Assembly: GCA_023382675.1 (NCBI GenBank)
Contig: JAHDWN010000029.1
Span: 1 to 40,876 of the forward strand
Length of the DNA: 40,876 nt
Source: Anaerolineae bacterium
GTDB lineage: Bacteria > Chloroflexota > Anaerolineae > Aggregatilineales > Phototrophicaceae
Reading direction: 5' to 3'
How positions within the stretch are numbered: position 1 is the stretch's first letter; every line of letters starts with the position of its first letter. The notes beneath the pieces were generated by a model. The model was not told where the DNA came from. It saw only the letters and a program-made list of their open reading frames with translations, and ran no database searches. The position numbers were made by a program, and so were the translations under genes. This document shows positions 1-40,876 of this stretch, one piece after another.

Positions 1-86
1 AGCCAGGTCTCGCGGTTTGTCCAGCCGTTGTAGGTCGTGTCCTCTTGGGCGGCTGTGGTATTTGATTTGGCTCTGCGCTTGGGCAT
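1..86 (-). CDS. N-terminus of a small WTNRETW-motif protein (partial)
   Basis: The reverse strand opens with ATG at 86-84 and stays open to the window edge, giving 28 residues that begin MPKRRAKSNT and contain YNGWTNRETW. An AAAGGAG ribosome-binding site lies a few bases upstream. The YNGW-(T/S)NRETW pattern is typical of a small conserved protein family of unknown function that I associate with phages and plasmids. The rest of the gene lies outside the window. It agrees with the plasmid-like module that follows, but its role cannot be stated. Confidence 0.7.
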   Translation of the reverse strand, partial: MPKRRAKSNTTAAQEDTTYNGWTNRETW

Positions 87-213
87 AGCTCCTTTCTGGG
101 TGCCATCGTCTGACACCTGCTAGCTCATTTGTAATCTAATTAGTATTATATAATAATATATAGACTTTGCAAGTAGCAGACCGCTGCTTCATGTATGGAT
201 ATGCGCTTCCACT

Positions 214-252
214 GTCGCCGAAGGCGACGTCAAAAAGAGCGCCGCAGGCGCT
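214..252. repeat. Two adjacent short hairpins with three-base loops
   Basis: GTCGCC (214-219), GAA loop, GGCGAC (223-228), then nine bases on AGCGCC (238-243), GCA loop, GGCGCT (247-252). A third GCC-GCA-GGC hairpin sits near 340-352. These are perfect six-base stems in GC-rich DNA. They could be structural RNA or protein-binding elements, or chance in a GC-rich stretch. Confidence 0.4.
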
Positions 253-665
253 TCCCTATGAATAACCCCCGTCGAGCGGAGGCCGACTACCCCCACGAGG
301 GTGCGTGCCCGCCGAGCTTGCGAGGTGGCGCGCGCCCCGCCCGCCGCAGGCGCGCCCGCCAGGGCGCGACCAGGGCATCGACGAACCGCCCCTCTGCTCA
401 ATCCATCACACTGCACAGACCATCGGGATGCAGCGTGCGTTTCAAGGGGGCGGGACGGCGACGGCGTGGGGGTAGTCGGGCTTGATCTGCTGGCAGCGAC
501 CAAGCAGTCAAGCCCGACGGGGGTGTGTCGCGCCGAGCGGGGGTTGCCGTGCGCAAAGTCGCCGAAAATGCCCGTCTTCCGGGCAAATCGAGGCGCTTTG
601 TGGCGGTGACCCTCCGAGAAGCGGCACGTGAGTGGTGGGTGGTTGAGCAGTGGTGGTACTCGCGC

Positions 666-704
666 AAACTACGGTTGTGGTAACCGTAAGGGGAACTGTA
701 GTTT
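666..704. repeat. Nested dyad symmetry downstream of the replication gene
   Basis: Outer arms AAACTACGGTT (666-676) and AACTGTAGTTT (694-704) are 11-base inverted repeats with one mismatch. An inner, mutually exclusive pairing ACGGTT (671-676) with AACCGT (682-687) uses the same left arm. Such alternative hairpins are typical of regulatory or origin structures. There is no U-rich run, so it is not a standard terminator. Confidence 0.5.
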
Positions 705-757
705 CTGATTGTCAATGTGCGGGCTGTTTGTGTGCTTTTGTGCACAGTAAGTGCGCA

Positions 758-1504
758 TCACGGCGGCGACTTGTCCAGCTCAGCGCGGGCGATGGCGGTG
801 AACCAGGCGCCCTTGTTGCGCACCTTGCCATCCTGTTTCATCTCCGACAACAGCTCGAACAGACGGTGCTCCGGCAGGGCATCGGCGATGCGGGCAAAGT
901 TGCCTTTGCTGTGCGTGTCGCCGGTCTGCTTTTCGATTTCGCTGACCAGGTAGTCAACGTGTGCTTTCGGCTTCGTCCATTTTTTCTGTTTTTCGCCATC
1001 AACGTTGTATTTCATACTTGTCAAACTGTTTCTTGTTGGTGGTAAGGTTTTTTGACCAGGGGGTGGTAAACTTTCTTTGCCTCCCCGTGGTAAAGTTTCT
1101 TGACCTCCCCCCTCCTCCGCTGGTGTCTCTCTGGTGGACGTTGCTTCGGCCATGCGCAGGCTGTAGGCAGTTGGCAGGTCGCCGCGCTTGTCGTCGCTGC
1201 GGCGGAAGCGCACGATAATCTTCCGTTCTTCCAGCGAACGCAGCGCGCTCAAGAGCGTGGGCTTGCTCAGCCCGACGCCGCTGTCGAGGATCGACCCGTC
1301 CTGCCGCTGGATGCCGTGCAGCATCTGGTTCAGGGAGATACTGTCCTGCGCCTTCTTGAAGCCGAACGTCCGCCGAATGATGTAGAGCAGGACTTTGAGT
1401 TCTCCCCCACTCAACCGCGTCAGCAGTTCGTCAAACAACTGGTCAGGCACCGGCGTTGTGTTCGGTGCGCTGAAGCCTGGGAAGCTGGAATTGTCGGCTG
1501 GCAT
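758..1504 (-). CDS. Winged-helix replication protein (phage O / plasmid Rep type)
   Basis: A 248-aa protein. Residues about 20-118 (FDELLTRLSGGELKVLLYII, then an RTFGF segment and SKPTLLSALRSLEERKII) form the winged-helix fold of the N-terminal domain of phage replication protein O and related plasmid initiators, which bind origin DNA. A glycine/proline-rich linker follows (about 125-160) with three degenerate GGQETLP-like units. The C-terminus (about 165-245) holds a short conserved block (GNFARIADALPEHRLFELLSEMKQDG and GAWFTAIAR segments) resembling the tail of such initiators. It is the last gene of a minus-strand series that runs regulator, ParA, ParB-like, Rep. No strong ribosome-binding site is visible before the ATG. 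The initiator role is inferred from fold and neighbours. Confidence 0.7.
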   Translation of the reverse strand: MPADNSSFPGFSAPNTTPVPDQLFDELLTRLSGGELKVLLYIIRRTFGFKKAQDSISLNQMLHGIQRQDGSILDSGVGLSKPTLLSALRSLEERKIIVRFRRSDDKRGDLPTAYSLRMAEATSTRETPAEEGGGQETLPRGGKESLPPPGQKTLPPTRNSLTSMKYNVDGEKQKKWTKPKAHVDYLVSEIEKQTGDTHSKGNFARIADALPEHRLFELLSEMKQDGKVRNKGAWFTAIARAELDKSPP

Positions 1505-1610
1505 GAGTATCTGGGCTGATTGCTGATTGCGACCCGGCTCGACGGGTTAGACCCACGATAGAATCTCTGCTCTCACCCTGTCAAACGAAGTTACGAACTC
1601 CCGAACTACG

Positions 1611-2123
1611 TCACTTCGGAGCTTCGGGACTACCGGACTCCGTGACTTCCGAACTTCGGAAGTCCGGGAGTTTGGCTTGCAGCGTTTCGAAGACCGCTTG
1701 CAGCAGATCGGCTTCGTTATGGATGTGCTCGCCTGTGACACGCAGGTCGAGCTGACATGCGATTTCCAGCAGCACACGGATGAACGAGTTCTTGGTGATG
1801 CGCTGGTGCGCCGGATTATCGCGTTCCATTTCCGGCATCGACTGGCGCAGGTCTTCTTCCAGGTCATCCAGGTAGCGCTTCTGCTCGCCGGTGATGCGAA
1901 TGTCCAGCCTGCGCAGCTGATCGTACTTCCGGAGTTCGTAACTTCGGAAGTTCGGGACTTCAGAACTTACGGGTTGCGTAACTTCCGAACTTCGGGACTT
2001 CGGAGCAGTGCGTGGTTGTGGCTGAGAAATAACAACAGGCTCAGATGCTTTCACCGGTTGTTGCGGCGGGGGAGTAGGGGAAAGTGAAAAGAAGGGACTG
2101 TCAGCCAGTCCGGATTTCTTCAT
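1611..2123 (-). CDS. ParB-like partition partner with repeat-derived peptide tracts
   Basis: A 170-aa protein whose ATG overlaps the ParA stop by four bases (ATGA), implying translational coupling. Residues about 70-150 ([20 protein letters not shown], later [20 protein letters not shown]) look like a helical or ribbon-helix-helix DNA-binding and dimerisation region. This is consistent with the small second gene of plasmid par operons, although the sequence is not a classical ParB. It is flanked on both sides by peptide tracts ([20 protein letters not shown] and [16 protein letters not shown]) that are the translation of palindromic ACTTCCGAACTTCGGAAGT-type repeats. The N-terminus is Pro/Gln/Ser-rich and probably disordered. 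The function is inferred from operon position and is not a recognised family. Confidence 0.6.
1645..1663. repeat. Iteron-like 19-base palindrome, copy A
   Basis: ACTTCCGAA-C-TTCGGAAGT is a perfect 9-base palindrome with one central base. Degenerate versions surround it between about 1588 and 1668. It lies inside the 3' coding end of the ParB-like gene and could be its binding site (centromere/parS-like) or a replication iteron. Confidence 0.6.
1981..1999. repeat. Iteron-like 19-base palindrome, copy B, with neighbours
   Basis: ACTTCCGAA-C-TTCGGGACT repeats copy A with two changed bases. A related perfect palindrome AACTTC-G-GAAGTT is at 1940-1952, and further half-sites (ACTTCCGGAGTT, GGGACTTCAG) fill 1924-2006. 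The cluster lies in the 5' coding part of the ParB-like gene, about 330 bases from copy A, so the two clusters bracket the conserved domain. Confidence 0.6.
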
Positions 2124-2881
2124 CGTGACAGGATTTCTTTGACTAATGAGCGATAGGCGCGCGCGCCAGTGCTGGCAGGGGCGTATTCAAAGATGTGGCT
2201 GTGATTGGAGTGCGCCTCTTCCAGGCTGACGTTCTTGGGGATGGCAGTCGCAAACACCTTGTCGGGGAAGTAACGCTGCAACTGGTCGATGACATCACGC
2301 GACACGTTGGTCTTCTCGACGAAAGTGCATACCAGTCCCAGGATATCGAGACCGGGATTGAGCTGGCGCTGCCTGACCATGGTGATCGTCTCCTGAAGCT
2401 GCACCAGTCCGGATAGGGCAAAGAACGCCGTCGAGACCGGAACAATGATCCGTTCGCTGGCGACGAATGAGTTGACCGTCAGCAGTCCCAGCGCCGGAGG
2501 ATTGTCGATCAGGATGAAGTCGTACTTCTCACGCAGACCCTGCATCGCATTCTTGAGCCGTTCGCTCCGGTTATCGAAGGCTTGCGCGAGTTCCAGATCT
2601 GCGCCCGATAGACGGATGTGGGAGGGGACGAAGTGCAGGTTAGAGAAGCGCGTCTCCTGGATGACGCTCGATAGGGGAGCAAAGTGGATGATGACGTTGA
2701 AGATCGACTGTTCCAGTGGCGTCTCAACTGAGGGATGGATGAACACCTGGGTCGTATTTGCCTGCGGGTCAGCGTCAATAAGCAGAACCTTGTAGCCCTC
2801 AAGCGTCAAGCCTGCGGCGACGTTGATGGCGGTCGTCGTCTTGGCGACGCCACCCTTTTGATTGGCAATCGAGATGACCAT
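2120..2881 (-). CDS. parA: ParA partition ATPase
   Basis: A 253-aa MinD/ParA-family ATPase that drives segregation of plasmids or chromosomes together with a centromere-binding partner. The N-terminus carries the deviant Walker A motif ([10 protein letters not shown], residues 7-16, with the signature lysine at 9), then DADPQANTT, and the Walker B region [12 protein letters not shown]. The start was placed at the ATG of [11 protein letters not shown]: the frame is open further upstream, but that extension lies inside the preceding ribbon-helix-helix gene and is not ParA-like. The ATG lies four bases after that gene's stop, and the stop overlaps the ParB-like start by four bases, so the three genes form a tight operon. 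At 253 aa it is a short ParA without an N-terminal DNA-binding domain. The separate regulator just upstream may fill that role. Confidence 0.92.
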
Positions 2882-2885
2882 AGGT

Positions 2886-3086
2886 TCATTGGTTACTTCT
2901 GATGTACTGCGACAGCACCAGCCGCACAAGCGCGGCCAGTGAGATGCTGCGCGACTGCGCCATCCGCCTGAGGTCATTGCGCAGATCTTTGGGCATCCAG
3001 ACTTTGAGCGCGACCTCGGCGGTCTTGTGGTTGTTGTGGGGCAAGTCTGGGGTCAGAGTGGGGTCGGATTGCATATCTGTGTCCAT
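2886..3086 (-). CDS. Ribbon-helix-helix (CopG/Arc-like) regulator
   Basis: A 66-aa protein. Its C-terminal half ([20 protein letters not shown] then [19 protein letters not shown]) matches the beta-strand, helix, helix pattern of ribbon-helix-helix DNA-binding proteins. It is the first gene of the par operon and probably represses its own promoter, as small regulators of par operons do. The ATG at 3086-3084 overlaps a good -10 element, so a second in-frame ATG (codon 5, at 3074-3072) may be the true, near-leaderless start. Confidence 0.75.
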
Positions 3087-3114
3087 TTAGACACAGCGGG
3101 AGGGAAGTTGTCAA
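3086..3114 (-). promoter_or_regulatory. Sigma-70-type promoter of the par operon
   Basis: Read on the minus strand: TTGACA (3114-3109), a 17-base spacer, then TCTAAA (3091-3086). The -35 is a perfect consensus match and the spacing is ideal. The -10 overlaps the first ATG of the regulator gene, so transcription would start inside the annotated coding sequence near codon 4-5. Confidence 0.55.
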
Positions 3115-3197
3115 TGGGCGCAACAGAAGGCACTTGACTGGCACCTCTGGTTGCTCGGATCACTGTAAGTACGTTGCGTGTTAAACGACGAAATTCC

Positions 3198-3206
3198 TGT
3201 TATTCT
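3198..3206 (+). promoter_or_regulatory. Candidate extended -10 promoter of the DISARM-like operon
   Basis: TGTTATTCT is an extended -10 (TG-n-TATTCT) about 40 bases before the helicase ATG at 3246. No good -35 accompanies it. It faces away from the par promoter, so the two operons are divergent over about 130 bases. Confidence 0.3.
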
Positions 3207-3245
3207 TGATAGTCACGGATGTTGAGTATCAGGGGAAAACATTGT

Positions 3246-6200
3246 ATGGATGTCTTCGAGCTTCGCGATAATCTGACATCCGATTACAGTCAATACGTCC
3301 GCAGCTTCATCAACATTCATGACGACAAAGTCAAGAACGTAGTCGAACTCAGTCTTCAGGAAGAACAATTCTGGCCGGCCCCGCTGATTCAGCTTAATCC
3401 ATCATTTGAAACTGGCGGTACTGTTCGTGAACTGATTGATCTCGGATTACTGCATCCAGAATGTAGTCGTATTTTCCAGAGAAACAAGGCGCAGGGCAGT
3501 CCACAGGCACTTCGGTTGCACCGCCATCAACGCGAGGCCATTGAAATTGCGAGTGCCGGTTACAACTATATGCTGACCACGGGCACGGGCTCGGGAAAAA
3601 GCCTCGCCTACGTTGTTCCCATCGTTGATCATGTTCTTCGGCGTGGTAGTGGCGGCGGCATCCAGGCCATCGTCGTCTACCCAATGAACGCGCTAGCCAA
3701 TAGCCAGATGGGAGAACTGCGCAAGTTTCTTGTCGATGGATATCCTGATGGAGGAGCTCCGGTCACTTTTGCGCGCTACACCGGGCAAGAGACTGAGGAA
3801 GAACGGCGCGCAATAATCGCGCACCCGCCCGACATCTTGCTGACCAATTACGTCATGCTAGAACTGATCATGACACGTCCGCGCGAGCGACAGCTCGTCG
3901 AACGCGCCAAAGGGCTTCGGTTTCTAGTGCTGGATGAACTCCATACCTATCGCGGGCGTCAAGGGGCTGATGTGGCTTTGCTAATGCGCCGCGTACGCAA
4001 TCGACTGGAAACCCGAGATCAGCGCATCATGTTCATCGGTACATCGGCAACATTGGCAACGGAAGGGTCCCACGCCGAACGCCGTGCACAAGTCGCTGAA
4101 GTGAGCTCGCAGATCTTCGGTGTTCCCGTCGAAGCTGAGCATGTCATTGGCGAGACGCTGCACCGTGCAACTCACCCCTATGATAATGCCGAGGCGTTCA
4201 AGCGTGACTTGCGCGACGCTGTCCAGGCTGGCGCGGAGATTCTAACAACTACTCAGTATGACAGCTTTGTCGCACACCCACTTTCCATCTGGATCGAAGA
4301 CAACTTCGGACTTACTGAAGTCGATGGACGTCTTGAACGACAACAGCCACGAAGCATTGCCGGCGAAGAGGGAGCCGCACGTGCACTCGCTTCATTCATA
4401 GGTGTGGATGAAATCACCTGTGAGGAGGCTATTCAGCGCTGGTTGCTCGCAGGATATCAATGTGATCCCAATCCTGAGACCGGGTTCGCACCGTTTGCGT
4501 TTCGACTACACCAATTCATTAGTCCCGGTGATACGGTCTATGCGAGCGTAGAAGTGGAATCAACGAGATACATAACCCTGAGTGGCCAGCACTTCGTCCC
4601 AGGAGAACGCGAACGTGTCTTGTTTCCAGTGTGCTTTTGCCGCGAATGTGGCCAGGAATACTTTGTTGTGCGCAAGTCCACAATCGATGAGTCTTCTAGC
4701 CAGTTCGTTCCTCGCGAGTTCGGTGACCGATTGTCTGATGCCGAGAGCGAGGCAGGCTACCTCTACATCGGATCGCATAAACCATGGCCAACAGACGTTG
4801 AGACGCTGCTTAGTGGCGACTACCTGCCGGACGACTGGCTCGAAGAGCGCAATGGCGTGAAACGCATTCGTGCGCATCGACGCGACAAACTTCCACACCA
4901 TCTTCATGTCCGGGCCTCCGGTGAAGAAGCAGAAGATGGTCTCGCCTGTGTCTATGTGCCGTCACCATTCATGTTCTGCCTCAACTGCGGCGTCGCCTAT
5001 GATCCACGGCAAGGGGACTTTGCAAAGCTGGCAACCCTCAGCTCAGAAGGTCGCAGCAGCGCGACAACTCTCTTAAGCCTATCTGCTATTCGATCACTCA
5101 AAGAAACCGACCTCCCCCTACAGACACAGAAACTCTTGAGTTTCACAGATAATCGTCAGGACGCATCATTGCAGGCCGGACACTTTAATGACTTCATCGA
5201 AGTCAGCCTTCTGCGTGGTGCTATCTATCGTGCAGCGGCAAGTGCCGGAAAGGAAGGGCTTGCGCACGAAATTATTGCCGAGAAGGTTTTCGAAGCCCTA
5301 GACCTGCCGATTGAGCTGTACGCGAGCAATCCGGAAGTACGCTTTCAAGCGCTTCAGGAGACGCAGCGGGCGATGCGACAGGTACTGGGCTACCGCATCT
5401 ACCGTGATCTTCGACGTGGTTGGCGTATTGCACTCCCCAACCTAGAACAGTGTGGACTACTCGAGATTGGATATGCCGATCTGGAAGCCGTGTGCTACGC
5501 CGAAGATGTCTGGCATGAGATGCATCCCGCGCTTGCAACCGCATCCCCAGCGACCCGGATGAAAATCGCGAAGACCTTTTTGGACTATATGCGGCGTGAG
5601 CTGGCAATCAAAGTCGATTACCTTGAAAGCGGCTACCAGGAACGTATTCAGCAGTTGAGCAGTCAGCGTCTGAAAGAGCCCTGGGCAATTGATGAAGACG
5701 AAAGAATGGAATATGCCTGGACGCTCGTCCCCCGTTCATCCGGAGGCGATAGTGGACGTGGAAACTACAAGTACGTTTCGGGACGCGGCGGTTTCGGTAT
5801 CTATCTGCGCCGCCCAGGCACTTTCCGGGAATACCGTGGAGCGGCTCACGAGCGACTGAGCCTGGATGAAACTGAACAGGTCATTCGGAACCTGCTTGAA
5901 GGCTTGCGCGTCGCCGGACTGGTCGAAATCACCCGTGAACCAGAACATGAAGGGGATGTGCCTGGCTACCAGCTTGTTGCTTCTGCAATGCGCTGGTACG
6001 CCGGTGATGGAACGCGCGCTTTCCATGATCCGATTCGTGTACCGCGTGAATCAGAAGCGGGAGGTCTGCCCAATCCATTCTTCGTCGAATTCTACCGCTC
6101 GGTCGCCGGTTCACTTCTTGGGATGATCGCAAAAGAACACACTGCGCAAGTGCCATATGACGAGCGTGAAAAACGCGAGAACCGGTTCCGAACCGGGGAG

Positions 6201-8423
6201 CTCCCTATACTCTATTGCTCGCCAACAATGGAACTCGGCGTTGACATTGCAGAACTTAACGTTGTGAACCTGCGTAACGTTCCACCCACTCCGGCAAACT
6301 ACGCCCAGCGCAGTGGCCGCGCGGGACGCAGCGGTCAGCCTGCGCTCGTGTTTACATATTGCTCAAGTGGCAGTCCGCATGATCAGTATTTCTTCAAACG
6401 CCCGCAGCGGATGGTTGCTGGTGCGGTCAGTCCTCCGCGCCTTGATTTGACCAATGAGGAGTTGCTGCGCGCGCACATACACGCCATCTGGTTAGCGGAA
6501 ACGGGGATTGATCTCCAAGATACACTCAAAGAAATCCTCGATATGAATGGCGATCCGCCTGGCCTTGAATTGCTCCCGGAAATTCGCGAACAAGCCGAAT
6601 CGAAATCGGCGCGTAGCGCTGCCTACTACCGTGCAGAACAAATCCTGAGGGCAATTCCTGAGGTCCCCAATGCCGCAGAGCTGCTCGACGTCACGATGGC
6701 GAATGTCGTTCAGAACTTTGATCAGACCTGTGCGCGTTGGCGCGGTCTGTATTTGTCGGCACTTCGACAGGTGAAGGCGCAGGAAGAAATCCGTCGTGAC
6801 CCAACGCGCAGTAGTGAAGATAAGCGACGCGCGGAACGTCAGCGCCGCGAAGCGCTATCCCAAATCGACTTACTCACCGAGGTCAAGAATCTCGCTCAGT
6901 CCGACTTCTACAGTTACCGGTATTTCGCCGCCGAAGGATTTCTTCCTGGCTACAGCTTCCCGCGGCTTCCGATTTCGGCGTTCATTCCGGCACGCCGGGT
7001 TCAACAGCGCGACGAATTTCTTTCTCGCCCGCGCTTCCTGGCGATCTCAGAATTTGGACCGCGCGCGATCATCTACCACGAGGGGTCACGATACTTGATA
7101 GACAAGGTGATCATGCCCGTAAGCGATGACGAGGAAGGCCCGCTGACGACTCAGATCAAGCAATGCGGCTACTGTGGCTATGTTCACCCAATCAAACCAC
7201 ACCAGGATTATGATTTGTGCCAGCGCTGTGGGATGCCCCTCAATCCGCCGATGCGTTCATTACTGAAGCTACAGAATGTAGGCACCCGACGGCGTGATCG
7301 CATCAATGCCGATGAAGAAGAACGCCTGCGTTTGGGCTATGACATTCGTACCGGCGTGCGTTTTAGCGAACGTGAGGGCCGGCTCAATGTTCGCACCGCA
7401 GGAATTCAGAGGGATGGCGTGAGCGTTGCAAGCCTGACCTACGCGCAGAGCGCTACACTGTGGCGCATTAACTTGGGCTGGACACGTCGCCAAGATAAGA
7501 GCCGTCCTGGCTTTGTGCTCGATATTGAACGCGGTGTCTGGGGACGTAACGAGCAGAATGCGGACGATTTAGAAGATCCGTTGTCGGAGAGTACACGGCG
7601 AGTCATTCCGTACGTCGAGGACAACCGCAATTGCTTGCTCCTTGAGCCAGCCAATGAACTTGCTGTCGGTCAAATGGCGTCTCTGCAAGCGGCGCTAAAG
7701 CGCGCCATCGAGGCAGTCTATCAACTCGAAGACAATGAGCTCGCGGCAGAACCGCTGCCCGACAGTAGTAACCGGCAGATCATCCTGCTTTATGAAGCAG
7801 CAGAAGGTGGCGCAGGCGTGCTGAGACGCCTGGTCGACGACGCAGATGCCCTCCGCCAGGTCGCGCGTGAGGCATTGAGCATTTGTCATTTCGACCCGGA
7901 CACCGGTCAAGATTTGCGACGCGCTCCTCGTGCCCGCGAGGACTGCGAAGCGGCGTGCTACGACTGTCTACTCAGCTATGCCAATCAGCGCGAACACCCG
8001 ATCCTGGATCGTCAATCAATCCGCGATCTGTTAATCGATTTGGCAAATGCAGAGGTGATCTCCAGCCCGAGCAGTGCCCCGCGTGAGACGCATCTTGATA
8101 TGCTGTCCAGGCTGTGCGACTCGGACCTGGAACGTGAATGGCTCGTCTATCTAAACGAACACGGGCTTCGCTTACCGGATCAACCGCAGGTGTACATCCA
8201 AGACTGTGAGACTCGCCCAGATTTCCTTTATACCAGTGGTGGGGTGTACGCAGCCGTGTATATTGATGGCTCTTATCACGACTACCCGCATCGCCAGGCG
8301 CGTGACGCCCAACAGACTGAATGTATGGCTGATTACGGATATCGGGTGATTCGCTTCGGTTACCGCGACGACTGGGACACCATCTTGAGTCAGAACGGGC
8401 ACATCTTTGGAGTGGCGAAATGA
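3246..8423 (+). CDS. DEAD/DEAH helicase with DUF1998 region and C-terminal PD-(D/E)XK-like domain (DISARM DrmA/DrmB-like fusion)
   Basis: A 1725-aa superfamily 2 helicase. Visible motifs (numbered from the ATG at 3246): Walker A TGTGSGKS (112-119), Walker B VLDELH (228-233), GTSAT (265-269), and motif VI QRSGRAGRSG (from 1021). Paired CxxC motifs (CGYCG near 1307 and CQRCG near 1325) form a zinc ribbon, with further Cys pairs in the middle. The DUF1998 cysteine signature CEAACYDCLLSYANQREHP starts near 1567. The last about 70 residues read RPDFLY, YIDGSYHD, then YGYRVIRF, the pattern of DUF559/Vsr-type endonuclease folds (acidic residues 1659 and 1674, His 1678). An earlier in-frame ATG exists at 3219, but AGGGG at 3231-3235 favours 3246. 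The stop overlaps the SNF2 start by four bases. The pairing with SNF2 and methylase genes matches DISARM class 1; DruE of Druantia also has a helicase-DUF1998 layout. The nuclease activity is inferred. Confidence 0.85.
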   Translation: MDVFELRDNLTSDYSQYVRSFINIHDDKVKNVVELSLQEEQFWPAPLIQLNPSFETGGTVRELIDLGLLHPECSRIFQRNKAQGSPQALRLHRHQREAIEIASAGYNYMLTTGTGSGKSLAYVVPIVDHVLRRGSGGGIQAIVVYPMNALANSQMGELRKFLVDGYPDGGAPVTFARYTGQETEEERRAIIAHPPDILLTNYVMLELIMTRPRERQLVERAKGLRFLVLDELHTYRGRQGADVALLMRRVRNRLETRDQRIMFIGTSATLATEGSHAERRAQVAEVSSQIFGVPVEAEHVIGETLHRATHPYDNAEAFKRDLRDAVQAGAEILTTTQYDSFVAHPLSIWIEDNFGLTEVDGRLERQQPRSIAGEEGAARALASFIGVDEITCEEAIQRWLLAGYQCDPNPETGFAPFAFRLHQFISPGDTVYASVEVESTRYITLSGQHFVPGERERVLFPVCFCRECGQEYFVVRKSTIDESSSQFVPREFGDRLSDAESEAGYLYIGSHKPWPTDVETLLSGDYLPDDWLEERNGVKRIRAHRRDKLPHHLHVRASGEEAEDGLACVYVPSPFMFCLNCGVAYDPRQGDFAKLATLSSEGRSSATTLLSLSAIRSLKETDLPLQTQKLLSFTDNRQDASLQAGHFNDFIEVSLLRGAIYRAAASAGKEGLAHEIIAEKVFEALDLPIELYASNPEVRFQALQETQRAMRQVLGYRIYRDLRRGWRIALPNLEQCGLLEIGYADLEAVCYAEDVWHEMHPALATASPATRMKIAKTFLDYMRRELAIKVDYLESGYQERIQQLSSQRLKEPWAIDEDERMEYAWTLVPRSSGGDSGRGNYKYVSGRGGFGIYLRRPGTFREYRGAAHERLSLDETEQVIRNLLEGLRVAGLVEITREPEHEGDVPGYQLVASAMRWYAGDGTRAFHDPIRVPRESEAGGLPNPFFVEFYRSVAGSLLGMIAKEHTAQVPYDEREKRENRFRTGELPILYCSPTMELGVDIAELNVVNLRNVPPTPANYAQRSGRAGRSGQPALVFTYCSSGSPHDQYFFKRPQRMVAGAVSPPRLDLTNEELLRAHIHAIWLAETGIDLQDTLKEILDMNGDPPGLELLPEIREQAESKSARSAAYYRAEQILRAIPEVPNAAELLDVTMANVVQNFDQTCARWRGLYLSALRQVKAQEEIRRDPTRSSEDKRRAERQRREALSQIDLLTEVKNLAQSDFYSYRYFAAEGFLPGYSFPRLPISAFIPARRVQQRDEFLSRPRFLAISEFGPRAIIYHEGSRYLIDKVIMPVSDDEEGPLTTQIKQCGYCGYVHPIKPHQDYDLCQRCGMPLNPPMRSLLKLQNVGTRRRDRINADEEERLRLGYDIRTGVRFSEREGRLNVRTAGIQRDGVSVASLTYAQSATLWRINLGWTRRQDKSRPGFVLDIERGVWGRNEQNADDLEDPLSESTRRVIPYVEDNRNCLLLEPANELAVGQMASLQAALKRAIEAVYQLEDNELAAEPLPDSSNRQIILLYEAAEGGAGVLRRLVDDADALRQVAREALSICHFDPDTGQDLRRAPRAREDCEAACYDCLLSYANQREHPILDRQSIRDLLIDLANAEVISSPSSAPRETHLDMLSRLCDSDLEREWLVYLNEHGLRLPDQPQVYIQDCETRPDFLYTSGGVYAAVYIDGSYHDYPHRQARDAQQTECMADYGYRVIRFGYRDDWDTILSQNGHIFGVAK

Positions 8424-11257
8424 GCTTCACTGTCGGTTCGCTCGTGCGAGCACGTGGGCGTGAATGGGTCATACTGCCGGAATCAACCGATGATATGGTG
8501 CTGGTGCGCCCCTTAGGGGGCACGGATGACGAGGTGACCGGCATCTTCACGACTCTCGAACGGGTTGAACCGGCGACTTTTGCCCTGCCTGATCCACAAA
8601 TGATTGGCGACCATCGCTCGGCACGATTGCTGCGCGCGGCGGTGCGACTTGGATTCCGGTCGAGCGCCGGTCCATTCCGTTCATTCGCGCGTATCAACGT
8701 CGAACCGCGCCCGTATCAGTTGGTGCCACTGTTGATGGCCCTCAAGCAAGATCCGGTACGCCTGCTGATTGCCGACGATGTTGGCATCGGCAAGACTGTC
8801 GAGGCGTTGCTTGTCACGCGTGAGCTGCTGGATCGGGGCGAGATAGAGCGGTTGGCAGTGCTGTGCCCGCCACAGTTGGCGGAACAATGGCAAGCCGAAC
8901 TGCGCGAGAAGTTCTACATCGAGGCTGAACTCGTGCTTTCGAGTACAGCGACTCGTCTCGAACGACATCTGAGAATGGGGGAGTCACTGTTCGAGCGATA
9001 TCCCTTCGTCGTGGTTTCGACCGACTTCATCAAGTCAGAACGCCGACGCGACGAGTTCCTGCGGGCTGCACCGAAGTTCGTCATCGTCGATGAGGCGCAC
9101 ACTGTTGCGCATACGACCGAAAAGCGCAGTGGCAGACATCAGCGTCATGAATTGGTCACGGCACTCGCTAGAGAATCCAGCCGCCATCTGGTGCTGGTGA
9201 CGGCGACCCCGCATAGCGGCAATGAAGAGGCCTTCCGCTCGCTGCTGGCGATGCTCAATCCGAAATTTGCCAATCTGCCGGAAGACCTGACCGGCGCGGA
9301 AAACGAGTCTCTACGCCGCGATTTAGCACGCTACTTCGTGCAACGAAGACGTGCGGACATCAAAGCCTATATGGATGCCATCACGCCCTTCCCGGAGCGA
9401 GATACCGCCGAAGAGACTTACAAGCTGTCAGATGACTACAAACGGCTTTTTGAGCGTGTTCTGAACTACGCGCGGGAGACCGTCTTGCAGCCCGGTGAAG
9501 GCTACCGTCAGCGTGTCCGTTGGTGGTCAGCATTGGCATTGCTGCGCTCGCTGGCTTCAAGCCCGGCGGCTGCGGCGGCAACGTTGCGCAGTCGTGCGGC
9601 CACGACGGAAGCGGATACCGAGACCGATGTGGATGAAATCGGGCGGCGCACCGTGCTCGACCTGATGAATGACGAATCCGCTGAAGGCATTGACGTGATC
9701 CCTGGCAGCGACATCGGCGAACTTGCCGACGATGAAAACAGTCATCGCCGTCGTTTGCTCGACATGGCGCGCGCAGCCGAAGCGCTGGTGGGTGAGCAAG
9801 ACCACAAGCTGCAGAAGCTGATCGCAATCGTCAAGGACCTGCTGCGCGAGGGCTACAACCCGATTGTGTTCTGCCGTTTCATCCCGACCGTAGACTACCT
9901 GACGGATGCGTTGCGTGAGGCGACTCGCGGTGTGGAGATTGCCGGTGTGACGGGGATGCTGCCGCCCGCCGAACGTGAGGAGCGCGTCGTTCAGCTGACC
10001 GAAACGCCGAAGCATGTGCTGGTGTGCACGGACTGTTTGAGCGAGGGCATCAACCTGCAAGCCGGTTTTGATGCCGTCATCCACTACGATCTCTCGTGGA
10101 ACCCGACACGGCATGAGCAGCGTGAAGGGCGCGTCGACCGCTATGGGCAGCCGAGCGAGCGGATCAAGGTCGTGACCTACTACGGCATCGACAATCAGAT
10201 CGACGGTATCGTGCTGAAGGTGCTGCTGGATAAACACAAAACTATTCGCAATTCGCTCGGCATTTCGGTTCCAGTGCCCGGCAACAGCGAGGATGTCGTC
10301 GAGGCGATCTTTGAAGGCCTGTTGCTGCGTGAGAACGCCAGTTTCACCCAGACGACGCTGCCGGGTTTTGAGGCCTACATGAAGCCGCGCCAGCTAGAAC
10401 TCGATTTGCAGTGGGAGGCGGCAGCCGAACGGGAGAAACGATCACGCACGATGTTCGCGCAGCAAGCCATTCGCGTGGACGAAGTTGCCGCAGAATTGAG
10501 CGCTGCGCGAGAGGCAGTCGGTTCTGGTGTGGATGTGGCCGCGTTCATGAAGGATGCGGTGCAGATGAATCGCGGAACCGTTTCCGAGAATGGGGCAGTT
10601 CTGTTTGACCTGACAGAAAGCCCACGCGGACTCCGTGATTTGCTCGATACCGTCCAGTTCGCGGCGCGTTTCGAGCTGCCAGTCAAAGAGGGGCAGCTCT
10701 ACCTGACGCGCACGCATCCTGTCGTCGAGTCTCTGGCGACGTACGTCATGAACACGGCACTGGACGTCACCGACGTCGAAGATGGGCAGCCACGCGCACG
10801 GCGCGCTGGAGCCATCCGCACGTCGGCGGTGCATCGACGGACAACACTCCTGCTGCTGCGCTTGCGCTATCATCTGATCACCAAGACCACCGACGAAGAA
10901 CGTCAGCTTCTGGCAGAAGACAGTCTGACCCTGGCCTTTGAAGGTGCGCCGGATGATGCGCGTTGGCTTGATCCTGAGATAGCCGAGACGCTATTGCAAG
11001 CCGAGCCGGACGAAAACATCCATCCGCAACAGGCAGCGGAGTTCATTCAGCGCGTGGTAGATGGCTTCAACCATCTCGCGCCAACGCTCAATGACATTGC
11101 CCAGCGGTGTGGCGATGAACTACTGAACGCGCATGTCCGTGTGCGTGAGGCGGCCTATCGTCGTGGCGAGCGTCGCCCACAGCATCGCGTCGAGGCGCAG
11201 CTCCCGCCGGATGTGTTGGGAATCTACGTATTCTTGCCTGTCGTGAACAAGCCATAG
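8420..11257 (+). CDS. SNF2-family helicase, DISARM DrmD-like
   Basis: A 945-aa SWI2/SNF2 ATPase, coupled to the preceding helicase by an ATGA overlap. Motifs: QLVPLLMAL (100-108, Q-motif region), Walker A ADDVGIGKT (118-126, usual form DEVGLGKT), DEAH (224-227), TATPH (261-265), then in the second RecA domain SEGINLQAGFDAVIHYDLSW (about 539-558) and motif VI HEQREGRVDRYGQ (about 562-574). Length and order match DrmD-type proteins, which lie directly before the DrmMI adenine methylase in DISARM class 1 loci. It presumably remodels or translocates on DNA during restriction. The C-terminal about 370 residues are helical and charged, without a motif I can name. No lesions were seen. Confidence 0.88.
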   Translation: MSFTVGSLVRARGREWVILPESTDDMVLVRPLGGTDDEVTGIFTTLERVEPATFALPDPQMIGDHRSARLLRAAVRLGFRSSAGPFRSFARINVEPRPYQLVPLLMALKQDPVRLLIADDVGIGKTVEALLVTRELLDRGEIERLAVLCPPQLAEQWQAELREKFYIEAELVLSSTATRLERHLRMGESLFERYPFVVVSTDFIKSERRRDEFLRAAPKFVIVDEAHTVAHTTEKRSGRHQRHELVTALARESSRHLVLVTATPHSGNEEAFRSLLAMLNPKFANLPEDLTGAENESLRRDLARYFVQRRRADIKAYMDAITPFPERDTAEETYKLSDDYKRLFERVLNYARETVLQPGEGYRQRVRWWSALALLRSLASSPAAAAATLRSRAATTEADTETDVDEIGRRTVLDLMNDESAEGIDVIPGSDIGELADDENSHRRRLLDMARAAEALVGEQDHKLQKLIAIVKDLLREGYNPIVFCRFIPTVDYLTDALREATRGVEIAGVTGMLPPAEREERVVQLTETPKHVLVCTDCLSEGINLQAGFDAVIHYDLSWNPTRHEQREGRVDRYGQPSERIKVVTYYGIDNQIDGIVLKVLLDKHKTIRNSLGISVPVPGNSEDVVEAIFEGLLLRENASFTQTTLPGFEAYMKPRQLELDLQWEAAAEREKRSRTMFAQQAIRVDEVAAELSAAREAVGSGVDVAAFMKDAVQMNRGTVSENGAVLFDLTESPRGLRDLLDTVQFAARFELPVKEGQLYLTRTHPVVESLATYVMNTALDVTDVEDGQPRARRAGAIRTSAVHRRTTLLLLRLRYHLITKTTDEERQLLAEDSLTLAFEGAPDDARWLDPEIAETLLQAEPDENIHPQQAAEFIQRVVDGFNHLAPTLNDIAQRCGDELLNAHVRVREAAYRRGERRPQHRVEAQLPPDVLGIYVFLPVVNKP

Positions 11258-11272
11258 GTGGGCGCAACTATC

Positions 11273-11857
11273 ATGACCCTCCAAGATCAGATGCTGCTTC
11301 TCGTTCTGGGTCAGATTCTGACAATTGTCGTTCTAATCGCCTCGAATTTTCTCAATACTCGCCACATGCAGCGCTTGTACCAAGAAGAGTTTAAGACTGA
11401 AGCCAAAATCAAGACGCAAGTTGATTATTTGGAGAGACAATTGGTCGAATTCTACGGCCCAATATCAGCGATCCTTGCCGCACAGGATTTGCTTATCAGA
11501 CAAAGATGGAACCCCGACACCCAAACATACATCGAGATGCCTGAAGAGATCTGGCAAGCCATTCGGGACGAAATTATGATACCGAACGCGAAAACCATTG
11601 CGGAAATAATCACCGGGAAATTTCATCTCGTTGAAGGGATACAAGTTCCTCAAAGTTATATGGACTATCTGGCGCACGCCTACTTCTGGCCCCTGAGCGT
11701 GAAATTGCAGGACAAGGTCGATACAGAATCCAGGCGTTATTACCCTTTCCCAAGCGCATTCAAGGCGGATATTGACAGCACGACAAATGCGCTCAAATCG
11801 CAATACTACAAACTGATTGAGAAAAGGCAGGAGAACTCGCCGGACAGCGAGAAATAG
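11273..11857 (+). CDS. Membrane-anchored coiled-coil protein inside the DISARM-like operon
   Basis: A 194-aa protein beginning MTLQDQM. The frame can also start at a GTG at 11258, directly after the previous stop, but the ATG at 11273 is preceded by a GGTGGG site. Residues about 7-26 (MLLLVLGQILTIVVLIASNF) are one hydrophobic segment at the N-terminus, followed by a charged helical stretch (KTEAKIKTQVDYLERQLVEF) likely to be a coiled coil, and a soluble domain. This fits a membrane-tethered cytoplasmic protein. Its base composition is clearly more AT-rich than both flanking genes, suggesting later insertion between the helicase and methylase. I do not recognise the family. It is not a core DISARM component, so it may be an accessory effector or unrelated cargo. 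Confidence 0.75.
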   Translation: MTLQDQMLLLVLGQILTIVVLIASNFLNTRHMQRLYQEEFKTEAKIKTQVDYLERQLVEFYGPISAILAAQDLLIRQRWNPDTQTYIEMPEEIWQAIRDEIMIPNAKTIAEIITGKFHLVEGIQVPQSYMDYLAHAYFWPLSVKLQDKVDTESRRYYPFPSAFKADIDSTTNALKSQYYKLIEKRQENSPDSEK

Positions 11858-11874
11858 CGTGGGAAGTCCATGAC

Positions 11875-14800
11875 ATGGCATCTAGCAACATCTTCACCAC
11901 CATTCGCACGGAAGGCGCGCTGCTGCCCGCGGATCTGCTCCAGCGCATCAGCGAGGGCACGAACCTCGATGGCCTGACGCCGGAGAGCTATCACCGGCCC
12001 GGCGAGAAGCTCAACGAAGTGATCAACCGCTCGTGGAACGCGCTGCAAGGGGCGTGGGCGAGCTTCCGCACTGCGCAGGAGAACCTGCCGCCGGAAGACC
12101 GAGGCACGACGATCACGCGCGAGCGCTGGCTGTTCCCGCTCTTTCGCGAACTGGACTATGGTCGTTTGCAGACACACCCGACGGCGGAGATTGACGGACG
12201 CCGCTACCCGATCTCGCATGGCTGGGGCGCAGCGCCGATCCATCTGGTGAGCTACCAGCTTGACCTGGACGACCGCACGCCTGGTGTTGCCGGGGCCGCG
12301 AGGGCCACCCCACACAGCCTGATGCAGGTCTACCTCAACCGGAGCGACGAGCACCTGTGGGGCTTTCTGAGCAATGGCTACAAGCTGCGGATTCTGCGTG
12401 ACAACGTTGCGCTGACGCGGCAGGCTTACGTCGAATTCGACCTGGAAGCGATGATGGATGGCGAAGTCTACAGCGATTTCGTGCTGCTGTGGCTGCTGTG
12501 CCATCAATCCCGCGTGGAAGGGGAGCGCCCGTCCGATTGCTGGCTGGAAAAGTGGATGAAGGTCGCCGAGGATCAGGGCACACGCGCCCGTGAGCAGCTC
12601 CGCGTTGGCGTTGAGGAAGCGATCACGGCGCTGGGGCTAGGCTTCATCGAACATCCCGCCAACCATCAACTGCGCGATCGGTTACAAAGCGATGGCGCGG
12701 ACAAACTGGACAAGATGGACTACTACCGCCAGCTGCTGCGGATGGTTTACCGGCTGTTGTTCCTGTTTGCGGCGGAAGACCGCGACTTGCTGCTTGATCC
12801 ACAGGCCGCGCAGGAGGCACGTGAGCGCTACATCAAATACTACTCGACACAGCGGCTGCGGCGCGTGGCGGAGAAGTTCAAAGGCACACGCCATCCCGAC
12901 TTGTTCGAAGGGCTGCGGCTGGTGATGCGGCTTTTGTCAGGTGATGCCCTCACGCAGCCCCCATCCCCGGCCCTTCCCCCTAATGGGGAAGGGAGTCGGC
13001 AGGTCTCTCCCCATGAGGGGGAGAGTTTAAGAGTGGGGGCCGCGAGTCTCGCCCTCGTGGGGCTGGGTTCGTTCCTATTCAGCGATCGTGCCGTCGCGGA
13101 TGTGATCGACTGCCAGATCGCCAACAGCCATCTGCTGGACGCGATCCGCGCGCTCTCGCTGACCTATGATCAACGCGCTCAGGTCTACCGGTCAGTGGAT
13201 TACAAAAACCTGGGAGCGGATGAATATGGCAGTGTGTTCGAGAGTCTTCTTGAACTGCACCCCCAGATCAACATCCCGGCGCGACGTTTCGAGCTGGACA
13301 CCGCCGCAGGCAATGAACGCAAGACGACAGGCAGCTACTACACACCAGATTCACTGGTGCAAGCTCTGCTCGATAGCGCGCTCGACCCGGTGCTTGAGGA
13401 GGCGATTAAAGGCCCTCACCCTAAATCCCTCTCCCAGGGTGAGAGGGACTTGCGTACCCGAAGCGAGGGAGACTTCCTACGGCGCGGCACGAAGGACGCG
13501 GAACAATACGAAAAGATTGCCTCAACGGCAATGGTCGAGATCAGCCGGAATCTGCGCCAGCGGCAGACCTCCGCCGAAGAAGTCATGTGGGAGGCGTTGC
13601 GTGACCGGCGACTGAACAACCTGAAGTTCCGCCGCCAGCACCCGATCGCGGAAACGTCATACGTGGTTGACTTTCTGTGCTATGAAGCCAGGCTCGTGGT
13701 TGAGCTTGACGGCGACATACATCTTGGGCAGCAGGAGGCGGATACCGAGCGCCAGAGCGCAATTGAAGGACTCGGCTACCGTGTTATACGCTTCGCCAAC
13801 GAGGAAGTTCAGAATGACCTCCAGTGGGTGCTGGCGAGAATCGCGCACGCCGCGGCGCTCCCTTCTCCCCCTGGGAGAAGGGCCGGGGATGAGGGCCTCA
13901 CTCCCGAACAGCGCATCCTCGCCCTCAAGGTCTGCGACCCCGCCTGCGGCAGCGGCCACTTCCTGATCGCCGCCGCCAACCGCATGGCCAAGGCGCTGGC
14001 GACCGTGCGCACGGGCGAGGAAGAACCGCCGCCCGCCGCCATCCAGGAGGCAAAGCGCCTTGTCATCGGCCACTGCATCTACGGTGTGGACATCAACCCG
14101 ATGGCGGTCGAGTTGTGCAAGGTCAACCTGTGGATGGAGGCGCTGGAACCGGGCAAGCCGCTCAGCTTCCTCGATCATCGCATCCAGTGCGGCAACAGCC
14201 TGCTGGGGACGACGCCCCGGCTGATGGCGAACGGCATCCCCGACGATGCCTTCAATCCGATCGAGGGCGACGACAAAGCCGATGCCGCCTGGCTCAAGAA
14301 ACTCAACCGGCAGGAGCGCCATGACCGCGAAACCGGGCAGCGCAGCCTGTTCGAGCAGGTCGAGCCGCCCGCGAACTATCGCGCACTCAGCAGCGCGCTG
14401 CGCCAACTGGACAGCATCGACGACGACACGCTGGCCGGACTGCACCGCAAAGAGCAAGCCTACGCCGAGCTTGACCAGAACCCCGAGCGGCAGAAAGCGC
14501 AGATTCTGGCCGATGCCTGGTGCGCGGCGTTTGTCTGGGACAAGGGCGCTTCCAACGGCGTGCCACCGCTCACCGATTTGCAGTATCGCAATCTAGAGCG
14601 AGACCCGCTCGCCGAACGTTATGAAGCCACGCGCCGCTATGTCCAGACCCTGCAGCAGCGCTACCAGTTCTTCCACTGGCACGTGGCGTTCCCGGATGTC
14701 TTCGCCGTGCCGGATACCCTGGACGATGCCGAAAACGAGCAGACCGGCTGGAACGGCGGCTTCGACTGCGTACTCGGCAACCCGCCATGGGAGCGCATCA

Positions 14801-16407
14801 AGATTCAGGAAAAAGAATGGTTCGCGGAACGTGCGCCGGAGATTGCCAACGCGCCCAACGCCGCTGCCCGCCGCAGAGCGATTGCTGAACTGGCCGAGCG
14901 TGCCCCATACCTGCTGCAAGCCTTCAATGACGACAAGCGCAAGGCAGAAGGTGAATCCCATTTTGTCCGCGTGAGTGACCGTTACCCCTTGTGCGGGCGT
15001 GGTGACGTGAACACCTACACCATTTTCGCGGAAACCTCACGCCACGTCATCAATGGCTACGGGCGTGTGGGCATGATTGTGCCGTCAGGTATCGCCACCG
15101 ACGACACGACCAAGTTCTTCTTCCAGGATTTGATGCGTACGCGCAGCCTTGCCAGCCTATATGATTTCGAGAACCGCAATGGGATTTTCCCCGGTGTGCA
15201 TCGCAGCTATAAATTCTCGCTGGTGACAATGACCGGATGGGGAGCTATCGCTCCACAAGCGGAGTTTGTCTTTTTTGCGCTGAATATAGGCGATCTACAG
15301 GATAACTGGCGGCGTTTTACCCTGACTTCCGAGGATATCGCGATGCTGAATCCCAATACTGGAACAATGGCTACCTTCCGTAGCCAGCGTGATGCTGAGG
15401 TCACAAAAGCGATTTATCAGCACATTCCTGTATTGATACAGGAAGAACCACGGGCAAATCCTTGGGGTATTCGGTTCGACGCCATGTTTCATATGTCACT
15501 CGATTCCGATCTATTTCAAAACGAATATAGAAGAGGTTTATTGCCACTCTATGAGGCGAAATTACTTCATCAATTCGATCATAGATATTCAACCTATAAA
15601 TCTCAAACCGAGACCAGATATCTAACCTTGACTGAGAAAAATGATCCGAATTACTCAATTACTCCCCGTTATTGGATCTCAGAAACAGAAGTATTCAGCC
15701 GGATAGACTCGAAGTGGTCTCGAAAATGGATGGTACCTTATAGGCGCATCGCCCGAACTACTGATGAAAGAACGGTTATTGTATCACTAGCACCCACAGT
15801 AGCAGCGGCCGATCCAGCCATGGTGTTGATGCCGCAGGGATACACTGCTGATATGGTTTGTGGCCTGATTTCTAATCTGAATTCTTTCGTTCTTGATTAT
15901 GTGGCTAGGCAAAAGATTGGTGGTACTGATCTAAGGAACCACTTTTTTCAGCAATTCCCTATCATCGCACCACACACACTTACGTCCACTCTACTAGATT
16001 TCATCGTACCGCGTGTGCTTGAATTGTCCTACACCTCATGGGATCTACAGCCCTTCGCCCAAGATGTTGGCTATCAAGGTTCGCCTTTTATGTGGGAAGA
16101 CGAACGACGATTCCTAATGCGTTGCGAACTCGATGCACTCTACTTCCATCTGTATCAGATCAGCCATGATGACGTGGACCACATCATGGATACGTTCCCG
16201 ATTGTTAAGCGTAAGGATGAAACATCTCATGGTGAATATCTGACTAGACGCGTGATTCTAGAAATGTATGATCAGATGACAGCCCTCCCAAAGATATCTG
16301 TCCCGGCGCCGAAGGATGAACACACCAGCTATGTTGCTCCTGATCTGAGGCAGTGGTCAACGTGGCTAAGCCCCGCACCTGCTGATCTATCCATAGCACA
16401 TTCTTAG
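11875..16407 (+). CDS. Eco57I-type N6-adenine methylase, DISARM DrmMI-like, with inserted DUF559 domain
   Basis: A 1510-aa class I DNA N6-adenine methyltransferase, expected to mark self DNA for the DISARM-like system. The N-terminal about 480 residues are helical. GSYYTP (486-491) opens the methylase domain, the S-adenosylmethionine motif DPACGSGHF starts at 688, and the catalytic NPPW is at 969-972. The C-terminal part holds the target-recognition region (about 1110-1380) and a conserved tail ([19 protein letters not shown]). Three oddities. A peptide of about 30 residues near 358-390 comes from two palindromes. About 160 residues between GSYYTP and motif I are an inserted DUF559 domain flanked by palindrome peptides. 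From about 15200 the codons become AT-rich, as if the 3' third came from elsewhere. The frame is open throughout. The start ATG follows GTGGGAAG. Whether the inserted domain permits methylation is unknown. Confidence 0.88.
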   Translation: MASSNIFTTIRTEGALLPADLLQRISEGTNLDGLTPESYHRPGEKLNEVINRSWNALQGAWASFRTAQENLPPEDRGTTITRERWLFPLFRELDYGRLQTHPTAEIDGRRYPISHGWGAAPIHLVSYQLDLDDRTPGVAGAARATPHSLMQVYLNRSDEHLWGFLSNGYKLRILRDNVALTRQAYVEFDLEAMMDGEVYSDFVLLWLLCHQSRVEGERPSDCWLEKWMKVAEDQGTRAREQLRVGVEEAITALGLGFIEHPANHQLRDRLQSDGADKLDKMDYYRQLLRMVYRLLFLFAAEDRDLLLDPQAAQEARERYIKYYSTQRLRRVAEKFKGTRHPDLFEGLRLVMRLLSGDALTQPPSPALPPNGEGSRQVSPHEGESLRVGAASLALVGLGSFLFSDRAVADVIDCQIANSHLLDAIRALSLTYDQRAQVYRSVDYKNLGADEYGSVFESLLELHPQINIPARRFELDTAAGNERKTTGSYYTPDSLVQALLDSALDPVLEEAIKGPHPKSLSQGERDLRTRSEGDFLRRGTKDAEQYEKIASTAMVEISRNLRQRQTSAEEVMWEALRDRRLNNLKFRRQHPIAETSYVVDFLCYEARLVVELDGDIHLGQQEADTERQSAIEGLGYRVIRFANEEVQNDLQWVLARIAHAAALPSPPGRRAGDEGLTPEQRILALKVCDPACGSGHFLIAAANRMAKALATVRTGEEEPPPAAIQEAKRLVIGHCIYGVDINPMAVELCKVNLWMEALEPGKPLSFLDHRIQCGNSLLGTTPRLMANGIPDDAFNPIEGDDKADAAWLKKLNRQERHDRETGQRSLFEQVEPPANYRALSSALRQLDSIDDDTLAGLHRKEQAYAELDQNPERQKAQILADAWCAAFVWDKGASNGVPPLTDLQYRNLERDPLAERYEATRRYVQTLQQRYQFFHWHVAFPDVFAVPDTLDDAENEQTGWNGGFDCVLGNPPWERIKIQEKEWFAERAPEIANAPNAAARRRAIAELAERAPYLLQAFNDDKRKAEGESHFVRVSDRYPLCGRGDVNTYTIFAETSRHVINGYGRVGMIVPSGIATDDTTKFFFQDLMRTRSLASLYDFENRNGIFPGVHRSYKFSLVTMTGWGAIAPQAEFVFFALNIGDLQDNWRRFTLTSEDIAMLNPNTGTMATFRSQRDAEVTKAIYQHIPVLIQEEPRANPWGIRFDAMFHMSLDSDLFQNEYRRGLLPLYEAKLLHQFDHRYSTYKSQTETRYLTLTEKNDPNYSITPRYWISETEVFSRIDSKWSRKWMVPYRRIARTTDERTVIVSLAPTVAAADPAMVLMPQGYTADMVCGLISNLNSFVLDYVARQKIGGTDLRNHFFQQFPIIAPHTLTSTLLDFIVPRVLELSYTSWDLQPFAQDVGYQGSPFMWEDERRFLMRCELDALYFHLYQISHDDVDHIMDTFPIVKRKDETSHGEYLTRRVILEMYDQMTALPKISVPAPKDEHTSYVAPDLRQWSTWLSPAPADLSIAHS
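12971..13025. repeat. Two GC-rich palindromes inside the methylase gene
   Basis: CCCTTCCCC (12971-12979) pairs with GGGGAAGGG (12985-12993), and CTCTCCCC (13005-13012) pairs with GGGGAGAG (13018-13025). They are read in frame as a PPSPALPPNGEG-like peptide, of the type seen in dispersed palindromic repeats of Chloroflexota and relatives. They sit in a region joining two conserved blocks (LVMRLLSGDA and GLGSFLFSDR). Confidence 0.75.
13427..13447. repeat. Left palindrome of the DUF559 insertion
   Basis: CCCTCTC (13427-13433) pairs with GAGAGGG (13441-13447), with CCAGGGT as the loop. A further CCCTCACCC run lies just before it. It marks the left boundary of the inserted nuclease domain. Confidence 0.7.
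13860..13882. repeat. Right palindrome of the DUF559 insertion
   Basis: CCCTTCTCCC (13860-13869) and GGGAGAAGGG (13873-13882) form a perfect ten-base stem with a three-base loop. It lies directly after the last nuclease-domain residues and before the methylase resumes. Confidence 0.75.
16300..16407 (+). repeat. Methylase 3' tail, reference copy R0
   Basis: The current 3' end of the methylase gene (APKDEHTSYVAPDLRQW, then STWLSPAPADLSIAHS and stop). It is the copy in the intact gene, but it is AT-richer and less like the other five than they are like one another. It is followed 22 bases later by the first cargo gene. Confidence 0.75.
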
Positions 16408-16429
16408 GTGGACCTGGAGGATAACTATA

Positions 16430-16912
16430 GTGAGTACTCCAAGTCGGCTTTGGATGGTTAGGCCAGGATTTAGGTATGCACTTGTCAATGATGTATATAA
16501 GCAGAATGCTATTGCAATCGGATGGCCTGAAGTCGGTAACCTTTCAAAGCTTAAAACACGTGATGAATTTCGATCTATATATGATGCTACTCACCTTAAT
16601 GAAAATCCGAACAGGTCTTCTGTTATGGTGAGCCAACTTTATAGATTTGTTTGCGAGATTATGTTGCAGGACTATTTGATTACCTTCATAAGACCAGAAG
16701 ATGAGTATCTAGTGGGTATTGTGGAAACATCATATATCTATACACCTACCTTATTTTCGCAAGACTATCCCCATGTGCGCCGAGTGCATTGGCTAGACAA
16801 AATACCCAGAAAGACCTTGAGCAGCGCGGCCAACGCATCATTCGGAAGCATCATGACTGTATTTAGTGTGGATGTCCATCTTAAAGAAGTTCTGAAGCGA
16901 CTCGAAACTTAG
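16430..16912 (+). CDS. Standalone Mrr-N-like restriction domain protein
   Basis: A 160-aa protein with a GTG start (GGAGG at 16416-16420, nine bases upstream), 22 bases after the methylase stop. The pattern WMVRPG, IAIGWPEVGNLS, VSQLYRFVCEIMLQDYLITF, YLVGIVE and YPHVRRVHWLDKI matches the N-terminal module of many restriction proteins (Mrr-type and related), which normally reads WMVRAG...IAIGW...VGDL. Here it ends before any C-terminal nuclease domain, so it may act as a DNA-reading or assembly partner. Codons are AT-rich like the end of the methylase and unlike the GC-rich remnant that follows, suggesting it arrived together with the new methylase 3' end. Catalytic activity is not expected. 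Confidence 0.7.
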   Translation: MSTPSRLWMVRPGFRYALVNDVYKQNAIAIGWPEVGNLSKLKTRDEFRSIYDATHLNENPNRSSVMVSQLYRFVCEIMLQDYLITFIRPEDEYLVGIVETSYIYTPTLFSQDYPHVRRVHWLDKIPRKTLSSAANASFGSIMTVFSVDVHLKEVLKRLET

Positions 16913-17211
16913 TTTGGCGTTTGGTGATTGCAGCTGGTGGCGCGTATGGCAGAACTTAGCTACAAGACCTTAGATTGGTTACGTATTGCAAAGGATGTCG
17001 GCTGGGACGAGGAACGGCGCTTCCTCATGCGCTGCGAACTCGACGCGCTCTACTTCCACCTGTATCAGATCAGCCGCGACGACGTCGACTACATCATGGA
17101 AACGTTCCCCATTGTCAAGCGCAAAGATGAAGCCGCGCACGGGGAGTATCGCACCAAGCGCGTCATCCTGGAGATGTACGATCAGATGGCGGGGTTGGCC
17201 CCCACCCCCGT

Positions 17212-17234
17212 CCCCTCCCCCAAGGGTGGAGGGG
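17212..17234. repeat. GC-rich palindrome in remnant R1
   Basis: CCCCTCC (17212-17218) pairs with GGAGGGG (17228-17234), and CCC with GGG inside. Same type as the palindromes in the methylase gene. Confidence 0.65.
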
Positions 17235-17254
17235 AGAACGACGGCACGTATCTG

Positions 17255-17320
17255 GTGCCGGATGTGGGGCAGTGGGTCACGTGGCTGACTCCGCCGCCGG
17301 GGGATGTGCGGGCGGCGCAT
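17255..17320 (+). repeat. 66-base conserved core of the tail repeat, copy R1
   Basis: Core running from GTGCCGGATGTG to GCGGCGCAT, translating to [18 protein letters not shown] plus RAAH. It is nearly identical in R1, R2 and R4, slightly altered in R3 and strongly altered in R5. Bases on either side differ between copies. It contains a short inverted repeat GTCA-CGTGGC-TGAC. Confidence 0.85.
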
Positions 17321-17372
17321 AGGGAGTAAAGATTCTGAGTTGCACTTATGTCAACAGAGAGGAAATTGAACG

Positions 17373-17552
17373 ATGAAAACCTATAGTCAGTGCCCAACGT
17401 GTGGTCAAAAAGATAGGGGAGGCGATATATACGAATGTCGGAACTGCGGATACATTGGTTGTCATCGAGTCTGTTATCAAAAGACAAATCATCGTTGTCC
17501 CAATTGCAACGCTCTTGCGGACAAAAAGAAACCCATAGGCACAATTCGATAG
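17373..17552 (+). CDS. 59-aa zinc-ribbon protein
   Basis: ATG at 17373 follows an AGAGAGGA site, 43 bases after the R1 stop. The protein begins MKTYSQCPTCG and has Cys at 7, 10, 22, 25, 30, 34, 42 and 45: two CxxC pairs, a CxxxC in a GCHRVC context and a final CPNC. This suggests two zinc sites in a ribbon or treble-clef fold. The C-terminus is basic (ADKKKPIG). I do not recognise a named family; a nucleic-acid or protein adaptor role is likely. It is the only gene between remnants R1 and R2. Confidence 0.65.
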   Translation: MKTYSQCPTCGQKDRGGDIYECRNCGYIGCHRVCYQKTNHRCPNCNALADKKKPIGTIR

Positions 17553-17621
17553 GTAGTGCTGTGTTTAACGATGGCGGCACTGCTCACCATGCCCGTTCTG
17601 AGCCGAAGCGGCCCTCACCCC

Positions 17622-17645
17622 GACCCCTCTCCCTCAGGGCGCGGG
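17622..17645. repeat. GC-rich palindrome at the left end of remnant R2
   Basis: CCCCtctCCC tca GGGcgcGGGG, an imperfect stem preceded by CCCTCACCCC. It occupies the same place relative to the tail core as the palindrome in R1 (17212-17234), so it was probably copied together with the tail. Confidence 0.55.
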
Positions 17646-17654
17646 GCTTGTGAC

Positions 17655-17745
17655 GTATGCCGTGCCGGATGTGGGGCAGTGGGTCACGTGGCTGACTCCG
17701 CCGCCGGGGGATGTGCGGGCAGCGCATCAAGCAGGACGTGAATAG
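17655..17745 (+). repeat. Methylase tail remnant R2
   Basis: Core at 17662-17727 with one base change from R1, translating to [22 protein letters not shown] and AAHQAGRE, then TAG. The stop lies 23 bases before the next gene. Confidence 0.85.
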
Positions 17746-17768
17746 GAAGAGTGGAGGCTAATTAACCG

Positions 17769-18314
17769 ATGAGTGTGGCAACTCCGCTTATTCCAAAAGT
17801 GTTCGATGTAATTTTCACTTCTGTCGCTTCTTTCACAAGAAGATACTTGCGTTATGGAATGCCAGCCCTGCTCGCAACTACTGACGGACATTACGTGCAA
17901 ATTGATGAGAACAATCAATTGAGAGCGCGGACAACACAAAAGGCCGAAGCGGCTCATTTTGTCATCCGGGCAGTAGATCGACCTTACGAACCCGATCTAG
18001 GAGGCATCATTCGATATGGCGACTCCGTGACACTTTGCTTCGAAGACACAAGGTTCGTGTCCGCTACGATGGCGGAAGAGCATTGGCAATTGCGACTGAG
18101 GTCACATAGTAGATCTTGGGAAGCTTTTCGGCTTGTACAACTTCCGCCACACTTACGCCGTAATCGGGACACATTCCTGCGATATGGAAGCCTTTTTGCC
18201 TTGATTGCCCATACGGGCAAGACGGTAGGGCATGATAGGAATAATGGCTATCGTTTCTTTGCGACCGTTGATCACATTGAAGATTGGGAGATCTTGATAT
18301 TCGTTAAACCGTAG
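17769..18314 (+). CDS. Beta-trefoil-like protein of unknown function
   Basis: A 181-aa protein; GGAGG at 17753-17757 precedes the ATG. After a 30-residue N-terminus it shows three spaced blocks with a shared pattern: ALLATTDGHYVQID, VTLCFEDTRFVSATM and LFALIAHTGKTVGHD, each followed by a segment with aromatic and basic residues and strands such as AHFVIRAV, EAFRLVQL and WEILIFVKP. Threefold repetition of this kind is typical of fascin- or ricin-like beta-trefoils, which bind sugars, nucleic acid or protein. No catalytic motif is visible. Flanked by remnants R2 and R3, it is cargo of the array. The fold call is moderate and the function open. Confidence 0.65.
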   Translation: MSVATPLIPKVFDVIFTSVASFTRRYLRYGMPALLATTDGHYVQIDENNQLRARTTQKAEAAHFVIRAVDRPYEPDLGGIIRYGDSVTLCFEDTRFVSATMAEEHWQLRLRSHSRSWEAFRLVQLPPHLRRNRDTFLRYGSLFALIAHTGKTVGHDRNNGYRFFATVDHIEDWEILIFVKP

Positions 18315-18340
18315 GCGTCACCGAGCGTACTTTGCAGGCA

Positions 18341-18440
18341 GTCCTTTCGTCGAAGGATGACCACGCTGCTGAATGTGGGGCAGCGGGTCACGTGGCTGAC
18401 TCCGCCGCAGGGGGATGTGCGGGCGGCGCATCGGAGTTAG
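18341..18440 (+). repeat. Methylase tail remnant R3
   Basis: Core at 18366-18431, read as NVGQRVTWLTPPQGDV, then RAAHRS and TAG. Upstream, CGAAGGATGACCAC matches CGAAGGATGAACAC of the intact methylase gene, so homology runs beyond the core but with an internal deletion and a frame change. No palindrome is present in this copy. Confidence 0.8.
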
Positions 18441-18475
18441 GATCGATCAACCCAAGAGTAGAGATGAGAGAATAA

Positions 18476-19684
18476 ATGGACGTCTACATCTGCTATTCGC
18501 GGCAGGATGGTTCGTTTGTAAGGGAGCTGTCATTTTTATTGGGACAGCAGCGCGTTTCATCTTGGGTTGATGCAGAAGGCCTTGATTATGGGGCGAATTG
18601 GTGGAGTGACATACGTGAGGGAATAATCGATTCAGATCTATTCTTATTTGTCGTGAGTGATCACTCCCTGCTATCCCCCTTTCTCCATAGGGAGCTTCGT
18701 TTTGCCCGCGAATACAACAAACAGGTCGTAACGCTTACCTATGATGGTCGTGACAAAGTTGATCACCTAGCCCAAGCGCGGCAAGTTGCAGGATCAAAAC
18801 TGCGCAATGAACTGGAGCGTTCGAAGCAGTACAACTATCTCGAGGACCTCACTGTCGAGGAAGCATACGACAATTATGCCTATTTGTCTCAGGTAACGGA
18901 TTACGCATTTACATTGGGAGAGCACAGCGAAACCAACGTGGAAGCCCTTGTGGTGTTTATACGCGCTCATCAGAACCAGGCGCGTCCGCATACACAGTGG
19001 CTGCACCGGGCCGTAGAGTGGAATAACAGCGGTCGTAATCCGGATTTGTTGTTACGCGGTCAGGAACTCCGTGACGCTATCTCGTGGCTGTATTCGAAGG
19101 GTGACGACAAAGTTCCGCCAACACCTATTCACTTTGCCTATATCAACGCCAGTCAGCGTCATAACGGGAAGACGGTGGCAAGGCGCTGGCTGTCTCGCCT
19201 TGGCATAATGCGCGACGACCGAGTATTCATATCCTATCGAAGGGCTGACTCTCAGGAGATAGGTAGAGCAATCTACGATGCACTCGTCGAGCGCTTTGGC
19301 AAACGAACCGTATTCTTTGACATTGACACGATACCTGCGGGCGTTGATTTTGCCGAGTTTATCAGTGGTGTATTGAACAAATGCTCGGTATTCCTGTGTG
19401 TCATTGGTAGTGGATGGGTGAGTGTCCAGGAAAAGGATGGTTCCAGACGACTTGACAACCCGAAAGACTGGGTTCGCCTCGAAGTCGCAACGGCTCTTCG
19501 AAATCCTGATATCACGGTCATCCCGGTACTCATTGGTACTACCAGTATGCCATCTGAACGTCAGCTTCCAGAACCGCTCAGTGAACTCCGCTATCGTAAT
19601 GCCGTTCGAGTGCATGACGACCACCAGTTCAGCAAAGACATGGCACAGTTGACGGAAGACGTAGACGAAGCGCGACGAGCATGA
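18476..19684 (+). CDS. Double TIR-domain protein
   Basis: A 402-aa protein with two TIR domains. The first (about 1-125) starts MDVYICYSRQDGSF and has a possible catalytic Glu at 73 (LHRELRF). A middle segment (about 165-215: WLHRAVEWNNSGRNPDLLLRG then ELRDAISWL) is the linker that usually joins an N-terminal TIR to STAND or WD40 modules. The second TIR (about 247-390) starts RVFISYRRADSQEIG, continues FFDIDTIPAGVDF and has Glu336 in VRLEVATAL. TIR domains in bacterial defence usually cleave NAD+ or make signalling nucleotides upon phage sensing. No separate sensor domain is present, so triggering may come from a partner. Flanked by R3 and R4. Confidence 0.85.
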   Translation: MDVYICYSRQDGSFVRELSFLLGQQRVSSWVDAEGLDYGANWWSDIREGIIDSDLFLFVVSDHSLLSPFLHRELRFAREYNKQVVTLTYDGRDKVDHLAQARQVAGSKLRNELERSKQYNYLEDLTVEEAYDNYAYLSQVTDYAFTLGEHSETNVEALVVFIRAHQNQARPHTQWLHRAVEWNNSGRNPDLLLRGQELRDAISWLYSKGDDKVPPTPIHFAYINASQRHNGKTVARRWLSRLGIMRDDRVFISYRRADSQEIGRAIYDALVERFGKRTVFFDIDTIPAGVDFAEFISGVLNKCSVFLCVIGSGWVSVQEKDGSRRLDNPKDWVRLEVATALRNPDITVIPVLIGTTSMPSERQLPEPLSELRYRNAVRVHDDHQFSKDMAQLTEDVDEARRA

Positions 19685-19734
19685 TCCATCCATCCGCATC
19701 GATCTGCAATTCGGAGTTGGGGGCCCGTCCGATA

Positions 19735-19860
19735 GTGATCAACATCCTCGCGCCGAGGAACGAGCACTCGACCTGTGCCGTGCCGGATGTGGGGCAGTGG
19801 GTCACGTGGCTGACTCCGCCGCCGGGGGATGTTCGTACGGCGCATCCAGACGACAGGTAA
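19735..19860 (+). repeat. Methylase tail remnant R4
   Basis: Core at 19780-19845 with only a few changes from R1. Upstream homology to the intact gene is clear: ILAPRNEHSTCAVPDVGQW aligns with VPAPKDEHTSYVAPDLRQW. It ends AHPDDR and TAA, 18 bases before the next start. Confidence 0.85.
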
Positions 19861-19878
19861 ATCCTGAGGAATAAAATT

Positions 19879-21687
19879 ATGTCACGATATATTTTCCTAA
19901 GCTATAGCCGCGATGAACTCAGCATTGCCAGAAGACTCCGAGACAAGTTGAAAGGCGCTGGTTTCAACGTTTGGATGGATGAGTCCGACCTTGAAATTGC
20001 CGACAACTGGCGGCAGGAAATCGCGGAGGCGGTGCGGTCATCCCAGGCCATTGTCATAGCCCTGTCGCCATCGGCTAAAAGCTCACCGTATGTTTCGGAA
20101 GAAATTGACCTTGCGCTCAACGGCTCAGTGCGACCCTTCCCCATCATCATTCATGGTCGCGAGGATACGGCGGTTCCCGACTCGCTGAATCACCTGCAAT
20201 ACATTGAAGGGGTTGACGAAAAATTCAACTCGGGAGTGGAGAAGCTCACTCAGGCACTTTATGACTTCGCTGCTATTCGACGTCTCGATAGACTATGGCG
20301 AATAATCGCTGCCGCACTTGCAGTCTTGCTCATACTTGTGGCTGCCACAGCGTTCATTCTTCTGCGCTCCGGGCATACTGTCCTCCCGGGCGTTTCGCTG
20401 ATTAGCGTGCGCTACGTTGCGGATGGTTTTGATCCACGTCTGCTTGATATGAGAACGGCTGAAGCGGATGGTATTCCTATCCGAGCGAATGTGGCATTCC
20501 AAATCGATAACCTATGGGTCTCAGTATCCGGCGAGACGGCTGGATACACCATCGGCGCTGAACTCTACGCCGGAGATGAGTACATTGGTGCGTCAAACAT
20601 AACGACACTTTGGCCCGGTATGATGTCTTTGGGAGCGATAATTCCCAAGAATTACATTCACAGCACGGTGAACAACGCCGTTTCGTTTCAGGCATCGTGG
20701 GATCATCTGGTTATCGCGTTGGTCATCTATAAGGATGGCGTTGCGATAAGCACTGCGAGGACTACCATCAGAATTGATCCTAGTGGTACATCCTGGGTTT
20801 GGGATGCTCCTCATGCTTATCTTGCTTCGGTGGTCTATTCAATCAATGGTGGCCCCGAATTGGTTTTTGACCCAAGGGCGAGGCTGGATGGAATTGATGC
20901 CCATCCTGGCGATCAGATTACTTTGCATCAGGTTTGGTACAGATCGGATACGTCCAGCGCCGATGCAAGTGTGCAGGTGGAGGCGTACATTACGGCTATA
21001 GGCTACGATCCCACAACTGTACAAGTTTCGTCGTCCAGCGAGATTCGGTTCGACATAAATCAAGTAGACAATTTTGCGGCGATGACCTGGCAGGTAAGGC
21101 CTGCAGACGAATTCTGGGTGATCTACTTGAACCGTGACGATGGGCCTGTGTTGGACTCCTACATTATTCCTCTCAATGCCAACAAAAGTCCTGGCCTTCA
21201 CAGTTCATCCAATGTGCTGCGTTGGCCCTTCAGCAGAGCCACATATGTCGATTTTGAGAATCAACCCGATCTGGCTGATTGGTTCGCAGGAGATACCAGC
21301 TCGATTGCGCAGTCTTCGGCGGAGGCATTCTCAGGCTCATACTCTCTGGCTGTTACGACTACTTCGGCAGTTGAAGATAATCAGAAAGTCTTCTGGGATC
21401 GCCCACTTCAGGCCGATACGATCGTGGGACAGGTCTATTGGCCGGAGCAAGCCGGTGTCTATCGAGAATGGGCGCAGTTTTGTGCCTGGGCGTGCGTACC
21501 CATTGATGTCCAAGCTAACCGATGGAATACATTTAGCATGGATGTGTCCGAATTGACATACAACGACACACCTCTCACTGAGCTCAGAATTCCTCAGTTG
21601 TGGATACAGGTTCAGCTCAACGGGGTTAGCGCGGATAATCCTTATACCTTTTATGTGGACGGCATCCAATACTTCCCAAACGATTAA
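19879..21687 (+). CDS. TIR protein with one transmembrane helix and a beta-rich outer domain
   Basis: A 602-aa protein; GAGGA lies nine bases before the ATG. Residues 1-130 are a TIR domain (MSRYIFLSYSRDELSIARRL, FNVWMDESDLEIADNW, with possible catalytic Glu74/75 in YVSEEIDLAL). A single hydrophobic helix follows at about 142-162 (IIAAALAVLLILVAATAFILL). The remaining about 440 residues lack the cysteine and charge pattern of cytoplasmic enzymes and look like successive beta-sandwich domains. The last about 150 (YVDFENQPDLADWF to YTFYVDGIQYF) resemble carbohydrate-binding or discoidin-like modules. Topology is predicted as TIR inside and ectodomain outside, a receptor-like layout in which an envelope event could activate a NADase. 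That function is inferred. Flanked by R4 and R5. Confidence 0.82.
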   Translation: MSRYIFLSYSRDELSIARRLRDKLKGAGFNVWMDESDLEIADNWRQEIAEAVRSSQAIVIALSPSAKSSPYVSEEIDLALNGSVRPFPIIIHGREDTAVPDSLNHLQYIEGVDEKFNSGVEKLTQALYDFAAIRRLDRLWRIIAAALAVLLILVAATAFILLRSGHTVLPGVSLISVRYVADGFDPRLLDMRTAEADGIPIRANVAFQIDNLWVSVSGETAGYTIGAELYAGDEYIGASNITTLWPGMMSLGAIIPKNYIHSTVNNAVSFQASWDHLVIALVIYKDGVAISTARTTIRIDPSGTSWVWDAPHAYLASVVYSINGGPELVFDPRARLDGIDAHPGDQITLHQVWYRSDTSSADASVQVEAYITAIGYDPTTVQVSSSSEIRFDINQVDNFAAMTWQVRPADEFWVIYLNRDDGPVLDSYIIPLNANKSPGLHSSSNVLRWPFSRATYVDFENQPDLADWFAGDTSSIAQSSAEAFSGSYSLAVTTTSAVEDNQKVFWDRPLQADTIVGQVYWPEQAGVYREWAQFCAWACVPIDVQANRWNTFSMDVSELTYNDTPLTELRIPQLWIQVQLNGVSADNPYTFYVDGIQYFPND

Positions 21688-21704
21688 GTGAAATATCACG
21701 TATG

Positions 21705-21779
21705 GATGTCGGTTACAGGCGGAAGTGGCTCAATTCGCCTTCGGGAGATGTGGGTGCGGCTAATGTAAGTGCACGGTGA
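21705..21779 (+). repeat. Methylase tail remnant R5 (degenerate)
   Basis: Reads DVGYRRKWLNSPSGDVGAAN then four codons and TGA, aligning residue for residue with [20 protein letters not shown]. Base identity to the core is much lower than in R1-R4, suggesting it is the oldest or comes from a more distant methylase. It closes the array. Confidence 0.65.
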
Positions 21780-21884
21780 CCACAAGATTATGCAAGTGCT
21801 TCAATTGGCGCGCCTGAGGATCGGTGAACAATCGCCTTGGCTCAGGCCTCAACCAGTAGGAGATGATTCATAAGGATTTTCACT

Positions 21885-22160
21885 ATGTCGGAACCCATCT
21901 TCAAAGGCGTTACTATCACGCGTGATAAGGTTTTGCGCGCGCTAGAAGACTTCAGGGCGTTGTATCCGGACGATAATGCATACGAAGCTTGGCGTGAGAG
22001 CGAGAACTACAAATATGCGCTCGAGTTTGGTGATCGGCTCTACCCGCCCAAGTACATCCTGAGCATGATAACGGGGATTTCCCTGAAGGAATTCTCTGGC
22101 GGAGAACAGACAAACCAAATCTTTCAGCGCCTTGGCTTCCGGGTGACTAAGAAGCCATAA
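21885..22160 (+). CDS. Small FSGGEQTN-domain protein (resembles head domain of ScoMcrA-like nucleases)
   Basis: A 91-aa protein with AAGGA eight bases before the ATG. It reads FKGVTITRDKVLRALEDF, then LYPPKYILSMITGISL, EFSGGEQTNQIFQRLGFRV. The order helix, Y-P-P-K, FSGGEQTN, LGF-x-V is found at the N-terminus of several type IV restriction enzymes of the ScoMcrA kind, where it precedes sulfur- or base-modification readers and an HNH nuclease. Here it stands alone. It may be a DNA-recognition partner or a remnant. It is the first gene after the tail-repeat array. Confidence 0.6.
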   Translation: MSEPIFKGVTITRDKVLRALEDFRALYPDDNAYEAWRESENYKYALEFGDRLYPPKYILSMITGISLKEFSGGEQTNQIFQRLGFRVTKKP

Positions 22161-22212
22161 GCGCTCCGGGTTGGTTCGTCCTGATCGTCGCAAATAGAGC
22201 GTGGAGCGTCTT

Positions 22213-22500
22213 ATGAACCCCCTGGAAGCACTGGAACAGCATTATCCAGAAATCATTGCGCGTATGGGCAAGCGCTTTAGCTCCCACGAGTTTATTTTGG
22301 AACTCGCTCACGAGCATCAGGGGCTGTATGTCAAAGCCCTGGCGCAGTACGCCGATCACAAAGCGCCCTTTCAGGCGGTTCACGGCCAGCTTGCCAAGGC
22401 GTTGGCGAAGTTTGACACGCTGGTGTATTACATCGGCGAAGAACCGAGCACCAACATTTTCGGTCGCTCAAGTGATGCCGCCGTCTGGGGCAAACGTTAG
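22213..22500 (+). CDS. Conserved small protein of unknown function
   Basis: A 95-aa protein. The frame also opens at a GTG at 22201, but the ATG at 22213 has GGAG at 22203-22206 and is preferred. It is mostly helical (MNPLEALEQHYPEIIARMG, FILELAHEHQGLYVKALAQY, FQAVHGQLAKALAKF) and ends with a short conserved-looking block (LVYYIGEEPSTNIFG). I have an impression of similar small hypothetical proteins elsewhere but cannot name the family. It lies between the FSGGEQTN protein and the GmrSD-like gene. Confidence 0.6.
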   Translation: MNPLEALEQHYPEIIARMGKRFSSHEFILELAHEHQGLYVKALAQYADHKAPFQAVHGQLAKALAKFDTLVYYIGEEPSTNIFGRSSDAAVWGKR

Positions 22501-22601
22501 CAAAGCCGAATGGCCTGGATGTCAACAGGTGTGAGATGAGGGCGCGTCTGCGGCCCAGAATCGATCATGATTAGTCTTAGCAATAAGCAAAGAAGCAAGC
22601 G

Positions 22602-24839
22602 ATGAAACCTGAGAAACTCACTGTCTACCAGTTGTTCGAACGTCAACAGCGCTATATCGTTCCGCTTTTCCAGCGCCCCTACGTCTGGGAGAAGGAACAG
22701 CAGTGGAAGCCCCTGTGGGACGACCTCACCTTCAAAGCCAATCAGATCATCGACCGCGACAGCTATGAGCGCGATATTGGTGCGCATTTCCTGGGCGCGG
22801 CAGTCATCAACGAGCTGAAGACGTTCGGCAAGCAGGTTCGGAAGTATGAGATCATCGACGGTCAACAGCGACTGACCACGCTGCAAATCCTGTTGATGGC
22901 ATTCCGCAGCTTCTTGAAGCAAATTGCTTTTGAAGATGAGGCGCTGCTCGGCGAGCTAGCACGCCTGACAGCCAATGGGGGTTCACGGTCCGAGGAAATC
23001 GAGAAGTACAAGGTATGGCCAACCACGGCGGATCGCTCAACTTTTGAGGCGATTGTCGTTGCAGCCTCGCCACAAGACTTACGTCGGCTAGATGGGCAGG
23101 CGGGCTCACAACGGCTTGCGCAGGCCTACCACTTCTTCTATGACAGCATTGATGAGTATGTGCGTTTTGGGGAGAACGACGACGAGATCATCTCCCCAGA
23201 GTACGCCTACGATTCGGATATGGCCCGTACCCGCATCGATGCCTTGATGGAAGCGCTGAAACGGCATTTAGAGATCGTCATCATCGAGTTGGAAAGCAGC
23301 GACGATCCACAAATCATCTTTGAAACGCTCAATGCGCGAGGCGTTCCCCTCTTTCCTTCTGACCTCATTCGCAATTTCGTCTTCCTTGAGGCGGCAAACC
23401 ACAAAGAGGACACTGAGCGCCTGTACAACAATTACTGGCTGATGTACGACGATTATGAGCATGGTGCGGCTGGTTTCTGGAAAGAGGAAGAGAAGCAGGG
23501 GCGTCTCAGTCGTCCGCGTATCGACCTGTTCATGTTTCACTACCTGACACTCAAGACAGGGCAGGAGATCAAGATCACGCACCTATTCCAGGAGTTTCGG
23601 CGCTGGTGGCAGCATACGCGCAAACAAGATGAACCGGTCGAACATTACCTGCGAGACATTGCGCGATATAGCAGGGCATATCATCGCTTGGTCACCATGG
23701 AAGGCCAATCGCGGCTGGGAGTATTTATTCGTCGGCTCAAGGCCATGGATACGGGCACGTTGTATCCTCTGCTGCTCTACTTCTATGGAGAGCGTACGGA
23801 TATTCCGGCTGTCGAGATGGAAGGTATGCTGGCTGATCTGGAGTCCTATCTCGTCCGGCGCATGATTTGCGGACTCTCTGCTCAGAACTACAACCGCAAT
23901 TTCCTCATTGTCCTTCGCGACCTAAGGCGTGCTGAGAACCTGGATCGTACGGTACTTCGTGACATCCTTTCCGGTTTTGAAGGCGATGCCGGTCGCTGGC
24001 CTACGGACGATGATTTTCAACAGAGCTGGCTCCAGTCCCCGATCTATCGGCGTCTCGCACGGGCGCGCGTACGGGTAGTGCTCGAAGCCGTCGATTTGCA
24101 GTTGATGACCAATAAGCAGGAGCGCGTTCACATTGACGGTGAACTCACTATCGAGCACGTTTTTCCCCAAACGCCCGAACATGGTGTGTGGCCGCAGCTG
24201 GATAACCCCGATCTAATTCATACCTTTGGCAATCTAACCTTGCTCACGAGCGCATTGAATGCGTCCGTAAGCAATGGACCATTCGCTGCCAAATGCCCGG
24301 AGATTGCGAAGCAAAGCAGTCTCCGGCTAAATGCATTCTTCCAGGGTTTCGTCGGCCAGGATACATGGGATGCGGAGCATATCGTTAACCGTGGGCAGCA
24401 ACTTTTCGAGACTGCAATCGAGGTCTGGCCGCGTCCAGCACAGCAGACTACGATCAGATTGTCTCCAGGTCAGGAGCGCGCTATTGTCTCGCTGTGCGAT
24501 ATTGCCGATCAAAATGGAATTGGAGCTGGTTTTCGTTCGCTGCGGGACGCCGGATTACGAAACGCGCTGTATCCGCGTATTGAGGCAACCAGCATCATGT
24601 ATGCACCCCAAGCGAACAAGAATCGCGCTTTGTTCACTGTCTGGGCAACACCGAGGGATGATGCCCTTAAGGTCTACGTCGCTACGGATGCTTTCCCCGA
24701 GTTCTTTGCCGTGAACACTGATACGGCTTACAGCCTCTTGGGTGCACCCGGTTGGCGTATGATGACCGATAGGGACGCAGATGAGTTTTCACAAGCGCTT
24801 GACAACCTATTTCGGCCAGGTGACTCAGCACCGCAATAG
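22602..24839 (+). CDS. GmrSD-like type IV restriction protein (DUF262-DUF1524)
   Basis: A 745-aa protein. The N-terminal DUF262 part shows VPLFQRPYVWEKEQQW and the ParB-like nucleotide-binding signature IIDGQQRLTTLQ (Asp86 to Arg90). The C-terminal DUF1524 part has an HNH-type nuclease motif: IEHVFPQ (His519), then HTFGNLTLLTSALN (Asn544). This is the fused GmrSD layout, an NTP-dependent nuclease family that attacks DNA with modified bases such as glucosylated hydroxymethylcytosine. About 120 extra residues follow the nuclease (about 625-745), ending in a small alpha/beta domain (ALKVYVATDAFPEFF) that may bind DNA or a partner. The next gene follows within about 20 bases. All key residues look intact. 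Confidence 0.88.
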   Translation: MKPEKLTVYQLFERQQRYIVPLFQRPYVWEKEQQWKPLWDDLTFKANQIIDRDSYERDIGAHFLGAAVINELKTFGKQVRKYEIIDGQQRLTTLQILLMAFRSFLKQIAFEDEALLGELARLTANGGSRSEEIEKYKVWPTTADRSTFEAIVVAASPQDLRRLDGQAGSQRLAQAYHFFYDSIDEYVRFGENDDEIISPEYAYDSDMARTRIDALMEALKRHLEIVIIELESSDDPQIIFETLNARGVPLFPSDLIRNFVFLEAANHKEDTERLYNNYWLMYDDYEHGAAGFWKEEEKQGRLSRPRIDLFMFHYLTLKTGQEIKITHLFQEFRRWWQHTRKQDEPVEHYLRDIARYSRAYHRLVTMEGQSRLGVFIRRLKAMDTGTLYPLLLYFYGERTDIPAVEMEGMLADLESYLVRRMICGLSAQNYNRNFLIVLRDLRRAENLDRTVLRDILSGFEGDAGRWPTDDDFQQSWLQSPIYRRLARARVRVVLEAVDLQLMTNKQERVHIDGELTIEHVFPQTPEHGVWPQLDNPDLIHTFGNLTLLTSALNASVSNGPFAAKCPEIAKQSSLRLNAFFQGFVGQDTWDAEHIVNRGQQLFETAIEVWPRPAQQTTIRLSPGQERAIVSLCDIADQNGIGAGFRSLRDAGLRNALYPRIEATSIMYAPQANKNRALFTVWATPRDDALKVYVATDAFPEFFAVNTDTAYSLLGAPGWRMMTDRDADEFSQALDNLFRPGDSAPQ

Positions 24840-24855
24840 GGGGAGGCTACTCTCG

Positions 24856-25542
24856 GTGACAGTAACACGCGATAACCTCTGGTTCGCATTACCTTCGGAA
24901 CCGCCATTTGTGCTGGACATCGATCGATATGCCATCGAGAGGTTCATAGCGGGTGAAGCGTGCCAGCCCGATCAGTCCCGGAGAATACATGCCGAGTTGA
25001 TGCCTGAACCTTATCTGGGCGATCCGTTCATTGCGCCTGTCATCCTGCTCAATCTCAATCCCGGCTACAGCGCAGAAGATTGCAGGTTCTACGCTGATGC
25101 ATCAAGGCGACGCGCGTGCCGGGATAATCTGGAGCACAAGCGAGCTGCGTACCCGTTCTTTCTGCTGAACCCAGACTATGCGCTGTTCTCCGGGCCGAGG
25201 TGGTGGCGCGCGAAACTCAAACAGCTCATTGTCGAAACGAGCCTGGAGCAAGTCGCTAGGAAAGTATGCTGTATAGAGTATTTTCCGTATCACTCTCCGA
25301 AATTTGGGTTCGGGAAACTAATTCTAGAGTCGCAGCGCTACAGCTTTGATTTGGTGCGAAGAGCTATCGCCGACCGCAAGATCATCGTGGCAATGCGTGC
25401 GCGACGTTTGTGGGAAAATGCAGTGCCTGAATTGAAATCTCATCACTGCCTCGAGCTAAATTCTCCACAGAGCGTCTGGATCACGCGCAATAACATATCA
25501 GAAGGTGGCTTTGACCACATCAAGAAAGCAATTGCCAAGTGA
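24856..25542 (+). CDS. Possible uracil-DNA-glycosylase-fold protein linked to GmrSD
   Basis: A 228-aa protein. The frame is open from 24781 inside the GmrSD gene, but a GTG at 24856, 17 bases after that gene's stop and nine bases after GGGAGG (24841-24846), is the better start. It reads VILLNLNPGYS (63-72), YFPYHSPKFG (142-151), ESQRYSFDLVRRAI (158-171), IIVAMRARRLW (176-186) and LNSPQSVWITRNN (201-213). A glycine-proline loop after a buried strand and a later SPQ loop recall motifs 1 and 2 of the uracil-DNA glycosylase superfamily, but the resemblance is weak and catalytic residues cannot be assigned. Tight linkage suggests it works with the GmrSD-like enzyme. Confidence 0.55.
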   Translation: MTVTRDNLWFALPSEPPFVLDIDRYAIERFIAGEACQPDQSRRIHAELMPEPYLGDPFIAPVILLNLNPGYSAEDCRFYADASRRRACRDNLEHKRAAYPFFLLNPDYALFSGPRWWRAKLKQLIVETSLEQVARKVCCIEYFPYHSPKFGFGKLILESQRYSFDLVRRAIADRKIIVAMRARRLWENAVPELKSHHCLELNSPQSVWITRNNISEGGFDHIKKAIAK

Positions 25543-25611
25543 GCTGCGCGCATTCCTGCAATTAAATCCGTCGTGTTATCGGTTTTTGCCCGTTCTGTAG
25601 GAGCATCTGTT

Positions 25612-27612
25612 ATGCCCATCCCTGCACAAAATGACTTCCTGCTCCCGTTCCTGCAAATCCTCAGCGACGGCAACCGCGTGACGCGTGGTCAAATGCTGTT
25701 CCGGCTCGGCAAGCACTTTAACTTGAGCCAGTCAGAACTGAATGACATGACTGGCAATCAGTTCACAGTCATCAATCGCCTCGCCTGGTGTGACGCTCAT
25801 TTTGTCAAAGCGGGCTTTGTCGATAAGCGCCAGCATCACGCCGACAGTATGGAGGACGAGTTCAGCATCGCCTCACTGGGGATGCGCGAGCTGCAGAAGC
25901 ATCCTGAAAAGATCACCGTTGGCTATCTGCAGGGCTTCTACCGAGGCAAAGTACATCGGGGCGCAGGCTCAGATGACACGACCAGCGATGCCGAACTGCT
26001 GCTCTACGAACGCTTTGAGAAGCTGGCCGATCCGTTCGTCATCTTCCACAGTGTACGTTGGATTACCCACGACTCGCGCAACTTTGGCAGCATTGGCGAG
26101 GCCGATTTCATCATTGCTCATCCGGCACACGGCGTCCTGGTGCTGGAGGTCAAAGGCGGCGAAATCTCCATCGAAGCAGGACAATGGCTCAGCCGCGATC
26201 AGCGGGGAATGCTGCACGAAATCAAAGACCCTTGTGCGCAGGCCGAGCGCAATCGCTGGGCGCTGGTCGATTGGCTCGCCAATAGTTTCTCGACGCGCCA
26301 GCACCGATTCGCCGTTTTCGCCGCCGTTGCGCTGCCGGACTCTCGCGTCGCGGTTGATGTACGCCCAGACTGCGTTGAAGACATGTTCATCGACATGCAT
26401 CATCTCGATGATCTCGAAGCGCGCCTGCTTGCGATTTTTGCGTTCTGGAAGCGCCGGGCTGATAGCCGCAACCAGCAGATGGATGGCAGAGCAGCAGTGA
26501 ATGCACTGACGGACTTGCTCGTACCTACGCGGACCCTCCAGCCACGCGTGGCAGAAATCTTCGAGCGCGAGCGGCGCAAGATCGACGAACTGACCCAGAC
26601 ACAATTTCGCATTTTGCGTCAACTGCGGATGCATCGACGTGCGGCGATCATCGGGGGCGCTGGCACCGGGAAAACCATGCTGGCGATGGAGAAAGCTCAG
26701 CAGCTTGCAGATGCCGGCTTCCGTGTGCTCTTGGTCTGCTTCAATAAACATCTGGCGGATTGGATCGAAGGCAACTTGCAACACCCGAATATCCTGGTGT
26801 CCACCTACCATGCGCTTGTGGGACGATCACGACATTGGGCGGGACTATCCGGAACGGGACCACGCATGGAATGGGATGAGTTTCGCGTAAGAGCCCCTGA
26901 GATCTTGATGGACGCTGTCAATATCATCCGCGCGCCCGGCTCGAATGCGATGGACAAGCTATTTGATGCCATCATCGTCGACGAAGCGCAAGATTTCGAA
27001 GATACTTGGTGGATTACGCTACCAGACTTGCTCAAAGACCCGGAGACAGGTGTCTTTTACGTTTTCTTTGATGACAACCAACGGATATTTACTCAGATCA
27101 GCAATATTCCGATGGATACCGAGCCGTTCTATCTGGACGAGAACTGTCGCAACACGCGGCACATTCACGCGGCGCTGCTGCCTTATGCGCGTGTGGATAA
27201 CGAGACCATCGCCAATGGGCCAGAGGGCCGTCCCGTGCAGATTATCCCCGCATCGGACAAGAATTCTACCCGTCGGGAATTGCAGCGCGTCTTGCACCAG
27301 CTCGTCAATGAAGAGGGAATACCTGCAGAAGACATTGTCATCTTGACGCCCGCCAGCGAGAAGCGCAGTCAGTGGCGAAATGATGATCAGCTTGGCAACT
27401 TCATCATCACCTGGAATCTCGATACTGAGATGTCAATGGCGGCGCGGGTATGCACTATCTATAGCTACAAGGGTCTCGAAAGCGCGGTCGTCATTTTGAC
27501 TGAACTTGATCTGGCACGAGAGGACATCCGCGACCAACTCATCTATGTGGGACTTTCGCGTGCTCGGCATCATGTCGTCGTTGTAGGGGAGTTGCCTCCG
27601 GCATTGCCCTAG
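25612..27612 (+). CDS. Mrr-N / NERD nuclease / UvrD-like helicase fusion
   Basis: A 666-aa protein; TAGGAG eight bases upstream supports the ATG at 25612 over an earlier in-frame one at 25573. Residues about 1-110 form a winged-helix Mrr N-terminal domain (VTRGQMLFRLGKHFNLSQSE). Residues about 125-260 are a NERD nuclease-related domain with the PD-(D/E)XK-like pattern GEADFIIAHPAHGVLVLEVK (Asp165, Glu179, Lys181). Residues 340-666 are a superfamily 1 helicase: Walker A GGAGTGKT (348-355), VDEAQDF (456-462), and near the end IYSYKGLESAVVIL and YVGLSRARHHVVVVG. Such fusions occur in defence islands and probably cut and unwind foreign DNA. It has its own ribosome-binding site about 70 bases after the previous stop. 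Confidence 0.85.
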   Translation: MPIPAQNDFLLPFLQILSDGNRVTRGQMLFRLGKHFNLSQSELNDMTGNQFTVINRLAWCDAHFVKAGFVDKRQHHADSMEDEFSIASLGMRELQKHPEKITVGYLQGFYRGKVHRGAGSDDTTSDAELLLYERFEKLADPFVIFHSVRWITHDSRNFGSIGEADFIIAHPAHGVLVLEVKGGEISIEAGQWLSRDQRGMLHEIKDPCAQAERNRWALVDWLANSFSTRQHRFAVFAAVALPDSRVAVDVRPDCVEDMFIDMHHLDDLEARLLAIFAFWKRRADSRNQQMDGRAAVNALTDLLVPTRTLQPRVAEIFERERRKIDELTQTQFRILRQLRMHRRAAIIGGAGTGKTMLAMEKAQQLADAGFRVLLVCFNKHLADWIEGNLQHPNILVSTYHALVGRSRHWAGLSGTGPRMEWDEFRVRAPEILMDAVNIIRAPGSNAMDKLFDAIIVDEAQDFEDTWWITLPDLLKDPETGVFYVFFDDNQRIFTQISNIPMDTEPFYLDENCRNTRHIHAALLPYARVDNETIANGPEGRPVQIIPASDKNSTRRELQRVLHQLVNEEGIPAEDIVILTPASEKRSQWRNDDQLGNFIITWNLDTEMSMAARVCTIYSYKGLESAVVILTELDLAREDIRDQLIYVGLSRARHHVVVVGELPPALP

Positions 27613-27770
27613 ACCAGCACTTGGGTGTTTTCGCGCAATGCCTGACTAATTGCCGACGGGCGATTTCGCAGTGAAGCTACTTCTGATGGTCGTGAGCGTA
27701 GATGTATTTCATGGAGAGTCTCGTCGTATGCGAACCAGCAGTTCAGATGTGGTTGGGACTACAATACCTA

Positions 27771-27794
27771 GCGGGCAGGAAAACAACTGCCCGC
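27771..27794. terminator. Hairpin between convergent genes
   Basis: GCGGGCAG (27771-27778), eight-base loop, CTGCCCGC (27787-27794), a perfect stem between the end of the NERD helicase and the end of the minus-strand HTH gene. No strong T-run follows on either strand, so its role as a bidirectional terminator is plausible, not sure. Confidence 0.45.
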
Positions 27795-27803
27795 TCATAC
27801 CAC

Positions 27804-28061
27804 CTATTTCCTTTTGCGATTCACAATCTGATGCACTCGCTGTTTTGTGATGCCATAGCGCGCGGCCAGGTCGCCAAGCGCTGTACCTGTTTGATAAGCA
27901 GCGATGATTTCGGCGTTGCGGCTGCTTTCCTTTGGCGTCTTGCTATTGATGGGAAACGTGGTTTCTGGCTGGTCGGCGTAGAGCATATGCACGAAGCGGA
28001 TTACGGCTGCATCGACGTCGTGTACGGAGCTGAACCATAGTCCTCCGCGTCGAGTGATCAA
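27804..28061 (-). CDS. Small helix-turn-helix protein
   Basis: An 85-aa frame using a TTG start at 28061 (a stop lies shortly upstream; a later in-frame GTG or ATG near codon 24-26 is possible). The C-terminal part (RNAEIIAAYQTGTALGDLAA then RYGITKQRVHQIVNRKRK) is a clear helix-turn-helix like those of sigma-factor region 4 or resolvase tails. The broken gene at 34140-34373 is a relative, with the same spacing and RNxE...RVxQ pattern. A perfect palindrome lies just upstream, consistent with autoregulation. Role unknown. Confidence 0.65.
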   Translation of the reverse strand: MITRRGGLWFSSVHDVDAAVIRFVHMLYADQPETTFPINSKTPKESSRNAEIIAAYQTGTALGDLAARYGITKQRVHQIVNRKRK

Positions 28062-28066
28062 GCCTT

Positions 28067-28076
28067 GACAATTGTC
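28067..28076. promoter_or_regulatory. Palindrome upstream of the HTH gene
   Basis: GACAATTGTC, a perfect ten-base palindrome ending five bases before the TTG start of the HTH gene. It could be its operator. Confidence 0.35.
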
Positions 28077-28331
28077 CTAACCATCCGGAAACGGATTCAT
28101 AGCTAGTGGCGACGGAAACTGGCCGCGTCTCAACTCCTGAATTGACGAGTAGTTGTTTATCGAGCTACGCCTAACTCTGGCAATTCTGCCGCGTTGCACA
28201 ATGCGAAACGTGTCATCTGCGGAATACTTCTGATGAGGTCTGGCAATCAAGTTGATAAGCCATTTTGCCAAGGTTCCTTGTTGTCCTCATCTATCTCCGG
28301 TTCGGTCGATCTGGGAAGTTGAGAGCCTCCC

Positions 28332-28565
28332 TTACCGATTCTCATCTGGCGACCGCTCAGCGACGTTCGACACTTCGCCTTGCTCCCCGTCCTGTCTTTG
28401 TAGGGCGCTACCATCCCGAGGGACTGCTCCCGGCTGTAGTTGATGAGTGGCCTGGTCTTGTATCTTCTCAATCAGCTTGTACACCTGCAAATACGGCATA
28501 GTACCCAGTGCTTCAAGGATCAGATTCGTATCCTGAATAGTGAGTTCGAGCTTGAGGTCGTTCAT
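28332..28565 (-). CDS. Small conserved protein (NLILEALG motif)
   Basis: A 77-aa protein. The N-terminal 43 residues (LELTIQDTNLILEALGTMPY then LQVYKLIEKIQDQATHQLQ) match a short conserved protein, seen in my recollection in phages and mobile elements, with the pattern NLILEALG-x-x-P-x-x-x-VY-x-LI-x-KI. The remaining 34 residues (PGAVPRDGSALQRQ and onward) are low-complexity and may be a frame extension after a lost stop. No strong ribosome-binding site. The 271 bases between it and the HTH gene show no further gene. Function unknown. Confidence 0.55.
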   Translation of the reverse strand: MNDLKLELTIQDTNLILEALGTMPYLQVYKLIEKIQDQATHQLQPGAVPRDGSALQRQDGEQGEVSNVAERSPDENR

Positions 28566-28660
28566 ATCTTATGATCTTCAAATTCTTGAAACGTTCATCG
28601 TTTGGCAACTGGTGGCAAGCAACCAAGGGTCTCATACCGATAACCCCAGATAACTTCGAC

Positions 28661-31600
28661 CTAACGTCGAATTAGGTTGGGAGGCTTAATATCGATGTGA
28701 GCATGGTTGTCATGCACACCCGTTGTGTCCATTTCACACAGACCTTCACTGTGCAATGTGTCATCATTAAATATTACACGTACTCGTAGTGGCTGGTCCT
28801 TTAATGCTTGTAGCATGGCGTGCATCGCTTCGCGATCGTATAGCTTGCTATCCTCCGGGGTTATGTTGCCACCGCTGATGCCATCTGTTCTAGGTATCTG
28901 CAAATCGAATTGCAGGCCCGTCTCATGTTCAGAGTGGTCTCCAGTGTTTCCGCCAACAGGCAAACTCGCGTCGTTGATACTCATTACTGCGGCGTTCGGA
29001 TGTACTCTACGATAATTCTGTTGGTAGGCTTGACCCGCCCCTACTATGGTGGCGTCCAACCAGTCTGTCCCAAAATCATGCTCGTCACCATCTACCAGCT
29101 TCTTAAAGCCATCTCCTTCTTGACCTCCCAGAGATAGACTTTGCCAACGAGGAGCGTTTTGTGCTTGAAGCCAGGCATATGCTCCGTTCTCCGGACCTGG
29201 CACGTCTACTCTGCCGTCCCCGCTTACCGTGTATCGACGGTAAATAATCGATTGGAAGAGATCAATCACATCACATGTCCAATCATCAAAAACGTCATCA
29301 GGTGCGCCGATCCAGTCGAAACCTAACTCAGACAATCGCCTCTTAAGTAGAAAGACGTCGCCCGTGTTGTTCGCACAGCCGACTCCAACACTGCCACTGA
29401 GCCCCCAGATCACGGTGATCGTTCTACTATCGCAGAAAGTGACGCCCTCCTTGTAAGTATAAGTCACGGAGACTTCATGCATACCTTCCTCAAGAAACCT
29501 TGTCTCAAGGATCTTGCCTGATTCGGCGATTGGGTTGCCATCGACTGACCAGGCGTATGACCCTCTATCGTCTGGCGCCCCTTCTGCAGTGAAGCGAATG
29601 AGTTGATTGGTCGTGAAGGTATCGCCTTCGACTTTAAGCGTCAGTTGAATATCCGGTATTGTCTCAACAATTACGATTCCCACTCCGTGGTCTCCAGAAA
29701 GTGAGTCATACCATTTCTTATCATTCTCATCGTACATTCTGACGCACGCTTCGTAATCGAACGACGTAGCATCACCTCCTTCAACTTCCGGCAATCCCCC
29801 CGGCACTTGATATTCGCTCATAGTGGTCTCGCCAGACGCAAGATCACAGTTTCCGAAGTCCCACGGCTGATCGCTATAGCTGCGTATGAAGAATTGATAC
29901 TCCGTAATCTTTTCCCCACCCAGATTCTCAGCAACCAGCCTAAACGGCGTATTTGCTTTCAATACGTGGCTAGGCTTTACCCACAAGATTGGATTGGGTT
30001 CGGTGCCACCAATCTGTAGCGGCACCCACTCGCTAGTACCGACATACGCCCACTCTTCAACTTCAACCTGCACTCGATAGGCGAAAGTGCCTCGCTCGTT
30101 CTTGGTAAGCATGTATTCCGACGTCGAGAGGTACTTATTTATGGTGTACCAGCCTTCATCATCGTCAATGACCCATTTGCCTGTATCCTCTCTCCGTAGG
30201 GTGTCATTCTCTTGAAAACGATATGTGGGAGTGGGTAGTACTTGTCCCGTATGCAAATACGTCTCAGTCAGCCACGGTGTTACACTGGCCTCGCTCAATG
30301 TGAACTTAGTCGTTTGCGTAATTACTGGAGAATCTGAAACTACGCTCAAGACAGGGGTAGGCATTGGAGGTGCTTTCACTTCGACGAGGACCGGGACTGA
30401 AGCCTTTTCGTCACCAGAATCGGAAGTACTACCCCCGCAGGTATAAACTGATTTGACCCGAACTCGAAACCTATATGTGCCGACCTGCTTAATCATTAAG
30501 TCTCTATAATAATTCTGAGTACTCCAAGGTTGACGAGAGCTATTAGGATATTTAATCGTATCGATTGATTGCCACCGCGTCCCGATTACCGGCCCAAGGT
30601 GGGGTTCTTGGTATTCGAATGCGTACCTGAGTTCATCCAGCGAATTGGTTAAACTTGCCTTTTTCTCTTCGAAATCGAGACACATACCTCTATATACTGC
30701 ACAGTCTTTGACATCGACTGATCCAACCGTAATGCGTAATTCAGGTGGAGGCAGAGGATCCGGATCCTTACACCGTTTCCCATATACCACTCGATACGTC
30801 TTCTGAAGCGCCGTCGCGGGATCGCTAGCAAGATATATGGAAAGTACCGCGCTACCGGTTGTATCTGGGTGTATCCTTATGTAGTAAGTACCTGAAGCCA
30901 GTGCCTTCCCCGTATCCTCGGCGTACTTGGCCCGCCAAGCCAGAAACCAATGGTCCACATGAGAGAGAGGTTGCTTCTTTCCCCGAACAAATATATATGA
31001 CATACCCTCTATTGGCGTTGAGCTGATGAGATCAGGAACGGACGCTCGAAAAACACCCCTGAAGCCAGACATCGTTTGCTCACCACCAAGGGATTCCGTA
31101 CGTTTTAACCGGTAGTTGACAACCTGCCGACCATTGGTGGTAGTTACCTCAACTCCTACATCTGCCATAAAGGTCAGAGTGGAGTCCATGGTGAGGTCTA
31201 GTGGGTCAGGTGCTTCACCCGATTTGAAGGACTTGCAGTCCTCCCCCTCCTGTACGACCCACCATTGGTATGTCGCATTTGTCAGCAACTCATCAGCCAG
31301 CTCAACTTGTTGCATTGGTGTTTCAAGCTCACGGCACATCTTGAACAACTTCTGAGACTGCACATCATAAGCTTCAGATCTCACGCTGAGAGATTGGTCT
31401 GAGTTGGTAATCCGGAACGCCACCTGTTTCCCCAGCGCAGATGGTGGCACGGTCCATTTGACCTTCCGCCACAAATGCTCTTCATGAGGCCAAATCGAAC
31501 GGAAGATCACTTGCCAGGTTTGCCCTCCGTCATCTGTGTACTCCAGCGTTGCGGACGAAACCAACTTGGTTGGGATGTCCCATTCCACTAGTTCATCTTT

Positions 31601-31792
31601 GCCTACAATAAGGCTTCTTTTCTTTCGCACGCCAACAAAGGTCACAGGATTTTGAATATTGGCGACTGCCTCTCGTAACGAGAGCGTGTTCTGATCTTGA
31701 TCCGCAACGTGACCGCCAATAATGTCGTTGCGTACAGATATGGGTGGAAATTTACTGAGATACCGGAAAGCAATCGTCTTAAGGCTTAGCAT
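28661..31792 (-). CDS. Large beta-rich protein with peptidoglycan-binding and LAS-type peptidase C-terminus
   Basis: A 1043-aa protein; the ATG at 31792 has AAAGGATC upstream and is preferred over an ATG at 31840 overlapping the previous gene. The first about 790 residues are Ser/Thr-rich beta domains resembling immunoglobulin or fibronectin modules (for example KVKWTVPPSALGKQVAFRIT and YAWSVDGNPIAESGKI). Near 800 comes a peptidoglycan-binding segment (GDVFLLKRRLSELGFDW). The C-terminus has the zinc-ligand pattern of LAS metallopeptidases such as MepA: His956-x6-Asp963 in HETGLQFDL and His1030-x-His1032 in NHAHIDI. No signal peptide is visible, so export by a dedicated machine or lysis is possible. 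It follows the VGIGT protein with a 34-base gap and is probably cotranscribed. Confidence 0.75.
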   Translation of the reverse strand: MLSLKTIAFRYLSKFPPISVRNDIIGGHVADQDQNTLSLREAVANIQNPVTFVGVRKKRSLIVGKDELVEWDIPTKLVSSATLEYTDDGGQTWQVIFRSIWPHEEHLWRKVKWTVPPSALGKQVAFRITNSDQSLSVRSEAYDVQSQKLFKMCRELETPMQQVELADELLTNATYQWWVVQEGEDCKSFKSGEAPDPLDLTMDSTLTFMADVGVEVTTTNGRQVVNYRLKRTESLGGEQTMSGFRGVFRASVPDLISSTPIEGMSYIFVRGKKQPLSHVDHWFLAWRAKYAEDTGKALASGTYYIRIHPDTTGSAVLSIYLASDPATALQKTYRVVYGKRCKDPDPLPPPELRITVGSVDVKDCAVYRGMCLDFEEKKASLTNSLDELRYAFEYQEPHLGPVIGTRWQSIDTIKYPNSSRQPWSTQNYYRDLMIKQVGTYRFRVRVKSVYTCGGSTSDSGDEKASVPVLVEVKAPPMPTPVLSVVSDSPVITQTTKFTLSEASVTPWLTETYLHTGQVLPTPTYRFQENDTLRREDTGKWVIDDDEGWYTINKYLSTSEYMLTKNERGTFAYRVQVEVEEWAYVGTSEWVPLQIGGTEPNPILWVKPSHVLKANTPFRLVAENLGGEKITEYQFFIRSYSDQPWDFGNCDLASGETTMSEYQVPGGLPEVEGGDATSFDYEACVRMYDENDKKWYDSLSGDHGVGIVIVETIPDIQLTLKVEGDTFTTNQLIRFTAEGAPDDRGSYAWSVDGNPIAESGKILETRFLEEGMHEVSVTYTYKEGVTFCDSRTITVIWGLSGSVGVGCANNTGDVFLLKRRLSELGFDWIGAPDDVFDDWTCDVIDLFQSIIYRRYTVSGDGRVDVPGPENGAYAWLQAQNAPRWQSLSLGGQEGDGFKKLVDGDEHDFGTDWLDATIVGAGQAYQQNYRRVHPNAAVMSINDASLPVGGNTGDHSEHETGLQFDLQIPRTDGISGGNITPEDSKLYDREAMHAMLQALKDQPLRVRVIFNDDTLHSEGLCEMDTTGVHDNHAHIDIKPPNLIRR

Positions 31793-31826
31793 GTTGTGAT
31801 CCTTTACAGCTGAACGGTGAGGCAGA

Positions 31827-33863
31827 TTACTGCAAAGCAACTAGGACCGGAATCAACCCAATGCCACCGGCTAATGGACTGAGTGCTTTGCCAAGCACAG
31901 CCCCGAACGACTTAACAGGATCAACGGCCTTCATCGCGTGGCCCGCCAAAGTGGAAGTCGTCAACAGGTCTCCAGCTTCGATCGGTATAGCACGCGCATC
32001 TACTTTACATACCACTTTCCCCATCAGAGCAATGGGCATCCGGTTCGAATGATTGAGCTTCTTGCCTAAGATGATGCCTGGTCTATAGTCTCCGGCGCCG
32101 GAGACTATTCCGACAACGCGCTTGTCATACGTCTGGCCACTAGCCCGCAGAGTCATCCCCTCAGTGAGCACCATCACAGTGCCTGGGGTGCTTTCGTCAA
32201 AATTCGCAACAGTGAACTCTTCCGCACAATCAGCATTTTCTAGTGCGATATCACCAGTCACTCTGATATTTCCTTTGACATGGAGGGTGGCTTTGGGCTC
32301 TGTTGTGCCTATACCGACGTTCCCATCTTGCCGCAAGGTGATACCGCGCTCCCATGCCCAACCCCCACTGGCGACGTCTTCAGGCACGATGGTCAAGAAG
32401 TCGCCCTGGGCATGTTGTCGAGAGTGAAAGATGAATTTCTGGTTGTCTCCATCGCCACCCAGTACGAGATCCTTGCTGACATGGAGGCTGGCTCTGGGCT
32501 CTGTCGTGCCGATGCCGACGCTGCCATCCCGGCGCAAGGTGATTCCGCGCTTCCAAGCCCAACCACCACTGGCGACATCTTCGGGGACAATGGTCAAGAA
32601 ATCGCCCTGAGCCTGTTGTCGAGAGTGAAAGATGAATTTCTGGTTGTCTCCATCGCCACCCAGCACGAGATCCTTGCTGACATGGAGGCTGGCTCTGGGC
32701 TCTGTCGTGCCGATGCCGACGCTGCCATCCCGGCGCAAGGTGATTCCGCGCTTCCAAGCCCAACCACCACTGGCGACATCTTCGGGGACAATGGTCAAGA
32801 AATCGCCCTGAGCCTGTTGTCGAGAGTGAAAGATGAATTTCTGGTTGTCTCCATCGCCACCCAGCACGAGATCCTTGCTGACATGGAGGCTGGCTCTGGG
32901 CTCTGTCGTGCCGATGCCGACGCTGCCATCCCGGCGCAAGGTGATTCCGCGCTTCCAAGCCCAACCACCACTGGCGACATCTTCGGGGACAATGGTCAAG
33001 AAATCGCCCTGAGCCTGTTGTCGAGAGTGAAAGATGAATTTCTGGTTGTCTCCATCGCCACCCAGCACGAGATCCTTGCTGACATGGAGGCTGGCTCTGG
33101 GCTCTGTCGTGCCGATGCCCACCTGCCCCTCGCTGTCAACCGTCAGCCGGTCGAGGGTCGTCGGTCCCACCTGTTGCTGTAGCTTGATCGGCTCCGGCGT
33201 TGCCGCATCATACGAGCGGAAGACGAAGTTGCTGTCCGCGTGTCCGATCAGCCCATAGTTGGTGCCATCGTCGACCTTGAGCGTGCCTCGCAAATGCAGT
33301 CTTTCAGATGGAACACCGGTGCCAATACCGACATTACCGTCCTTTGATATCCGGACTCGATCAACGTCTTGTGTTCCGAAGATGAGGTCACCGCCCGCAG
33401 CTCGATTAGTGATACTTACGTTCGCAGTAGTTCCGATGTAAGGTTGTCTAATGTAGAAATACTCACCAACCTTTGCATTGCGGAAAGACAGACCTACAGA
33501 ATGCTCACCTTTCGTTGCAGTGCCGAACAGGCTCAGGGTTGGAGCGGCAGCGCGTACGTCCAACGGATGGTCCGGTGTCGATGTGCCGATGCCAACATTT
33601 CCGCCGTCACGCTGCAGGGACAGAGCACCACCAGGACTGCTTCCATTGACGAATGTCTGTATCAAACCATAACCAGAGGGACCGCGTGCTGTCCCAGCGA
33701 TATTGAGGTGTGAATTGGAAGTGTCACCGATCGTCAGACCATAGACATCCGCAGTTGTGCGAATTTCAAGCGGCAATGAAGGGGTCTGCGTTCCGATACC
33801 TACCCTGCCAGCAGGTGCCCCGCTATTTACTTTGCCATCTTCTGTGTAAAGAGCCGAGGACAT
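31827..33863 (-). CDS. VGIGT-repeat fibre-like protein
   Basis: A 678-aa protein. The ATG at 33863 follows a strong AAAGGAG site and is preferred over the upstream one at 33887. The body consists of repeats with the hallmark GNVGIGTTEP...LHV, typical of phage tail fibres and fibre-like surface proteins. Four copies of a 67-residue unit (SKDLVLGGDGDNQKFIFHSR, then DFLTIVPEDVASGGWAW) are encoded by a 201-base tandem repeat. The C-terminal about 130 residues (CAEEFTVANFDESTPGTVMV, later GVVSG/VVGIVSGAGDYRPGIIL, PIALMGKVVCKVDARAIPI) form a conserved cap that recurs at the end of such proteins in Chloroflexota and cyanobacteria. No signal peptide. Function unknown; adhesion or a particle-associated role is plausible. 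Confidence 0.78.
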   Translation of the reverse strand: MSSALYTEDGKVNSGAPAGRVGIGTQTPSLPLEIRTTADVYGLTIGDTSNSHLNIAGTARGPSGYGLIQTFVNGSSPGGALSLQRDGGNVGIGTSTPDHPLDVRAAAPTLSLFGTATKGEHSVGLSFRNAKVGEYFYIRQPYIGTTANVSITNRAAGGDLIFGTQDVDRVRISKDGNVGIGTGVPSERLHLRGTLKVDDGTNYGLIGHADSNFVFRSYDAATPEPIKLQQQVGPTTLDRLTVDSEGQVGIGTTEPRASLHVSKDLVLGGDGDNQKFIFHSRQQAQGDFLTIVPEDVASGGWAWKRGITLRRDGSVGIGTTEPRASLHVSKDLVLGGDGDNQKFIFHSRQQAQGDFLTIVPEDVASGGWAWKRGITLRRDGSVGIGTTEPRASLHVSKDLVLGGDGDNQKFIFHSRQQAQGDFLTIVPEDVASGGWAWKRGITLRRDGSVGIGTTEPRASLHVSKDLVLGGDGDNQKFIFHSRQHAQGDFLTIVPEDVASGGWAWERGITLRQDGNVGIGTTEPKATLHVKGNIRVTGDIALENADCAEEFTVANFDESTPGTVMVLTEGMTLRASGQTYDKRVVGIVSGAGDYRPGIILGKKLNHSNRMPIALMGKVVCKVDARAIPIEAGDLLTTSTLAGHAMKAVDPVKSFGAVLGKALSPLAGGIGLIPVLVALQ
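32278..33081. repeat. Four tandem 201-base repeats
   Basis: Units begin ACATGGAGG at 32278, 32479, 32680 and 32881, with a partial fifth start at 33082. The middle units are nearly identical and the unit at 32278 differs at scattered bases. 201 is a multiple of three, so copy-number change keeps the frame and lengthens or shortens the encoded fibre by 67 residues. Confidence 0.9.
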
Positions 33864-34139
33864 ATGGAATTCTCCTTTGGTGGACAACCCAGTTCGGCCC
33901 TAGAGGAATCGGTACAAAGGGGATGCGTAAATGAATACGATGGCTGTGACATATTGGCTCAAGGGCCGTCGGATTGTACCAGCCTGTAAATCTAGTTCTC
34001 CCGCAGTAGAAATATCAAAAGACGGACAATAAACATAGTCCATCAGGATTTATGATAGTGTAATGTCGCAGCTATGGTTAGTGTCGAATGTCATGACCCG
34101 CCCCACGCAACTCCTGCTATCTTTCGCCCAGCTCAGATT
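33864..34139. other. Intergenic, upstream of the fibre gene
   Basis: Holds the leader of the VGIGT gene and the 3' flank of a broken HTH gene. A TTGAGC...TATTCA pair near 33935-33970 on the minus strand could be a weak promoter. Nothing else is supported. Confidence 0.4.
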
Positions 34140-34373
34140 CTATTGCCCCTTCAGAACCTGGTACACGCGTGGCATTGGCACATCAAAATATGGGGCAATA
34201 TCCGAGACTTTCCAGCCTACAGAGTGCAGGCGTTTGACCTCGTTGTTACGCTCTGTTTTGGGTTGCGATTTGCCCGTAATTGGCTTGTCAGGATGCGAGA
34301 TTCCCGCGTAAAGTCGCTCGATCAGGCTTGGAACAGCTTCTTGTAGTGACGGTAATGGTCTGACTAATAAGCC
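34140..34373 (-). pseudogene. Broken helix-turn-helix gene related to the one at 27804
   Basis: An open frame of 77 codons without ATG, GTG or TTG near its beginning: LPSLQEAVPSLIERLYAGIS, then ERNNEVKRLHSVGWKVSDIA, PYFDVPMPRVYQVLKGQ and TAG. It aligns with the HTH protein at 27804-28061 over the helix-turn-helix and the preceding linker. An ATG in another frame (near 34378) starts MRLISQTI, so a single-base frameshift near 34340-34370 probably separates the real start from the body. Confidence 0.6.
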
Positions 34374-34868
34374 TCATTGGAACAGAGTACATTAAGTGTT
34401 CAATATGATCACTCCGGTCCATATGCGCGGGATACCTGTTTGTCGTGACTTCCATTACAACTGGCATTTCCACCCTTGGCTGCAGGCGCATTCGTCCCGT
34501 TTTGGACTTGTCGTTCTTGAGTGCGGCAGTAGAGACAGGTGTTCATTACCGCATCCGACCAATTGCCCTTTTTTCCCCACACCCCTCAGCTAGGGCTGTA
34601 GCAAAGTCAAAAAAGCAGAGCTCATTCACTAGTATGCTCTTAATTTGCGCGCTATACTCTGGTAACGTGTTCCTGCAAAATAGGCGCATCCGAGATTGGG
34701 GAAGTTAGCGTGGAAGTCCCTATTGGCGTTTGGTTCGTTCTTGTGCTACTTCCTCAAAGCCCGAATGCGCCTCGCGACACAGTCTCGTTATATGCCTAAA
34801 TCTGAGGTGTCGGATTCACGGACGTCAGCACTCCGGGCTTCTGAAACCTGGCGGTGAGGGAGGGAAGC
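34374..34868. other. Intergenic, upstream of the pseudo-subtilase
   Basis: About 490 AT-richer bases with only short overlapping frames. No family was recognised. It includes the frameshifted 5' end of the HTH remnant and probably the promoter of the subtilase-like gene. Confidence 0.4.
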
Positions 34869-36587
34869 ATGGCTATTTCTACACTCCCATACTCAAAATG
34901 GATCAAATATGTCCTTTCGCTCGCTCCTGCATTCATATTATTGAGCACCTTGGCTGCCACTATAGCAGGTTCTGCCAATATTGAAGATCCCCAACCCATT
35001 CCGCTGGATACATTGATAGGACAAATCAATGCCGAACAATGGCATGAATCAGGATGGACTGGTATGGGGCAAGCGATTGGAGTTATCGATCGGGGTTTTG
35101 GAGGAATAAGGGCATACCTGTCCGAAGGCGTAGAAGTTACGCTTCAACCTGCCACGAATATAAACGACTATCATACTGCAAATATAGAAACTGGAACCCA
35201 ATCTCTAAGAATCGCCCATGCCATTGCTCCAGGTTCTGACCTCTATGCCTGTCAGTACACTGCTCTTGATCAGTTCATCGACTGCATCTATTGGATGGTT
35301 GATTCTGACGTAAGAATCATTGTGCATCCAACGGGAATTCCTATTCTTGGCGCCACCGACTCGGCAACCTGGACACGAGAGGTGGAAAGGGTTACTAACC
35401 TGGGGGTTCTCTGGGTGAACGCCGCTGGTAATTTTGGTCACGGTTACTTGCAAGATACCTTCACGGATACGAATGACAATGGGTTCCATGAATTTCGTGC
35501 TTCAGGCGAAGATGGTCTCACGATTGATCTCCTTCCCAATGTTGAAACTCATGTTATTCTCGCATGGGAAGATTCAACCGATTCACCAAGTGCGGTAGAC
35601 CTCGATCTCGAGATCTATAGTACCGATGGTCGTAGAATCGCGAGCTCCAACACTGTACAGCGCCCTGATGAGATCGGCTTAGGAGTAGAGAGCGCTGAAT
35701 TGGATGAATTTGAAACAGTCAAGATACAGATTCGTAGAACGGACAGTGGCAGCACTTCCGCGAATCTTCATCTGTTTGTCGAATATGCAGAGATCCCGAC
35801 TGCCCAGACCTGGGGCAATGTAGTAGCTCCGGGAGACGGTCCAGCTGTCCTCAGTGTTGCGGCGCTTCGAGATGGTTCTGTTGCGCCATATAGTTCTCGT
35901 GGGCCTTTAGCTTCAGGAGCGATCAAGCCCGATATCGCAGCGCCGGGGGAGATTTCACTGGATGGTAAAGATGCCATCGGTACCCATGTTTCTGCGGCCG
36001 TTGTGGGTGGTGTCGCAGCACTTATCTGGCAGGCTCAATCTGAGTGGAGTAGCCAACAGATTATGGACTACCTGTTGGCATCCTCTGTAGTCGACGACAC
36101 AACAAACCCTGGTCGCGACGCGGTATATGGTTTTGGCATTTTGCGGCTGCCCGAAGATACGAATATAACTGGTCCGGATTTGCCCGTCGGCGGGCCAGGT
36201 TTGACCGTGCGCAACAATGGTCCCGCCAACCTGAACGTACGTACCGGGGACGGTACCGATTTCCCTGTGCTCACGGTGCTGCTCAGTGGAGAAAGAGCGG
36301 GACTTATGGGCGTGAGCAATCGCGATCCGAGTTGGTATTTCATTGAGCTGTCGAACGGTTGGGAGGGTTGGGTAGCTGCAGCATTGGTCGTGGTGGAAGG
36401 CGATGCATCAAATCTGCCGCAAATCACTCCACCAAATCATCCGGCAACTGCCACCTCATTACCGACTCTAACCTCTGTGCCAGCTAATCCCGCACCAACA
36501 GCTTGGGTGCCACCAACCAATATGCCTATAACGCCTACCGTGCATCTTAGCTCGCTTCATGTAGTGCCACCTACCAGGGGAGGTTGA
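34869..36587 (+). CDS. Secreted subtilase-like protein lacking catalytic residues, with SH3b domain
   Basis: A 572-aa protein; the GGGAGGGAAG site favours the ATG at 34869 over 34854. An N-terminal hydrophobic segment (KYVLSLAPAFILLSTLAATI) acts as signal peptide or anchor. The S8 fold is clear: Asp74 in GVIDRGFGG, the oxyanion Asn in NAAGNFG, IAPGSDLYA and the C-terminal VGGVAALIW. But the His of HGT is replaced (ETGT, Thr108 at the His position) and the Ser of GTS-x-A by His373 (GTHVSAA). Two of three triad residues are missing, so it should be inactive as a protease. An SH3b domain (about 440-510: NVRTGDGTDFPVLTVLLSGE then WEGWVAAALVVV) and a Pro/Thr-rich tail follow, suggesting cell-wall binding. 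Its end overlaps the convergent membrane protein gene by 31 bases. Confidence 0.75.
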   Translation: MAISTLPYSKWIKYVLSLAPAFILLSTLAATIAGSANIEDPQPIPLDTLIGQINAEQWHESGWTGMGQAIGVIDRGFGGIRAYLSEGVEVTLQPATNINDYHTANIETGTQSLRIAHAIAPGSDLYACQYTALDQFIDCIYWMVDSDVRIIVHPTGIPILGATDSATWTREVERVTNLGVLWVNAAGNFGHGYLQDTFTDTNDNGFHEFRASGEDGLTIDLLPNVETHVILAWEDSTDSPSAVDLDLEIYSTDGRRIASSNTVQRPDEIGLGVESAELDEFETVKIQIRRTDSGSTSANLHLFVEYAEIPTAQTWGNVVAPGDGPAVLSVAALRDGSVAPYSSRGPLASGAIKPDIAAPGEISLDGKDAIGTHVSAAVVGGVAALIWQAQSEWSSQQIMDYLLASSVVDDTTNPGRDAVYGFGILRLPEDTNITGPDLPVGGPGLTVRNNGPANLNVRTGDGTDFPVLTVLLSGERAGLMGVSNRDPSWYFIELSNGWEGWVAAALVVVEGDASNLPQITPPNHPATATSLPTLTSVPANPAPTAWVPPTNMPITPTVHLSSLHVVPPTRGG

Positions 36588-38887
36588 GCAGAGAACAGCC
36601 CATAGTATTCGCGTAGAAACAAGCCCCAAGACAATGAATTGTTGTAGTAGGGATTCCATTGGAAGAGAGTGAGCACCTGAGATTGAATCATCTCGGGATA
36701 GTCGCTCCTGTCCAGTTTGGACCTGAGGTGCGCCAGCAGGGTGCCCGCCCAGGCAATACGTACTTGATAGTTGTAGGGTGCTAAGCTCGCCGAAAGTTCA
36801 TAGGTAGTCTCGGCAATGCGCAATCCTTCGACCGTCTGAGTGCTGACAAAGGCGTTACCCAAAGCATGTAACGTGGAAGCGACATCATTTACAGCATAAT
36901 TCGCGAGACCAATCGAGCCAATCAATACGATCAACAAAACGCGGAAGCCCTGTAGTCCAGACTTGAAGGAACATATACACCAGTAAGCGCTGAGTGCAAA
37001 TGCGATCCAGCCTTTCATGCTGAGCAGAAACAGTGACTGCATCAAGAGCGAGGGGGAGACATTTCCTGTCACGAGTGACTCATCAAGCAGGCTGGCAAAG
37101 ATATTGATGATACTTTTCAGTCCTGCCCACGCTCCCCATAGTGCCAAGATGGAAAGGATCATTCGCCAACTAAGGTTCGATTTCGCCGTCAACGCAAGCC
37201 CGATCACGCCCACGACGAGAATCACCCCCAGGAGAATAGGTATGAACTCGCTTGCAAGCTCGTGCTGCACGAAGCGACTCTGAATGCTGATTCCAAAGCT
37301 ATAGATCACAAAGACGCCCGAAATACCCATCGCGAGTTGCCACGAATGCGCTTGCACTTCCGCAGACTGCACCTGGGAATCGGATTCTGCGCGCTGGGCA
37401 GCGAGACCGAGGAACATCCACCACAATGCGTCGCTAGCATGTTGCGTAAAGCCGAATTGCAGATCTACCCAATGTGCAACCACGATCGACAACAAGCCAA
37501 TCAGATAGATGTGTTTGCGTTCGATCTCAATCTTGTTTCGCGTTTTTGTGAAAGCCAGGCCGATAAGCCAAAGGGCGATTCCTGCTACCGCTCCGAGGGC
37601 GGCACCAAGAGGGATCAGGCCGGAATTGTCACCAGAGTAGAGAAAGCGTGGAGCTAGCTGGGCGCCTGCGACAATACAGACCAGTTCCAACACGCTCAAC
37701 AAGGCGACGGAGCGTCTTGAAAGTAGGCCCAGTCGAAACGATATCCAGGCAACTGCGCTCAGAAAAACGGCACTGATGGCAAATAGGCCCATGCGACCGG
37801 AAGTCAGAAGCGTGTCGAAAACGAGGTTATGAGTACTATCAAAATAACGATTTTCACCATAAGGCGTGCCAAGGCGGGTTTGCAGCTGAGGCAGAGTCTC
37901 TAGCCCATACCCTATGATCGGACGCAGCCACGCACGTGGATCCTTTTGATCATCAAAGCTGACTAGCGGTTTGCTTTGTCGTCTGAGCAAATCTTGACTA
38001 ACTTGCCAGGTCGTCATGCGGAATTCGTCTGTTGGCTGAAAAATCCTTTGGGCATCCGTTAGCGATGGATTCACATGGGCTGCGATCAATCCGTAGCTGA
38101 GAACTACGCCTCCGAGCAATGAAACAGCACCAATGACATAAGAACGTCGGCGCAATATTGCACCAAAAGAAAGTATTGAAACAACGATCCCCCCAAAGAG
38201 CCCAACCAGTGCGCCTCGACTGCCTGACAGGATTAGCGCCGTACCAACAAGACCAATTATGAGAGCTAAGAAGACGAAGCGTGCTCGGCGTGCCGGGAGG
38301 CGACTGATTCGCAAGGAATACACTTGCGGTATCAAGAAGAGCAGAATCAGTATCAGGCTTGAGGACAAGTAGTTTGGATTACCAGCGGTCGAGCCAGGGC
38401 GGGTGATGTCGAACCCAATTCGCTCGACAATCGAGAACACGCAGATCGGAGCCGTGACACAGATCAAGACAGGAATGATTTGTTGGCTCAGTTCCTGGCC
38501 TGCCCTAACACATTGAAGAAACAACAGGATATAGGCGCAGAGCGAGATCAATCCTTGAGAGCGCTGAGGATCTCCCCAGAGGCTCGACGTTGGACTGAGC
38601 GAAAAGACCGTTGAGAGTGCTTGCGTAACAAAGTACGCCAGTACACTCACGACGAGTGGATTCAGACGCCAAGCACGCCATCGGCGCTTGCCCTGCCAAC
38701 TGGCAATGATTATCAGACTCAAAAAGATAAGAAATCCGGATTTCTCACTCTCATAGCCTTCAAAACGAGCCTCTTGAAACAGAAGCAATGCAAACGGCAT
38801 CGCTAGAATTAGGATACTTCCGATCTCTTTATTATGGACTTTGCCTGCCGCGAATGACCCGGCTGCAACAGATTGGAGATAGCCCAT
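36557..38887 (-). CDS. O-antigen ligase / polymerase-like membrane protein
   Basis: A 776-aa polytopic membrane protein with a dozen or more hydrophobic helices. The Wzy_C family pattern is visible: SLWGDPQRSQGLI, then PGSTAGNPNYLSSSLILIL, ALILSGSRGALVGL and a long loop with GYGLETLPQL. Members join or polymerise glycan chains on the outer face of the membrane. After the last helix, about 120 residues (EGLRIAETTYELSASLAPYN and so on) look TPR-like, as in many Wzy_C proteins of this group. The ATG is four bases after the WD40 stop, so the two are probably cotranscribed. The substrate is unknown, and no glycosyltransferase genes are in the window. Confidence 0.8.
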   Translation of the reverse strand: MGYLQSVAAGSFAAGKVHNKEIGSILILAMPFALLLFQEARFEGYESEKSGFLIFLSLIIIASWQGKRRWRAWRLNPLVVSVLAYFVTQALSTVFSLSPTSSLWGDPQRSQGLISLCAYILLFLQCVRAGQELSQQIIPVLICVTAPICVFSIVERIGFDITRPGSTAGNPNYLSSSLILILLFLIPQVYSLRISRLPARRARFVFLALIIGLVGTALILSGSRGALVGLFGGIVVSILSFGAILRRRSYVIGAVSLLGGVVLSYGLIAAHVNPSLTDAQRIFQPTDEFRMTTWQVSQDLLRRQSKPLVSFDDQKDPRAWLRPIIGYGLETLPQLQTRLGTPYGENRYFDSTHNLVFDTLLTSGRMGLFAISAVFLSAVAWISFRLGLLSRRSVALLSVLELVCIVAGAQLAPRFLYSGDNSGLIPLGAALGAVAGIALWLIGLAFTKTRNKIEIERKHIYLIGLLSIVVAHWVDLQFGFTQHASDALWWMFLGLAAQRAESDSQVQSAEVQAHSWQLAMGISGVFVIYSFGISIQSRFVQHELASEFIPILLGVILVVGVIGLALTAKSNLSWRMILSILALWGAWAGLKSIINIFASLLDESLVTGNVSPSLLMQSLFLLSMKGWIAFALSAYWCICSFKSGLQGFRVLLIVLIGSIGLANYAVNDVASTLHALGNAFVSTQTVEGLRIAETTYELSASLAPYNYQVRIAWAGTLLAHLRSKLDRSDYPEMIQSQVLTLFQWNPYYNNSLSWGLFLREYYGLFSAQPPLVGGTT

Positions 38888-38890
38888 ACC

Positions 38891-40876
38891 TTAAGCGCTC
38901 TGTGGCCTAGCTGTGGGACCTAGTTCCGGCGTTACAGTTTGAGAAGGCCGTATGGAATCAGAGGTAGGCGTTGGTGACATATCTTGCTCTGTACATAGAG
39001 GTTCGACTCTGTAGTCGCGCCGTTGCTCGCAGGTCAGTTCCGGGAGGTAGCGGTTGTCTTTGATCCAGGAGAGGAGATCATCTGGATACGGTTCGATCTT
39101 CCACAGAATCAAGCTCCCATCTCCGGAAGCTGTGATTGCCCTTTCGTTGTCTTGAAAATAGCTAATTCCAAAGACAGGTCCAACATGCCCAATGTATCGG
39201 CGCAGCATCTCCTGGGTGGCAACGTCCCATAAGATCATGGTGCTGTCGCTGGAGCCAGAAAGAACGTATTGACCATCCGGGCTGAACGTGGCACTCCAAA
39301 CTGCATTTCGATGGCCGATCATGTGACCAATGATGTCTCCTGTTGAAATATCCCATAAGATCAATGTCGTGTCGAGCGCAGCTGAGAGCACCGTGCGTCC
39401 ATCCGGGCTGAAAGCGACGTGATTTACCGGGCTTGCATGACCGTCAAATCGTCTGATAGGTTGTCCAGTCGCCGTATCCCACAATGTGAACGAGTTGTCT
39501 GCGGAACAAGCAGCAAACATCGAACCATTGGGGTTAAACGTCAGGCAGGGTAGGTCGCCTGGGCCTACTTCAAGCTGATAAATCTTCTCGCCGCTGGCCA
39601 CATCCCAGAGAATAACAGTACCATCGCGCGAAGCAGAAAGAACCACAGTACCATCGGGGCTGACGTCGATACTCTGCACCACATCAGTATGACCACGAAA
39701 ATACTTGATGGGTGCTCCCGTTTCCAAATCCCATTGAATGAGTGTTGTATCGCCAGAGCCTGAAATTGCGGTGCGCCCATCGGGGCCGAAATCGACCGAG
39801 AAGATTCTTCCTACATGTCCCAAGAGTTCGCGTATGGTGCGCCCGGTATCGATGTCCCAAAGTCTGAGTGTTCGCCCCGTGGTGCCAGACAATGCAGTGC
39901 GACCATCTGGACTGATCGCTACCTGCAGAACGACACCATCAACACTTCGGTAGCGTCGCAGTATCTCTTCGAGCTTGATATCCCAGTGAATGATAGTGTT
40001 GTCGCTGGATGCTGAAAGTACCGATTCGCCATCCGGGCTGAAGTCGACAGAGTTTACCCAATCTGTATGTCGATACAATTGACGTAGTCGATCGCCTGAC
40101 TCTACATCCCAAAGAACTAGCGATCGATCGCTATTTGCAGTGACGATACTATGACCGTCGGGATGAAAACTCAGCGCCAACACCAGTCCTAGATGAGTGG
40201 TGAGATCGCCGGGTTCCCCCGCAAGACGGTGGAGCAATTCACCGGATTCCGCATCCCAGAGCACGGCAGATTTGTCTGCAGAACCTGAAGCGATTACTCG
40301 TCCATTCGGACTATATGCGACGCTATAGACGCTGTCCAAATGACCATCAATTTCACGCAGAAGCTGTCCTGTGGCAACTTCCCATACAATGACGAGTTTA
40401 TCTTCTCCACCGGAAATGGCGGTTTGCCCATCTGGGCTGAAGTCCACGCAATAAACTTCACCGTTATGGCCTTCGAGCCGCCTGATAATAGCCCCCTCAC
40501 TGGCATCCCAAAGGATAAGTGTCTTGTCTGAAGAAGCGGAAAGGATGTAACGACCATCCGGGCTGTAGGCGACGCTGTTTACTGGGCCAGCATGTCCATA
40601 GAGCGTGTGGATGACTTCACCAGACTCGATGTCCCAGATCTTGAGCGTTCGATCCGCAGATGCTGAAACCGCATTGGTGTTATCTGGACTGAAGGCAACT
40701 GCCCGAACTGAATCGGAGTGCCCCGAAAAATGACGTAAGGGCTGCCCCGTTGTCACGTCCCAAAGGATGAGGTCGTGATCTGCCGAGCCAGACAGGGCGG
40801 TTTGCCCGTCACGGCTGTAATCGATGGCAAGTACATCATCTGTATGTCCATACCAGATATTTCGTATCCAGGAATG
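38891..40876 (-). CDS. WD40-repeat protein, at least 14 repeats (5' end outside window)
   Basis: The frame is open to the window edge, so the start lies beyond 40876; a GTG at 40756 is internal to a repeat and not the true start. 14 WD40 units are visible, each about 42 residues with the pattern GH...V.SV.FSPDG..ILS.S.D.T..LWD...G, enough for two seven-bladed propellers. After the last unit comes a conserved-looking tail (DDLLSWIKDNRYLPELTCEQ) and a Pro/Ser/Thr-rich end. N-terminal domains (often kinase, TIR or STAND) would lie outside the window. It probably serves as an interaction scaffold; partner unknown. Confidence 0.85.
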   Translation of the reverse strand, partial: HSWIRNIWYGHTDDVLAIDYSRDGQTALSGSADHDLILWDVTTGQPLRHFSGHSDSVRAVAFSPDNTNAVSASADRTLKIWDIESGEVIHTLYGHAGPVNSVAYSPDGRYILSASSDKTLILWDASEGAIIRRLEGHNGEVYCVDFSPDGQTAISGGEDKLVIVWEVATGQLLREIDGHLDSVYSVAYSPNGRVIASGSADKSAVLWDAESGELLHRLAGEPGDLTTHLGLVLALSFHPDGHSIVTANSDRSLVLWDVESGDRLRQLYRHTDWVNSVDFSPDGESVLSASSDNTIIHWDIKLEEILRRYRSVDGVVLQVAISPDGRTALSGTTGRTLRLWDIDTGRTIRELLGHVGRIFSVDFGPDGRTAISGSGDTTLIQWDLETGAPIKYFRGHTDVVQSIDVSPDGTVVLSASRDGTVILWDVASGEKIYQLEVGPGDLPCLTFNPNGSMFAACSADNSFTLWDTATGQPIRRFDGHASPVNHVAFSPDGRTVLSAALDTTLILWDISTGDIIGHMIGHRNAVWSATFSPDGQYVLSGSSDSTMILWDVATQEMLRRYIGHVGPVFGISYFQDNERAITASGDGSLILWKIEPYPDDLLSWIKDNRYLPELTCEQRRDYRVEPLCTEQDMSPTPTSDSIRPSQTVTPELGPTARPQSA

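What the first reader, a model, noticed from the sequence alone, without database searches (positions are those of the whole stretch)
19879..21687. Receptor-like TIR protein: cytoplasmic TIR, one membrane helix, large outer beta domain
Bacterial TIR defence proteins are mostly cytosolic with STAND, TPR or pore partners. Here the order TIR, helix (142-162), about 440 residues of beta modules with a carbohydrate-binding-like end suggests that an envelope event, such as phage adsorption, could switch on a NADase, an arrangement reminiscent in layout of animal Toll receptors but in reversed order.
Basis: partly seen in the sequence, partly recalled or inferred. Interest (0 to 1): 0.68.

Follow-up and report, generated by a model that had tools for sequence, protein, structure and literature searches.

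The report
Membrane TIR protein with outer sensor-like tail
This bacterial gene joins an immune-type, probably NAD-cutting domain inside the cell to a large domain that probably lies outside it, one of about two dozen such membrane proteins in the same genome, and the outer part also turns up without the immune domain in other bacteria.

Summary
In detail: 19879-21687(+) encodes 602 residues: TIR (5-123, Pfam TIR_2 82 bits), one strong hydrophobic helix (142-160), then about 440 residues. Glu75 lies in the conserved TIR glutamate column (62 of 66 TIR places of this genome). TIR inside, tail outside is supported but unproven: positive-inside charge in 23 of 24 similar own-genome proteins; the protein's only two cysteines form a pair conserved in 7 of 7 aligned homologues of the last domain; tail homologues in two other families follow three predicted helices and have no TIR.

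The tail is two related repeats plus a C-terminal domain (JR), which also occurs in small TIR-less membrane proteins, one beside a prokaryotic Argonaute, one beside candidate defence pair PDC-M24. Carbohydrate binding rests on sub-threshold matches only.

The layout is not unique: the genome has 66 TIR places, 24 of them TIR-one-helix-tail (WD40, FGE-sulfatase, SH3, others).

Best reading: a membrane-anchored, probably active TIR enzyme whose outer tail senses or tethers to the envelope. That phage adsorption is the trigger is untested. New variant of a known kind.

The parts
19879..21687 (+). whole gene, 602 aa: TIR, one membrane helix, two-repeat region, C-terminal JR domain
19891..20247 (+). 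TIR domain, residues 5-123
   Evidence: Pfam TIR_2 6.1e-23; phmmer to solved TIR chains 7uwg, 7uxr, 8g83 at E 2.9e-6 to 4.8e-6
20101..20103 (+). Glu75, presumed catalytic glutamate
   Evidence: column is Glu in 62 of 66 TIR places of the genome; opposite Glu in chain 7uwg
20302..20364 (+). membrane helix, residues about 142-162; four Arg in the 15 residues before it
   Evidence: hydropathy 2.96 over 142-160; charges
20386..20793 (+). outer repeat 1, residues about 170-305
   Evidence: internal repeat and homologues L011, L105
20809..21198 (+). outer repeat 2, residues about 311-440
   Evidence: internal repeat and homologues L011, L105
21226..21684 (+). C-terminal JR domain (name given here), residues about 450-602
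   Evidence: profile matches in G464, G650, G710, G671, G530, G821; sub-threshold CBM_4_9
21481..21495 (+). Cys535 to Cys539, the only cysteines of the protein
   Evidence: positions; pair invariant in 7 of 7 aligned JR rows
18476..19684 (+). neighbouring gene, 402 aa, two TIR domains, no predicted helix
   Evidence: Pfam TIR_2, two stretches; 194 bp upstream of the finding
22602..24839 (+). GmrSD-type restriction protein, part of the same island
   Evidence: Pfam GmrSD_N 1.3e-35 and GmrSD_C 3.5e-22

Best explanation
A type II membrane protein of an immune or self-recognition kind. The N-terminal TIR lies in the cytoplasm and is probably an NAD+-cleaving enzyme (inferred from fold and glutamate). 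One helix crosses the membrane. The tail, two related repeats and a probably disulfide-closed C-terminal domain, lies outside, where it binds an envelope or surface ligand or partner. Ligand binding or clustering of the tail brings TIR domains together and switches the enzyme on, which depletes NAD+ or makes a nucleotide signal. Shown here by sequence: domain order, conserved glutamate, helix, tail as a separate module, conserved cysteine pair, defence-island setting. Inferred: sidedness, enzyme activity, ligand, induced clustering, role against phage.
For: TIR match and solved relatives, one of them named NAD(+) hydrolase AbTIR; Glu75 conserved. Sidedness: net charge before the helix exceeds that after it in 23 of 24 TIR-one-helix proteins of the genome, one tie, against 40.5% at random positions of the same proteins; counting only Lys and Arg 22 of 24, one tie, one reversed. 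Tail homologues in G464 and G231 follow three helices at the 1.8 threshold, again an odd number. JR proteins of G710, G671 and G821 follow two helices with a loop of net charge +2 between, +1 after the second, which puts JR outside if the loop is inside. The protein has two cysteines only; the pair is conserved in 7 of 7 JR rows, and G710, G671, G821 also have no others. Several sister proteins carry Thr/Pro-rich stalks directly after the helix, which is usual outside the cell (general knowledge). Setting: DruE-like, DpdE-like, GmrSD and NERD-helicase genes in the window; JR relatives beside pAgo (G650), PDC-M24A/B (G710), DrmMI/NsnA/NsnB-like genes (G530) and 2.4 kb from a PDC-S27 match (G671).
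Against: No structure: both single-sequence models failed (pLDDT 33.1 and 43.2). The two full or partial tail homologues have no TIR, so the tail has a function of its own. The protein's own charge difference is small (+2 against +1; of the 24 only one is smaller and two are equal). At a laxer threshold the G464 tail has one further hydrophobic stretch (308, mean 1.63), which would change the count if it were a helix. In G650 and G464 the JR proteins have cysteines besides the pair. G464 and G231 copies sit among metabolic genes (my reading), and no background rate of defence genes was measured. No ligand evidence beyond sub-threshold CBM matches, absent in six other JR pieces.
Confidence: 0.45

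Rival explanations
1. The tail is only an anchor. The TIR is a cytoplasmic-side effector switched on by an internal signal or by a partner such as the adjacent double-TIR protein; the outer part holds it to the wall or surface and senses nothing.
For: The tail, or JR alone, sits on membrane proteins without a TIR. The double-TIR gene lies 194 bp upstream on the same strand.
Against: A 440-residue tail is large for an anchor, and sister proteins carry varied tails, which fits ligand choice better than anchoring. Size and variety are indirect arguments.
Confidence: 0.25
2. Cell-cell recognition or development in a multicellular bacterium, not phage defence: the TIR signals through NAD+ products on contact with kin or non-kin.
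For: 24 such proteins with varied tails in one genome. Published work ties conflict systems to multicellular bacteria, with Chloroflexi among the groups named (PMC7159879, passages; PMC10907252, passages).
Against: The window and several JR relatives lie among restriction and candidate defence genes. The lifestyle of this organism is unknown to me.
Confidence: 0.2
3. The TIR is a scaffold without enzyme activity, assembling with other TIR proteins at the membrane.
For: Two other TIR domains are next door; TIR assembly is an established mode (general knowledge).
Against: The glutamate is kept here and in 62 of 66 places.
Confidence: 0.1

Closest known systems
Bacterial TIR domains with solved structures (chains 7uwg, 7uxr, 8g83; the last named NAD(+) hydrolase AbTIR)
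   Same: TIR similarity by sequence, glutamate opposite glutamate
   Different: The matches cover residues 5-79 at most; helix and outer tail have no counterpart in them
Thoeris ThsB / type III ThcB4
   Same: TIR similarity: ThcB4 model 36.7 bits for the finding, 54.8 for the double-TIR neighbour
   Different: Far below the cut-off of 220; match covers the TIR part only; no SIR2 or Macro match among the 19 window proteins scanned by Pfam
Animal Toll-like receptors
   Same: Receptor-like layout with a cytoplasmic TIR (inferred sidedness)
   Different: Order reversed (N-terminal TIR, type II), no leucine-rich repeat match; similarity of layout only
DGR-diversified putative antigen sensors of multicellular bacteria (PMC10907252, passages read)
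   Same: Some sensor domains are predicted periplasmic or secreted, and some systems use TIR effectors
   Different: Those are CLec-domain targets with STAND or MoxR partners; Pfam shows no such domain in this tail. No search for a retroelement was made
TIR-one-helix-tail proteins of the same genome
   Same: N-terminal TIR, one later helix, C-terminal tail (24 of 66 places)
   Different: Of 21 of the 23 others scanned: 10 clear WD40 tails and 1 weak one, 3 FGE-sulfatase, 1 CarboxypepD_reg, 1 SH3_3, 5 without a tail match at E 0.001. The tail of the finding matched no other place of the own genome

Membership tests
TIR domain proteins (Pfam TIR_2) | match over the curated cut-off | tested here: met
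   82.1 bits, cut-off 28
TIR NADases | conserved glutamate | tested here: met
   Glu75; Glu in 62 of 66 places; alignment to 7uwg
TIR NADases | NAD+ cleavage | not testable with these tools
   needs an assay
Thoeris (ThsB, ThcB4) | family model over its cut-off | tested here: not met
   NF058526 36.7 bits, cut-off 220; PADLOC ThsB models match within the TIR only
Thoeris | ThsA-type partner (SIR2-SLOG or Macro) beside it | tested here: not met
   no such match among 19 window proteins scanned by Pfam; other ORFs of the window and the rest of the genome not tested
CBASS/SAVED-TIR effectors | SAVED or other nucleotide-sensing domain | tested here: not met
   PADLOC SAVED_TIR model matches residues 5-81 only; no Pfam sensor domain
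Toll-like receptors | leucine-rich ectodomain, TIR at the C-terminus | tested here: not met
   TIR is N-terminal, no LRR match
Carbohydrate-binding modules CBM_4_9 / CBM22 | profile match over cut-off | tested here: not met
   CBM_4_9 15.3 bits, cut-off 25.9; best PDB match of the JR profile is a xylanase chain, 4xup, E 0.2 (that it is a CBM22 chain is recalled); no CBM match in 6 other JR pieces
Type II membrane protein (N in, C out) | sidedness of the tail | tested here: inconclusive
   charge rule 23 of 24, cysteine pair, helix counts of TIR-less homologues; prediction only

The most novel reading that the evidence does not exclude
A bacterial lineage has built a repertoire of type II membrane TIR receptors, about two dozen in one genome, by joining an N-terminal TIR and one helix to interchangeable outer tails; the JR-bearing tail here is a shared outer sensor also used without TIR next to other defence systems (Argonaute, PDC-M24, restriction islands), so that infection is read at the cell surface before DNA entry.
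Probability: 0.25. Interest if true: 0.85.

Novelty: new variant of a known kind. Interest (0 to 1): 0.55.

Why it matters
How TIR-based bacterial immunity recognises infection is still being worked out: the abstract of a 2025 Thoeris paper says it was not known, and its title reports capsid sensing (PMC12578639, title and start of abstract in the listing). A TIR enzyme controlled from outside the cell would be a bacterial counterpart in layout to surface immune receptors and would make 'sensing at the envelope' testable. The TIR-less JR proteins give a handle: if JR is the sensor, one ligand may serve several defence systems.

Tried and rejected
Structure: AlphaFold2 on the tail alone (residues 166-602) gave pLDDT 33.1, pTM 0.22; on residues 443-602 alone 43.2 and 0.37. 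Both too poor for fold searches, so none was run. Sequence searches of solved structures with the last domain (nothing), the JR profile (best E 0.2) and the tail profile (best E 0.17) gave nothing significant.

Distribution: no tail match in 50,697 phage or 72,556 plasmid records, none confirmed in viral contigs. Genome contigs gave one locus, TIR part only. Hits dismissed, by my reading of the ORFs: L012 (68-residue match in a multi-helix membrane protein) and L013 (E 0.005, frame with two stops). The G296 hit (E 0.009, 45 positions) was not examined.

Tree of 93 TIR domains (64 of 66 own places, the two below cut-off dropped, plus 29 relatives picked for similarity to the window TIR, which biases it): one-helix label changes 16 against a shuffled mean of 24.3; WD40 label 3 against 10.6. 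Supports near the window TIR are mixed (0.106 to 0.859). I take only that the layout is not confined to one TIR lineage and that the WD40 group is mostly one.

One search looked at one strand with too strict a pattern and at one strand; both are superseded (both strands, 29 of 29 loci found). In one search the rule gave 6 of 29; I dropped L078 because its helix is weak and far from the TIR, leaving 5.

Promoter and terminator scan around the gene: no more than shuffles. Papers: one search returned none; some searches returned lists (some longer than what was shown) in which I saw no description of a TIR-helix-outer-tail repertoire. I read passages only, of PMC8195603, PMC10907252, PMC9153377, PMC7159879 and PMC7272460. 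PMC9153377 mentions TIR proteins, in prokaryotes among others, with short additional regions such as transmembrane ones; PMC7272460 says that some ThsA, not the TIR protein, have membrane helices. This is not proof that the repertoire is unpublished.

Full report
The thing itself. Window 19879-21687(+) is an intact ORF of 602 codons. Residues 5-123 are a TIR domain (Pfam TIR_2 6.1e-23, 82.1 bits, cut-off 28), with solved bacterial TIR domains as nearest sequences in the PDB (7uwg 2.9e-6, 7uxr 3.4e-6, 8g83 4.8e-6, the last named NAD(+) hydrolase AbTIR). In an alignment of the 66 TIR_2 places of the genome, Glu75 is in a column with Glu in 62 of 66; Glu74 is in a variable column. One hydrophobic helix (142-160, mean hydropathy 2.96) follows, with four arginines in the 15 residues before it. 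The rest, about 440 residues, has no Pfam match in the whole-protein scan at E 0.1.

The tail. A search of 98 genomes of the own family found the tail in the own genome only. In 298 genomes of the class one strong homologue appeared (G231, 38% identity over 272 residues), with two weak hits that I dismissed. A two-row profile over 396 genomes of the class added one more (G464, E 1.6e-40) and one weak hit not examined. Both homologues carry the tail behind three helices predicted at the 1.8 threshold and have no TIR; the G464 tail has one further stretch at mean 1.63, which I take for a beta part. G231 ends after the two repeats, G464 has the full tail. The repeats are related: score 48 in the window protein, reached by 1 of 500 shuffles, and 113 in G231, reached by 0 of 500. 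The families of the two homologues gave no others (1 of 46 and 1 of 14 genomes, each the query's own).

The C-terminal domain (called JR here). A three-row profile over 400 genomes of the phylum found JR in four genomes of another family besides the own genome; that family searched with a JR profile gave 5 of 41 genomes, the own family 1 of 98, and another search over 400 genomes of the phylum, perhaps much the same draw, 4 of 400, all known already. The proteins are small: one N-terminal helix plus JR (G650, 187 aa), two helices plus JR (G710, G671, G821); in G530 the stretch in frame with JR has no helix, so its membrane part is out of frame, lost or misassembled. In the alignment of seven JR rows ten columns are invariant, among them two cysteines. 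The window protein has exactly two cysteines, 535 and 539, and G710, G671 and G821 have exactly two, the same pair; G464 has one more, in a predicted helix, and G650 has two more. A conserved pair in mostly cysteine-free proteins fits a disulfide in an oxidising, outside location (inference). Carbohydrate binding: CBM_4_9 E 0.026 for the window piece, below cut-off, a xylanase chain at E 0.2 for the profile, none in six other JR pieces. That is a lead, not a finding.

Sidedness. Among 24 own-genome proteins with N-terminal TIR and exactly one later helix, the 15 residues before the helix are more positive than the 15 after it in 23, with one tie; at random positions of the same proteins the share is 40.5%; counting only Lys and Arg it is 22, one tie, one reversed. 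The window protein is a weak example (+2 against +1; only one of the 24 shows a smaller difference, two the same). The odd helix number in the two TIR-less tail homologues, the +2 loops of the two-helix JR proteins and the cysteine pair agree with a tail outside. All this is prediction.

The genome. It has 66 TIR_2 places, 64 over the cut-off, in 6.4 Mb. Of these, 24 fit TIR-one-helix-tail; three of the 24 are poor examples (one TIR below cut-off, one tail of 54 residues, one helix far from the TIR at 365-383). Pfam on 21 of the 23 others: WD40 in 10 clearly and 1 weakly, FGE-sulfatase in 3, CarboxypepD_reg in 1, SH3_3 in 1, no tail match at E 0.001 in 5 (one of the five, L015, shows a sub-threshold TPR match); two were not scanned. 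Among the 29 TIR relatives from other genomes of the family that were made loci, one per genome, 5 have this layout, including the best match of all, L075 (42% identity). So the layout recurs here and the window protein is one member with a rare tail. The taxon is not named by the tools; the only named hit is an Anaerolineae MAG at 36% identity in the TIR, so Chloroflexota is likely but not established.

The setting. Upstream: DruE-like helicase (PADLOC 2.6e-103), DpdE-like SNF2 protein (2.1e-257), a 1510-residue DUF559/methyltransferase protein, a 181-residue protein, and a 402-residue double-TIR protein ending 194 bp before the finding. Downstream: GmrSD, a weak Brig1-like protein, an Mrr_N-NERD-UvrD fusion. 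JR relatives: pAgo 372 bp upstream in G650 (9.7e-277), DrmMI, NsnA and NsnB matches in G530, PDC-M24A and PDC-M24B directly downstream in G710, PDC-S27 2.4 kb from the G671 copy. G464 and G231 copies lie among metabolic genes by my reading. In G821 a fragment upstream shares a motif with the window's DruE-like helicase but had no PADLOC match. So 5 of 7 JR loci have a PADLOC match at 1e-5 or better nearby; in the other two, few neighbours were tested (two in G821, one in G464). No background rate was measured, and PADLOC model matches are not system calls.

Mechanism. I take it as a type II membrane TIR whose tail binds something outside and whose TIRs are activated by clustering, with NAD+ loss or a nucleotide signal as output. 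Fold, glutamate, helix, module nature and setting are shown by sequence; sidedness is supported by prediction; activity, ligand and trigger are inferred. The strongest counterpoint is that the same tail works on proteins without TIR, so it may be an anchor or have another partner.

Known or new. TIR enzymes are well known. PMC9153377 (passages) mentions TIR proteins, in prokaryotes among others, with transmembrane regions, and PMC10907252 (passages) proposes periplasmic or secreted sensors in conflict systems. I found no account of a TIR-helix-outer-tail repertoire in the searches named in Tried and rejected. I call it a new variant of a known kind.

Noticed in passing
own genome G000: 66 TIR_2 places, 64 over cut-off, in 6.4 Mb; a relative (G011) shows 128 first-look candidates for the window TIR.
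   Followed up: partly
window 3219-16407: Block with a DruE-like helicase, a DpdE-like SNF2 protein and a DUF559-methyltransferase protein; resembles parts of Druantia, DISARM and Dpd systems; not assigned to one.
   Followed up: partly
window 25573-27612: Mrr_N, NERD and UvrD-type helicase in one protein; PADLOC RTasNERD-Hel 1.1e-67.
   Followed up: no
window 24781-25542: Weak match to anti-phage DNA glycosylase Brig1 (1.8e-7, 30.9 bits, cut-off 230).
   Followed up: no
window 17769-18314: 181-residue protein upstream of the double-TIR gene; only a sub-threshold Fascin match (E 0.17), lower GC than its neighbours (0.476).
   Followed up: no
L114:9099-9662: 187-residue JR protein with an N-terminal helix, 372 bp after a prokaryotic Argonaute gene in G650; possible partner.
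   Followed up: partly
L116 and L126: In G530 and G821 the JR gene is followed by the same type of large protein (AAA_5 match in the G530 one; similar start of sequence in both).
   Followed up: partly
L027, L041, L047: TIR-helix-FGE-sulfatase proteins in the own genome; this fold is a known target of diversity-generating retroelements (recalled); none was searched for.
   Followed up: no
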